64,000 nt of DNA, taken from the NCBI GenBank assembly GCA_012862575.1, contig BLSF01000044.1, forward strand, positions 248,001 through 312,000, in the 5' to 3' direction. The notes under the pieces are model-generated. The model was not told the origin of the DNA. It did no database searches and worked only from the letters and a program-made list of their open reading frames with translations. Position 1 is the stretch's first letter. Each line of letters opens with the position of its first letter. The position numbers and the translations under genes were made by a program. Source of the stretch: Parietichytrium sp. I65-24A. Its lineage: Eukaryota > Sar > Bigyra > Thraustochytrida > Thraustochytriidae. This document shows, one piece after another, positions 1 through 64,000 of this stretch.

Positions 1-1
1 A

Positions 2-442
2 GTTTTCACCTTTGCTCACCCAAGCTGGAACAAAGGAAAAGATCCCGAAACCGACCAGGAGGAATTCACTGAGCAAAACTCTCCGGCGCTTCTTGTTGAC
101 GGTAGGATTGACAACGAGCGCCACCGAGTGCTGAATTTTACTGCAGAGCACGCGGGGCTCATGCATGGCTTCGGAGGATACTTTGAATGCAAGCTTCATG
201 ATGACGTCATGATTAGCATCAACCCGAAGACCTTCAGTACTGGAATGTTCAGCTGGTTCCCTATTTACATTCCGTTGCGCGAGCCACTTGTTATCAAGAA
301 AGGAGACAACATACAGGCAGCGTTCTGGCGTCAATGCAAGTCAGCCAAAGTTTGGTATGAGTGGTCACTTCAGTCTCCTCAGATAACTCCTATTCATAAT
401 GTGAACGGAAGATCATCCACCATCCACCTCACATCTGATTAG
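2..442 (+). CDS. PRMT5: Protein arginine methyltransferase 5, C-terminal part (5' partial)
   Basis: PRMT5 transfers methyl groups from S-adenosylmethionine to arginine, giving symmetric dimethylarginine on histones and spliceosomal Sm proteins. Only the last 146 codons are in the window; the frame is open to the left edge, so the gene starts outside. The residues match the PRMT5 C-terminal beta-barrel: a VFTFAHP segment, then HGFGGYFE, a GMFSWFPI segment, VWYEW, and a terminal IHNVNGRSSTIHL close to the animal and plant enzymes. The SAM-binding and double-E catalytic motifs would lie upstream and cannot be checked. The gene converges on the helicase at 853-2907. Family assignment is firm; whether the full gene is intact is unknown. 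Confidence 0.93.
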   Translation, partial: VFTFAHPSWNKGKDPETDQEEFTEQNSPALLVDGRIDNERHRVLNFTAEHAGLMHGFGGYFECKLHDDVMISINPKTFSTGMFSWFPIYIPLREPLVIKKGDNIQAAFWRQCKSAKVWYEWSLQSPQITPIHNVNGRSSTIHLTSD

Positions 443-852
443 AGAACGAGGAAATGAGTTTTATGATCTGCCGATAGCTTTCAGCTTCATTATTCTCTCA
501 TTCTAAAACCGCAAAAAACACACACCTTTTCACCCACTCAGTCCCCTTTGTTCTTTAAAAGGGGAAAGAAATGCGAATGGGAGAGTGAAAAGTTGCGATC
601 TCCTTCACTGGCACGCACAAAACAAAACAATACGCCGGCACCAATACAGTGAAGCGGCAGAATCCACGTTTCCAAAAAAAATGAATCAATTTGTGAATAT
701 AGGTTTGTCGTGAGATCAAAAAAGTTGCGAATGTGAAAAGAGAATTCAGAACGTCACAGGGCAAAACAGACACGCGCATGGGCTATTTTCTAATCGTGAA
801 TACGTACAAAGTGCGAGACGGCCGAGTGATTCAGACCGTTGCTGCGCAGCAT
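443..852. other. Convergent 3' intergenic region
   Basis: This 410-bp spacer separates two convergent stop codons (PRMT5 on +, helicase on -) and should hold both 3' UTRs and polyadenylation signals. It is A/T-richer than the flanking genes. I see no gene, RNA or strong repeat in it. Confidence 0.6.
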
Positions 853-2907
853 CTACCATCTGCTTGGGCGTCCGCGAGCGCCTCCACGGCCACCGCCGCG
901 GCCGCCATAGCCACCACCGCCATAGCCACCACCGCCGCCATTGCGTCCACCATTTCCACCAAAAGAGCGGCCACCGCGATTTCCGAAACCCCCACGGCGA
1001 CCTCCACTTCCTCCACTTCCTCCGTTGAATCCTCCGCGAGAAGGCTTCTCCTGGAGAGCTGGAAGCTCGGTTGGCACACTGAAGCTGCTGCCCTCCTTCT
1101 CGCAGACCTTTTCTACAAGATCGCTGAACTGGGACTCGATATCAAAAACAGCACCCTTCAAGTCCTCGAGCATGCTCATTCCCTTGATATTTCTGACAGC
1201 CTCGTGAGGAAATTCACGGTTGAGAGCTCCCCAGATGTATCCCAGTCCATGAAGCTCCTTTCCAGCGTAGAACTGCACGGTGATGAAGCCTTCTGCGCAT
1301 GAGAGCAGAGAGCGAGGCACCAAGGACTTGGTATCCGTGAAGCCGGTGATTTGAGCAAGAGCTCCTGCGAGGGCCTTGCGAGCGCCCATCTTCTCGATGA
1401 GGCCATCCGCGACTGGAAGAAAGGTGTCAATGACAGAGTCCGGGAAGTTTTCGAAACGCTCGCCGGCCTGGTTGGCCTCTGCCACAAGAATGTCGCCAGG
1501 CTGAGGAAGGCCAATGCGGCGAAGGGACATTCCGGTACCTCTCTCGATCTGCTTGATCAGCTCCTGCTCAGTATTTTTGTACAGAGTAATGCAGTATCCC
1601 TTGCGACCTGCGCGACCGGTGCGGCCAGAGCGATGAACGTAGGTCTCAACCTCAGCCTTTCCAGAGAAGGCGCCAGCAGGAGGCTGAAACTGAATGACGA
1701 GATCGACTCCCTTGATGTCGAGCCCGCGGGCTGCAACATCGGTGGCAATAAGCACGTGGAACTTGCGAGAGCGGAATCCAGCAAGAGTGGTCTCACGCTG
1801 AGCCTGTGCAATGTCTCCGTGAAGAACCTTGGCGTCCTGCTGTAGGTCCTTGTCAACCATGAGCTCATTACAGTTGCTCTTCTGTTGACAGAAAACGATC
1901 GTGCGGCCGTTGTTCTGCACGTTTCCGTACATGCGGATCAGATCGCTAACAGCCTTCGCGCGAGCCTGCCATGGGCACATCAACGACAAGTGCTCAACGT
2001 CGGAAGAAGCCTGGCGATCCTCGTTTCCGATCAAATCAACAGTGACCGGATTGTTCATCTTGGTGCGAGCCACGTCTTTCACCCATGGTGGCAGAGTAGC
2101 AGAGAAGAGCAAAGTCTGAAGGCGGCTGCTGTTGCCCTGAGCCTGGCGCTCAGCATCGATGGCGTCGAAGACCTTTTGCATGGACTCCTTGAAGCCCATA
2201 TCAAGCATTTGGTCTGCCTCATCGAGAATCAAGTGGCAGACGTTGCCCAGCTTGAGGTTTCCACGCTCAATGTGATCGCAGATGCGTCCAGGAGTTCCCA
2301 CGACACAGTCCAGTCCTTTGTACATGGCACGGCTCTGATCGTTGATGGAGGCTCCTCCGTACACGCAGCAAGTGTCGAGATGCGGGCCGGTACTTTCGAA
2401 CTCCTTACCCACTTGCACAGCCAGCTCGCGGGTAGGGGCCATGATCAAGATAGAAGGGCCACGGCCGCGCTCACTGCTGAGTCCGTTCTTAATGATAAGC
2501 TCAATCACTGGGAGCGCAAACGCCAGCGTCTTTCCGCAACCGGTATGTGCGCGGCCAATGACATCCTTGCCTTCGATGATGATCGGGAAGGTCTTGGCCT
2601 GGATCTCGAAAAGGCTCTTCACCCCGCGCTTGGCGAGAGCGCCGAGAGTCTTCTCGGAGATGTTAAAGTCCTCCAGCGGATAAGTCTTGATCGAGAGCTG
2701 CTCGTCATCCTCGGCAGGGTCCGCCTTGGCCTTTTTGGCCTTGGACTCTTCCACCTTTTCCGCTACCACGCTGGACGCCTCTTCGCTGGCATCCTCGCTC
2801 TCCTCGCGCTTGCGCTTCTTCTCCTTCTTGTCCTTCTTCTCTTTCTTCTCCTTCTTCTCCTTCGCGATCTTCGGGGCCACCTCCATATCTCCTTCGCGCG
2901 GGCTCAT
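853..2907 (-). CDS. DDX21: DEAD-box RNA helicase, DDX21/DDX50 (nucleolar RNA helicase II) type
   Basis: ATP-dependent RNA helicase of 684 aa, expected in the nucleolus, where DDX21/50 relatives act in rRNA transcription and ribosome assembly. The order is: a Lys/Glu-rich basic N terminus (about residues 10-65); Q-motif region; Walker A AHTGCGKT at about 120-127; PTREL; DEAD at about 229-232; SAT at about 269-271; and a C-terminal RecA lobe ending in HRSGRTGRAG. A GUCT domain follows (about 520-600), which is the mark of the DDX21/50 and plant RH7 group. The tail is Gly/Arg-rich (RGG-like). The frame extends eight codons further upstream from a TTG; I chose the first ATG at 2907. No intron is needed. 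Plant chloroplast RH3-type proteins share the layout, but no transit peptide is evident here. Confidence 0.92.
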   Translation of the reverse strand: MSPREGDMEVAPKIAKEKKEKKEKKDKKEKKRKREESEDASEEASSVVAEKVEESKAKKAKADPAEDDEQLSIKTYPLEDFNISEKTLGALAKRGVKSLFEIQAKTFPIIIEGKDVIGRAHTGCGKTLAFALPVIELIIKNGLSSERGRGPSILIMAPTRELAVQVGKEFESTGPHLDTCCVYGGASINDQSRAMYKGLDCVVGTPGRICDHIERGNLKLGNVCHLILDEADQMLDMGFKESMQKVFDAIDAERQAQGNSSRLQTLLFSATLPPWVKDVARTKMNNPVTVDLIGNEDRQASSDVEHLSLMCPWQARAKAVSDLIRMYGNVQNNGRTIVFCQQKSNCNELMVDKDLQQDAKVLHGDIAQAQRETTLAGFRSRKFHVLIATDVAARGLDIKGVDLVIQFQPPAGAFSGKAEVETYVHRSGRTGRAGRKGYCITLYKNTEQELIKQIERGTGMSLRRIGLPQPGDILVAEANQAGERFENFPDSVIDTFLPVADGLIEKMGARKALAGALAQITGFTDTKSLVPRSLLSCAEGFITVQFYAGKELHGLGYIWGALNREFPHEAVRNIKGMSMLEDLKGAVFDIESQFSDLVEKVCEKEGSSFSVPTELPALQEKPSRGGFNGGSGGSGGRRGGFGNRGGRSFGGNGGRNGGGGGYGGGGYGGRGGGRGGARGRPSRW

Positions 2908-3784
2908 TTCCTCCTCCTTCTTCCAATACAACTAACCGCTCAACCGCACGCAAACCAACTACAACAGCAACAACAACTACAACAACAGCAACGACCACGC
3001 GAGTGACAGACAACAATCTTCTGCTCTCACGAACCACACTCCACACTCCACAAACTGCCGATTCGTTGACTGCAACTGCTTACACAACAACTTGAACCGA
3101 GCGCGCTCCTCCTTGCTCCTTCCACCTGACTCTCTCTTTTGGTGGGGATGACTGGCACCGGCGAGGCCGGACCAGGTGCTACGCCGGGGTTACGTCCGCG
3201 CCTATCCGTGGGTGCTAGCGCAGCGGTACGGCGCCTAGGGTGGCGAGGGAGATGGACGGTGCTAGGTGCGAGGGGTAGGGTGGCGTAGGAATCGGAGCGG
3301 TGATGGTGTGAGGGGGATTGGATGGGATTGGTTGGTCACCTCGTCGCCGTAGACGTCGGCTAGGAACGATAGGGCCCTGGAGTTATTGTTTTCGGCGGGA
3401 AGAGGGTACTGCGGAGCGTTAGAGTTTATGGCGGGAGAGAGTGCTACTCTCGCGGAGAAATTGGCCCGGCATGCCTATTGTTATTGGTAGATGCTCCTAT
3501 TGATCGTATTGTTTGTGGTATGCTTCTCATAAGACCCATGGCAGCGACGCAAAGCACGCAAAACCAGTCATTCGTTCACAGCATTTGACATGAGGAGCAG
3601 CTCCCTCGTTCACGAACAGCTCTTCGTTCTTTACCACGGACGAACAAAACGAACAGGCGAGCGGAAATGGGTTTCGGGTGTGTCGTTTTGCGCTTGCCAC
3701 ACACCCACACACTCACACACACACACTCGCCGCGAGTACTAGTATACAGCGCGTTAGTGAGCGGACCTTTCACCCAGCGCGGAA
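2908..3784. promoter_or_regulatory. Divergent promoter region between helicase and methyltransferase-like gene
   Basis: 877 bp separate the two divergent start codons, so both promoters must lie here. About 3150-3480 is unusually G-rich on the + strand. A CA-rich microsatellite (about 3698-3727) and a near-palindromic gagtactagtatac at 3734-3747 precede the methyltransferase ATG. No defined TATA box can be named with confidence. Confidence 0.5.
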
Positions 3785-4795
3785 ATGCGTTCTGCAGCGA
3801 GAAGTGCGCTGCAAAGCGGCGCGTGGGGACGCCGCAGTCGTACGGGCGCTAGCTCTGTTGTGCGCGGATATTCGCAAAGTGCCCGAAATGCGCAAAGCGT
3901 CGAACGAGTGGGCCAGGCTAGAAGCGGACTGGCTTTTGGAATTGGGCTTGGGGTTGCGGCCAGCACGACGGCTGGAGCGCTGGTATACTGCTCGTCGGAA
4001 GAGAACAAAGGGGACGGAAAGACGGCGGTGAAAGTGCCGAAGAATGAGAGCCCGTTCGTGTACCCGGAATTGACGGCAGGAATAGAACGGCGCGAGGAGC
4101 GTGAGAGGAATTTGCGAGATCTGAGCGCGAAAGCGAGACATCGGATCTTCCTGTTGCAGCAGAGGCTTGGGCGCAAGGATATTTCGGAGGAGGATTTTCG
4201 TCTTGAAATTCACAAGCTTAAGCAAGATGTGAACAGAGAAGCGCAAAAGTTTATTTTCGGGGTGTCTGAGGAGCATGCTGATGCGAGGGAAGAATATCTT
4301 CATTTGTTTGGGTGTGTCAAATGGACCGACGAAACCATGCAATTCATTGCCTCTCTTGGCCCTCTCATAGAAATCGGCGCGGGAAATGGCCAGTGGAGAC
4401 GCGAGCTCGCTAGTCGATGGAAGGCAGACATTTTAGCTTTTGATACAAAGACCATGCTCCCATTGCCGCCCTCGGAAAGACTAGCTTCCGGTGACGATGT
4501 ATTGACTGGTGATGAGGAGATGCTTGCAAAGCACCCAGATCGAAAACTTATGCTCATTTGCCCTCCACCAACGGATATGCCTCTGAACTGTTTGAAAAAA
4601 TACAAAGGAGATGTTCTTGTGTACGCTGGCGAAGGAAGAGGCGGTGCTCACGGGAATGCAGCCTTCTTCGATGAATTGGAGAAGAACTGGACTCTAGAGA
4701 GCATTTTGCCGCTGGAGCCGTTCCCAGAGTGCTATGAGAAGTGCTTCATCTTGCGCCGAAAGTCAAGAGGCTGGTTTTCTTGGCTGGGAATGTAA
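3785..4795 (+). CDS. Methyltransferase-like protein with organelle-type N terminus
   Basis: Protein of 336 aa. The first 45 residues are rich in Arg, Ser and Ala with almost no acidic residues, like a mitochondrial presequence. A hydrophobic stretch follows at about 47-68 and could be an inner-membrane anchor. The middle (about 95-155) is charged and probably helical. A Rossmann methyltransferase motif I, IEIGAGNGQW, sits at about 195-204, with a later acidic strand end (AFD) and a GDVLVYAGEG segment at about 276-285, resembling SAM-dependent methyltransferase folds seen in many protist hypothetical proteins. The substrate is unknown. The ATG is the first in the frame and gives the targeting-like N terminus. 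Protein existence is likely; the enzymatic role is an inference from the fold motif. Confidence 0.75.
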   Translation: MRSAARSALQSGAWGRRSRTGASSVVRGYSQSARNAQSVERVGQARSGLAFGIGLGVAASTTAGALVYCSSEENKGDGKTAVKVPKNESPFVYPELTAGIERREERERNLRDLSAKARHRIFLLQQRLGRKDISEEDFRLEIHKLKQDVNREAQKFIFGVSEEHADAREEYLHLFGCVKWTDETMQFIASLGPLIEIGAGNGQWRRELASRWKADILAFDTKTMLPLPPSERLASGDDVLTGDEEMLAKHPDRKLMLICPPPTDMPLNCLKKYKGDVLVYAGEGRGGAHGNAAFFDELEKNWTLESILPLEPFPECYEKCFILRRKSRGWFSWLGM

Positions 4796-5094
4796 CTAGC
4801 TAGAGCAATGCGACTGAATGAAAACCTGCTGGGGAACAGCAACTCCCATTTTTGAAATCACTCATGCTTGCGTGCTTCTGCGGGAATAGATCTTGCTTGT
4901 GACCAGTATCTCTCTTCGCCTTTCGCACCTTAATTTTTATTTCTTCCCTTCTAGCTTATATTAGCGGAGTCTGTCTGCAACTCTGCGATTTTCGCACACT
5001 ATTGCAAAGCGAGCAGATCCACAAGTGCGATTGCGAGGATTTTGTGTACCAGGAATTGTGGAATTGGAAATGTACTCGACAGAGGAGCAACGAA

Positions 5095-5215
5095 TGATGA
5101 GACAACTATGAAACACCATGAGACAATTGCGAGAAATTATAAAACACCATGAGACAATTGTGAAAAATCATGAGACATTGTGAGACAATTGTGAGAAATT
5201 ATGAGACTTGTGAGA
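5095..5215. repeat. Degenerate tandem repeat (gagacaattgtgagaaatt-like)
   Basis: Four to five imperfect copies of a unit built around ATGAGACAATTGTGA and GAAATTAT, about 25-30 bp long, lie head to tail. The CAATTG core is itself palindromic. The copies differ by small substitutions and length changes, as in a decaying minisatellite. It lies far upstream of the dynein start and downstream of the methyltransferase-like gene. Confidence 0.7.
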
Positions 5216-5830
5216 CACGCGGCAATGGCGGCAAAAGGAAAGGGAGAATTCAGTTCCGCACTCAACTCCCAACACACCCAATATGCACCCAATACACCCA
5301 ACACGCTATCCCAGATCTTATCGCATTTCGCTATCCACTACTACGTTTAATTACGTAATTCTTAAGAGCCATTACGAGTTTAGCACTTAACATCCCTCCT
5401 CAAAACCCTCCGTAAACACCTTTTCCTTACCTTCAAGCTTAGATAGCGCTTACCATCCGAAGAAAAAGACGTTAAAACCATCCCACCGTCACTCAGAGGC
5501 CCCTCACGTCACAAATCCCTGGTGCTTTCCGATAATCTGCACGTCACGACGGGCCTCTTCACGTCACTGCGTGGCACTGGCACCTGTGGTTTTCAACCGT
5601 CGGCTAAGCTTGCAAATCGTTTCCGTTCGCTCACAGAGTTGGTTCACAGAGTGAGCGAATGAAATAAGTTCAAGTTGGAGAAGTTGGAAAAGTTGGAAAG
5701 CGGAAGGGACTTGAAGCCCACTGCTAGCGACGCCTCGTGCGAAGGAATAGACGAAGATAGCCGCCACGCGAGTCACGCGAGTCTCGAGACCGCGATACTG
5801 AGGGACTCGGAGGGAGCGACCAAGTTGGCG

Positions 5831-5908
5831 TTGCACTTGCACTTGCACTTGCACTTGCATTTGCAGTTGCAGTTGCAGTTGCAGTTGCATTTGCAGTTGC
5901 GCTTGCGC
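5831..5908. repeat. Hexanucleotide array TTGCAC/TTGCAG/TTGCAT
   Basis: About thirteen consecutive TTGCAN hexamers, first TTGCAC, then TTGCAG with occasional TTGCAT and TTGCGC. The array ends about 120 bp before the dynein ATG, so it is in the promoter or 5' UTR. Period six keeps any overlapping frame open, which explains several spurious open frames here. Confidence 0.85.
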
Positions 5909-6026
5909 AAGGGACTGATTCTCGGGGGTACCATTGGTGCGCAACACCGAAGGACCGTCGCTCTGTCAAGCCGCGGAGCTGTTGAGTGGCCGAACGAACT
6001 TTGGCGTGAACTCGGTTCCCGGCAGT

Positions 6027-9000
6027 ATGGCGGACGGCGCGCCGGAGAAGATTGAGGATGTGGAAAGCAAAGGCGGCGAATCCCGGAACGCGATTCCAGG
6101 GTCCGAATTCGAAGATGGACTTGGGAGAGATAGGTCCGCGAGGTCTGAGGAGGATGAGGACGAAGGCGAGGATCCAATCAATGCGAATGAGAGAGCAGGG
6201 CCCGTGAATACGCTGTTCGAAGGGGCTCAGGAGATGCTGGAATGGACCAGGAGCAGAGTGGACATGGGGCTCTCGCCGCTTAAGTGGTCCGAGAAGTGCG
6301 AGTCGTCTATTCTAGACTTCTTTTCGCACCCGAACATTCACAGGCTCGTATTCTTCATCGGCACGGACGGACTGCACGTCCACACTGGGTCGAATGCTTT
6401 TGCACCGCAGATTTCGACCGCGGGGAACCCTAGAGCGTCGGGCGATGGCGCAGGCTATGCGGCTGCCGCGCTGCTTCAGGAGCTTCAAGCGTCTGGCGCA
6501 AAAGAGTTTATGTACTTTGTGCGACCGGAAGGCAAGCCGATCACCCTTGAGAACTATGACTTGCTGGTCAAGTACGGACGCGTGAGGGGATCGGTACGAG
6601 GGCTCGGGACGATGAGCTCACTCTTGAGATCGATGAATACTGTGTTTGCAGGCCAGTTTCGCGACAACTCCTCGTGGCCAGAGAGCGTCCGCAAGGATTT
6701 CGCTGGGCAGCTACACAAATTCGTGGCGTCACTGACGGAGACTACCAATCAATCGAAAGGCAAAACCATCCTGTACATCCCGTTGGAGGACGTAGATGAT
6801 CCAGAACAAGCCGCCAAAGACAAAGACCTCGTCCAACGGCTCGAGTCCACCATGATTCGATGGACAAGGCAGATTAAAGAGGTGGTCAACAACCAAGACA
6901 TGGCAGCTAACACCGAAACTTCTGGGCCTTTGGAAGAAATTCAGTTTTGGCGATCCCGGACACAAGACTTAAGCGGAATCAGCGAACAGCTGCAGAAAGT
7001 TGGCATTAAGAAGATTGGAGCCGTTCTTCAGTGTGCCAAGTCTTCATACGTCGGCCCATTTCAAGACATCGCAGACATGATCCAGCGCGGATCCGCAGAA
7101 GCAAACGACAACTTGAAGAATCTGATGCTCCTGTTCGAGGACTGCACAGAGTTGGCAAGAGCCGACCCCAGAGATATTCCCCGCATCTTGCCCAATATTC
7201 TTGCCTATATTAGAATCATTTGCACTGCTTCGAAGCATTATAATACTGAGGAGCGGTTGACCGGTTTGCTACGTAAGGTGAGCAACGAGATTATTCGCTG
7301 CTGCTGCTCCAAGATTGACCTCAGCGAGATTTTTGATGGCGACGTCGGGGAGTCCATGACTCAACTCAACGAATCGATTGCCGGGGGTGTGGCTTGGAAG
7401 CAGCTTTACAAGAGGACCGCCGATGCTGTCGCTCGCTACAACCCTGACAAAAAGATGCACTGGAACTTTGACATCGCAAGCATCTTTGCTCAGGTTGACG
7501 CCTTTGTGCAACGCTGTAGGGACCTGCTGGAAGTCTGCGAAGGCCAAGTGCAGTTCGCACGCAAGCTAAAGCGGCTGCCCAAGGGGAAACGTGCGCCGTT
7601 GCCTGTTTTTGGTGGTACCCGTGGCGCGGAAGTGGCGAAACAACTGTTGGAGATTGAGGACCAGTTCGCAAAACACATCGACCATTTGCGTTCTCTTGAC
7701 TATGACATACTTGATGTGAAAGCGACTCGGTGGCATGAGGACTACAATCATTTGAAGAACGGAATGAAGGATTTGGAAGTCATGATGCAAAATGTGATCA
7801 ATGCTGCTTTTGAAGGCGTCACAACAATTTCAGCTGGATTGGAGCTTTTGGAAGCGTTCTCAGAGCTCGCCAATCGTGAGGCGATCAAGCGCTGCGTCAC
7901 CAAGAAGACCTCCGAGGTCTTCAACTTGATGTCCAAAGAGCTGGACCAAATTCGAAATGAGTTTGACTATTTTCGAGCTGCGCCTCCCCTTGGCCCTCAT
8001 GAACCCCGGTACGCCGGCGCTGCGCTTTGGGCGCGCGGGCTCATGAGAAAGGCGGAAAACGACTGGAAGCTCTTACACAACGCCTCTCATTTTCTGACCC
8101 CAACGCGCGAGGCGGAAGATGTGAAAGCTGCATACGAGACTCTAGCTGGCGTGCTTGAGGATTACTCTATGAAGATGTATCAGGACTGGATGAGTCAGAT
8201 GCAAGGCTTGGACCAAAGCCACATGCATCAAAAGCTCGAGATACCACTTATGGCTCGTGCATCAAGTGGGGGATTGTCTTCGCCAACGTCAGCTTCCGGA
8301 AACGCCTCACCTTCGGGCCATGGAGAGGTGCTCTCGAACGGGGCGATTGGCTCCCCAAGTCACGAGCGAAGCGCTAAAGGCGAGAGTAGCAAGCTTCTGG
8401 ACTCCTCTGAGGATGAAAACGCGGGGGAGCACCGGGAGATTGCGGCACACGCGCCGATGCTCTTGAAGGACTCCTCGGGGCTTTTGATCAGTAATTTTGA
8501 CAAGTCCTTGATGCGCCTATTCGAGGAGGTTCGCTACTGGGAGAAGTTCCAAGGGGAAGTCCAGATCCCTTATGTTGCGCACGACATTTCCAACAAAAAG
8601 GAAGATCTCCGAATTTTGCGCGAATATGTAATGCTTGTTGTGCGGGATTATAACAGCATCATCACAGACCTCTTGCCAGACGAGCGCCGTCTCTTCCAGG
8701 AGCACATCCGTCGCCTAGACCGACGTATTGCCCCGGGACTCACCAAGCTGACCTGGGCTTCCAAGGGAGTGATTGATTGGTACGTGCGCGAATGCCGGAA
8801 GCACTGTGCAGAAACGCATAAGATAGTCAAGCTCTTCAAGACGAAGAAGACGTCTCTGCTTCAACATTACAAGAGCGTGGGAAGCACTCTTCTTTTGGAC
8901 TTACAAAAGAATACAATTTATGAGGGCTCTGTTTTCGCTGCACGTCAGGAAGATCACCGAAAGCTGGTGTGCAAGTGGTTCGAGAATGCCCACAGCAGTA

Positions 9001-12000
9001 TCACTGAGACCTTGAACGATATGTACGAAAATTTCAAGAGCGATCCGTCCGAGGTACAGCGAGAATGGCAAAAGTTCACAAAGTCAAACGACAAACGCCT
9101 TGGAGACGCGCTTCGTCAGACTGTCAAGCGCTCACTACAGGAGCTCTCCAAGGCAATAAATGGAGATGCCAAGACAGAGCCGCAGCAGCTCTTCAAGATT
9201 AATGTCATTTTGGAGAACAACAGCGTCGGCTTCAGGCCGACTATGGTGGAACTGACGCAAACCATAAACATGGTTTGCAAAGACCTTATTAGCGCTGTTA
9301 AAGTGGTGCCGCGGCTCAAGTCTGTCACAATCGACGCAGAGCATCAGTCTGAGCTCGAGCAAGAGCGCGCTCGACAGCATGCGCGGTACTATGACACCAT
9401 TTCGAATGACGAAGATATCTTGAAGATCTTGGTGCAAATTATGAATGGTATGTCATCCTGTGCAACTGAGCTGCAACGATACCTTACGTACTGGGACAAA
9501 TATCGTCCCCTCTGGGAGATGGACAAAGGGGCATTTATTCGCAGGTACGCCAAGGCAAATCGTCCGCTCTCTCAGTACAACTTGGATATTAGCCGGTACA
9601 GAGAGCAGCAGAGCGACATTTCTGCGGAGGATATGACAAGCTCGATAAACTTTGTCAAAATCGACTGTAGTTTGCTGAAGAATTCGCTCATTCATCACTG
9701 CATGCAGTGGCAGAGCAAGCTCACTGGTCTGCTCAACCAGATTGCAAAAGCAGATCTTGATGATCTTTACCAGTTGTTTCGAAAGCATGCCGCCACTCTG
9801 CGTTCTAAGCCACTAAACTTAGACGAGCTCAGCGAGCGCATTCACTTGAAAGACGAACTTCTCGCGCAACGTGAAGCCATTGAATCCCGGTTCGGACCGC
9901 TTGAGCAAAAGTACCAGACTCTGGCTAAATTTGATGTGCAGGTCTCCGATGTCGAGTCCCAGCAACTGAGTTCACTTCCAACCGCATGGGCTGAGTTTAG
10001 GGAAGTGCTGGAGCAATCCGAGAGCTTGCTGCAGAAGGAAAAGCAAAACATGAAGAAAGATCTCGAGTCCGCTCTGAATAGCTTCAACCAGCAAGTTGTA
10101 AGCTTTCGCGAAAGCGCAGCAAGTAGCCTTCCCTACGCTTACCACACAGATGTTGAGACTGCTTTTGAGATTCTCGACGACGTTCGAGCGCGATGCGCGG
10201 CTGTGCGGCTCAACGAAGAGCGGCTGAAGCCTGGTCTGGGTATTTTTCAAATTGAGCTCCCTGACTCGCAAGAGCTCATCTGGACGGAGACCGAGCTCGG
10301 CGTCCTTACGCAGATATGGACACTCATTCGCGACTGGGAGACCACTTGGAAGCAGTGGAAAGACAACCAGTTCGACAAGCTCGTTCTTGGGGACATGGAG
10401 ACGAACGCGGCTCAGTACTCCAAGTTGGTGGGCCGACTCGCCCGAGAGAAAGGAAAAGAAGGCGCGCCAGGAGGGGCCAAACTGTTTGGCTCCTTCCAGC
10501 ATCTTCGCGAGACGATTGACCAGTTCCGACAGACACTTCCGCTCATTCAAGATCTCAAGAATCCTGCAATCAGGCCGCGTCACTGGGATTTGCTTAAAGA
10601 GGAGATCAAGAAAAACTTCGATCCTTTCTCCGAGACATTCACTCTTGCCGCTGTGTTCGCGCTTGGGTTTCACAGCCATGGCGAGTTCATTTCCGAGATG
10701 AGCGGCAACGCAAACAAAGAGCTGGCCATTGAGCAGACACTCGGAGAAATTGAAAAGACTTGGAGCGCCATCGATATCGAGATGGGAGAGTATAAAGAGA
10801 AGTATTGGAAGGTCAAGAGTACGGAGGACATGTTTGCACAGTTGGAGGATAATCAGGTGGCGCTCTCCACCATGAAGGCAAGCAAGTTTTACGTCTCCTT
10901 CAAAGAGAGGATTGAGCTTTGGGAAAGCAACCTCGCCGCGGTGAGTGAGGTGGTCGAGCTCCTCTTGCAAGTGCAGCGCCAGTGGATGTACCTGGAATCC
11001 ATCTTTATGGCATCAGAGGACATTCAAAAGCAGTTGCCAACCGAGTCCAAGCTCTTCGCTCAGGTGAATGCTGACTACGCCGAGCTCACGGAGGAGATTG
11101 TTGCGCAGCCTAACGCTGTTCGTGCATGTGTTAGAGAAGGTGTCTTGGACAAGCTCAACGACATGGACGCCAAGCTTGAGCGTATTCAGAAGAGTTTGGA
11201 CCAGTACCTTGAAACGAAGAGGCAGAGTTTCCCCCGTTTCTACTTTTTGTCCAACGACGATCTTCTGGAGATTCTCGGCCAACAAAAAGATCCAACACAG
11301 GTTCAAAAGCACATCAAAAAGTGTTTTGTGGGTGTCAACGTTCTCACGTTGGTGGAACCTGGCAAGCAAGGAAATAAGACCTACGAAGCGCATGCTATGA
11401 TCTCCAATGACGGAGAGAAGGTGCCATTGTGTCGTCCGGTGATTGTCGATGGCCCCGTGGAAATGTGGCTCAACGATGTTGAGGCGCGCATGTTTGACAC
11501 TGTGGCAAAACAATGCGGACTCACTCTCCAGGCGCACAGAGGAAAGAAAGAAAAGTGGATCAAGGAATGGCCTGGTCAGCTGCTCATCACTGTTGGCGCC
11601 ATTGCTTGGACGGCAGAGTGCACACGCGCACTAGAGACCATGATGAAGGGCGCCAACAAATCTGCGCTCAAGCAGGCTAAGAAGAAGCAGGTGAGCTACC
11701 TGAACCGACTTGCCGATATGGTCCGTGGTCAATTGACGAGAATAGAGCGTAGCAAACTCGTTGCACTGATTACCATGGAGATTCACAACCGTGATGTACA
11801 GGACCGTATGATCAAAGCCAACTGCCAGAATATTAGCGACTTTGACTGGCTTTCACAGCTCCGGTTCTACTGGAACAAGGACGAAGGCGAGTTTGGGGGG
11901 ATCAACGTCCGTCAGACGAATCAGCAAATTGAGTTTGGCTATGAGTACCAAGGAAATAATGGTCGTCTCGTTGTTACTCCGCTCACAGATCGCTGTGTCC

Positions 12001-15000
12001 TGACACTTGTCACCGCATTGGCGCTAAATCGTGGTGGTGCCCCTGCTGGCCCTGCAGGTACCGGAAAAACCGAGACTGTCAAGGATCTTGGCAAGAATCT
12101 CGCCAAGTATGTTGTGGTCTTCAATTGCTCTGACTCTATGGACTACAAGTCAGTAGGTCGCATGTTTTCTGGTCTGGTGCAGACCGGAGGTTGGGGATGC
12201 TTTGATGAATTCAACCGTATCCAGATTGAAGTGCTTTCCGTGATTGCGCAGCAGGTCATGTCCATCATGACGGCAATTGCGCAAAGGAAAAAGCGGTTCA
12301 ACTTTATGGGTGTCGAAGTGCGCTGTAGGTGGAGCTGCGGAATCTTTATCACCATGAATCCTGGTTACGCTGGTCGTACGGAGCTTCCAGACAATCTCAA
12401 GTCTTTGTTTCGCCCAGTCTCCATGATGGTTCCGGATTTGGCTCTCATCGCAGAAGTCATGCTTGCAGCAGAAGGTTTTCGCGATGCCAAGTCGCTCGCG
12501 AAGAAGACCACCACTCTTTACGCTCTGATGATCCAGCAGTTATCGAAGCAAGATCACTACGATTTTGGATTGCGGTCCTTGCGCGGTGTGCTGATGTGTG
12601 CTGGCGCTCTCAAACGCGCGGACGCCTCTGTATCCGAAGAGCTTATTCTTCTTCGCGCTTTGCGGGACATGAACGTTCCCAAATTCATTCGAGAAGATAT
12701 GGAGCTCTTCATGCTTCTCATCAATGACCTGTTTCCCGGCATGGAGACCCCACCAAGCGAACAAGGTCAACTTATCGTTAGCATGCGGAAGGCCTTGTCT
12801 GTACGTGGATTGCAGGTTCACGAGATTATCGTGTCCAAAGCAGTACAGCTGTACGAGTCGAAGCTCACACGTCATTGCAACATGGTTGTCGGAAAGACCT
12901 TGAGTGGAAAGTCGGTTGGATGGAAGTGCCTTGCGGACGCTACCACCATGATGTCCAAAGAATGCCCCGAGGAATTCCAACCTGTTCGTGAGTACGTGCT
13001 GAACCCGAAATCTGTGACAATGAACGAGCTGTACGGAGCCTTTGATCTGGCCACCTTTGAGTGGACGGACGGTATCTTGTCTAATGTGTTCAGATCGTGT
13101 GCGCAAGACGAGAGAACAGACGAGAAGTGGATTGTTCTAGATGGGCCTGTCGATACACTTTGGATCGAGTCTATGAATACCGTCATGGACGACAACAAGA
13201 CGTTGACGCTTATTAATGGTGATCGTATCGGTATGTCCAGCTCGATGTCTTTGCTCTTTGAGGTACGAGACCTCTCAGTGGCGTCGCCCGCGACAGTGTC
13301 CCGCGCTGGAATGATTTACTTTGATGTCGACGATCTTGGCTGGGGCCCATTCAGTACCAGCTGGATCTCCAGACGCCTTGCCAAGGAGGATCAGGTCGCT
13401 GTCGATAATGGAGCCAGGAAGAAGGCGGAGGCAGCCGATTCTAGCGGAGACGGTGAAGAAGGCGGATCCTCAGGTCCGGGGAGCCGAGCTGAGCGTGAGA
13501 GATTTTTCAAGAGTCTCTTTGAGAAATATTGCAAAGGCGTGCTGGCCTTCAAGGCTCGCCAGGTGACTGAGCTGATCCCGGTGACGGACTTTAATGCAGT
13601 CAAATCTCTTTGCAACCTTTTTGACTCTCTTGCCACTCCTGAGAACGGGGTGTGCCCGCACACTCTGCCAGAGTCCTACTTTGCGATGACCGAGAAGTGG
13701 TTCATCTACAGCATGATTTGGTCACTTGGTGCTGCAGCCACGGTGGAGGGCCGCAAGAAGTTCGACGGTTATGTGAGAGACCTGGAGTCCCAATTCCCTC
13801 CCGCCGAGCTGGTCTACGATTACTTTGTGGACGTGGCCTCCAAGGACTGGAAGCTTTGGGATGAAAAGGTCCCGACACCATGGCGCCCGCCCCGTGGAAT
13901 GGATTTTGTCAAAATCACCGTGCCAACGGTCGACACCGTGCGAAACACTTTTGTCACCGAAACCTTGGTTAGCCAGGGATTCGCAACTATGCTGGTCGGT
14001 GAGACAGGAACTGGCAAGACCGTGCTTGCAGAGCAGGTGCTCGAGCAGTTCACGAGCGGCGAGGCGACCAAGCACTCCAAGTTGGTTGTGAACTTCAGCA
14101 GTGCCACGACTTCTGAAACCACACAGGAGATTATAGAAGGTGCCATGGAGAAACGTTCCAAGGATAAGTTTGGCCCACCGGGTGGCAAGCAGCTGATTTG
14201 CTTTGTTGATGACTTCAATATGCCTCGAAAGGATCTGTTCGGTTCACAGCCACCGCTTGAGCTCCTTCGTCAGTGGATGGACTACGGTGGTTGGTACGAG
14301 CGTCAGAAGCAAACTTGGAGGTATATTTTGGACATGCAGCTCCTTGTGGCGATGGGACCCCCTGGTGGTGGAAGAAGTGTTATCAGCGAGCGTTTGCAGA
14401 GCCGGTTCAACTTGATCAACTTCACCCCTCCCAAACCAAAGGATATGGAGAGGATTTTCGCCTCTATTCTCGTTCCGAAATTCCAGGATGGTTTTGACGA
14501 TGAGGTGAAGAGCATGGGAGAGGTGTTAGCTAAGGCGACTGTCCAGCTCTACAACACGGTGGCGAAAACGTTCTTGCCGACACCTGCAAAGTCGCACTAC
14601 CTCTTTAATCTTCGCGATGTTTCGCGAGTCACTCAAGGGCTCCTGATGGCTGATAAGACCCGCATCGACACCAAGGACACCTTATTGCGCATGTGGGCCC
14701 ACGAAGCCTTGCGTGTCTTTGCTGACAGATTCATCGAGTACCAAGACATTTCCACCTTTAGGAACCTTGTTCAGGACCAACTCAGCTCTGTGTTTAGTGC
14801 GAACTGGTCAGACTTGATGGGAGACTGCGAGCGTCCGGATGAGGGTCCGATCTTTTGCGATTTTCTTTCTGAGCCTATTGGTAATTCGGACGATGCCAAA
14901 GCTCCGTACGAAGAGGTGTTGGACATTGGCAAGCTAAAGGCTTTCCTGGAAGAAAAGTTGGAGGACTACAACATGGAGCCAGGTTTCATTCCGATGGATC

Positions 15001-18000
15001 TCGTGCTCTTTCGCGACGCGATCGGGCATGTCTGCAGAATCTCGCGTGTGATCAAGCAGCCTCGCGGAAATTGCATGCTTGTTGGTGTTGGTGGTTCGGG
15101 CCGCCAAAGTCTTAGTCGTCTGGCCGCGTTCACTTGCGAACAGAAGATTTTCCAAATTGAGATTACAAAGCAATACCGGCTCATGGACTTCCACGAGGAC
15201 CTCAAGAAACTGTACATGTCGTCTGGAGGCGAGGGAAGACAAACGACCTTCATTTTTAGCGATACTCAGTTGAAAGAGGAAGCGTTTCTTGAGGATCTCA
15301 ACAATATTCTTAGCAGCGGAGAAGTCCCCAATCTGTACACCAAGGATGAAAAGATGGCAGTGTACGAAGCCGTGCGGCCAGCTGCAAAGAAGGCGGGCAT
15401 CTTGGAGACCGCTGACAAATTGTGGGAGTTCTTTATCGAGCGAACAAGAGCCAATTTGCACATTATCATGTGCATGAGTCCTGTAGGCGAGGGCTTTCGC
15501 AACAGGTGCCGCATGTATCCAGCGCTTGTAAATGGCACGACGATAGACTTCTTTCACCCATGGCCAGCGGAAGCTTTGACAGAAGTGGCTGCAAAGTTTC
15601 TTTCTGACACCAAGCTCGGGCATGGAGAAAATGAACCACATTTGAAGGTTCAAGTTGGAAAGGTATTTGCTCTTGCACACGAGTCTGTGACTCGTGCGAG
15701 CGACCGGATGCTGCTGGAGTTGAAGAGGTACAACTACGTGACCCCGACGAATTACCTGGAGTTGGTAAAGAGCTACAGAGAATTGATCGAGGAAAAGCTG
15801 AAGGAGGTTGGTGACAACCGCGCCAAGTTGAGTGGTGGTTTGACCAAACTCGAAGAGGGCAAGAAACAGGTCGAGGAGATGTCTGTCGAGCTCGAGGCGA
15901 AGAAAGTAATTGTTGCCGACGCTCAAAAAGAGTGTGAGGAGCTTTTGGTTGTGATCGTTGGTGAAAGGCGTAGTGCTGATGAGCGCAAAAAGCAAGTCGA
16001 GGCCCAGGCAGAAAGAATTTCCAAAGAGGAGGCAGAGTGCAAAATTATTGCAGATGATGCCGAAAAGGATCTCGGCAAGGCGCTTCCAGCTCTCGAGGCA
16101 GCTATGGCGGAGGTGGATAAGCTTGACAAGGGTTCCATCTCAGAGGTGAAGGCATACGCTGCTCCTCCACCAGCCGTGGAGATGGTGCTGAATGCGGTGA
16201 TGCTTTTGTTCCAGCTCAAGCCTGACTGGGCTACCGCAAAGAAGAAGATCAGTGAACCAAATTTCTTGCAGCAAATTAAGGCATTTGACAAGGACAACGT
16301 GCCAGCTAAAGCTCTCACCAAACTTAAAGCGATTACGAAGCGTCCGGATTTCAGTGCTGATCAAGTGAGAACAAAGTCTCTTGCTGCTGCTGCACTTTGT
16401 ACCTGGGTTCTTGCTATTGAGCTTTACTCTGGGGTGGCAAAGGAAGTCGCTCCAAAGAGGGCAAAGTTGAAGGGAGCCATGGATAAGCTTGCTTCTGCGC
16501 AAGCATCATTGACGGCTGCCGAAGAGGAGCTTGCTGTGGTAATTGCCAAGGTGGAGGAGCTCAACGAGAAGTATACCACCTCAGTCAATCAAAAGAATGC
16601 TCTTCGCGAAGAAGCTGAAAACCTCGAAAACAAATTGGATCGCGCAGACAAGCTGGTGTCGGGACTTTCCGGAGAGCGCGTTCGCTGGGAGGCTTCTATC
16701 GGAACTTTTGACAAGCTCATGCATGATCTCGTTGGTGACGCTCTTGTGGCTGCCTCCTTCTTGTCATACGCCGGGCCGTTCGACTCGTTATATCGCGAGA
16801 GGCTCGTGAAGCAGTGGCTGCAGGCGACCAAGGAACTTGAGGTGCCGTTTTCCGAAGATTTCAATTTTGCAGCGTTTTTGGCGAAGCCCACGGACGTTAG
16901 AAACTGGAATCTGAATGGGTTACCGAGCGATAACTTTAGTACCGAGAATGGTGTCATCACCACCCGTGGGCGTAGGTGGCCCCTCATGATTGACCCGCAG
17001 GGCCAGGCAAACAAATGGATTAAGAGTTCGAACAGCGAACTGATCGTCTGCACACTAAAAATGCCCGACTTTGTGCGCAAGTTAGAAACTGCGCTGCAAT
17101 TTGGTCTTTGGTACTTGCTTCAGGATGTGGAAGAGGAGCTCGACCCTTCCATCGAGCCGGTTTTGACCAAGTCAATCATTAAAATCGGAAATCGCAAGGT
17201 GATCAAGCTAGGTGACAAGGAGATCGATTATTCTGAGGAGTTTAAATTCTTCATCACCACGAAGCTTGGAAACCCGCACTACACTCCCGAGGTCAGCACG
17301 AAGGTGACATTAGTAAACTTTTCTGTAAAGCAAGAGGGGCTGGAAGCGCAGCTCCTAGGAGAAGTCGTGCGTCAAGAAGAGCCCAAATTAGAAAAGCAAA
17401 AGGCAGAGTTGGTAGTGAAAGTCGCCGAAGGCAAGAACTCCTTGGTGGAGCTCGAGAATTCTATTCTCAAATGCCTTGCAGAAGCCAAAGGATCGCTTCT
17501 GGAGGACGAAGAACTCGTCGAGACGTTGGCGATTTCTAAGAAGACCGCGGAGGAGGTAACTCATCAGCTCGAGGTTGCTGAGCAAACTGAGATAAAGATT
17601 GATGCAGCGCGCCAGGGCTACAGGCCTGTGTCTCAACGAGCCGCAATCCTGTATTTCGTGCTGAATGATCTCTCTCGTGTGGATCCGATGTACCAGTTTT
17701 CGCTTGCTGCTTACAATGAGCTGTTCAACAATAGCATCGTGCGCTCAAGAAGCAAGAGCAGAGGGAACGGCGGAGACGATGATGACGACGATGACGATGA
17801 TGTTGGCATGGAAGACACTGACGCAGACGCTGGCGGTGGAAATTCAGGCGAAGACCTCGAAGCGCGCATCAAGGAGATCAACGATTTTCATACGTACGCT
17901 GTATACGCGTATGCCTGCCGTGGTCTGTTTGAGAGGCACAAGATCCTACTGTCACTACAGATCGCGATCAAAACTTTACAGGCCGACAACAAGCTTCCAA

Positions 18001-20175
18001 AAGAAGAGCTTGACTTCTTTTTGCGCGGCGGAAACGTGGTGGACAGGAGCGACCAAAAGCCAAATCCGGCAAAGGACTTGCTTGATGCGGTCCAGTGGGA
18101 CAATATCACCGAGCTGGACAAGCTCACTGTCTTCAATGGCATAGCTGCTTCCTTTGAGCAGAACAGACGCGAGTGGGCCAAGTGGATGCTCTGTCCATCT
18201 CCAGAGCAAGAGTCCCTGCCGGGAGAGTGGGATAACAAGCTCACGGAGCTGCAAAGGATGCTGGTCGTGCGAGCGCTGCGGATGGACCGATGCCTGAACT
18301 CTTGCATTGGGTTCGTTTCCAGTAACCTCGGAGCGCAATTTGTGGATCCTCCACCTTTCGATCTCAAGGGCGTTTACGCGTCAAGTTCAGCTGCAACTCC
18401 TCTGCTCTTTGTGCTCTCCCCTGGTGTGGACCCCACCAAACAGGTGTACTCGCTCGCCGAGAACATGAACAGAAAAGTTGCAGACTGCAGTCTTGGACAG
18501 GGCCAAGCGCCCATCGCGACAAGGCTCATCAACGAAGGTCTGGCAGAGGGCAGCTGGGTGTTCTTGGCGAACTGTCACTTGGCCGCTTCTTGGTTGCCGA
18601 GTTTGGAGAAAATCATCGAGGACTACCGCGAGGCGAAGAACTACCACAAGAATTACCGGCTGTGGCTAAGTTCGAGTCCAACGCCAAAGTTTCCCCTTGC
18701 AATCTTGCAAATTTCCATCAAGCAAACAACCGAAGCCACCTCGTGGGCTCAAGGCCAATCTCATCCGTTTGTACAACCTCATTTCAGATGAGGACTTTGA
18801 CAGGTGCGAAAAGGGCAACAGGTACAGAAAATTGCTGTTCTGCCTTGCGTGGTTCCATGCTCTGGTGCTGGAGCGCCGCAAGTTCAAGTCTCTGGGATGG
18901 AACATTCCGTACGACTTTAACGATGCAGACTTTTTGATTTGCGAGAACATCATCTGCATGTATTTGGACGAATACGAGGAGACGCCGTGGGATGCTCTGC
19001 AGTACCTGATTTCACAAGCAAATTATGGAGGCCGTATTACTGACGACTGGGACCGAAGGCTGTGCAACTGCTATGTGAACCAGCTCTTTTGTGACGAAGC
19101 TCTTGAGGTTGACAACTTTAGGGTGTCCGAGCTTGACCTGTACTTTATTCCTGACGACGGTGACCGCCAATCTTATAAGGACTACATTTCTAGCTTGCCT
19201 CTAGATGACCATCCTGGATGCTTTGGGCAGCATCCGAATGCTGACATTTCAAGTATGATGACGAACAGCAAGGATGTTTTGGCTGTTACCCTAAGTTTAC
19301 AGCCCCGCGTCATTTCTGCAGAAGGCGAGTCCGACGACGATAAGGTTCTCCAGATTACAAGAGACTTGGCTAAGAAGGTACCGGCACCATTCGACGCCTA
19401 TGAAGCGCGACAGACGGTGGCCTCCAAGTCGGACCCTGCGCCTCTCAAGTCCTGCCTTCTGCAAGAGATCGATCGGTACAATATTCTCTTGCGCACCATT
19501 TCCTCGTCTTTGAAGGGCCTCGAGTCAGGTATTCAAGGTTTCACCTTGATCACTGCCGAGCTTGAAGAGGTGTTTGGCGCTCTTCTAGATGGTCGCGTTC
19601 CAGTTGCATGGGGCACTTGCTACCCAAGTATCAAGCCACTCGGCTCATGGATTCGTGATCTCATGGAGCGCATCGACTTTCTCGCTGAGTGGCTTGAGAA
19701 AGGTGTGCCGAAGGTGTTCTGGCTCAGTGGGTTCACCTACCCGACTGGTTTCCTGACGGCGCTGCTGCAAACCACTGCACGCCGGAACGGAATTTCCATC
19801 GATTCTTTATCCTGGGACTTTCCTGTGTTTGCAGGAGCCGAGATCAACAGTATCGCACAAGGGCCAAAGGAAGGTGCGTACATACACGGTATGTTTATCG
19901 AAGGTGGACGCTGGAACAACAGTGACAACTGCCTTGCCGATGCGAATCCAATGGAGCTCGTCGCAAACATGCCGATCGTTCACTTCAAGCCAGTGGAGAC
20001 CAAGAAGAAGATTACCAAGAGCATCTATGTATGCCCACTCTATTTGTACCCGGTGCGCACCGGAACGCGTGAGCGGCCATCTTTCACTCTCGCGGTGACA
20101 CTAGATTCAGGACCAGTGGACTCTGATTATTGGGTGAAGCGCGGCACGGCACTCTTGTTGGCAACGGCGGACTAG
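6027..20175 (+). CDS. DNAH2: Axonemal dynein heavy chain, DNAH2 type (inner arm I1/f), with one frameshift
   Basis: Motor subunit of a ciliary inner dynein arm, about 4,715 aa, no introns seen. After an N-terminal DHC-N1 tail and linker come the AAA+ P-loops: AAA1 GPAGTGKTE at 2008-2016, AAA2 GKTLSGKS at 2289-2296, AAA3 GETGTGKT at 2658-2665, AAA4 GVGGSGRQS at 3020-3028. A coiled-coil stalk (about 3250-3560) flanks a microtubule-binding region of axonemal type (about 3370-3480). An acidic Asp-run insert lies at about 3914-3942. The end (GGRWN, PMEL, IHFKPVETKKK, YLYPVRTGTRERPSF, WVKRGTALLL) fits DNAH2 better than cytoplasmic, outer-arm or other inner-arm chains. The first frame stops at 18791, but homology continues in the +1 frame: ACC ends at 18731 and the proline codon of TEPPRGLKANL begins at 18736, leaving four bases (18732-18735) where three are expected. 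The start is the first ATG; the frame is open 31 codons upstream without one. Confidence 0.95.
18732..18735 (+). other. Single-base frameshift site in the dynein gene
   Basis: Bases gaag occupy the place of one codon between Thr (ACC, ends 18731) and Pro (CCA, starts 18736). Removing one base restores the family-typical TEPPRGLKANL. There is no homopolymer longer than two here and no room for an intron. If the base is real, translation ends at TGA 18789-18791 and about 480 residues, including AAA6 and the C-terminal domain, are lost. Confidence 0.85.
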
Positions 20176-20397
20176 AGCTCCGGAACGGCGCGCGCCATCT
20201 TCACACAACGAAGAACAAAATATAGCGACTAATTGTAAGAAGAACAAAATTACTGTGAGAATAAAAGCGCTGTAGATCTTTCAAAAGTTGTCATTCAAAT
20301 CAAGATAGAAGACGTTTCAAGACATTCGTTCCGTTCGATGCATAGATAGGTACTGACTGTGAGTTTCGGTATGTTTCGGTACTCGCGACGCACGAAG

Positions 20398-21841
20398 TTA
20401 GATAACTCCGGGAACGAAAACATACGGAACCTTGGACTTGTAGACTGGCCAATCGGATCCATACTTTTGAGCGCAAGCGTGGTCGTCGCGCAAAGCTCTG
20501 TGCACCAGGAGAATGAAGAAGTAAATCGGGTAGAAGTAGGTGACAATACAGCCCGTTCCTGTAGTCATGGACCAAGCCAGTCCCATAAGCCAGTCTCCTG
20601 TGTAGTTGATCTTGCGAGCAGCTCCCCACCAACCGGAAATCAGCAACTTCCTGCCTGACTTGGTGGTCAACGTCTTGAGGTGTTTCACGTCCTGCAAACA
20701 AAATCGCAGAGTCAGTTTTCGATCTACGAGAAAATTTCATACGAAAGGAAATCAAAAAGTTGCATATACTTACCTCGCCGTTCGAGTCGCGGCGAAAAGC
20801 GTCCTTTTGAGAGTTGGCTCCCCTGAAGATGGTGTAACCAATGGCCTTGAGAGCGCAGATGAAAGCCAGGTGCGGCCAGGAAAGACCAGGGCTGTTTCGA
20901 ACGAGGTATCTTGCCTGAAGGGAGTACGAGAACGGAACCCAAGCGAGGTCGCCGAAACAAAGCATCCATCCAAACCCGTCAGTGGTGATGTCCATCGTAG
21001 TCAGAATGGCCCGCTCATGGTACACTGCGTCAAAGACGTACAAGCCTTGGAAGAGATTGATGAGGATCATTTCTGGTGTGACGCGCCCAAGTTCCTCGTA
21101 CTGCTTGAGAGCACATCCAGCGTTCAGCACGCACCAGCCGATGAGACCAGGGCGCAGTTCGCAGAACTCTTTCAGGTCGAGGTCCCCAAAGATGCGGGGA
21201 TTTAGTTCGCGTCCGATGAAAAAATCGTAGATTGGGTTCCCCGTGTCACCTCCCTTCGCAAGCAAGGCTCCTTTGACGTGCGATTTGGTGTACAAGAAAA
21301 CGGACATAAGAAAGGTGAGGACAACCGCTGCGGACGCCAACTGGATGTAGTGATCGTAGAGCCAGGAGAGCGGGAATGTGCTGAGCTTGATGAGTGTACC
21401 GTCCTCGCCAAAGTATGGGAAAGCGTGCCCGAGAACGAGTAAAGTGACCCAGAATTCCAGGTGAGCGCTGATCCGGTAGTGTAGCCTCTCTCCGGTTTCC
21501 AAAACGACTCCTTCTGCCTTCTCGTGAAACAGCAGCCGCTCCATCAGCACGTGGGCAGCGAACCATCCAATGACGACTGCCACCGCATTCCAGTCCCACA
21601 ACTCTGAGAGATCTTTCGGGATCTGCTCCTCGAGTTCCAAGTAGTTTGCAAAGTTGAACTTGTACTTGTCCGACGCGCCATAGTACAAAAACGCGATCAC
21701 CACGGGCAGCGCCAGCATCGTGGCAGCCGCTCCCACAGGTCCCCCGAATTCGTACTCCACATGCTTGCTCTTTTCCACGCTCTGCCTCGCGCTCTCCGCT
21801 GCTGCCGAACTATCTCCCGTCTTTTGCTGTCTGCGCCGCAT
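20398..21841 (-). CDS. ERG24: Delta(14)-sterol reductase (ERG24/TM7SF2/LBR family)
   Basis: NADPH-dependent reduction of the C14-C15 double bond in sterol synthesis, in the ER membrane. Two exons: 20774-21841 and 20398-20691, joined across an 82-bp intron (20692-20773; donor GTAAGT, acceptor TTTGCAG). The product is 453 aa, normal for the family, with about eight to ten hydrophobic segments. Family signatures: NPRIFGDLDLKEFCELRPGL, GANSQKDAFRR just before the intron, LISGWWGAARKINYTGDW, YFYPIYF, and the terminal RDDHACAQKYGSDW with PYVFVPG. DELRPGL-type residues and WWG favour C-14 reductase over DHCR7, which is the main alternative. The ATG at 21841 gives a short hydrophilic N terminus; a further upstream ATG at 22006 lies in a GAAT repeat and is less likely. 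The gene converges on the dynein (222-bp gap). Confidence 0.9.
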
Positions 21842-23049
21842 TCTTCTCTCCCTCCGACCCTTTTGTCCGCCGCTGTTGTGTGTCGCAGTGTCGCCTGGGA
21901 TACCTGCTGATGGACGCGCGATAGACGCTGTGCCACAGCGGAGAGGCGGAGAGGCGGAGAGGAATGAATGAATGAATGAATGCAATGAATGAATGCAAGC
22001 GTTCAAAGAGAGAGAGAGTTGGAAGAGTTGGAAGCCCGAAGATATGTTTGCGTTCGTGCAAGCCTGAGTGCACTCTTATGCGTCCCACTGTCCAGGGAGT
22101 AAGGCTTCGCCGCTTCTCCATGTGCCTCTCGCAACTATGAAGGGTTGAGGGTATTGATTGTCGTGATGGTGTGATCAATCGCTGAATGCGCTGCCAAGCA
22201 TGTCTGTCATCAGCATTTCATTCGTCTCTGTGATTGATTGATTGATTTGCTGGATTCCTTTTTTAATTAAAACCAAGACAAGCTTTGGAAAGAGCTTTCT
22301 ATCGACGGCATCAACGGTGCCATTCGCATTCCCCGCGACATCTTCTTTTGATCGTTCAGTTCACTTGGCAATGTTCATTCATTTCGAGAAAATTGGCTTT
22401 GTGCTTAGAGTGAATTCTGAATTCTGAAGAAGTGGTCGATGAGCCTGATGACTCTGAAGACAGACAGAGTGAGATCATGATGGCTAAGCCTTGCAGTCAG
22501 CTCAACGAAGTGGTCTTCAATATCAAGACATATCAAGACATCCCGACTGACTGTGCGAAAGAAAACAAACTCCAATCCAATCCAATCCAATCCGAATGAT
22601 CTTTGATCATGATGTGATCAAAATGATCTTGATCAAACCAATGTTGACGACATCATCTCCCTCTACGCTAACTAGAGCTCTAGCCACACGTATACCAATA
22701 GCTAGCTAGCAGTTAGCCATTATGCGAGCTGAGCTGAGCCTCGGCGTTTCACTAAATGAATACTATTAGGAGTAGGACTTGTATGGAAAGAGTACAGGAG
22801 TAACTCAGGAACGCATTTTATGGAACAGACGAACGATTCACGATCAAGGAGCATTTCCTTGAGTAACGTTGCACACAAACATGCGTAAACCCTGTTTGAG
22901 GTTGAGGGGACGGAAACCTCGACGTATCGCGGTCCTCGAGGACAAAAAAAAGTGTCCCCGCGAGCGTGTTGAAACAAGCCGATCAGTTGGCAGCTAGTGT
23001 ATTATCATCGGCAGCAGAGGGAGCCGTATGTTCATTTCGTGAAGGAGAG
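21842..23049. promoter_or_regulatory. Divergent promoter region between sterol reductase and centrin
   Basis: 1.2 kb between divergent start codons. It contains a (GAAT)n repeat at 21962-21995, (GATT)n at 22232-22248, four tandem TCCAA pentamers (reading as CCAAT) at about 22571-22592, and several TGATCA palindromes at about 22596-22640. No protein gene or RNA gene is recognisable. Either promoter could use the CCAAT cluster, but nothing proves it. Confidence 0.5.
22571..22592. repeat. (TCCAA)n / CCAAT pentanucleotide run
   Basis: Four perfect tandem TCCAA units read as repeated CCAAT elements on the + strand, immediately followed by TCCGAATGATC and a set of TGATCA palindromes. It lies about 460 bp upstream of the centrin ATG and 730 bp upstream of the sterol reductase ATG. 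Confidence 0.7.
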
Positions 23050-23615
23050 ATGCAAGCTTCTGGGAAAGATCGCAAGTCCAAACCGCGGCTTTCAGAAGAG
23101 CAAGTCAAAGTAAGTTTCGATGTTTGCGGCACGCTCAAATGGTGGGCCAAAATCTGACTGTGGGTGGTTGCTGTCATTCGCAGGAGCTCAGAGAAGCGTT
23201 CGAGCTGTTCGATACTGAGCAGACTGGGTCGATAGACTACCATGAGCTCAAAGTGGCAATTCGGGCGCTTGGGTTCCCGGTGAGTCGTGCAGAGGTAGTT
23301 GGTCTCGCGGAAGAATACGACGTCGAATGTTCGGGGCGAATTGCATTCGCAGATTTTTTAACAATCATGACCAAGAAAATATTAGCGCGAGAGCCCGACG
23401 AGGAAATCTCCAAAGCGTTCGAGCTTTTTGATGAGGACGGCACTGGCAAGATCACACTCCGGAATCTGCGCCGCATCACCCGCGAGCTGGGCGAGAACCT
23501 TCCGGAGGAGGAGCTGCAAGCAATGATAGACGAATTTGACACCGACCTCGATGGCGAGATATCCCCGCAGGAATTCGCGCTCATCATGAACCAATCCAAC
23601 CTGTACGTAAAATAG
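23050..23615 (+). CDS. CETN: Centrin (EF-hand protein of basal bodies/centrosomes)
   Basis: Small calcium-binding protein of basal bodies and centrosomes, 163 aa. Exon 1 is 23050-23109 (20 codons), intron 23110-23183 (74 bp, GTAAGT...TTCGCAG), exon 2 23184-23615. Four EF-hands are visible: loops [36 protein letters not shown] and [12 protein letters not shown]. Only loops 1 and 4 have the usual Glu at position 12; loop 2 ends in Asp and loop 3 in Asn, so calcium binding is probably uneven. The segments [15 protein letters not shown] and [15 protein letters not shown] are centrin hallmarks, closest to the CETN3/CDC31 group, while the ending SNLY recalls CETN1/2. Calmodulin is excluded by the basic N terminus and these signatures. 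It fits with the flagellar dynein nearby. Confidence 0.93.
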
Positions 23616-24207
23616 ACATATTCCTTCTTTTTGGCTCAACCTTCCAGCTGAGCCGCCGTGTACAGTTCACAACCTCACTTCGTCCCGTACACGGACCGAA
23701 TCTCATCCGCTATGTCTGTGTTCCAAAGCCCCGAAATATGGTTTCTTGCAGAGTAAATAGCAAGCAGCAAAAGGAACTTGCACTCAGAAGTTCCAAGTTC
23801 CGTCAACATGGCTCGCGCACGCGGACATCCTCCAAGAGCCTTTCGCTCCGCTTTCGCTCGCACGATACTCCAAACCAATGCGCGCCAACCATTCAAAAAA
23901 ACCCGCCACCTTCTGCACGCATTTCTGCGGTCACGGTCGATGGATCATCGCATGTGACTCATGTGACCATGTCACTCGCTGCATACAGCACAGCTCATGG
24001 TGTAGCACACCTCACGCGGTAGCCCACGATTACCACAAACACTAGTCCTGACCAGTGGCGACGGGGACTTGTGCGAACCAAAGGTTCGAGTACTGTGAGT
24101 ACTGAGAGCGAGACGAGTGAGTGAGTGAATGAGTGAGTGAGTGAGTTAGAGACGAGTGCGAGCTGAGTGCGAATAAACGCAACGCAGAGAGAGAAAGAAA
24201 GAAAGAA

Positions 24208-24245
<38 letters not shown>
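23616..24245. promoter_or_regulatory. Centrin 3' flank and EXOSC7 5' leader
   Basis: 630 bp between tandem + genes. No gene is seen. It contains gagtactgtgagtactgag at 24088-24106, a GAGT/GAAT tetranucleotide array at about 24112-24150, and a GAAA/GA purine tract at 24186-24245 that abuts the EXOSC7 ATG. Confidence 0.55.
24112..24245 (+). repeat. GAGT array followed by GAAA/GA purine tract in the 5' leader
   Basis: About nine GAGT/GAAT tetramers are followed, after a 35-bp gap, by about 60 bp almost entirely of purines, first (GAAA)n then (GA)n, ending directly at the start codon of the RRP42 gene. The purine strand is the sense strand. Confidence 0.8.
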
Positions 24246-24250
<5 letters not shown>

Positions 24251-25450
24251 GCGCGTGTCTTCGGGGGAAGAGAGGTACATCCACGGCGGGGTGACAGAGG
24301 TAAGTTGGCGATTTGTGCTGTTCTTGGTCTTGGTTTTGGTTTTGGTATAGGCTGGCATTTGCATTGGCGATGGCGCTTGGTTTCGGGAATTGGGGAATTG
24401 GGGGATTGTGGAGGACGGTTTGCTGATGAGATGTGTGTGGCGATGGTGATGTCTTTTGGTGATCGTTGGCGCTGGTCCGCTGTGCTGCTCTGCTGGTGCA
24501 TCGATATTCTATTGGTGGATGCGATGCAGGGCGTAAGGGAGGATGGCAGGGGCATGCTGGATCTGAGGCACCTTGTGGTAGAGAGCAGCGTAATTGACTT
24601 TTGCAATGGATCGGCTCTGATTGAAAGAGTTCAAACCGAGTGCAAGGTGCTCGCAGGGGTCAAGGTGAGTGGCTGCTGCTGTTTGTGGTATTTCAAATGA
24701 CCGCCTGTGTTCGTGATGATTGGCTTACATTTGGTTTATGCGTGCTTGTATGGCGGGGTAATTGGTAAAACACAGGTGGAAGCTAGAAATATGGAGAATA
24801 TTGACGAGGAGTCAAACGTAAGCCTCTTCGACGTGTCCACCGACTGTACCGCTCTCGAAGCGAGGGAGGATGATGTGTCTCAAAGGCGATATCGGGAGCT
24901 TTCCCAACAAATTACTGTCCAAGTGGAGAATCAGCTTGAAAAGATGCTACAGTCTCGGAGTCATCTGTTAGACATCGTTCCTGAGCGCTATGCTTGGAAC
25001 ATATACGTCGACATTGTGGTACTTGGAACGGACGGAAATCTTTTTGACTTAGTGGCACTCGCTGTGTACGGTGCTCTTGTTGGAACTAGGATCCCAGACG
25101 TGAAGGTTGTGGATACTGAAGACGGAATGGACTTCGAGGTGGATCCTGACCCGAGCAATGCTCGGCAACTTCCCGCAGAGCTTTTGAAGTACCTCCCAAT
25201 TCGTGTCTCTCTCTTCGACATGAAGGGAAAAATGGTCGCAGATGCTTGTGAAACCGAAGAGCTTTGCTCCTCTTGTACATTTTCAATTCTCGCAAACCGC
25301 CGCGGTCAGATATGTGCCACGGAGATTTCACAAGCCGGACGAATCCAACTCTCCACGCTGCCCGTCGCTCTTGGGAATGCTGGTCAAATTGCAAGCGAAA
25401 TGTACAAATTGCTGGATTCTGAGTTCCCCATTAACAGTAGGAGCTTTTGA
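24246..25450 (+). CDS. EXOSC7: Exosome core subunit RRP42 (EXOSC7)
   Basis: RNase PH-like ring subunit of the RNA exosome, which processes rRNA and degrades RNA 3' to 5'; eukaryotic RRP42 is catalytically inert. Three exons: 24246-24299, 24530-24664, 24776-25450, giving 287 aa (human protein 291). Introns are 230 bp (24300-24529) and 111 bp (24665-24775). The splice choices rebuild the conserved N terminus: RYIHGGVTE joined to GVREDGRGMLDLR, then NGSALIERVQTECKVLAGVK. The third exon has the family segments WNIYVDIVVLGTDGNLFD, RIPDVKV and the C-terminal RNase PH fold. The third exon is short between the two RNase PH subdomains compared with human, so a small extra exon or altered splicing in the second intron is possible. 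The gene follows centrin on the same strand. Confidence 0.88.
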
Positions 25451-25799
25451 GATCGGCACGGGCACTGCGGATATGTTCTTGTCTCTGTTAGTATTCAAAA
25501 CGAAGTACACCATCCGGCATAGACATCTCGATGGTCGTATGCTCGGTTTCTTTCTTGCTTGCGAAGTCCTATAATAATATATTTTTGTCCAAATCCTGAA
25601 AGTGCTCTGTGCCCTTGGGGAGATCCAAGGTTTGTACCTCTGCATGTCAACATGAAGCCTACACCGGAATTTTACTTCGCTAGAATGTATCGGCGATCAT
25701 CTATGGATTGCAGATGCGATGTATGCAAAACAATTTATCTGCAAATGCACGCGTTCGAAATTTAGCAAACTATTCTTTTGTGAGTATATAAGAAGGTGT
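25451..25799. other. Convergent 3' intergenic region
   Basis: 349 bp between the RRP42 stop (+) and the stop of the EGF-repeat gene (-). It should hold two 3' UTRs. Nothing else is recognisable. Confidence 0.55.
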
Positions 25800-26576
25800 C
25801 TAGTACAAGTCAATGGCTTGCTGCTCGCAGGCAGTTCCATGGTAGCCGCTGTAGCAAGAGCAGATTCCTTTCTCATGGTCGCATGTACCACGTCCGGAGC
25901 ACTCGCGTCCACTCTCGGAACCGTATCCTCCCATTGGGTCTGACTTTGATGGGCACTCGACGATGCTGCAGTCAGGACCACGGTATCCCACATCACAGAT
26001 GCATCCAGCGGAGGTGTCCTTGTCCCATGCTGTGTAGGTGAGAGTGTCAGATTCCCATGGAAGATCATCGTGCATTTCCACAACGAGCTCAATAATCTCG
26101 CTCAGAAGCTTGCACTGACCGCGACCATTGCAATCATTTGGGCAGACCCTGCGGTTGCAAGACTTTCCGGTAAAGCCTGTCTGGCACTTGCAGACTCCGG
26201 TGGAGCGATCGCAAGTTCCAACATTGGAGCACTCAACCAACTGCTCGTGGGTGTTGGCAGCATTAGGTGGGGCATTGATGGCTTTTCCGGCAGGGCAAGT
26301 CTTGCCAGAGCAATCAGGGAAGGTAAAGTCATAAACATCGTCAGTGCCTTCTTTCCTCAAGAAGCAAGTGCACGAGTCCTTCTTCTTGATGGATGTGTCG
26401 TATCCCAAAGCATCAGACCCAGTCTCCGGCTTGAATGGGTGATCGGTCACGTCCGCTGAAAGGGTTGCCTTGTAATTTGTGCAGCGACCGCGGCCCGAGC
26501 AAGAGTTTGGGCATGCAGCCTCGCTCACATGCACTGCAGCAAGCGCTGCGACGATGACTCCGAATGCAAACTTCAT
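25800..26576 (-). CDS. Secreted EGF-repeat protein, heterokont type
   Basis: Secreted or surface protein of 258 aa. The ATG at 26576 gives a clear signal peptide: Lys, a hydrophobic core (FAFGVIVAALAAVHV) and a SEAA cleavage region. The rest is Cys-rich with four EGF-like modules: one around CPNSCSGRGRC, one around CSNVGTCDRSTGVCKC, one around CPNDCNGRGQC to CDVGYRGPDC, and a last CSGRGTCDHEKGICSC. The module with AWDKDTSAGCICDVGYRG is frequent in heterokont secreted proteins, including proteins discussed as parts of tubular flagellar hairs. No membrane anchor follows. Role in mastigonemes is a guess, encouraged only by the flagellar genes nearby; adhesion or matrix roles are equally possible. 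A GAAA tract lies about 210-230 bp upstream on the sense strand. Confidence 0.82.
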   Translation of the reverse strand: MKFAFGVIVAALAAVHVSEAACPNSCSGRGRCTNYKATLSADVTDHPFKPETGSDALGYDTSIKKKDSCTCFLRKEGTDDVYDFTFPDCSGKTCPAGKAINAPPNAANTHEQLVECSNVGTCDRSTGVCKCQTGFTGKSCNRRVCPNDCNGRGQCKLLSEIIELVVEMHDDLPWESDTLTYTAWDKDTSAGCICDVGYRGPDCSIVECPSKSDPMGGYGSESGRECSGRGTCDHEKGICSCYSGYHGTACEQQAIDLY

Positions 26577-26785
26577 CTTTCTGTTCTCGCCACGTCCACT
26601 CCGCGATGTGTAATACACGTCTCTCACAAACGCCTCTTCGGTTGAAGGTCTGCCAACGTTTGAAAATCTCCATCATTCCCCAGCGGTTCACCCAGATGCA
26701 TTTAGCCTGATTCCCTATCAGTGCTTGGCAGTCTTTGTAAAGCGCTCATGTTACAATACCTCTCCCATTACAGTGTAAGGCGACC

Positions 26786-26808
26786 TTCTTTCTTTCTTTC
26801 TTTCTTTC
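26786..26808 (-). repeat. (CTTT)n microsatellite
   Basis: Five to six CTTT units; on the sense strand of the EGF-repeat gene this is a GAAA tract about 210-230 bp upstream of the ATG, like the purine tracts before other genes in this window. Confidence 0.85.
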
Positions 26809-26861
26809 CCGAAATGCCGTTAGTTTTGGCCGTTTGCGAAGTTCTGGTACTATGTACCCTT

Positions 26862-26882
26862 ATGGTCCCGTAAAGGGACCAT
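26862..26882. other. Perfect inverted repeat (hairpin)
   Basis: ATGGTCCC, a five-base spacer, then GGGACCAT: an 8-bp perfect stem. It lies 286 bp upstream of the EGF-repeat gene start. It could be a protein-binding dyad or an RNA hairpin; there is no downstream T-run to make it a simple terminator. Confidence 0.6.
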
Positions 26883-27202
26883 TTGGACTCTCTACTATCC
26901 TCTACTGACCATTCCGAACTGTAGCCTATGGCATGCTACTCTAAGGAAGCGCAACTCCCTTCTGCCTTCTCGCATCGTTTATCGCACTGGTTACCGGTGA
27001 AGAACGGCCGTGCGAGTCTGGATAAGCCAGCACTTTAGCGGCCGCTATAAATTGAGCATCCAACATTGCTCGTTCTCCAGACTAGAGCTCTGAAGTTCGC
27101 CTGAGATGTCCTTCTTCTGAAAAGTGTTTGCTCCTTGAGTTCGCTGCGTGATCAAAGCCCTTATTAAGAAGAGCTCAGCGCGTCAACTTTGCTCTGCTTA
27201 AC

Positions 27203-27218
27203 AGGCAGCTAGCTGCCT
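27203..27218. other. Perfect 16-bp palindrome
   Basis: AGGCAGCTAGCTGCCT is identical to its reverse complement over all 16 bases. It lies in the middle of the 2.3-kb divergent spacer. A dimeric transcription-factor site is possible but unproven. Confidence 0.6.
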
Positions 27219-28885
27219 ATTCCGAGACGGCAAGAGGGAGCTAAAACTGAAGTTGCAAATGTTTGGCTTTGAAAATTTTCGAGTGAGCTAAGTTTGACCC
27301 AGTCCAAACCGTATTTACAACCGTCAAACAGCCGTTGCGCTACCGGTTGGCTCAGGCTCGCTCTTCTTTTGTAACAAGCTACGAGATCCTCCTTTCTTTA
27401 CCGGGTACGTATCATCGGGCTATCAATCATCTCTAGACTGTACTGTCGCATTTTGTTCTCACATTGCCAAAACGCAACGCAAGCATCTTGCTGCTTTACC
27501 TTTCATCGAGGTTCTAATTTTGTAGGTTTCAAAGAGAGAGAAAAGGTGGACTTGCTCGCGCGCTGTACCACAAAAAACCCCTTGGAGAACTTTTTTCCGA
27601 GCAAGTTTGCGCTTTTCGAAATATCTCTGGACCAACAGTTGAAGTTAGATTTGAGAGAAATCTGTTCATAAAACGAAACCGAAATGTTTTCCCAAAATAG
27701 ATGGGAGGTTGCCTGCCTCGGTGGCCTTATCAACATTTTGCAAAAATAGTTTCCCAGAAAAAGTTGTATTGTGGTTGTCTCTCCGAGACTCCCGCTTCCT
27801 GATTACTAGTTTGCAAAACCGGTCCATTACAACTTGACGCTGTTGCGAATGTGCGCAATGCCGTTCCATGGATTATCATGAACGAGTATATCTGTCACGA
27901 AGCGATTTCACGGACAGAATATGACAGAATGCGGGCATCTAGCCAGAGGGGAAACCACTCGTTTCATGCCACACCATGCACTCATTTGCATTTGCTGCCT
28001 TTGTTTTCGCCCATACGACATTCAACAGAATTCAGAATAAACAAAAGCAATATTCAGAAACAGTCTCTACAGAAGACTTCAAGACTTCACGGAGCTGCTC
28101 TCGAAGTTTTGTCTACCCGCTACTTGCGTTGCGTCGAGGAGCGGAGCACGACTCTCGCTTCGCGGTCCACTCCGTATGGCGCTTGCCGATCGCAATTGAT
28201 TGACTGCGAGGTTTTACTCTCGCTTGCTGCAAGACTCGATTGCCCCAAAGTTCTCTCGTCTGTTTTCATTTTCTTCACCTCTGTCAACATCTGCCAGTCA
28301 AGCTGCAAAGGCAGAGAGGTCTGGTGCGGTTTGTTGGAATGCATTTCTTGTTGAAGAACAGAAGGAGCCCACAGAATAGCGAACAATGCTCCGTTCCTCA
28401 CTATTCGCGAGCAACGATCGATTCCAGATAGGACATACACGTCCAACACGTCCGAGTTTTCAAGAGCAAAAGTGCATTGGACTTACGACAACACTCCATG
28501 TGTCAAAAGTCCAGGACCTCTGAGGCGGCATTTCGCAGTGCTTGCATGCGCTGACCGAGAGAAATAAACAGATCGACGTGAGTGTATTCATTAAAAAGTC
28601 TTACAAGTTACAGTTCTCTTGAGTCTCTTGAGCCTCTGAGTTGCTTGAGTACGCGGCGCTTGTGCAAAGTGCATTAGTGCATTGTCCTTATTGCCCTGCG
28701 ACCATTGTCACATCCCTGTAGTGCAGTGGTGCAGCTCTTTTACGGTTTACAGTGCAAGCGTGATACGGGTGCCGAGCGAGAAGGGACATAGCCTGTGAGA
28801 ATTGCTTGGGGGCGTCAAACTCACTCCAGATCGAAAGCAGTCTGCGAAGCCACTCGCGCGCGCAAAGATCCCGGAGACAAAGAAG

Positions 28886-31708
28886 ATGCTGACGAGTCTT
28901 CGAGACAGCTTGGCCGCGGCAGTGAATGGGGTGCGAAACGAAGTCGACCAGATGGCCAAACTCACTTCACCGGCAGGCACCCCGGTGACCGGAAGATACT
29001 TCCACAAGTCTGGTTGCGCAAGCTCGCCGGAGCGGCTGGATCAAGTGCGCCATTCAAGAAGCAGGTACAGAGAGGAGCTGGTGGTGGAAGAACAGAGGCA
29101 AAAGCACTGGGAACAGAAATACAAGGCTAGGGAAAGAGAGTTGCTGGCGAAAATGTCGCACATGGAGCAGGAAATCAGCGCGCTTCGGGCGAACAACGAC
29201 AGGCTGCGATGGGAGCCAAAAAAGGCTCGAGACGGCTTGGTGCTCCTAAGTGTTTCGCTTTCCAGCGTGTTTGTAGTTTTGTGCTTTGCGCTCTTTGCTA
29301 TGGCGGAGCGCCAGCGCGGCCAGCACAGGACATGGGAAGACCAAGTTCAAGGCACGGTGTTGCTGCTCCTCGGGGCCGCACTGCAGTTTGGATCAGTTCC
29401 GCTCACTCATCTCAGCGGAAGGTACCTTTATGGCAACTTTGGGTTTCGCTTTTATCAACCGGGAGAGGGGGGCCAAGCATTTTGCATTCTACAAGGATTC
29501 TCTTGGTACCTTTATGGGCAATTTTTGGCTCTCGTTATCATGGCGGTACTTTTTGAGTGCCCAGTGGGAGTGGTGACAGCATCCGGTGCATCTGGAGCGC
29601 TCTCACAGGTCTTGATGGTCTCTTCGTTGTTGAGCTTCAGGCCCAACCAACTCATACTGAAAGAAAAAAGACGCAGGCTGAGTGTTGATGGGTACAGTAG
29701 CAGTGGAAGCACAAGCTTTAATAGTGACGACGAGCTTGATATTTCTTCTTCCTCGCCTCTGACACCAGATCGGCTCAATGGAAGACAAAGGCTGGCAAAC
29801 CTGATAAATACGAGGAGGAGGAAAACAAGCTTTGACTGGCAAATGTCTGCGGACAAAGGATTAGAGTTTGACCTCTGGCTGGACGCTGAGACACCTTGGA
29901 ATACTGGCCTCGCCACCTACGCCATGGACACCGACACGGCTCTCTTTGCATCGTTTGTGGGACTTCAGTTTTCTCTTGTGGTCATATCTCTCGCTCTCGG
30001 GTTTATTGCCGAGAGAGCTGCCGTGAGTAGCGCACATCGCGCAATTTGTGGTTCAAGCGCAGTTGTACTTCTCGTTTCAGGCCTGATTTTGACTCAAACC
30101 ATGGGCGGCTCGCTCTTTCATAGAGCGTCTTGGAAAGCTTTCAAGCCTTTCGCCGGTGGAACCCGATTCCTCCTTCTTCAAGGTATCGTTTGGGGCCTCT
30201 TTGCGGCATGCTTGGGGACCCAGGCATCCTTTCTGGGGGTGCCTCTCTATATATCAAGCCAGCTGGTCTCGGTGACAGGAATGCCGATGACATCCGCTGG
30301 GCTAGTCGCAATTGCAGGGCACTTCCTTCTTGTTCTCTCCATCAGTTATTACAACGAGCATGAGCGAGCTGCGACCGTGAAGAAGTCGGACATCCCACAG
30401 CAGATATTACAGGCCTCGACACACTTTCGCTTTGAGCAGGTCAAGGGTGAAGATGCCCTGAGGCGGTTTCACAATAGAATGAAGCGGCTCTCTGGGTTGA
30501 GAGAGATAACGGGAACACTTGTGGTCGCAATTCTTTGCAACACGCAGTACTTCATATTTGTGTTTGCTTCCTCGCTCTTCTACGCTCCGCTGCCACTGCT
30601 CTGCGCGATCGGGCCCGCGCAATTTTGTATTGAGCAGCCTGCGGACACCTTTGAGGGGCTGCAAAAGTTCTCTCTATGTATTTGCGTATTCACGATAGGA
30701 TACTCTGTGCTGAAAACCTTCAATATCCGCGGAACAGTGCGCACGGTCCTACTCATGTTACTCACCGTCATACCGGTTTCGATTACCTTGTACATGCATC
30801 AAGGATCTCCGTTGCAGCCCCTCCTCTGGTCAATCTGCGGAATGTTTGTTTTTTATATCTACAAAACCTATAGCGGATCTCCAGAGGTGACTGGCTGTCG
30901 AGAATGGCAAGCTTTTCAGAAAGCAACATGGCTATGGGATCTGTGGGAAGATTATCAAGGTGCCGAGCTGTTCACAGACACATACTTGGACAAGTATGAA
31001 AAGGATGACGGGGGTGCAACGATCGGATCCAATGAAAGCTCGGTGAAGCAGGCAATTTGCTGCTTCCACCCTCACGGAATTTTTCCAACAACCTTGATCT
31101 GGCTCCCGAATTCGCGAATGTTTCGCAACCGCTTCCCAGGTTTTTCTTTGACATCTATGACCGCCTCTATTATTCACCTGACTCCCGTCATGAGAGATGT
31201 TGCGCAATGGGCAGGGGTCAGAGATGTAGGGAGAGCGTCCGTGGATCACGCGCTGAAGACCGGATCGAATCCGATGCTGGTCGTTGGCGGGCAAAGTGAG
31301 ATGTTCCTTTCGAAGTCCTGGACGCCTGGTATCAGTGTCCATCGTGGCCACCGTGGCTTCATCCGTATGGCTATAAGGCATGGCGTCCCTCTACTCCCGA
31401 TCTTCTCATTCGGTGAGCACAAGTCAATGGACAATGTCCACTTGCCGACCATGCAGAACTGGTTTAAGCAAAGGCTTGGTTTTCCGATCCCATATTTTCC
31501 ATACGGACGATGGTTTCTCCCAATCACGCGGCGCACCCCAGTGACTGTTTGTGTAGGCGCTCCTGTACACCCAGTTCGCCGCAACGCGGACCCCACTGTT
31601 GAAGAGATTGAGGAACTCCATGCTCGATATTTCTCTGCGCTTCACGAGTTATTTGAGCGCAACAAGGAGCGATGCGGCTTTCCTGATGCTCAGATAGACT
31701 GGGCGTAG
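28886..31708 (+). CDS. Polytopic membrane protein fused to a C-terminal DGAT2-type acyltransferase
   Basis: Single-exon gene, 940 aa. The C-terminal 250 residues are a DGAT2/MGAT-family acyltransferase domain, which joins acyl-CoA to diacylglycerol (or a related acceptor) in the ER: FHPHGI with catalytic-type His at 728 and 730, then GRASVDHAL, MLVVGGQSEMF, HRGFIRMAIRHGVPLLPIFSFGEH. Ordinary DGAT2 proteins are about 330-400 aa with one hydrophobic hairpin. Here about 690 residues precede the domain: a charged helical N terminus (about 40-115), then some ten or more hydrophobic segments. Two of them share a motif, GG-x-x-F-x-x-LQG-x-x-W, at about 196 and 425, suggesting internal duplication. 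A Ser-rich hydrophilic loop lies at about 255-325. The frame is open upstream from a TTG; I chose the first ATG. Substrate could be diacylglycerol, monoacylglycerol, wax or sterol; DGAT activity is an inference. Confidence 0.85.
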   Translation: MLTSLRDSLAAAVNGVRNEVDQMAKLTSPAGTPVTGRYFHKSGCASSPERLDQVRHSRSRYREELVVEEQRQKHWEQKYKARERELLAKMSHMEQEISALRANNDRLRWEPKKARDGLVLLSVSLSSVFVVLCFALFAMAERQRGQHRTWEDQVQGTVLLLLGAALQFGSVPLTHLSGRYLYGNFGFRFYQPGEGGQAFCILQGFSWYLYGQFLALVIMAVLFECPVGVVTASGASGALSQVLMVSSLLSFRPNQLILKEKRRRLSVDGYSSSGSTSFNSDDELDISSSSPLTPDRLNGRQRLANLINTRRRKTSFDWQMSADKGLEFDLWLDAETPWNTGLATYAMDTDTALFASFVGLQFSLVVISLALGFIAERAAVSSAHRAICGSSAVVLLVSGLILTQTMGGSLFHRASWKAFKPFAGGTRFLLLQGIVWGLFAACLGTQASFLGVPLYISSQLVSVTGMPMTSAGLVAIAGHFLLVLSISYYNEHERAATVKKSDIPQQILQASTHFRFEQVKGEDALRRFHNRMKRLSGLREITGTLVVAILCNTQYFIFVFASSLFYAPLPLLCAIGPAQFCIEQPADTFEGLQKFSLCICVFTIGYSVLKTFNIRGTVRTVLLMLLTVIPVSITLYMHQGSPLQPLLWSICGMFVFYIYKTYSGSPEVTGCREWQAFQKATWLWDLWEDYQGAELFTDTYLDKYEKDDGGATIGSNESSVKQAICCFHPHGIFPTTLIWLPNSRMFRNRFPGFSLTSMTASIIHLTPVMRDVAQWAGVRDVGRASVDHALKTGSNPMLVVGGQSEMFLSKSWTPGISVHRGHRGFIRMAIRHGVPLLPIFSFGEHKSMDNVHLPTMQNWFKQRLGFPIPYFPYGRWFLPITRRTPVTVCVGAPVHPVRRNADPTVEEIEELHARYFSALHELFERNKERCGFPDAQIDWA

Positions 31709-32171
31709 ACCAAAAGCCAACTCATTCTTCCTCATCGGCGCTTTCCCTTCTCCATATCCTTCCACATCCTCGAATTAACATCTCAATTTGCCTGTTTCAG
31801 GACTGACACTTCAAAACTAATCCTCTATTTCGAACTTGATTCTACAAACCGCGGAGTCGTACTCGAGGACCATACTCCCACCGCCAGACATGTGTACCCA
31901 CAGTCAGTACTGTAGTGCAGACCTTGACTCTAGCTAGTTGGAGACTTATTCATCAATCAGTTAATCATCATGATCATGATCATCTGTAGGTTGCCAAATG
32001 TTGCCAACGGCTTTCTATGGCAAGAGTGGATGTGCAAGTAAAGCTTACAGTTCAGTTTTTCCTCTGTTTGAAAGCAAAAAGCAAAAAGCAAAAGAAGAGA
32101 AGAGAAGAAAGAAAGAAAGAAAGAAAGAGGGAAGGGAGGAAGCAAAAGCAGGCAAGGAAGAGACGCCGAGT
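31709..32171. other. Intergenic region with GAAA tract
   Basis: 463 bp between tandem + genes. It includes overlapping TGATCA/CATGAT palindromic repeats at about 31965-31985 and a GAAA/GAGG purine tract at about 32096-32160 before the next ATG. No gene seen. Confidence 0.5.
32106..32128 (+). repeat. (GAAA)n microsatellite upstream of a small gene
   Basis: Five to six GAAA units inside a longer purine tract, ending about 45 bp before the ATG at 32172. The purine strand is the sense strand. Confidence 0.85.
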
Positions 32172-32558
32172 ATGGTGCACCTCACTGCACGACCGTCGCA
32201 AAGGCGAGCATCGAGCAGCGTTTCGTTTTCACGAGCGTTTGCGACGTTTCTGATATGTGGGCTGCCTGAGTCACCAGCTGTCGCAGATCCATTCGCGGTT
32301 CGCTTGCCTCTGGCCGCTCGGGTTTCAGACGCGCGACGACGAATCGTCGAAGCTAGCCAGGAGACCGCTGTGCCATTTGGAGATGATGCACGGCTGGCAA
32401 TAGGAGAAGCAGGGAAGCCCCTGGACGACGAATCGCAACGTCTCGTGGATGCTGTTGCGGAGGCGGGGAAGCAGTCGATACCGGCGCCACCAGGTTATGC
32501 AGGGGTTATTCTTGTGATTGATAGTGCGAAAGGCGCCCCGTTGCGCGGGAAAAGATGA
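32172..32558 (+). CDS. Small hypothetical protein, possible ubiquitin-like fold
   Basis: A 128-codon frame follows a GAAA-rich leader like those of recognised genes here. I do not recognise the family. The first 38 residues are rich in Ser, Arg and hydrophobic residues and might target an organelle. The remainder (VRLPLAARVSDARRRIVEA, then LAIGEAGKPLDDESQRL, then GVILVIDS) has the strand, helix, strand, strand order and the AGKPLDD segment that recall a ubiquitin-like beta-grasp, but with few exact matches and no C-terminal Gly-Gly. It starts 463 bp after the DGAT2-fusion stop and ends 118 bp before the convergent phosphatase stop. It may be a real short gene or a chance frame. Confidence 0.4.
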   Translation: MVHLTARPSQRRASSSVSFSRAFATFLICGLPESPAVADPFAVRLPLAARVSDARRRIVEASQETAVPFGDDARLAIGEAGKPLDDESQRLVDAVAEAGKQSIPAPPGYAGVILVIDSAKGAPLRGKR

Positions 32559-32676
32559 ATGATTTCTGGCTAAATTAGTGGCTTGTTTAATACAACTGAC
32601 GTTTACTCTTGCACGCTCTACTCTGATCAAACTTAAACTTGCAGTGTGAATGCAAAATACATGGGTCGATGGGAAA

Positions 32677-35148
32677 TCAGAATAGAAATGCTCGATCTGC
32701 CTGCAAGAAGTGTAGCACAACTTTCTCAGCCATCTGGCTGAGAGTGCTCTCCTTCTTCTCGCCCGTTATCCAATTCGGAAGATCGAATGGCATATTGGCC
32801 TGGGGAGATGTCTCTCGAAGCCGCTCCGCGGCTTCACTGGGTCTCATCAGGCTCTGTGCGAATATAGCTGCAAGATCGCGCGGCGAGGTTCTGTTGTAGC
32901 TTTGGTTCTTGACCACCTCTCGTAAAAACGTGATTATGTACACAAACACATTATGAGAGAGCGGCGGGAGCTGCTCCAAAAACCTCCGCCCCCACGTCTC
33001 CATCGCCACGTTGTCAACGTCTACCTTTGGAAAAAGAGAAAACGGAACGACAGGCTCCGGAAGAGCGTCCAAGAACTCTAATAAAATCGCTGCGACCGCA
33101 TGTGCCATGCTTTGTCCGCCGTTGTCTTCAGGCACCAGTTCTTGGCCATTGTCGATGCATCGCCGTACAGTGGAAAGCTTGTCTGCGGTCGCAAACCGCT
33201 TGCTCATAACGAAAAGAGAAGGGGTTTTCAGCAAGTCGTATATCCAGAAAAAATTGCATAACCACCAAATCTCTTTGGGAAGCTTCAGAGGCTGGTGCGC
33301 CTTGTCCTTTCCAAGCCTTGTCGCGCGATCCAGCATGACGGCTTCTTTCTCGTCAGGATGTGCCGCAAAAGGGGCATGTGTCCTGACGAGCTGACTCAAG
33401 GCAGCACCGAAGCAAGTTGGCACCAACGCAGCCGACGCACAAATGAAGTGATCCTGGCCATTTTCTAATCGCAACACTAATATATCGTCCAGAATGTCCA
33501 CGCCAGAAGAAAGCGATCGAGCGGTGTAGGCGTCCACTTGAGCGATGGCAGACACTTGTACAGAGGAGCCAGGCGTGAGAAGCCCAAAGTCTGGTTCCAA
33601 GCGCAGCCAATGTTTTGAGATGGATTGGTCTTCAAGTTTTGGTATGAATCTCCAGGTAACTGGGACGTGCCCGACATTAGAGATTGTGACTTGCTCTACG
33701 CGACGCTCCATATAAGTGAGCCCGCCTTCGAATGCGAGTGCATTTTTGTCCAACTTAATCTGTGGGCGCTCCGCGTTTTCCCATTTGTCAAGCTCTCGAA
33801 TGATTTGATGGAATACTTCTGAACGCTTGGATGGCATCTTCTCTCGGATTTTTGCTTCAAACAGCGCATATACGGGCTTGTGATCAGATGCGGTCAGAGT
33901 GGGACAGCTCATGTACTTTAAGATGCGAGCATGACTATCGTTGACGTCGCGCCAAAGAATTCTATCACAATACGCCGGTGCTCTGATTTTCTTCTCCGGG
34001 CGCCGATCATAACTGTTTGTGCCTGGTTGAAACTTGTAGGTTGGAAGAAATTGAATTTCGCCTTCCTTGAAACCAGCAAAAGCGCGTCCTCCGTTTTGTT
34101 CTATGAGCAACTGGTCATTCTCCCGAAGCCACTGCAAATTGTTCGAGTCCACGTGGAAAAAAACGGTCTCAATCGAGTGCTCCATCGCAATTCGATAGTT
34201 GAAGTCTCCAAGCCAAAACACATAGTCATGGTCCACAATCCCAAACGATGTGTCGCTCAAGATTGGCGTGAGACTTAGACTGCTGATGTTATTCTCTTCC
34301 CAGCCGGAGCTCGTCTCGCTGCTGCCGCCTGCGCCCGTGGCAACCACGCTCGTTGAGCTACCTCCAGTCAGATACGGTGCGATTTGCGAGGAAGGTCCTC
34401 CAGACACGCCAGGATTGAGGGCGACAGCCTCGTATGCTTTGCGATACATGCGCTGTCCATCAGGAACCATGAGAGTTGCGTCGGCAGGACACGAGAGCCT
34501 TTCTTCCGCGCTCTTTTGTGACATGACATGGACGTCGTCTCTAAAAGAGGTCTTCGCCATAATATTTCGAAAGTCGGCATTGCGTGAGTCTACGGCCTCG
34601 CGGTGCGCTGCAAGATGGGCGCAAACGAAGCAAAGGGTGGTGTCATACAACTGGAAGCGGATGGACACACCACCTTTGTTGCCCATGCCCATCACCCCGG
34701 TCGGGGTCACCGCCGTTTGAATCGACATCTGTAGCAAGTTTTTCCGATGCTCGTCCAGAACAAACACGCAAAGCATAATCCCGACCAGATGCTTTGACGT
34801 TACAAACGCATACCTCGGCCCACCGTACATCTTGCTGAGCGTCGCTGCAATCGTCTCTATCCACACCTTACACCGGTCTGTGCTGCTCGAGTCCATCACC
34901 ACGTTCCCTGCGGTCAGGTCCACCATCTCCTGAAACCCAAGCACGTACACGTCCGGCATGCGCCCAGCCCCTCCAACCGACAGCCAGGCGTCCAGCGACT
35001 CGGTCGGTTTCTTCCCGTTCACATTCCAGGTCCCCACGAACACCTGCAATTGCCGATGCCTCACGAACTCGTCTTGCCTCTTACGCAGCTGCTCGCGGAG
35101 CCATTCTTCGCGAATTTTGTGCGACACATCACCGCGCCCGCTCTCCAT
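32677..35148 (-). CDS. OCRL: Inositol polyphosphate 5-phosphatase, OCRL/INPP5B type
   Basis: Removes the 5-phosphate from PI(4,5)P2 and related lipids on endosomes, Golgi and ciliary membranes. 823 aa, one exon. The catalytic domain opens with VFVGTWNVNGKKP (about 36-48), followed by GFQEMVDL, GNKGGVSIRF, WLGDFNYRI (about 310-317), PAYCDRI (about 390) and SDHKPV (about 422), which carry the metal and catalytic residues. An ASH-type beta domain follows (about 470-590), then a C-terminal RhoGAP-like domain. That domain has LFVMSKRFAT where active GAPs have an Arg finger, so it is probably inactive, as in human OCRL. The N-terminal PH domain of animal OCRL is absent. The frame extends 14 codons upstream from GTG; the ATG at 35148 is used. 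Confidence 0.9.
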   Translation of the reverse strand: MESGRGDVSHKIREEWLREQLRKRQDEFVRHRQLQVFVGTWNVNGKKPTESLDAWLSVGGAGRMPDVYVLGFQEMVDLTAGNVVMDSSSTDRCKVWIETIAATLSKMYGGPRYAFVTSKHLVGIMLCVFVLDEHRKNLLQMSIQTAVTPTGVMGMGNKGGVSIRFQLYDTTLCFVCAHLAAHREAVDSRNADFRNIMAKTSFRDDVHVMSQKSAEERLSCPADATLMVPDGQRMYRKAYEAVALNPGVSGGPSSQIAPYLTGGSSTSVVATGAGGSSETSSGWEENNISSLSLTPILSDTSFGIVDHDYVFWLGDFNYRIAMEHSIETVFFHVDSNNLQWLRENDQLLIEQNGGRAFAGFKEGEIQFLPTYKFQPGTNSYDRRPEKKIRAPAYCDRILWRDVNDSHARILKYMSCPTLTASDHKPVYALFEAKIREKMPSKRSEVFHQIIRELDKWENAERPQIKLDKNALAFEGGLTYMERRVEQVTISNVGHVPVTWRFIPKLEDQSISKHWLRLEPDFGLLTPGSSVQVSAIAQVDAYTARSLSSGVDILDDILVLRLENGQDHFICASAALVPTCFGAALSQLVRTHAPFAAHPDEKEAVMLDRATRLGKDKAHQPLKLPKEIWWLCNFFWIYDLLKTPSLFVMSKRFATADKLSTVRRCIDNGQELVPEDNGGQSMAHAVAAILLEFLDALPEPVVPFSLFPKVDVDNVAMETWGRRFLEQLPPLSHNVFVYIITFLREVVKNQSYNRTSPRDLAAIFAQSLMRPSEAAERLRETSPQANMPFDLPNWITGEKKESTLSQMAEKVVLHFLQADRAFLF

Positions 35149-36226
35149 CGCGCCTTCCCCGCTGCGCACACTAGTTCTTTCAATTCGCACACTCCAACGC
35201 CGCCCGGGAGGAAAACAAACAAAACAGGCAAAGTCGCAATCAAACTACCACCGCCACGGCGAGAGCGAACGAATCCTAAGGCTCCAATCCTTTAAGCTTC
35301 CAAGCTTTTCCGCAACGGTGAACACAAAGTCCGCGTCCTTGACCTCTCAGCCTCTCAGGCGCTTCGGAGCCCTTCCGCTCTATTGCGAGAGGCAAGAATT
35401 AAGAATCAAGAATCAAGAGGCGCCAGAAACTTCCTGACCGTGCGACCTTCCTGACCTGGCGACCTGGCGCGTATGTATTGGCACCAACGCGCACCGGTAA
35501 AGTGTGCTGCGCGTACGTCACATACGCATGGGCTTGGTTCACACCGTCCTTCGTTCGCTCGTTCCTTCCTTATTTCTTCCCTGTAGAAAATAGTGTAGTA
35601 CACGTAAACTTTGACCATCTTATTCTTATCTTCCTCTATTTTTTTTGACAGGTACTCGGTGCTCACACTCGCCGTCAAGACATGTCAAGACATGTCAAGA
35701 CACTGTGGAGGTTGAATCGAGATGGAAAGTGAAACGAAGAAAGCAAGAGAAAAAGCATTCTCGGCCGCCGAAGATTTTTGAGCTCGCGTTTCGTTTCGTT
35801 TCGTTTCATTCGTAGTCATTTTGGCGGTTGACAAACAATCAGACTCTGAGGCAAAGAGATGGATAGATAGATGATAGGTAGATAAGATAGGCTCCAATAC
35901 CTATATCATGTAGGTCACGCAGCGGAAACCCAGTATACCAAAGCATGGCGAGAGTGGGTGGTGAACTTTAGATTTTGATTTTGGATCCCTCTTTGGGTCT
36001 TGGGCTCGAAGATCATATGATGGTGGACGACTCGTGCAATCCAAATTGTGTGTTGTTCATCGGAAATGAAGTATAGATGGATGGATGGATGGATAGCGCT
36101 GCATTGCTGTTTGTGCCGGTGGAGACGCACGTTGTGGAAAGATGCGGAATAAAATCGCGAACCAACCATCATTCGCTGCAAGCTCATGAGACGCCGCTTT
36201 GAAACCGCAAAGGACGACGAAATGCT
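35149..36226. promoter_or_regulatory. Phosphatase promoter region and kinase 3' flank
   Basis: 1.08 kb between tandem - genes. It holds three tandem ACATGTCAAG units (about 35676-35702), GATA-rich repeats at about 35859-35890, and a (GGAT)n run at 36076-36096. No gene seen. The phosphatase promoter must be in the left part. Confidence 0.5.
36076..36096. repeat. (GGAT)n microsatellite
   Basis: Five GGAT units about 130 bp beyond the kinase stop codon on the - strand; likely in its 3' flank. Confidence 0.8.
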
Positions 36227-39200
36227 CTATTCTTCGTCGGGTCTATTAGTGGAGGCCTTGCGCATGGTGGAAGAGTAGCTGCCAAACTTTTGGAGGTCAA
36301 CCTTGGCGCGACGCTCAAGCTCTTGCATTGGAACTGTGCGACGCGCATGGCGTTTCAGCTGCTGGCTGACGAACTCGTGAGAGTTGATGAGCTGATCGAT
36401 GGTCTCGCGTGGGATTTTACTGACGATAGTGTTTGGCGCAGAGCACACTGCCGCCACCGAATGCTTTGCCCCGCTCAAGATTTGCTCCAAGCCTACTGTA
36501 TCGCCAGGAACGAGCTTTTCTCGCCCACCTGCAAAGCCGGAGTCCCCTTTAGATCGCAAGACTTTGTTTGAGTCGTTGCGCGAGACAAGCTCCAGCTCGC
36601 CACGATGCACCATATAGATGGCTTCCACAGGGTCATCTTTACGAAAGAGAGTGTCGCCAGGCTGTAGAAGGATTCGGCGCACACCATCAACATCCAGCCT
36701 CTTGTCGTGCTCACCCTGGGGCCTCGCCACCTCCACCTCGTCAACTTCGCCGGATCCGCTTAGGTCCTTATTATACTTTTGTATGCGCTCCTTCAGACTG
36801 TCTCGGTCGATGAAGTCCGCGTCCTCGGCAGCGTCCTCTTCTTCTCGCTCGACGAGATTGAGATGGTCCGCGAATTCCTTTCTGAGCTTTCTTCGTCGCA
36901 CTTCATCAATGCGACGCTTGTCTGAAAGCTCTTGACGACGTGTTCGCTTGTCCTCCTTCGCAAGCTTGAGAAGGTTCCGCACCCAACGGTGCTGGCGAAG
37001 TCTCATCGCGTGCTTAATGGCGAGAGCAAATGTGGTGTTCCCGTCTCCGATCAGATTGTAGAAGCTGCCCTTGTCCATGGCAAGAATCTCTGCGTCACTC
37101 ACACAGCGAACAGTGGTGACATACTCGCCCAAATTCTCCATGAGCACCTGCTCACCAAAGTGATCGCCAGGGCCAAGCTGCGCGACACTTAGAACTTTGC
37201 CCAAGGAGCTCACGTATTCTACACTTAGAGTGCCAGAGTCAACAATGTAGAATTTTTGAGGTGGGTCGCCCTTCTTGAACACATACGACCCCGCTTTGAA
37301 TTTGAGGTGCTCCATGTTTGACACAGCCCTCGCATACTCCTCGAATGCTTTCATGTGCTTGGTCATGACGAAATTTGAAAGTTCTTCAGGAAGATCATCG
37401 TCGTCATCGACCGATGCCGCATCGTCTCTGTTTGAATCAGGCTTGGCAGCTGTTTTCTTGCTTGAAGAGGAGCCATAAACCCAATTGTACGGATTGCTGT
37501 ACCACAGCACGGAAGCTCCCGCGGACCACAGCCGCGAACCAATGGAAGGCGAAGCAGGCGCAGAGGCAAGGTCAGCTGGTCCGGACGGTGGGTTAGTTGC
37601 GGGGCTAAAGCTGTCATTCTTAGCCTTGGCGCTCGGTCTGCTCAACAATGGGTTCTCTGCAAAGCTTTGCGGATACCTCGCATCAGTGCTGCTTTCGACT
37701 TCTTCACCCTTGTCATCCTCCAAAAGGAGTGGCAGAAGCTGTGGCTCGCTAACGCCACGCTCGAGGTCCGCGATTTGCGACTGCCAAAATTCTTTGCGCG
37801 CTTGGATAAGATTTTCCAAATAAAATCGAAAGGCAGGCTCCTGCCTCCTGAGCCTTGTCAGCTCATTCAGCGGAATGCCGACCACCGTTACTGGTGTGAT
37901 ACACTTGGCTGTACTGTACCTGGTACCACCACCGCCGGTGGCGGCTGAGGTCCCGATTAGGTCACCAGGCCCGCGCTCGGCAATTTTAAAGCTCATAGAC
38001 TCGGCTCCATGCGCTCGACTTGAAGGTGCTGTGGTATTGCTTCCTATCAAGCCTTCCCTGATCAGATACATAAAATCTGCTTTGTCGCCTTGTCGGAAAA
38101 GGACCTGGCCAGGGGAGAGATGCTTCACAACTAAACCGTTCGGGTTGAGATACTCCACAAGCTCGTGCAGTCGAGAAGCTTGCTGCTTCATTGCGACTTT
38201 AAAAAGCAGCTCGTTCAGAGCGGGAGAACCCGCGAGTGCTCTCAGGAATATGTCCTTGGGGATAAACAATACTTCGGAGGGTTTCGTGCACCGGACGGTG
38301 GAGTTCCGTGTTTTGTGACCTTTGATCAGCGCAGTTTCACCAAAGATGCTGCCCGGAGGGAGCTTCGCGTAAGAGTACTGCGCTTTTTTGTTATCTGCAT
38401 CCTGATACTCGAGCCTTGCTTTTCCCTGCAGAAGAACGTAGCACCCTTGAGGGACTGATCCTTGGCTGAACACCACCTCGCCCTCCTTAAAGTGGCGGGT
38501 TACGCAATCGAGTTTACGCAAAAACGCCTTGAATTCGACGACATCAATACCTTCCGCTTGCGATGCAGTGGTCACAGGAGGTGCCCCTGCTCCTCCGGTG
38601 GGGTTCACGGGCTCTGGCGTGACAGAGTCTTTTTTGGTTCCGCCGGGCAGTATTGCGTCGTACAGCTGCTGTACAAGAGGCTTTACTGGCTCATTGTGGT
38701 GGCGGTGATAAGACACCACGACCTCATCCTCGGCTTCGTCCCCGGTAATCCTCAACAGATTTTCTACCTTTGGAGCCACAAGACGATTGTGCTCGTTGAG
38801 CTCAAACATCTTGAATGCATCCAGAAAAAGCCTATCCGAAGTGATGTCGTTTTCACCCTGCTCGTTAAGGTACACGTTCTTTCCGTTGGCAGCAACGGCC
38901 ATTAACAACACTCGCGTGAAAGCCTCGCCAGCCCTTTCCGTCGAGAACGGAACAAGCCGCGGGTCGTGAGTATTGTCGATTTGCTTGTCAACTGCTTCGT
39001 CCCGCTTAACTGTGTAGCCTTGCAAGGTCCAGCTGGTGGGCAACGTGTCAATATGAGAGGGCTTTTTGTTTTCTTGGACGTTGATGATGAATGGGTGCTC
39101 CAGGACATCCGAGGAGGTGAAGCGTTTTGCCGGGTCTGGCTCTAAGAGACCGGAGATTAGGTTTTGTGCGTCCTTGGTGAGTCGCAATTTATCCCCGTGG

Positions 39201-40746
39201 ATATCGAAGCGATATTTGCCCTTGAGAATCGACCTCGCCATTTCCCTCTCATCGCCACGGCCATGAGGGTCAAAGGGATGGCACCCTAAAAGCATAATAT
39301 ATAGCACCACTCCAAGCGCCCACATGTCGCAAGCCCGTCTGCGTAACCACATGACATTAGCAACTCGCATTTTCCTACCATCAAAACAAGGCGACACACT
39401 TCTCCTATTGACGCGGCAACTTACGGATCACTCTTCACAGTGGTCCTCTCCAAATCGGAGAGATTTTTTCCACTCTCACCAATCACACTTTTGACCTGTT
39501 CCGGGCTCCAATATGCCATCGTGCCAACCCTCGAGCCCTTGTCTCCGCGCACCATTGAGAGCTTGCCGGCCACCTCGGAGATTTTGCGCGCCATCCCAAA
39601 GTCGATCACCCTGCAGTCATCGACACTCTTCTTGTTTGCAAACACAAGATTCTCGGGCTTGATATCGAGGTGCACGTAGCCGCATTTGTGAATATGTTGC
39701 AGGGCGCTTGCAACGCGATTAATCAACTTACTCGCGGCGTTTTCTGTGAACGGGCCGTTAGCAATAATGTGGTCCAGCACTTCGCCACCTTCACAGAGCT
39801 CTGTAATTACATAATACTTGCCGCCGCAGTAGAGCACTTCTATAAGATGGATGACGTTATCTTGGCCGCGAACACGTTTTAGGACCTCAATTTCCTCCAG
39901 CAGTGCCTCTGCAGACATCGCCGTGTGCGGCACCACTTTCATCGCAACTGGCCGACCGGTTGCGCGATCCACAGCTCGAACAACTCGGCCGTAAGCGCCT
40001 TTCCCGATCACTTGCATTTGCTTTCTTCGATCAACTTTGCGCCGCAGCGGGAGCGCTCGCTTCGCTTCCCCCGGAGTCTCATCACCAATAAAATTTGGAT
40101 CCCCAGGCAGGGCGGGGAGTACCACGCGCTCAGTTGCTGTAGTTGCCGTAGTTTGATTAGAGTTCGTGCTTGCCGTCGCCAACGCAGAAGTCACAATCGG
40201 TGGGTTGTCTAGATCCGCCTCATTGAACGCGTACCGCAGCAGAAGAGCCTCAGGAGTGATCTGCTCTCCAACGCTGAAAGCTTCGATTGTGACGGCAGCG
40301 CCAGCACTACCGCTGGTGCTGAACTTTCGGCTCAGCTCAACATTTGACATAGACAGATACTGCCGGCTTTGAATTTGTTCCTTTCCGTCCTGGGTCACGA
40401 GGTACAAAGACCCAAGCGCGACTCCGATGGAGGCAAACAGCGCCCCGGCAGCGAGTCCAGTCAGGCCAACTACTGGCTCATTTCGGCGCATAAACGACTC
40501 GCTTTTCCCGGGTTTTTGCGCTTGCTGTTGCCCGCTTTTACTTTGCTGCTCTTGTTGCGTTGGTGGCTGATTCTGACATAATGTGCGCCGCTGGACACCG
40601 AAGATTCGAGCTCCATTTCGGGCTTCCAGTAGCTTAGAAAACACCGTCGTGAATACCGGAGCTTCTGATTTCCCGCGAACCAATCTCGATGACAAAACGC
40701 TCGCTTGCCGCTCCAGACGGATTCCACTCCCGCGCAAACCTCGCAT
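36227..40746 (-). CDS. Protein kinase with four cyclic-nucleotide-binding-like domains
   Basis: Predicted Ser/Thr kinase of 1,477 aa. Exon 1 is 39425-40746, intron 39339-39424 (86 bp, GTAAGT...TACGCAG), exon 2 36227-39338; the join is inside the kinase domain between VKSD and ACDMWALGVV. The N terminus is Arg-rich, and a hydrophobic segment lies at about 91-117, so it may be anchored in an organelle or ER membrane. Kinase domain about 243-524: GKGAYG 248-253, VAMK Lys270, HLDIKPEN 359-366, DFGMA 382-386; CaMK-like. A degenerate EF-hand-like stretch follows (about 610-645). Then four cyclic-nucleotide-binding folds at about 720-810, 841-936, 1116-1206 and 1326-1426. The first keeps FGETAL and a following Arg; the second is degenerate; the third has FGE but lacks the Arg; the fourth is degenerate. 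PKG enzymes place binding domains before the kinase, so the order is reversed here. Ligand unknown. Confidence 0.85.
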
Positions 40747-41404
40747 TATTCACAGCCGCTGCGTCCGTTTTGCAAGTCCGTACGTCTCTTCCAACTCTTC
40801 CGAGCTAGCATACATCCACGGCGTGTATCCACCGAGTCCAGAAGAAATTGAAACAAATAGAATATTTCCAAATCTCTTCGCGGCAGCAAACACTTCCGCT
40901 AAGTTTTACCTGCCCAAGTGTCGGAGCCCTCGAGCTCAAATGTCGTTTCTGCCGTAGAGAGAGTGCGCCAGATCTTCGCCAACTCAAGATAGACTGCAAC
41001 GGAAAGGAGAACTTTGGCGCGCACCCTTCGAAAGACGCGCCGCCCGCTAGTACCCAGCTAGCGACCGCCTAGTAGGTGTCCTCGCGCACACTTCCCGCAG
41101 GCAAGTGATTCGCGCGTGTGTCCTCTAGCTAGCACTCGCTAAGTCGGCCCTAGCACTTGCTTGGCGCACCCGCACTTGGATCCTCCGTTACGCGCAGGTT
41201 CCCTTCGTTACGTACAGCCGTGACGCGAAAGACAGCCGCGTGACGAGCGGCCGACGCTTTACGGTGCGCCGGAACCAAGAAGAACGGACACGTGCCAGTA
41301 ACGAGAGCGCGCTTGTGACGCTGCCGAGAATGAGCACATTTATAGAACAGAGAAGAGAGGGTGTGCACCATTACACAAACATACACAAACACTGTCCATG
41401 TGAA

Positions 41405-41436
<32 letters not shown>

Positions 41437-41511
41437 TGAGAGAGAGTGAGAGTGAGGAATGGAATTTGCGGTGTACGAAAGAATCACAAAGGGGTAGAGC
41501 ACGGTAAGCGT
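40747..41511. promoter_or_regulatory. Divergent promoter region between kinase and small gene
   Basis: 765 bp between divergent start codons. It contains a (GAAA)n plus GA tract at 41406-41457 on the side of the + gene. The left part has CTAGC-containing short repeats (about 41050-41135). No gene seen. Confidence 0.5.
41406..41457 (+). repeat. (GAAA)n and GAGT purine tract upstream of a small gene
   Basis: Seven to eight GAAA units followed by GTGAGAGAGA, ending about 55 bp before the ATG at 41512. The purine strand is the sense strand. Confidence 0.85.
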
Positions 41512-41976
41512 ATGGCGGACGAGGACGTTGCGCGCGTTGTGGAGGCGCTAGGTGAGGATGCAGGAGTGAAAGTGGCGGCTGTGTTTCGCCCGGACCCTGA
41601 GAACTATGTGGACCCGGAGATTGCGGAGGGCAAATGTATTCTGGACCTGATTTGTTTCTGCTTCGTCAAGCCCAAAGAGGAGATCGCGCAGTTTAAGAAC
41701 CAGCTGGCAGCCTTGTATGCGATAACGGATAAAGGAATCGTCGTCATCGACGGGACCGACGGGTCCATACAAGCCCGAGCTTTGTGGAAATTTGTTGTCG
41801 ATCTCATACCAGAGAGCGACACGAGCCTGGTGAAGGTGCGCCTAAAGAGTGAAACATCAGATGTGGTAAAGCTATGGTCGGTAAAAGACCCACAAGCTTT
41901 CGTCGATGCTTGCAACGAGGCTAAACGAGCCGAGGAAGGGAAGGCGCCTGAGCAGGAATCCATGCAAAAGCAGTGA
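41512..41976 (+). CDS. Conserved-looking hypothetical protein of 154 aa
   Basis: A well-formed frame with coding-like composition: acidic N terminus, alternating hydrophobic strands (DLICFCFV, LAALYAITDKGIVVIDG, VKVRLKSETSDVVKLWSV), and an amphipathic C-terminal helix rich in Ala, Glu and Lys. The strand-rich core ending in a helix is reminiscent of a PH-like domain, but I do not recognise the family. The first in-frame ATG at 41512 follows a GAAA-rich leader; an upstream in-frame ATG is less likely because it lies within the leader. It converges on UPF2 with a gap of 152 bp. Function unknown. Confidence 0.6.
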   Translation: MADEDVARVVEALGEDAGVKVAAVFRPDPENYVDPEIAEGKCILDLICFCFVKPKEEIAQFKNQLAALYAITDKGIVVIDGTDGSIQARALWKFVVDLIPESDTSLVKVRLKSETSDVVKLWSVKDPQAFVDACNEAKRAEEGKAPEQESMQKQ

Positions 41977-42128
41977 AACTTGTTTTCCACAGTGATTGGG
42001 AACGCATTTCAGGAGATCAACGAGAGGTGAGCCGGAAGAAAATGAGACGAGACACAATCTCACTGACTTGCAGAAGATGCATTTTTATATGGAAAAAATT
42101 CCAGTACATACACAACTCTCTAACTTTG

Positions 42129-45100
42129 TTAATCCTCGCCAAAAACTTTATCATACGCGTTTTGCGGGACCGGAGAGGGGTTTCTTCCACCGCCGCGACG
42201 ACCGCCTCGGCCCCTGCCGTTCCCTCTTCCACGATCACGATCACTACCTCCACCTCCGCCTCTGCCTCTGCCACGCTGGTTTCGGAGCGGGGCATTTTGA
42301 GTTGGCTGAGCATGCATATCATACAGGTCAACGATCTCACCAGGACCGCTCTGCTGCGCCTCTCTAGACTCGTACTCTGCAATGCGCTGCTTGAGCATCC
42401 GCATTTCTTCCTGTTCTTTCTCGCGATCCTGCTCTAAGATTCGGACAATCTTGCTGTTATCCGGAATGTGTATCGAGGAGGCTTCTAATTTGCCTTTTGC
42501 TCCTCGTTTGACTAATTTGAACTGGACGGCGCCAGGCTTCGATGCGCCGTCCTGACGGACGCCTGCATTGGCCCCAATTTTCGGCAAGCTCGCCTCAATT
42601 TCTCCGTCTTTCTTGAACAGAACGTGGTGAGGAACCGACATCTCTTGAGCATTCTTGCTGCTGTTATTGATAGCTCGGCTTTTATCCGCAGCGATGCTCT
42701 CTTGCATCATCCTTGCAAACTCAAACTCGAATGCTTCGTCTTCAGCAGAGCGTTGATAAGCTGTAAGAGCGTGATCATCGTCGTCAGAAGCAATGTCCGA
42801 GCTGCCATCATCTGACACATCATCATCGTCGTCATCATCCTCATCGAGTTCTTCGTCATCGTCGTCGTCGTCATCATCATCATCGTCATCATCTTCGTCG
42901 TCGTCATCGTCGTCGTCATCTTCGTCATCGTCATCCTCGTCGTCGTCATCCTCGTCGTCATCGTCATCCTCATCGTCTTCATCCTCGGAGCTAAACTCTT
43001 CGTCTTCTGCGCCGCTAAACTCTCCGTCACCTGGGGCTTGTGACTCGCCAAGCTTGTTATCGAGAGAACGTGGGTTGGCGCCCGAGGTCCCAAGAACCTT
43101 GAAAGATGCATTGATACTTTCCAAGCGCTGTTCAACCTCCTGAAGGGTTTTCGGTCGCACAGCGACGGGTGAACGCAAAATGTGATAAGTATCGCTCACC
43201 ACGAATTCAATTTCAAGCGGCAGGTACTCTTTTGATTGCATGTAACGCTCCAAATACATCCAAAGCCTGGCGAGCCTTGAGGAAAACTGAGTTTTGGTAA
43301 TGAAATCTTTCGAGTGATCCAAAATCGTACACACCAAACGAACACGAAAGCTCTCGTAAGGCGGGTCGCCATCATACGCGATGAGAGGGTGAAACTGTGT
43401 CGCATCCTCCTCTATGCAACCACCAGGAGTTGGGCCTCGAGGGCGAAGTGCTCTTTCTGCATTCCAAGATGCTATGAGCTCATCAGAGGGAGCTTCCGCT
43501 TGATGCTGCGGCCAGGGTAGCGCGTGGCCGTAGTGCAAGATGAAGTAGAGTACGTCAAACAATGTGTTGCTATCTACGATCTTGTAGTTGAAAAGCTCTG
43601 CAAACATGCGCCCGTACCCAAGGATTTTCTGAAATTGTCGCGAGTCGTTCCTTTCCAACTCAATTTCCACGCGTTCTAAAAGGGAATCCACAACTGATAT
43701 GCCCACCCACGGGCATGAGACGGAGATATAAGCCACGCAGTCACACACTTTCGGAATTAGAGCGGCCCTTTTCTTCGCAACGGCAAGACAACTCCGCACA
43801 ATAATATCCGTCGACTTTCCTCGACCCTCAAGGGACCAGTCGAGCCGTTTCATCATGGACGTCACAAACTCAACCCTCTCTGCTTCTGCAACAAGCTTTT
43901 TCTTTCCGGGCACCTTGTCCTTGACCGGGACCTCCTTCGTCGGGGGGGTAACGCCGTCAGCATTCCCCTCCTCAATTTCCCTCTCACGCACGAGTTTGAT
44001 GTAATGGTCTTGTTCGGTGGTTCCAGAGAGGTAATCAAAAAGGAGGTAGCGAATGAATAACTCTTCAGGTTCTCGCACCTTCGCTCGCGCTTTATTGACT
44101 CTCTTTGGGGGAATGACGTAAAAGTAAGCATTGTCCACCATCATTGCCTGCCCCGGACTAAGGTTGCGAGCTAGCGCATGTCTGCGCAATGCCAAAACGA
44201 AGCGATTCGTCTCTGCGTGAGTGTCCTCGAAGCGATAGAGATACCGGCCCACAGTCTCAAATAGAGCGCAAATGCAGTCGATGTTCTGCCCCGTGAAATC
44301 CTTGAACAAAGTGTTCCAAACATAGAAGGCCTTCTCTGGAGGCATGCAAAGTTCTTGAACTTGGCCGAATTTGATCAATTCTCCAATATAACGAACATTT
44401 CGGAGCCTGCTCTCGAGTTTTTTTGGATCATTTCTCTTCAACAGACCGCGAAATTCACGTTCCAAATATTCAGCTAGGCCCTTTCCAATTTGCGGATAGA
44501 GTGGGGATAAAATGGCAGAAATGCGAGAGTAATAAGGAAGAAGTTCACACCTGCTCCAAGGTGCGTGTGTGAGTTCGCTAATCAGCCTCTTGATGCTCCT
44601 TTTGTTAGCAAGGTGGCAGAATTCCACAGCAAACTTTTCAGTGGCGCTAACGCTCAAGCAATTTTGCAGCTTGGTCATCATTTCTTCGATCTGTACAGAA
44701 TTGCTGATTGCCTCCACCGCCTGGGTACCGCTGTCATCTTCGTCGCTAAGTGACTCCTGATCATAATTGTCCTCTCCGGCAGCAGAGTCCCCATTCAATG
44801 AGACCGAGGCTGGCTTTTTGCTGCTCGGTGGTGCTTGCTGTTGTTGTTGCTGCTGCTGCTTTGCCACACTTAGTGCCGGAGGAGGAGGTGGAATATTGAC
44901 TGACGGAGCATAGCGGCCGAATTGTTCTAAGGCGTTATCTAAGGTCCCCTTGGAAGGGTTGCTCTTGACGGCACGCTGAGCTTGTTGTTGTTGCGGCTGC
45001 TGTGGGGCTTCGATAGCCGGTGTCTGCGAATTCACTGGTTTTGCCGCCCCAAGCAAAACTGCTGGTAATACTTCTGTTAGATTGGGCAAATCACAGTAGA

Positions 45101-46166
45101 AAGCTCTCGTTTCTTCACTTCCGTATCGCCATCCTTCGGGAGATAATTGTTCATTATCATCTAGCTTCTTCCTATCCCACAGTGAAATGCCAGCGACCTT
45201 CTCAGTCTCCTCCTCCTCTTCCTCAGCAAAGTCTGGTAAGTCACAGTCCAGGATTTGGGCGAGGGCAGTGGCGCCTTCTAAGATGCGCGCAAACTGCTCC
45301 GTCCTTTCCTGGAAAATCTGTTGTGCTTTCTCCCCAACCGACCCACGGTTTATCGTGTCTTCCTTGTTCTTTTTCTTGCGCTTGCGGAGCGCCTCGTCTT
45401 CTGCTACGAGCCGCGCGAATAGCGCCTGTTTGTACGCTTCTACCATGGCCAAGCATCGCTGTCTTGTCTCCGCGGGGATTGCCGGAGAGGCAAGTGCTAA
45501 TATCTCTGAGCGCTCTTCGCTGAGGTTCCGCGGCACAACTCCGAGGAGGTCGACACCAGCAACTCGGAGTAGCGCATTCACGCCGGCAAGATTTGAAAGC
45601 GCGAGATTTGCCATAGGCCTCGCGGCAGCATCGGTAGGGCCGCTAGTCACCGGCACACGGCACATTTTCCGCAGCATCTTGACCGCAAATGCAGGCGAGT
45701 CGGCGACTCCGAAGAGCACCATCTCCGCCGCCATTCGCATGAGCACCTTACGCCTGGCCACGTCCGCTTTCTCCATAGACTCTTCCACCTTATCAAACGC
45801 TGAGGCCACGGCATTCATTAGCGGGCCAGCCAGTCCGTCGTACCGCTCGTGGATCAAGCTCGCCAACTGCATGGCCGCGGGTACATCTCTGGGCTTGAGA
45901 GGTGCCTCCAGGAGCCCCTGTACGATTTCGCTTACGTACCTCCGAAGGTTGAGCTTGCATGCTTCCTGAGCCAACTGTACGCCAGAGTCCTCGTTTACAG
46001 CCTTGACCTTCTTCACAAACCCAGTGGTTTTCTTCACGTCCGACACCAGCGACTTTTTGTCCTTCTCCACGGCCGCGCGACTGGCTGCAAGGCGCTCTGG
46101 GCTGTGCTCTGCAAAGCACACTGCTCGCATCTCGCTCAGCTTTGCCAACTCGGTAAAGTCCGCCAT
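42129..46166 (-). CDS. UPF2: Nonsense-mediated decay factor UPF2
   Basis: Scaffold that bridges UPF1 and UPF3 in nonsense-mediated mRNA decay, cytoplasmic and perinuclear. 1,345 aa, one exon. Three MIF4G-type helical repeats are visible: about 60-330, about 500-690 (containing NVRYIGELIKFGQV and FKDFTGQNIDCICALFETVGRYL), and about 755-890 (QFQKILGYGRMFAELFNYKIVD). Between the first two is a low-complexity Gln/Pro-rich linker. After the third comes an acidic tract of some 60-65 Asp/Glu residues (about 1050-1117), then the UPF1-binding region (FEFEFARMMQESIAADKSRA) and an RGG-rich tail. Animal UPF2 has a shorter acidic stretch. The frame runs 16 codons further upstream from GTG; I use the ATG at 46166. 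A Lys-rich N-terminal extension seen in animals is absent. Confidence 0.92.
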   Translation of the reverse strand: MADFTELAKLSEMRAVCFAEHSPERLAASRAAVEKDKKSLVSDVKKTTGFVKKVKAVNEDSGVQLAQEACKLNLRRYVSEIVQGLLEAPLKPRDVPAAMQLASLIHERYDGLAGPLMNAVASAFDKVEESMEKADVARRKVLMRMAAEMVLFGVADSPAFAVKMLRKMCRVPVTSGPTDAAARPMANLALSNLAGVNALLRVAGVDLLGVVPRNLSEERSEILALASPAIPAETRQRCLAMVEAYKQALFARLVAEDEALRKRKKKNKEDTINRGSVGEKAQQIFQERTEQFARILEGATALAQILDCDLPDFAEEEEEETEKVAGISLWDRKKLDDNEQLSPEGWRYGSEETRAFYCDLPNLTEVLPAVLLGAAKPVNSQTPAIEAPQQPQQQQAQRAVKSNPSKGTLDNALEQFGRYAPSVNIPPPPPALSVAKQQQQQQQQAPPSSKKPASVSLNGDSAAGEDNYDQESLSDEDDSGTQAVEAISNSVQIEEMMTKLQNCLSVSATEKFAVEFCHLANKRSIKRLISELTHAPWSRCELLPYYSRISAILSPLYPQIGKGLAEYLEREFRGLLKRNDPKKLESRLRNVRYIGELIKFGQVQELCMPPEKAFYVWNTLFKDFTGQNIDCICALFETVGRYLYRFEDTHAETNRFVLALRRHALARNLSPGQAMMVDNAYFYVIPPKRVNKARAKVREPEELFIRYLLFDYLSGTTEQDHYIKLVREREIEEGNADGVTPPTKEVPVKDKVPGKKKLVAEAERVEFVTSMMKRLDWSLEGRGKSTDIIVRSCLAVAKKRAALIPKVCDCVAYISVSCPWVGISVVDSLLERVEIELERNDSRQFQKILGYGRMFAELFNYKIVDSNTLFDVLYFILHYGHALPWPQHQAEAPSDELIASWNAERALRPRGPTPGGCIEEDATQFHPLIAYDGDPPYESFRVRLVCTILDHSKDFITKTQFSSRLARLWMYLERYMQSKEYLPLEIEFVVSDTYHILRSPVAVRPKTLQEVEQRLESINASFKVLGTSGANPRSLDNKLGESQAPGDGEFSGAEDEEFSSEDEDDEDDDDDEDDDDEDDDDEDDDDDDDDEDDDDDDDDDDDDDEELDEDDDDDDDVSDDGSSDIASDDDDHALTAYQRSAEDEAFEFEFARMMQESIAADKSRAINNSSKNAQEMSVPHHVLFKKDGEIEASLPKIGANAGVRQDGASKPGAVQFKLVKRGAKGKLEASSIHIPDNSKIVRILEQDREKEQEEMRMLKQRIAEYESREAQQSGPGEIVDLYDMHAQPTQNAPLRNQRGRGRGGGGGSDRDRGRGNGRGRGGRRGGGRNPSPVPQNAYDKVFGED
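42815..43010 (-). repeat. GAT/GAC trinucleotide tract coding poly-Asp in UPF2
   Basis: Nearly 200 bp of irregular GAT, GAC and GAA/GAG codons encode an Asp/Glu run. The synonymous codons are mixed, so the tract is not a pure microsatellite; on the opposite strand it reads as a spurious poly-Ser frame. Confidence 0.85.
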
Positions 46167-46382
46167 ATTCTCCAGCGCCTTGGCGTTTGTTTCGACCGGA
46201 TTAACAGCAGTCACGAGCGAGCCGATGAACCAATGCTCTTAAAATTTTGAAAAAACTGCAGCCAGCAAATGATGTAATGACTATCGAGGGAGGAACAATC
46301 GATCAAAACTCTGTCCTTCTCGATCTCCGACGCCCTGCTTGAGTCAGTCAGTCAGTCCACTACTCCCTCACTGCCAATTTCG

Positions 46383-46398
46383 TCAATCAATCAATCAA

Positions 46399-46443
<45 letters not shown>
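46383..46443. repeat. (ATCA)n / (TCAA)n microsatellite
   Basis: About fifteen tetramers, nearly perfect with one interruption, about 220 bp upstream of the UPF2 start codon. Confidence 0.9.
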
Positions 46444-47143
46444 GCTCTAAAGCCAATTGCAACGATAAAAACCACTGAGAAAAGCTCCACAGAGGCAGGG
46501 ACCACAGCATCAGGTATCGACGCCGATGCTGGCACTCAAGAATCAAGACTCCTCGGCTTGGGCCAGCCAGATCGCAAGCAAGCTCTCTCTTCTCTTCCCT
46601 CTTCCCTCTTTTCTCTTCTCTCTTTTCTCAGGCTCTCCTCCTCCTCCTCCTCCTCCTCTCCGCTCTTTCCCTCCGTTCGTATCCGCCGTAGCAAGCAAAA
46701 TGTATGTGCTTTTTCCCCGAACGACTCCGCGCTCTCCTAAACGGCGCTGCAATGGCACGCGATTGGCGAAAGAAGCGCGCGCACCTCTGTTGGAGTCGAG
46801 CTCCTTGCGCGGACACCTTGCGCGTACCCTCTCAAACGCAAAACTGCGAAAGCTACACTCGTTTCTACCACACTCCCTCCATTAAGGTTCTGCGCATTGC
46901 CGCCAGTAGCGAAACGAGCGCGGGAAAGGTGTACCGGCGAGAAATTAGACATGGCAGCGAAATCGATCAAGAGACGTCTTGCTACTGTCGCGTTGCCCCA
47001 ATGTGCGAAAGTAGCAGTTTATACAGAGTATACTCCTACAGTAAGAAGAGAAGAGATGTGCGAAACACCGAAGAGAGAATAGAGAAAAAGAGAGAGACAA
47101 GCGCGGAGACACGTGAGCCACACGGAAACAAACAAACAAAGTA

Positions 47144-47165
47144 AGAAAGAAAGAAAGAAAGAAAG
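47144..47165. repeat. (GAAA)n microsatellite
   Basis: Five GAAA units in the spacer downstream of the secreted-protein gene. This is the only GAAA run in the window with no recognised + gene behind it; a 62-codon frame starting at 47212 follows but is not convincing. Confidence 0.85.
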
Positions 47166-47396
47166 GTTCAGAGGTTTATCGTCTTCGTGAATGAATAGAG
47201 TGACAACTTAGATGAAAATGAGTGGGTGTGGTTGTATGTATGTATGGTCTTGGCAGAAGAGAGGACTCTGCGAGCTCAAAGCAAACTCGAACTCTTCCAC
47301 AGCATCTGGGAATGAGTTTCAATTTCGTGCCTGGTGCCCTGACGATATGAGAGTCAGAGACAAGTTGAAGGCGCTGCTTCCAACACAGGATGTAGC

Positions 47397-49469
47397 TTAG
47401 TTTCCGACTGGGCAGGTGAGAATGCCGCCGGACCAGGTCTGTGGGCAGACAAACGGCGACGTTCCCTTGAGCCTACGGGTTGAGGTCTTGTCATCGCAGG
47501 TCTGCACATCATCCGGGCCGGAAGGTTCCACGCACACTCCGCAGAGCTTCTCCACCTGACCGTTTGCGTCCGTGGCGTGTACCACCCAGGAGATGAAGTC
47601 GCCAACGCCGCCGGAGCTGATCACAGTTGCGGAGTTGGCTGCGAATTCGACGCGGCATTCCGGGTGGACGACCTTGTCAGCGCCATTGCAGCGCTGGCAA
47701 AGTGGGGCCTCGCTCGAGGCTCCACCGAAGGCGGCCGAGACGGAGAACGGGCAGCCGTTGGGCTTGACGGATGTAGAGCCCATGGCGGAGGCTTCGAAGG
47801 TGAGAGGGACGTCGCACGGGTTCATGACGGCGAGACCGGTGCCGCAATCGATGTCGTCGGCGGTAATGGCCTGCTGGTCCTCCACGGTGACGGTTGCGGT
47901 GCAGCTGGACTCCACGCCGCAGGAGTCTGTCGCATACAGGGTAACGGAGTGAGAGCCCAGCCCAAATGGCCCGACACTGCTGATAGCGAGGGAGATGGAG
48001 CTTTCTGCGTCGCTGCTGCCGCCGTCCACGTCTGCGGCAACGATGGTGCTGGACTCGCAGTTGGCTGTTGCAGCGATTGTGACCGGCGAGCAGACCGCGA
48101 CTGGGGCAGCGTTGGTCACAGTGACCTTGGCGCTGCACTCTGCGGTTGCCCCGCAGCTGTCGGTGGCGGTGAGAACAACAGTGTGCTCGCCTGGCGCGAA
48201 TGGGCCGCTGGTGTCCAAAGTGAGGGTCACTCCTCCATTGGCGTCAGAGCTTCCGTTGTCGACGTCCTCCGGGATGATGCTTGCCGAGCAAGAGCTGCCA
48301 GAAGAGACAACGATGTCCTTGCAAGACGCGGTCGGCAGAGGGTTGTAAGCGGTCACTTGCGCGCTGCACTCACTGGATTCCCCAGCTTCGTTAACGATCG
48401 TCAGTGCGACAGTGGCAGGCGACTCGGCAACAGTAACATAGCTCTGGGATGGGGTCATTGATGCGATCGAAGAATAAGCGTCGAACGAGCCGCCATCAAT
48501 GTCCACAGAAGCCACGTCGGCTCCGTTGCAGGTCTCATCAACAACGAGGTTTGCGTTCTTGCAAATCGCCACTGGCTTGGAGGTGAATGACAGACTGTTT
48601 CCCTGGAGGACAAAGATGGAGTCAAAGCTATGATCGGCCACGTCGGCAATCGCGAGCTTGAACTTCACTGCGCGACCATAGGGGATCGTAATCGCGTCTG
48701 TGCTGAGGAGCTTGCTGAGGCCGTCGAATTCGGTTCCAGCAGGGTAGTATTGGTAAAAATCCTCGCTATTGGCATGATCGTTCAGGTTGTTGATGCTTAG
48801 CGGAACTTTGTTTGCACCGACGAGAGCAACGTTGCGGTAGACATCCTCCTCCACATCATCGACCAGGAAGGCTGCCAGATCGTTAAAGCTTGTATCGACG
48901 TATTCACTGTACTCGTCCGAGCCGAAGATGTAGTTGAAGCTGAGCTCCACGTCGGCGATGTTCAAATCCGCCTTGATACTGACTTCGAACAAAAATCGGC
49001 AGTCATCATACAAGCTTTTGCCAGGCAAGATGGCCTTGAGATCCTCATCCGTGGTGGTGACACCCCAGTTGGTGGTGTACCCGCCCGATGAGCTGGAGAG
49101 CGATTCGACCGCCGGAGCTGCTCCCGAGGACAAGACAATACCGGTCGACTGAATGCCCAGTTGATAAAACGCGCTATTGCTCGGCAGAGAGTCAAACAAC
49201 CCGTACGCGGTATCCTGGCATAGGATCTGCGCGTTGCTCACTTCCAAAAGCTCGCTTGCCTCTGTGCCGAGCAGTGCTGTTGCCAGTTCTTGGGCAGTGG
49301 AGGTAGTGGAAAATGCCAAGTCCCTGCCTTCGCTGAGGCGTCGGCCCTGGAGTGGGGTGCATTGGGCCCTGTCCTCATTGGAGCAATCCATCTCTACCCC
49401 GAGTGGAATGTAGCCAGTTGCTGCCCCGCATGCTGCGAGCAGCGCGCCGATGCTGATTGCACGAGTCAT
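47397..49469 (-). CDS. Secreted choice-of-anchor-L / HYR-like repeat protein
   Basis: Protein of 690 aa. The ATG at 49469 gives a signal peptide (TRAISIGALLAACGAATG). Residues about 80-310 match the choice-of-anchor-L domain known mainly from bacterial surface proteins: the GVTTTDEDL segment, a strand-rich block with LSFNYIFGSDEYSEY, and FNDLAAFLVDD. Then come about three immunoglobulin-like HYR-type repeats of 80-90 aa with recurring features: a PVAVC start, a DVDGGSSDAESS block, GPFGLGSHSVTL and TDSCGVESSCTATVTV. The C-terminal 150 residues are Cys-containing. No GPI signal or membrane anchor is evident. Role is probably in the cell wall, scales or extracellular matrix. The bacterial-type domain could mean old lateral transfer, though it also occurs in some protists. 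Confidence 0.82.
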   Translation of the reverse strand: MTRAISIGALLAACGAATGYIPLGVEMDCSNEDRAQCTPLQGRRLSEGRDLAFSTTSTAQELATALLGTEASELLEVSNAQILCQDTAYGLFDSLPSNSAFYQLGIQSTGIVLSSGAAPAVESLSSSSGGYTTNWGVTTTDEDLKAILPGKSLYDDCRFLFEVSIKADLNIADVELSFNYIFGSDEYSEYVDTSFNDLAAFLVDDVEEDVYRNVALVGANKVPLSINNLNDHANSEDFYQYYPAGTEFDGLSKLLSTDAITIPYGRAVKFKLAIADVADHSFDSIFVLQGNSLSFTSKPVAICKNANLVVDETCNGADVASVDIDGGSFDAYSSIASMTPSQSYVTVAESPATVALTIVNEAGESSECSAQVTAYNPLPTASCKDIVVSSGSSCSASIIPEDVDNGSSDANGGVTLTLDTSGPFAPGEHTVVLTATDSCGATAECSAKVTVTNAAPVAVCSPVTIAATANCESSTIVAADVDGGSSDAESSISLAISSVGPFGLGSHSVTLYATDSCGVESSCTATVTVEDQQAITADDIDCGTGLAVMNPCDVPLTFEASAMGSTSVKPNGCPFSVSAAFGGASSEAPLCQRCNGADKVVHPECRVEFAANSATVISSGGVGDFISWVVHATDANGQVEKLCGVCVEPSGPDDVQTCDDKTSTRRLKGTSPFVCPQTWSGGILTCPVGN

Positions 49470-52400
49470 TCTGTTTGACTCTCAAATCACGTGGTCTTCT
49501 TTTCTTTGCCGATTGGTTCTGGGTACTGAGTTTGGTGTCTGCTGCTCAGCTGCTCTCCTGCTCACGTCGTGACACGTGACACGGCCATGCACGAGGTAAG
49601 CCTATCGATGGCCGGCCATCGGTAGAAGACGTCACTTGCATCGAGGCTGAAGAGAGGCTTGAAACCAATCGTAGGACCTCATGCGATGTGATGCTGCCTA
49701 GTCTACTACATTGAAGAGAGTGAAGAGACCGCTTCATTCGAGTTTTTGAGAGAGTACTGAGTACTGTGCCTCTGGAGCGTGGGGCCTACCGCCGCCGAGA
49801 AAACAAAGAGAGGTCGACCCTCGTGTCTTGGGTTAAATTATCAAGAACAACCCAGTTTTGAATTCTCACAGTCAGTCAACAAGGGCAGTGAGAAAGAGAA
49901 CCGAGAAAGATTTGCCGCTGTAGTGCATATGTGAGCTAGGAGTCAGAGAGAGAGAGCGTGGTCTTATGGTCTTAGAAATGCTGTTCTCTTCGCGAGCCAG
50001 TCCACTCCCTCTTTCACCCCTTTCCCTCTTCCTCTTCTTTTTCTTCTCTTCGATTCGATTCATGCCCACGTATAGTTTTATTGGAGAGGTGGCTAAGAAT
50101 CGGCCTTCTCACAACACATTCTATTTGTGCCGGCCCAGTGAAGGTCAGCCACCCGTATAGCGAAATGCTGGCCGCCTGCCACAGGTGCCGTGCGTGCGTC
50201 TTTTGCCTCTTGCTCATGGCTCACTTTTGGCGTGCGCGCCCTCGTTGTTGCATACACAGTTCATGCCTCTTATGCAAAGGTTTTCTAGGATCTCCGAAGA
50301 CGAGATCTGAATTCTGAGCACAAGCGCCTTGACTGCATTCTGCATTCTTCACAACGTTTTGTTCTTGAGGTTTAATACATCACCTCTCAGTCAAGCCGCA
50401 CGTGGCGAGTTCATGCCATGTCAGATCTTTGAGTTGCAAAGTAATTTGCGCTTTCAGCCACTTTCTCAAATGAAAGGGCCAACTACAATCTACAACCTAC
50501 TCGAGTGCAGTGCGGTGCGGCTTAAGTTCACAAGGATCCCGTTGTCTTTGAAATTCGAGAAAAAGCTACGAGTACTGAGTACCAGTACCCGTGTCAAGGG
50601 TCAAACTTGCCGAAATTTACTATTTTGGCATGAAGGGTGCAGCTTCGTGAGCCTGGTGCGGTTTGCATGGTTTAGCAAAGGTGCAGACGAGAAGAAAAGC
50701 CTACTCAAAGTGCTCACAGTTAAACTTTCCTTCCAAACACTGCAAGAGAGACGCTCCTTGTAAGTTGCGCCATTCATACAGTTTTTAACTTGCACGTATT
50801 GAATGGCGTTTTGAAGTGGGCTTATGCTTTAATCACGTTGCACTCGGTCTCTTGCAATGTCGTAAGTTTTGGAGACTGTTGGGACCGAGAGGTGGCTGGC
50901 AAAAGGCTATGCCCATCGACTCACAACAAGTCCGCCAATTTACTACTCAGTACCGGTCCTGAGTACCGGTGTCGGTATCGACATCAGCACCGAATCCACA
51001 CGTAAACAGTACCTCAGCTCCTGAATTCTGAACAAAATTTCTCTCAAGCGACCGTGGAGCACGACGTCGAGATCCGATAGGCTGGCTGGTCCGTGGATCA
51101 AACGTGGCACTAGCACTCAAGTTCTCTTGCTAGTGGAGCACGCATCTGTGGAGCAAGCGTTTCCACCAATGTGCATCTCAGCCGTCTGCTCAAATTGGAC
51201 TCCACAATCATTCCCTTCTCCACTTTCTTTCCTTCCTTTTCTTCATTTGCCATGCCCTCGGCGAAAGAGAAGGAGCGTAGCTCTCAATGGAGACCGAGCT
51301 TTTACTTTTCGCATTCTGCGGACGACTACTACACACAATAGGCGAGCATCGGTGCGCACTGTGCGCACTGGGGCAGCAACTTCTTTGCACCTTCTGTTGT
51401 AACCCACTGTCATCAATTGGCTCCAGAAGCAAGGCCAGGAAGGCGGTGCATTGAGAGGGAATAATGGGCGAATAAGATCTTTGGGGAAGCACATTTCAAT
51501 TTTTCCTCTCAGCCCGCGCTAACGTTCAGGACATCCCAGCGTTTCACAATGTTTACAGCGCGCAAGTTTTTGTTACTTCTCGACTAGGGGTGATTCATTT
51601 TAGGCAATTCGCGGCTGGAGCGCATGGAAACATACTGACTTGTGAAATGCTGAATTCTAAAACACATGTGCACAAGTATCACATGTATTGGATCCAACGA
51701 GCTTGTTTCTGTATCTAAGATCAATAAGCTGCATCTCAAGGGAAGCCTCAATGAGCAGTCAAAAGCAAACTCCCTAAGCTCGTGCCATTGGCGTTCAGTT
51801 TCTTGAGAGTCATTTTTTCCATTCCCACAACTGCTCACGTGATGACGACAGGTAGGCCTGTGAGGTGTAGAACATTTGCACTCTCAGAGCTCTCAGCAAA
51901 ATATTGAGTGCGACAGTTTTCACTACGTGTCTGCTGTGAGTAGCAGGCATCGGTGCTTTCCGAAGCCAGGGGATTCTATAGGCCACCTTCATTCGAGGTA
52001 TTCCCTGCGAACTCTCCACAGTACTTGGCACACCTGCATCCTGGAACATTGGCCACGTGACTCCAACTATCTGTAGCCTCTCCCATATCACACGCACACC
52101 TTTGGCATCCTGGTGTTCCTTCTATGTGGTACTAATTAAAGCACCTCAGTCAGAGGTAACCGGACTGTTAGCTAGCTACTAAAGTACTCTCACATCCAAG
52201 TTCGCGATAAACAGCTTGCGCTATTTGGGTGGGTTTGATGTGATTGATTGAGAACGACGAAGCTTCATTTTCTTTTCTTTATTTGTGACAGTGTTTGGAG
52301 CACGTGGAGCATGCGGTTTAGAATTAGTTGCCGGTATAGTGAACTGAAGGAAAAGAGAGAAGAAAAGCCTCTAGAGACATTAGTTCGGTAGGGAAAAGAA

Positions 52401-55400
52401 GAAAGAGTCAAGTCAAGAGCCTGTTCTCACAATGTCCCAAGACGCTCCAAGCTCAAAATTGGAGCGAGAGCAAATGGTCGCCCCTCTCAAACCACCGTGG
52501 TACTGGCGACTCACTGTCAGTCAATGCCAGTCGTCACTGAGCGCAGCTGGCGCGCACCGCAACCTACCCATAGGTTCGGGGAATGGATCGAATGCGAAAA
52601 ACGCCAGAATTATGCATTTTCCCCTCCCCTTCTCCTTTCTTGCTTCTTTCCATCTAAATTCTTCTCCGTCCAGGCGCAAACAGAGCGCGAGAAACGAGTG
52701 CATAGCGAACGCCGCAAGCGCTGGTTGCGGGCTACGCTTGTTGCCAGGGAGCGCATAGAAGGGGTAGCAGGAGAGGGATCTTCCTATGGCACGCTACAGC
52801 TGCAGTGTACACTTCTGGTGCCCACCGTGACTGTTGCCATTCCATGATTCTGAGGGGATAGGAGCAAAAAGATTGAAGAGATGTGAGTAGTTTGGGATAG
52901 TTTGGGGCTTCTGCTCCCTACGCTCTCCTCGCTACTCTGCTCTTCGACGTCGTTCAGTCCAATTTGCTGCCAGCGGGGTTTTCTATTCCCCTTTTGTCTT
53001 GAAGGGAAATGGCAGAACTTTCCTGGAAATAGCCGTGGAAGGCATTACTCAACTGGCCTTTGAGACGCCCGAGAATCAGCGCTCCACCACTGATGATTGA
53101 CTGTGAATTGACAGTAAACAAATTGCAAGTCCAAAAAAGCTGTGAATGCATGTTCAAAGACCTGTCCGGAATGGATGAATTGTAAAAGTAGGAAGGAGAA
53201 GATCAATGGCTCTGCGCGTGATCCTCTGCAACAAGGCGCAGTTGCAACGTGAGGGTCTTTGCGCAGCGCACTGCGAATCCGCGAGAGAGAACCAGATTGA
53301 AGTGAGTCGACCAGTCCGCCTGAGGACTAGCTGGGAGGTGGATTGACTTGAAAAGGGTACAAGTTGAGAACTCAGCATCGTCAAGCGTGGCGTAAGACTG
53401 GGGACGTAGACAAAGTGAGACCCATAGAAAGATTTTGCGACAGGCTCAACAATAAAAGAGCTCGCAACGAATTTGCGCATCCTGGACACCCATGAAACCA
53501 CTGGAACAAGAATTCAGCGAGTGGCACCAAGCGCTGTCACTCACTCCTTGCGACTGCAAAAGATGTTGAGCTTGCCGCAAACTAAAAGTAGGCTGCACGT
53601 TTGAAGCATGCGATGGGCGATGCAAGAGCCTGCTTGTGCTTGAGCACGAATTACAACAGCTGGCGCGCTTGAGCACGGTGAAAGAGGATTGCAAGGAGGG
53701 AGAACTCTTCTCACTGAGGTGGCGGTTCTGTCATTGTCTCTCAGAGTTTATCGCTTCTCTTTGCCAGGATGGGCGACAGGCTGCGTTTTCAGCGACAAAG
53801 CATAGTTGTGCATGGAGACGAAGGGATAGGGCTTGTGGCATCGGGTTACAGCTAAACGTATTAATAGAGCAGAGTCCTGTCTACGCGGCGCCAAGACCCC
53901 TCGCAGACACTCGACATTCTGGCGGGAGGTATGACAAGCATGACGCTTTTCCCTATCTTGGAAGTTGTAGCAAAATTTGCGCGCAAAGACAAAGCTTGAA
54001 GGTGTTTTGATGATCAGCAAAGGAGGGTTTGGCCTCCGTGCGCCAGCTCGCAGCAATCGTCGAACTGACAAAGCTAGGCTGAATGATAGCTTTGATTTTG
54101 TGAAATCCTTGGGAAGGCTGCAATCCTTGCACATTTTCCCGGGGGCCTGGGTTCCTCGAGTAGATGTGAATGATAGAACCGGTGGCGGTCTCCACCAAGA
54201 CAAAGTTTCCGCCAGGACCAAGGAATCAACTTGGTTCTGAAGTGTAGTGCTTTTCTTCAGAGCAGGAGCAGGGTGTTCAGATTTTCGCTGGCATGGTCAA
54301 TTACTGAAGGAAGGCACTCAACTTATGGCGACAAAAATACTCATCACTTTGTGACTTTGGCCTTGAACGAAGTACTCGAAAATTTCAAGACCAAGTTGTC
54401 TGTCACCATTCAGCAGGAGGACTCAGCCAAGTACATTCTAAAAAGAAGATTACGTTCGCTGTGGAGACGCGCATGTAACTCTTGACATTCTTTTTATCTT
54501 TTGCGAGTGCAGTAGTCCTCCTCTTGGAGCGGATGGCCTGGTCTGGCTGATTCCTCCACTCGGGCGCACCAAGGCTTGGCGCGCCATGTAAAACCGTTAG
54601 ATCGCTTCACCCCACCATATATGGGCACAGGCACGGGGTTAAGAGCTACTCACCACATTCGCGCATTCGCCGCTGCTCCCTCCAATGTAACGCCACGTGC
54701 TGAGTATTGTACCGGCTGCGAGTACACGTACAGGTACAGGTACAGGTCCTCTGTAGCTATTACCCGACTGGTTTAGGACGTTGAAAAAGTGAAGTGAACC
54801 CGCGTCTATGGCCTCGCGAAATGTTGTTGGAATTTGAGTCGATGCCAGGCGCAAAGGCCCGGCGCAAATGCCCGTCGCTGCGCCTCGCAGAGAAGACTGA
54901 TTGCCTATTGGACGGCTTCGAGATACCTGGAGCAAGTAATAGTGGGTCATGCTCTGAGCCATGAGAGAAAACTGGTAGCACAGCTTTTTCTATTAAGTAC
55001 TTAGCGCGGAAAAAGGAAACGCAGATGATCTTTCAACAATCAAAGCTCGGCTTCAAACTGCCAATTCTCCTTCACGGCGCTGCACGCTTATCAATATGTG
55101 CGCATTTCCTAACGATAAATCAGGACCTGCTTGGAAGCGAGTGCGGAAATGGGGTAGAATTGTGCACCGCAACGAATCGTCTTTTGCCGGAATACTTGTT
55201 TTCCGTGCAAGTTCTCGACGGATTTGGACGTCCAAACTTTTTTTTTGTTCGGGCCATTGCCGAAGCCATACGAATTGACAGTCAAGAAGGCTTCTGTCTC
55301 AACATCGCCAACATTGCTACGTTCGCATACTCCACTCGACGGCCAAATTCTGTTAGAAGACAAAAAAATGCACCCGGGTCTTGTGTATACACCATCTGAC

Positions 55401-57324
55401 CTACTTCAACTCTGTGGGGCGTCGCGCCTCGCTTTCATTTTGTAGAGATGCAAAGAGACCGGCGGTGTTGTGTGTGTGGTATAAAAACGAGTTCTACCTG
55501 TGGAACCAAAACTGATTTCCTTCAAATTTTCAGAACAGGTCTTCTGTACGTGCCGACAGTGCAGACACCACTGCATGTGCTCTCCCCCATCTCATTAAGT
55601 CCCGGGAGGCCCGGACGAACATGGTTTTATTGTGTCTACCCACGGTTGCGAATCTGAAGAGCATTGGCGTTAAGCCAGCAACACTACTAAACGTCTCGGA
55701 GATCCTGTCCCCAACGCATTTTCCCATAGGGACTTACTTTTACAAAATTCAAGAATTTTAACTGTAAAACAAAATATCTCAAATCGAACTTCGATGCAAT
55801 CGTACCTGTTTCATCAGTTACTGCACGAATATGCAACGAAACACCTGCGAGGATCTGAGGACTCTGGCATGTCCCGCAAATCCCTCTGAAGCATTGGTTT
55901 TCCAAACTACAAAATTTGATTCCATGGAGGTGGGCCATACACGAAGCGATGCGATGCGATGTTCCTGCATCAGTAGCCAATCGCCACGCCATGCTACTGA
56001 GGCAGGCTGAGTACCAACTCTTCAACGGTCTTGTCGGCCCTGTGAGTGTGGAGCGAGCCATGCCAAGCGTGTCTCCCAGAAGCATTCAGCATTTTCTATT
56101 TTTTTGTTTATAAGCGGTCTTTAGCAGAGAAGCTAAGGCGATCATCGCCTATTTACTCACCACAGCTTTCTCCTTCCTCCTCAGGTGCTTCGCGACATTT
56201 GCGGAATTTGCGGCATCAAGAATTTTGAGTCACTCTTGATTTTGGGAGGTTTGGGAGGGAGATTGTTCGGCACTTTTCCTTGCTCGGTAGTGTACATCTC
56301 AGAGTACGACTGTGTAGAGTATCTTAGGACTAGGAAAGCAGAACTCGACGGTTTTTTTTAAATCTTTTCATCATCACATCACATTCACATCATCACATCA
56401 AGTTCACAGCATTCATTATCATTTCATGCAAAGTTTTGTTGAGTCCTCTCCGGTGAGAAGATGCTCGATACGCTCCAAGAAATTTCAATCCAACTCTCGG
56501 CGAATAAGAAAGGTCATGGTCAACCGTTCGGTTGTACACGTCCAGTAGTATTATACTGACTTCTCAACTCACCAGCTGTTAGGAGTGCGGTTCCGGAAAA
56601 TACGGTTTGGAACTTTCCTAGTAGAGCGTGGATAGGGCCTTGGCAATCAAGCGTTAAGACCATCTTGATGATAGTAAAAGAACCTGTTCCGAATGATTTG
56701 TGCAGTAGATAGTGTCAGGGAAAAGCCTAGTCACTCTTAAAACCCGCGGGATAATTGCGTAAGCTTTTATGCACGCCCTCGATGATCGCGAAAATAAACC
56801 ACCACTGTGTTGCCTTTCTCCCGTAGGCTTTGCTAATGGGAGAAGAGTTCCGATGTGAGGGAAAGATTCTGAGATGTGAAAATTGCGCGTAGATTCAAAC
56901 ATCTTATAGTATTCATTAAATCGTTGCATATCCTTGCATGCACGCTGTACTGGCAGTCCAGAGTGCTGAGCCCCCAGAGTCCCAGTCAAGCACGGAATCA
57001 GCTACGTAACCGTTAGCCCTTCTTTCACGTGCCTCCTCCCTCTCACAGCCCATCACACATGCCATTCCTTCCCTCACATCCCCCCCGAAGTTTGAGCGAA
57101 CTGGAGTGAGAGAGCGATGTGTCTAACGCGCATAAGACCACATAGCATTACGTTGTAGGTCGAGATAGCCAGAACCTTGATGAAGTAAGCCCAGAAAGCA
57201 AGCGAACAAAGCGAGCGAGGGAGCTTGCATGAATCAGGACTGACTGAGAGAGACGGAAGAGGGAGAGAAGGGAAGGAGACGTGTGACGTAAGAGGAAACT
57301 AATTTTGATCAACTCACTTTTCAA

Positions 57325-57359
57325 TTGATTGAATGATTGATTGATTGATTGATTGATTG
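57325..57359. repeat. (GATT)n microsatellite
   Basis: About eight GATT units with one GAAT variant, in the gene-poor block 755 bp before the orphan gene ATG. Confidence 0.9.
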
Positions 57360-57775
57360 TTTCTTTCTCTTCTTCCCCCCCGTCTGCCGGGAGAGGAAGG
57401 CATCACAGAAGTGGATCGAAAATCAATTCACAGTCGGTTCACAATGCTCCTCCCACTACGTCCCAGCCGGAAGAATCTAATGCCAGTCCGTCGGTGCATG
57501 CGTCTCACTGACAAGATGAATAGTCAAGTACTAGTACATGAATACTAGCTTGCTTTTTCGCAAGAGTTGGTCTTTCTGTCTTTCCTTCATTCACATTTCG
57601 AGTCACAACTTCGTCTCACACGTTCTCGCACTCTCAGGCAATTCGTCTACCGCGGTTAGAGAGCCGCGTGAAAGAGGGAGTCTAACTGCTCTAGCCGCAG
57701 CCTACAAGCCCGGAGAACGGAAGAGTCAAAGTCACCAGAGAGAGATTAAATTAGATAGAGTGCTAGCGAGAGGAA

Positions 57776-57840
57776 CAGAGAGAGAAAGAGAGAGAGAAAG
57801 AAAGGGGAGGGAGAGAGATGGAGAGAGGGAGAGAGGGAAA
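57776..57840 (+). repeat. GA/GAAA purine tract upstream of the orphan gene
   Basis: About 65 bp almost purely of A and G, 275-340 bp upstream of the ATG at 58115, with the purine strand in the sense direction. Confidence 0.8.
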
Positions 57841-58114
57841 AGTTCTCAGGTGCAATAGTTGCAGACAGAGAGAGAGAGAGACGTGGAGTTCCCACCTTGG
57901 CGAGTGCATAGAGTGCAGTGAGTGCAGAGCGGGCTTCGAGCTAGTCCATTCCGGGACCAGAAACGCGCAGTGAGACTTGGGCGTGCAAAAAGCTCAGACC
58001 TCGTTTTTGCACACAATAAGCAGGTCGCAGACGTGCAAAGCCGCAAGCGCCAGGGGTTACTCACAAGACACAGAAGACGACAGAGACCGAGACGCGAAAG
58101 CGCGCAACGACGAA

Positions 58115-59614
58115 ATGCGCTTGCGCGAGCATATGGACGTGCGCGCGGAGGTGGCCATGGGCCACGAAGCAGAGCACATGCCACAGAAGCTGGCGAATGT
58201 GCCCATTGTACACAAGACTCCTGCAGCGGGTAAGACGGTGAGGCGCGCCGCGAACCTTGGGGAGTCGTCCTTTCAGGTGTTCATGCGATTTGCTCAGATG
58301 GAGAGTCTGGGCGGCGGGGCTGGCGAGAGAATCCTGAGCACCGAGTGCTTCGAAAACTGGCTTCAAACACGCAAGAGCGTTCCGAAAAACCCGCCGCGGG
58401 CATTTAAAGATGCCATCAAAGTGATTTTGCAGGGTTCTTGCCGGTGTAGACCCTTTCCCGAGGAGGTGGAAGCCGATCTTCTTCGCGTAATTCGCCGCAA
58501 GGATTACAGCTGGCCTTGCTTTCAAGAGATGCAAGGTTGCAACATTGGCAAAAGGGGTTGGCGCATCCTCGGTTACCACGAGACCCGGCTGTCAGGTGCG
58601 CCACCCCCCGCAAACGCTTTCTCTGACTGCGCAGTACGCAAACGAAAAGCCTCAGTGATTTCATGTAAACGCAAACGCTCTGCAGCTCCGACCAGAGAGT
58701 CTTCTGACGTAGCTCTGCCCGAACAGTTTTCAAGAAACCTCCACGAAATCCATCCACACTCGGAATTCAGCACATTTTCAATACCGACAGAGTATTCAGC
58801 CCCCCCTCAGACGTTGGCAGAAGGCGCAGAGGTGAAAGTGGAAACCATTCTGGACGCAGTAGATGTCTCTTCGTTCTTAATTGAAACACTCCACGACTCG
58901 CCAGACTTGTCGCAGCCTTCTCAAAACTTCGCAAACACGGGCTCACCTTACCCGTACCACGCCAAACCAGCTTACTCGCAACCTCAGTACCCTTCTCCGC
59001 CTTCCAGTAAGGGGGAGTATCAAGAATACCCCGAGATCGAGCCCTCCAAGGAGTACTTTTCTGCAGCAGTACCCGAGTTGCCTACTCGATCGACCTACGA
59101 CACGTTCAGATCCATATGCGCAACGTCTTCCAATGACCATGATCTCAGATCCATTATGAACCGACACATGGCAAGCGGAGATCCAAGACTGGATGCGTAC
59201 TTTCTCGCGCCAGCCCCCGGACACGTCCAGGAGCTCTGCTACGCTCCTTTCGTCGTGAACGGGTCCGCCGAGGTCGACCTGATAGTGGACGACGCGTTTT
59301 ACGGGCCAGGAATCACGTGCTATTTTTCAGGCTCGACTTCCGAGTTTAGGTTCTCCGAGTGCGCGGTCATGAATTTGCGGACGCTGATGCTCCTCAAAGA
59401 GCGTCTGACGAGCCAAAAAACGAACATGCCGCTATATTGTCGAGGAATATGCGGCGACAAGTGCATGCTCTACTCTATCACCAGAAACGGAGGTAGTTGC
59501 CGAGTTGAATTCATGGACGTTTCCAATCACAACCAGAGCTACCTGCATCTTGCGCCCATCTTTCCGGTTTCTCCCTACCGGTACCCTTGCGAAGCACTTG
59601 AGTTTGCAGATTAA
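58115..59614 (+). CDS. Orphan protein with nuclear-localisation features
   Basis: 499 aa from the first ATG at 58115; the frame is open upstream from TTG at 57977, so a longer start through a 5' exon is possible. I do not recognise the family. Residues about 45-165 look like a compact domain (SSFQVFMRFAQMESLGGG, ECFENWLQTRKSVPK, FQEMQGCNIGKRGWRILGYH) with several Trp and Cys. A bipartite basic stretch RKRKASVISCKRKRS (about 175-189) looks like a nuclear signal. The middle is Ser/Pro/Tyr-rich and probably disordered. The C-terminal 140 residues look folded (ITCYFSGSTSEFRFSE, LRTLMLLKERL, CRVEFMDVSNHNQSYLHL). A transcription factor or adaptor is plausible, but this is inference from layout only. 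Confidence 0.6.
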   Translation: MRLREHMDVRAEVAMGHEAEHMPQKLANVPIVHKTPAAGKTVRRAANLGESSFQVFMRFAQMESLGGGAGERILSTECFENWLQTRKSVPKNPPRAFKDAIKVILQGSCRCRPFPEEVEADLLRVIRRKDYSWPCFQEMQGCNIGKRGWRILGYHETRLSGAPPPANAFSDCAVRKRKASVISCKRKRSAAPTRESSDVALPEQFSRNLHEIHPHSEFSTFSIPTEYSAPPQTLAEGAEVKVETILDAVDVSSFLIETLHDSPDLSQPSQNFANTGSPYPYHAKPAYSQPQYPSPPSSKGEYQEYPEIEPSKEYFSAAVPELPTRSTYDTFRSICATSSNDHDLRSIMNRHMASGDPRLDAYFLAPAPGHVQELCYAPFVVNGSAEVDLIVDDAFYGPGITCYFSGSTSEFRFSECAVMNLRTLMLLKERLTSQKTNMPLYCRGICGDKCMLYSITRNGGSCRVEFMDVSNHNQSYLHLAPIFPVSPYRYPCEALEFAD

Positions 59615-60543
59615 AAGAGCTCACCGTCGAAACTTGCCACTCCTCCTGTCTTGATGCCCCTCTCACTGTCTCAATAGACCTCATTAGAACATCACCTTAG
59701 CTAAATTTGATCAATGACTTTTTATTGTGAACTACCAATCCACTAAGATTTACAATATCTCTCATATTTAAGGTAAACCATAGCCGCAACGATAGGTAGC
59801 CATAGATACTATTTATATTATTTGATTTTGAAATATATTTCTACAGTTCAAAAAATACGAAACTAGACGGGAGGGTGCCTTGATCGTCATTTGAAAATTT
59901 GAAAATTCAATACACGTTGGTTCTTGATTCAAGAACCGGAAGCTTACGCCCGCGCGGTTTGACGCCAGCCTACAGAATGCGCTCTATGTATATCGCATGA
60001 CCCACAACACGCCTACTAGCTCAAGAGAGCCAATTCTTTGAGCATACAGCCCACCGCAAAACTGCTTTGGTTCCGGAGGCCAATAATCGCCACACCCTTG
60101 CAGGCCAATAAATGCCCACTTTCCACTCACCAGCCTCTCGAGTCCCTCGAGTACATCACCAGACCCTTACCATCTCAACTACTCCAAACACTACTCTGCG
60201 CAAAGAACCGGGCACGCCGTGCACTCCCCTGCGCGCCCTCCCTCCACTCCTACACACTTGCATAGCTGGCGCCTATCCTCGTGCCGCCCCCCCTTTTTTT
60301 TTCTCTCTCTCCACTTGCATGCACTCCAAACAAACCAGAGCAACCCAAACTTCAAACTTCAAACCCCGAACGCTCCTCTCAGCAGCAGCAAGAAAGAAAG
60401 AAAGAAAGAGCAGAAAAGAGAAGAAAGGAAAGGGGAGGAAAGGAGAGAGAAGGTTCTTCGGCGGCAGGCAGCGGCGAGGGAGCGGCAGACCCCTAACTGT
60501 GCGGGGCGCGAGGAGAAGAGACAAGGCGCACGCGGCGAGCAGG
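59615..60543. promoter_or_regulatory. Orphan gene 3' flank and RAD51 promoter/leader
   Basis: 929 bp between tandem + genes. The left half is A/T-rich. The right part has a CT-rich stretch (60280-60312) and a GAAA/GGAA purine tract (60391-60475) that ends about 70 bp before the RAD51 ATG. No gene seen. Confidence 0.5.
60391..60475 (+). repeat. (GAAA)n and GGAA purine tract in the RAD51 leader
   Basis: Four to five GAAA units followed by a mixed purine run, on the sense strand of RAD51. Confidence 0.8.
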
Positions 60544-61864
60544 ATGGGCGACATGATGATGGCCGAGGAGGCGTACGTGGACAACCAGATGGCGGTAAGT
60601 TGCGCGCGCGGAGGGCGGCGTCGCGGGCTGTTGGCGCGGTTGGCATGGGCGGCATGGGTGGCATGGTGGCACGGGCGGGGAAGCTGACGAGAAAGTGCGT
60701 ACGTTGTTGTTGGTGGTGGTATGTGCGGCCGACAGGAGCAGGAGGACTGCGGGCCATCGCACATTGAGCTGCTGGAGTCGCACGGAGTGAGCGCCACGGA
60801 CGTGAAGAAGCTCAAGGAGGCGGGCTTCCACACGGTGGAGGCCATCGCGTACGCGACCATGCGGCACCTGTGCGAGGTGAAGGGAATTAGCGAGAACAAG
60901 GCGCTCAAGATTCAGCAGGAGGCGAAGAAGATTGTGCCCATGGGCTTTACTACCGTACGTGAATCACTGTGTGTTTGTGTTTGTGTTTGATTTGGTGATT
61001 GGGTTTGGTCGCGTCTTGGCTGGCCTGGAGTGTGGGTGAGGGTGTTGTGTGGCGTATGTCTCTTGCACTTGTTTCGGAGAATAAGCTGACCGTTGAGAGT
61101 GAATGAGGCAGGCGCGCGAACACTTGAAGATGAGAGAGGATATCATCTCGCTCTCCACGGGGTCTAAGGAGCTGGACCAGATGCTTGCGGGAGGTATCGA
61201 GACGGGCTCGGTGACGGAGCTGTACGGGGAATTCAGGACCGGTAAAACGCAGCTGTGCCACACGTTGTGCGTAACTTGCCAGCTGCCGACTTCACAAGGT
61301 GGCGGCGAAGGCAAGGCCATCTACATCGATACAGAGGGCTGCTTTCGCCCAGAGAGACTGCAGGCGATCGCCGAGCGCTTTGGATTAAATGCCGACGATG
61401 TTCTTGACAATGTCGCGGTCGCCCGAGCCCACAACTCGGAGCACCAAATGCAGCTTCTCTCGCAAGCATCGGCAATGATGGCAGAGAGCAGGTATGCTCT
61501 TATTGTCGTGGACAGCGCCACGGCCTTGTTCCGCACGGACTACCAAGGGCGAGGTGAGCTCGCTGATCGCCAGCAAAATCTGGCCCAGTTCCTCCGCAAC
61601 CTCACACGGCTGGCGAACGAGTTCGGTGTCGCGGTAGTCATCACAAATCAGGTCGTGGCCTCTCCTGATTCTTCCGTTTTCGCCAAAGACCCTATCAAGC
61701 CCATTGGAGGAAACATCATCGCCCATGCCTCGACGACCCGCCTCAAGCTCAGAAAAGGCCGCGGCGAAACGCGTATTTGTAAGGTCATCGACTCCCCCAC
61801 TTTACCCGAGAGTGAGGCTTCATTCGCCCTAACTGGCCAGGGAGTGGCAGACGCTGCCGAGTAA
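60544..61864 (+). CDS. RAD51: DNA recombinase RAD51
   Basis: Strand-exchange ATPase of homologous recombination; forms nucleoprotein filaments on single-stranded DNA. Three exons: 60544-60594, 60736-60954, 61112-61864, with introns of 141 bp (GTAAGT) and 157 bp (GTACGT). The product is 340 aa, the usual size (human 339). The splice joins give an N-terminal helix-hairpin-helix domain ([20 protein letters not shown] to [10 protein letters not shown]), then the RecA core: [14 protein letters not shown], Walker [10 protein letters not shown], Walker [27 protein letters not shown] and VVITNQVVA. These favour RAD51 over DMC1, which has a different N terminus and core signature. The acceptor of intron 2 was set to restore a full domain; a few bases either way would break the frame. 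Confidence 0.95.
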
Positions 61865-62079
61865 TCAATCCATTTTTCGGGGCATGTAGAAAGTATATCC
61901 ATTTTTTTAAATAAAATAATAGACGATTCCGCCTTGCAAATCGTGCAGTACCTTGACGTATAAGAGCACAAACACGGACATAAAGAGTCAAATGAGATTT
62001 TCTTTTACTTAAAGAGAGACTGCGCTGCTATGTGTTGGGAAAGACTTGTGGCCATCACAAAATGAGTACAGCGGAGAAA
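61865..62079. other. Convergent 3' region of RAD51 and DCTN1
   Basis: 215 bp between two convergent stop codons. AAATAAAATAAT at about 61909-61920, shortly after the RAD51 stop, could be its polyadenylation signal. Nothing else is seen. Confidence 0.5.
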
Positions 62080-64000
62080 TCAATAGCCAGTGAGCGGGAG
62101 CGGTTTGTATATTTCTGTCAGTTTGTGTCGCGAGACCAGCACAGGAACCACTTCACAGCCTTTTCCTTCGGACTCGTCAGACGAAATCTCCACTCGCCCG
62201 ACATGCACTACAGACGGTTTTTCTCCTCGAGCCAAATTCAGCTCGCGACACAACTTTTGAGCACGAATACGTTGAGCTGCCAGCTGCTGAGACAGCGGAA
62301 TTTCCGGCGTCTTTCGAATTGTCGGAACACGCAACTGGCTTTGCAAGAGGAGGATCTCTGCCATCTTGCGGCGAGATTCCTTCCAGTCCAAGAACTCCTC
62401 CCCGTGAGTAAATTTGCTTTCTTTTTTCACGAGAACCTTCTTCCCGTTGTAGCGCTTCGCCGGCGCAAATTTAAGAGGAGCCAAACTCTGCACGGAGCCA
62501 AATAGTTTCTCTGACCTCAGGTACGAAATTTCGTCCATAAGGTGGTGAAGAAGAGCCTGTGACACTCCAGAACCCGAGTCTTGACCGTGGGTAGCTCCAG
62601 AGTTTCCATCGGCGGATGCCACCTGGGATTTCGATGAAGACCCAGGGGACCCGCTCGCAGCGGCGGCTGCTGCCCGAGCGGCTGCCAGAGGGTTGGTTTT
62701 CTTGTCCGGAGACGTCTCTGCAGTCCCGCTGCTCGCGGCAGCACTTGCCGAGGGGAGATGCTGCACTTTCTCTTGAAGTGCAGATATCTGGTCTTCGTAG
62801 CTTTTGGCGGATTCTTTTGCGACGATGATGGCTTGCTCGTACTCTGCGTTCTTCTGCGCGAGCAATTTCTCCAGCTCTTTGCACCTGATACCAAGGTCAA
62901 GCTCGCCCTTGGCCACCTCACGAGCGGCATCAAGCTTTTGCTCGAGATCGTCGCGGACAAGTTGCAGAGCACTCAACTCGTTAGACTTGCTGTGGACCTC
63001 CAAGACACGCCGTTTCAGTGCGTTCTTCACTTGCTCAAGCTCTTTGTTGGTTTCAGCAGCTGTCTCCAGCATTGATGCAACTTCCGTTGCCCTTTCCTTC
63101 CATGCCGGACAAACTGGGATTGCCTCTGCGTTGTCTCTCTCGGCTTCCTTGGAGCGAAGCTCAATCTCAATTTCCTTGGCCAGAGCCTCCAGCGATGCAA
63201 AGTCAACCTCACCAGATAATACTATAGCATTAAGCGAATCGCGCAATCGTTGCGAAACTTCCAGACCAAGCATGGACCCGCTCTCCATTCTCTCCAAAGT
63301 GCTGCACACACTCCCAATCTGAGCAAGGGATTGATACTGGTCTCCGGACTCGGCTCCTGCGATCCCTAGTCCGTGAAGGTACGCGAGATAAAGACCTTCC
63401 GTTGGAAACAGGGATGTTTCGAACGCAAGACCAGTGCTTTCGCTCACCTTTTGCGCAGCATTCTTCAGCGTTACTGACGCCGACTCAAGCACCCCAGCAA
63501 GGCTCAACAGAGGGTCGATCTGATTCTCCAGATCAGAACTCTCTTTCTGAAGGATCTGGATAACCTGAAGAAGCGCATGCTTGAATTGGGATACCACCGG
63601 ACTGAACACCGCGTTGAATTCTTCCAGTTGTTTAAAGGACATTCCTGCCTCAAATAGATGCCAGAGCGATTTGATGTCGTTTAGAGCACCAAAGCATGAC
63701 TTCACCAGCCGGATGCACTCCTTTGGTATTTTAGCAGTCTGCCAAGAGGTCCCGTCCTTCGCAATAGCGTTTTGGAGCAAAACCCGGGAAACCAGGCGCG
63801 CGAGGTCGGACACTTCCACCGTGCCGAGCAACAGTTGCAGAATATTTCGACTGGGTTTGTCCAAGATAGACGCAGGCACAAGAGACTCTACACAAAGCGC
63901 GCGGTATTCGTTTTGCTTCTTTTCAGCTTTGGAGATTTCCACCTGAATTGTTCGCGTCATGCGCGCTTCAGTCTCCGAAAGCAGCGCTAGGTTGGCCGAC
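62080..64000 (-). CDS. DCTN1: Dynactin p150 subunit (DCTN1), C-terminal part (5' partial)
   Basis: Large subunit of dynactin, the complex that links cytoplasmic dynein to cargo and to microtubules. The 639 codons seen are the C-terminal part; the frame stays open past the first in-window ATG (63960) to the right edge (preceding residues read SANLALLSETEAR), so the gene starts outside. It shows the globular DCTN1 region (LVPASILDKPSRNILQLLLG, about 25-45 from that ATG; a helical array to about 265), then PVCPAWKERATEV and a coiled coil of about 130 residues (KNALKRRVLEVHSKSNELSA onwards) matching the vertebrate CC2-type segment. An Ala/Ser/Gly-rich linker and a basic tail follow. The N-terminal CAP-Gly domain expected for p150 is not in the window. 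Assignment rests on the layout and motifs, and is somewhat less certain than for RAD51 or UPF2. Confidence 0.78.
   Translation of the reverse strand, partial: SANLALLSETEARMTRTIQVEISKAEKKQNEYRALCVESLVPASILDKPSRNILQLLLGTVEVSDLARLVSRVLLQNAIAKDGTSWQTAKIPKECIRLVKSCFGALNDIKSLWHLFEAGMSFKQLEEFNAVFSPVVSQFKHALLQVIQILQKESSDLENQIDPLLSLAGVLESASVTLKNAAQKVSESTGLAFETSLFPTEGLYLAYLHGLGIAGAESGDQYQSLAQIGSVCSTLERMESGSMLGLEVSQRLRDSLNAIVLSGEVDFASLEALAKEIEIELRSKEAERDNAEAIPVCPAWKERATEVASMLETAAETNKELEQVKNALKRRVLEVHSKSNELSALQLVRDDLEQKLDAAREVAKGELDLGIRCKELEKLLAQKNAEYEQAIIVAKESAKSYEDQISALQEKVQHLPSASAAASSGTAETSPDKKTNPLAAARAAAAAASGSPGSSSKSQVASADGNSGATHGQDSGSGVSQALLHHLMDEISYLRSEKLFGSVQSLAPLKFAPAKRYNGKKVLVKKESKFTHGEEFLDWKESRRKMAEILLLQSQLRVPTIRKTPEIPLSQQLAAQRIRAQKLCRELNLARGEKPSVVHVGRVEISSDESEGKGCEVVPVLVSRHKLTEIYKPLPLTGY

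Follow-up and report, generated by a model that had tools for sequence, protein, structure and literature searches.

A probable sterol acyltransferase of the DGAT2 family carries a duplicated membrane module that recurs on other putative lipid enzymes

Fusions of a DGAT2 domain to a long N-terminus with many membrane segments are already known in thraustochytrids, where DGAT2B and DGAT2C, and ASATa and ASATb, were published in 2021–2023 (PMC10686087, PMC8821962, PMC8714446; cited here from partial texts). The Aurantiochytrium proteins DGAT2A, B, C and D are 350, 911, 857 and 517 aa long, with 7 membrane segments predicted for DGAT2B and 13 for DGAT2C; 'YF' is kept in all four, and PUFA-fed yeast carrying DGAT2C synthesizes PUFA-TAG (Lan et al., PMC8714446). 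The ASATs of this build were reported to have N-termini that resembled no PDB entry then available, and to be missing the YFP motif (Rau et al., PMC8821962). DGAT2C of A. limacinum is located in the ER and acylates sterol in vitro, and its knockout loses sterol esters but not TG (Ishibashi et al., PMC10686087). The same study found that the enzyme needs H644, the third residue of HPHG, as well as TM9–10, whereas TM1–8 are dispensable; a C-terminal fragment of 53.1 kDa (TM1–8 removed) was active and one of 39.1 kDa (TM1–10 removed) inactive. Removal of TM1–8 left an enzyme that still reached the ER and still worked, increased the amount of DGAT2C protein and raised the sterol yield more than threefold, while in yeast the ester level was unchanged by this deletion (PMC10686087). 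TM1–8 are not identified as a known domain in the available text of that paper.

We analysed a stretch of 64,000 nucleotides (the window), which contains an intron-free gene of this build on the forward strand (28886..31708), encoding 940 aa and a stop codon. The layout in print is a membrane region followed by a DGAT2 domain in 857–911 aa, and the window protein has the same order in 940 aa. The frame, coordinates and length in the initial annotation were all correct, and so was its description of a DGAT2 domain fused to a long multi-membrane N-terminus, as the whole lies in one open frame. Its suggestion that the protein represents an undescribed type of acyltransferase, however, fails in view of the published enzymes listed above. 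Two separate genes, or a frame or assembly error joining the parts, are unlikely because a paralogue on contig C25 is collinear with the window gene over three segments, in the same order and in a single open frame. In each of the five parts into which the frame divides, GC was lowest at the second codon position, and third-position GC was 0.68 in the head and 0.52–0.57 in the other parts. Elsewhere in the window we noted an ERG4/ERG24-family sterol reductase gene (20303–22006, reverse strand; PF01222, E 2.5e-86), about 7 kb from the gene studied, and an OCRL-like inositol 5-phosphatase with ASH and RhoGAP domains (32680–35190, reverse strand).

The protein starts with a charged helical head (residues 1–112; 28886..29221, +), as seen in a single-sequence structure model with a mean pLDDT of 40.3 for the whole protein; within the head, pLDDT was 67–77 for residues 1–20, 68–80 for residues 61–100 and mostly below 50 for the remainder. 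The only Pfam family listed for residues 1–690 was PF05557, a weak match to the head below the cut-off (E 0.05). Hydropathy, used in place of a dedicated predictor, gave 18 overlapping 19-residue spans above 1.5, which merge into nine stretches, some of two-helix length; the 'ten or more' hydrophobic segments proposed initially are thus plausible. Between the duplicated part described below and the catalytic domain lie two hydrophobic stretches. The first, residues 543–590 (30512..30655, +; hydropathy over 543–582), presumably corresponds to the published TM9–10, and similarity to the C25 paralogue resumes at residue 543. The second, residues 615–662 (30728..30871, +), has one hydropathy peak at 617–635 and would be a hairpin with a presumed second arm.

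The C-terminal domain, recognized as DGAT2-type from the letters, was borne out by Pfam. DAGAT (PF03982) covers residues 722–934 (31049..31687, +) with E 7.1e-34 and 117.5 bits (cut-off 22), and is the sole match above cut-off in the protein. The motifs FHPHGI, MLVVGGQSEMF and RHGVPLLPIFSFGE are all present, with the active-site motif HPHG at residues 728–731 (31067..31078, +). The YFP motif, which precedes HPHG in yeast and in the DGAT2 gene on contig C2, is absent from the window protein, where the aligned place reads YQG; the letters YFP are present farther along (PIPYFPYG), in a different place from the aligned motif. The genome contains at least six DAGAT genes, since PF03982 matched six different genes once each: C2 (513 aa from the first ATG), C25 (863 aa), C83 (905 aa), the window gene (940 aa), C30 (846 aa) and C87 (390 aa). 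The C2 gene is a standard DGAT2 with 303.6 bits to PF03982, HPHG and YFP. The C25 paralogue (contig C25, L001 1481–4072) is a long DGAT2-like protein in which HPHS replaces HPHG, with activity that may be altered or absent. The C30 protein (contig C30, L002 1229–3769) is likewise long and DGAT2-like and has many hydrophobic segments. The motif is followed by 212, 215 and 231 residues in the window, C25 and C30 proteins, respectively.

The N-terminal membrane region contains an internal duplication. A GGxxFxxLQGxxW motif had been noticed twice, at about residues 196 and 425, and we found that the two occurrences start at residues 195 and 424. They belong to two copies of a module, spanning residues 128–254 by profile (29267..29647, +), with the first helix beginning by eye from about residue 113, and residues 359–492 (29960..30361, +). 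A linker at residues 256–345 (29651..29920, +) contains 13 Ser, 13 Lys/Arg and 13 Asp/Glu. The Smith–Waterman score of the two copies was 77, a value reached by none of 2,000 plain shuffles (mean 32.9, maximum 72) and none of 2,000 class-preserving shuffles (maximum 67). A profile built from 12 copies in other genes found both places with 68.1 and 65.5 bits, respectively, the best of 900 shuffled decoys scoring 8.6; this is a consistency check rather than a fully independent test, because the window protein had served to find the source genes in the first place. The duplication claimed at the outset is, therefore, real, and the protein has two similar membrane halves, as some transporters do. 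When a profile of all 14 copies (below) was run against the 920 window frames of at least 40 aa, it returned the two copies and, in the same frame, a meaningless one-residue row at −2.7 bits.

The module is not confined to the window gene. We searched the 42.5 Mb assembly (172 contigs) with the whole protein, obtained 18 matches and read eight other loci; a motif scan of the nine proteins gave 14 module copies in six genes, namely two each in the window, C25, C51 and C21 genes, one in C83 and five in C67. Dropped from this count were a second motif match in C83, which lies at residue 644 of the open frame within the DGAT2 domain, as well as C34 and C11 (matches in the head region), C16, C57 and C20 (matches outside the modules) and C68 (a stop codon in the matched letters). 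Neither protein searches with C67, C21 and C51 nor a DNA pattern search added a seventh module gene, although single-sequence searches may miss weak copies; the DNA pattern gave five matches and its reversed control one. Of the 91 pairwise alignments of copies, 85 scored at least 5 standard deviations above 60 shuffles, and well-supported inner branches numbered 0 of 11 in the module tree. The 14-copy profile detected no module in the C30, C2 and C87 proteins. C30 is long yet has no detected module; the module is, therefore, not a requirement of a long N-terminus.

By type, the module-bearing genes comprise three DGAT2-like genes, one NSDHL-like, one HSL-like hydrolase and one without a recognized domain. 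The C51 protein has a 3Beta_HSD domain (E 5.6e-45), and its single PDB match at E ≤ 1e-10 was a sterol-4-alpha-carboxylate 3-dehydrogenase (6jkg, E 2.9e-18); all NCBIfam models listed for it were below their cut-offs. Its sequence is that of an NSDHL-like enzyme, as would act in sterol C4 decarboxylation. Three further loci resemble it (E 3.2e-23, 1.1e-13 and 4.5e-4), and C51, therefore, need not be the sole such enzyme. The C67 protein (contig C67, L008 1905–6113; 1402 aa) combines its five module copies with Abhydrolase_3 (E 2.8e-19); hormone-sensitive-lipase-type matches were under their cut-offs, and its PDB matches were esterases (best E 7e-8). For C21 the best Pfam match had E 0.05, so that no domain reached E ≤ 0.01. 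What looks new here, judging from these sequences, is that the duplicated module is a separate building block, found also on NSDHL-like and HSL-like enzymes. No mention of it on other enzymes was found among the papers listed and the passages covered by the literature search.

In the module profile G75 and W87 are invariant, G58, P72, G76 and F79 nearly so, and mean column identity is 33%. The module probably has four helices, as indicated by hydropathy and by the shape of a poor two-row structure model (pLDDT 51.9). At fixed motif offsets, Lys/Arg amounted to 13.0 per 100 in the helix 2–3 loop, which holds the motif, and to 3.2 in the helix 3–4 loop, whereas the helix 1–2 loop had 11.0 Lys/Arg and 8.6 Asp/Glu per 100. 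The values for the 2–3 and 3–4 loops suggest that the motif faces the cytosol; that for the 1–2 loop does not fit. A Pfam scan of all 14 copies gave no confident match, with 16 families listed, each in one copy (best E 0.0027, DUF7937), and a DAD match under the cut-off (E 0.019) covers part of the second module of C25. The module had no PDB match at E ≤ 10. A relation to Erg28 (PF03694) was rejected, as this family is missing among those listed for the 14 copies and had no match in the genome at E ≤ 10; the absence from the genome is weak, because that search reads exon by exon. Among prokaryotes and viruses, 12 and 5 stretches, respectively, matched the N-terminus pattern and 0 were confirmed as relatives, in scans that find close relatives only.

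On contig C141 (L009, L010), which is mitochondrial, TTA is apparently a stop codon. COX1 was located there via PF00115, and in the 389 codons read none of the 24 TTR codons was TTA (24 TTG), while 16 of 16 Lys/Glu/Gln codons ended in A; a neighbouring frame, judged by eye to be COX2, has three TTA codons, all of them ahead of its first ATG. The code with TTA as a stop is NCBI code 23, that of Thraustochytrium mitochondria. The apparent TTA stop thus supports a labyrinthulomycete host, and the protist origin assumed initially holds by this usage. As for other genes, no match to a PfaA-type PUFA synthase, considered as a further host marker, exceeded the profile cut-off in the genome, although long models may miss matches; contig C66 has a 5583-aa open frame (about 8562–22499) that the PfaA profile matches in part at several places.

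Taken together, we consider the window protein to be probably an ER sterol acyltransferase of the DGAT2C/ASAT type, with dispensable add-on modules. This reading is favoured because PF03982 occurs with an intact HPHG, because the layout and motif spacing resemble those of published DGAT2C, because YFP is absent, as Rau et al. report for ASATs, because the apparent mitochondrial TTA stop points to a labyrinthulomycete, and because an NSDHL-like enzyme carries the module too and a gene of the sterol reductase family is situated some 7 kb from the window gene. It is also favoured by where the truncation fragments map: by mass, the 53.1 and 39.1 kDa fragments would start at residues 475 and 599 of the window protein, the former close to where module 2 ends and the latter just past the 543–590 stretch, in a rough size match. 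Residue 475 is within the final helix of module 2; in C25 the corresponding starts are 404 and 527, with 404 likewise inside the second module. On the other side, mapping by mass alone is inexact, C25 and C30 are nearer DGAT2C in length, and Lan et al. reported PUFA-TAG synthesis by DGAT2C and a kept 'YF' where the window protein has 'YQ'. The genome also has at least two MBOAT loci, so conventional acyltransferases are possible as well.

An enzyme of this type would, in the ER membrane, transfer acyl groups from acyl-CoA to sterol or a closely similar acceptor, forming storage esters. Its catalytic core would be made up of the last membrane segments (published TM9–12) and the DGAT2 domain with the HPHG histidine. 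The two front modules would be an add-on unneeded for catalysis, a dispensable regulatory or tethering unit that may govern how much enzyme there is, how stable it is or where it is placed, probably via membrane reading or partner binding. The substrate and the other properties of the A. limacinum enzyme are taken by analogy to carry over to this likely paralogue, and the function of the module is inferred from its partner domains and from the published truncations.

Tentatively, the module could be an undescribed lipid- or sterol-responsive control unit that jointly adjusts the amount or position of enzymes, a separately arisen counterpart of the sterol-sensing domain. It would then sit on enzymes making (NSDHL-like), storing (ASAT-like) and releasing (HSL-like) sterols or fatty acids, and the rise of DGAT2C protein after removal of TM1–8 would reflect a loss of control; the effect of the module may, however, be indirect, because the yeast ester level was unchanged by that deletion. 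It is also conceivable, if hardly firm, that the modules bind one another and bring enzymes of sterol and lipid metabolism together at a single ER site, in the manner of Erg28, which is a scaffold for the sterol demethylation enzymes of yeast. Such a scaffold would account for one module being common to acyltransferases, a hydrolase and an NSDHL-like enzyme, and the exon-by-exon search found no Erg28 match in the genome (weak evidence), but the module has no sequence link to Erg28, and the enzyme without TM1–8 is still ER-located and working (PMC10686087). We regard it as doubtful that the window protein is instead a PUFA-selective diacylglycerol acyltransferase, with a membrane region that admits long unsaturated acyl-CoA or diacylglycerol: its catalytic domain does belong to the DAGAT family and TAG was obtained in PUFA-fed yeast with DGAT2C (Lan et al., PMC8714446), but the dgat2c knockout keeps TG and loses sterol esters, sterol is acylated in vitro (PMC10686087), and a standard DGAT2 exists on C2. 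Movement of lipid or substrate across the membrane, the transport role first envisaged for the N-terminal region, would suit two similar membrane halves but is very improbable, as the published dispensability of TM1–8 for sterol-ester formation (PMC10686087) speaks against an essential transport role, copies per protein vary from 1 to 5 and no transporter family matches consistently.

The genome suggests that TM1–8 may represent a separate domain, present twice, that other lipid enzymes carry as well. If this domain controls enzyme amount, a similar truncation could be tried at several sterol and lipid steps in industrial protists. Sterol-sensing domain proteins include SCAP and HMG-CoA reductase; there, too, a membrane domain sits on sterol enzymes and may control protein level, but this is an analogy only, and the number of helices differs.

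As a probable DGAT2C/ASAT-type sterol acyltransferase, the window protein shares its catalytic domain and HPHG with the standard DGAT2 (C2 gene, 513 aa), in which no module was detected and which has YFP in place of YQG. Aurantiochytrium DGAT2B (911 aa) and AlASATa, presumably the same protein, are alike in being long and DGAT2-like with many N-terminal membrane segments; DGAT2B pairs better with C83, which has 905 aa and a single module, than with the window gene, a pairing made on length only. DGAT2C, with 12–13 predicted N-terminal membrane segments, and A. limacinum AlASATb share with the window protein a long multi-segment N-terminus and a C-terminal DGAT2 domain with HPHG. The first His of the motif is residue 642 of 857 in DGAT2C, with 215 residues after it, and residue 728 of 940 in the window protein, with 212 after it; the latter is 83 residues longer, the two being compared by length and layout rather than by sequence. 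C30 (846 aa) is also nearer to DGAT2C in length than the window gene. C25 is closest, both in length (863 versus 857 aa) and from motif to end (215 residues), although its HPHS is unlike the HPHG of DGAT2C. Because C25, and not the window gene, best matches DGAT2C in length, the window gene is probably a paralogue rather than the orthologue of DGAT2C.
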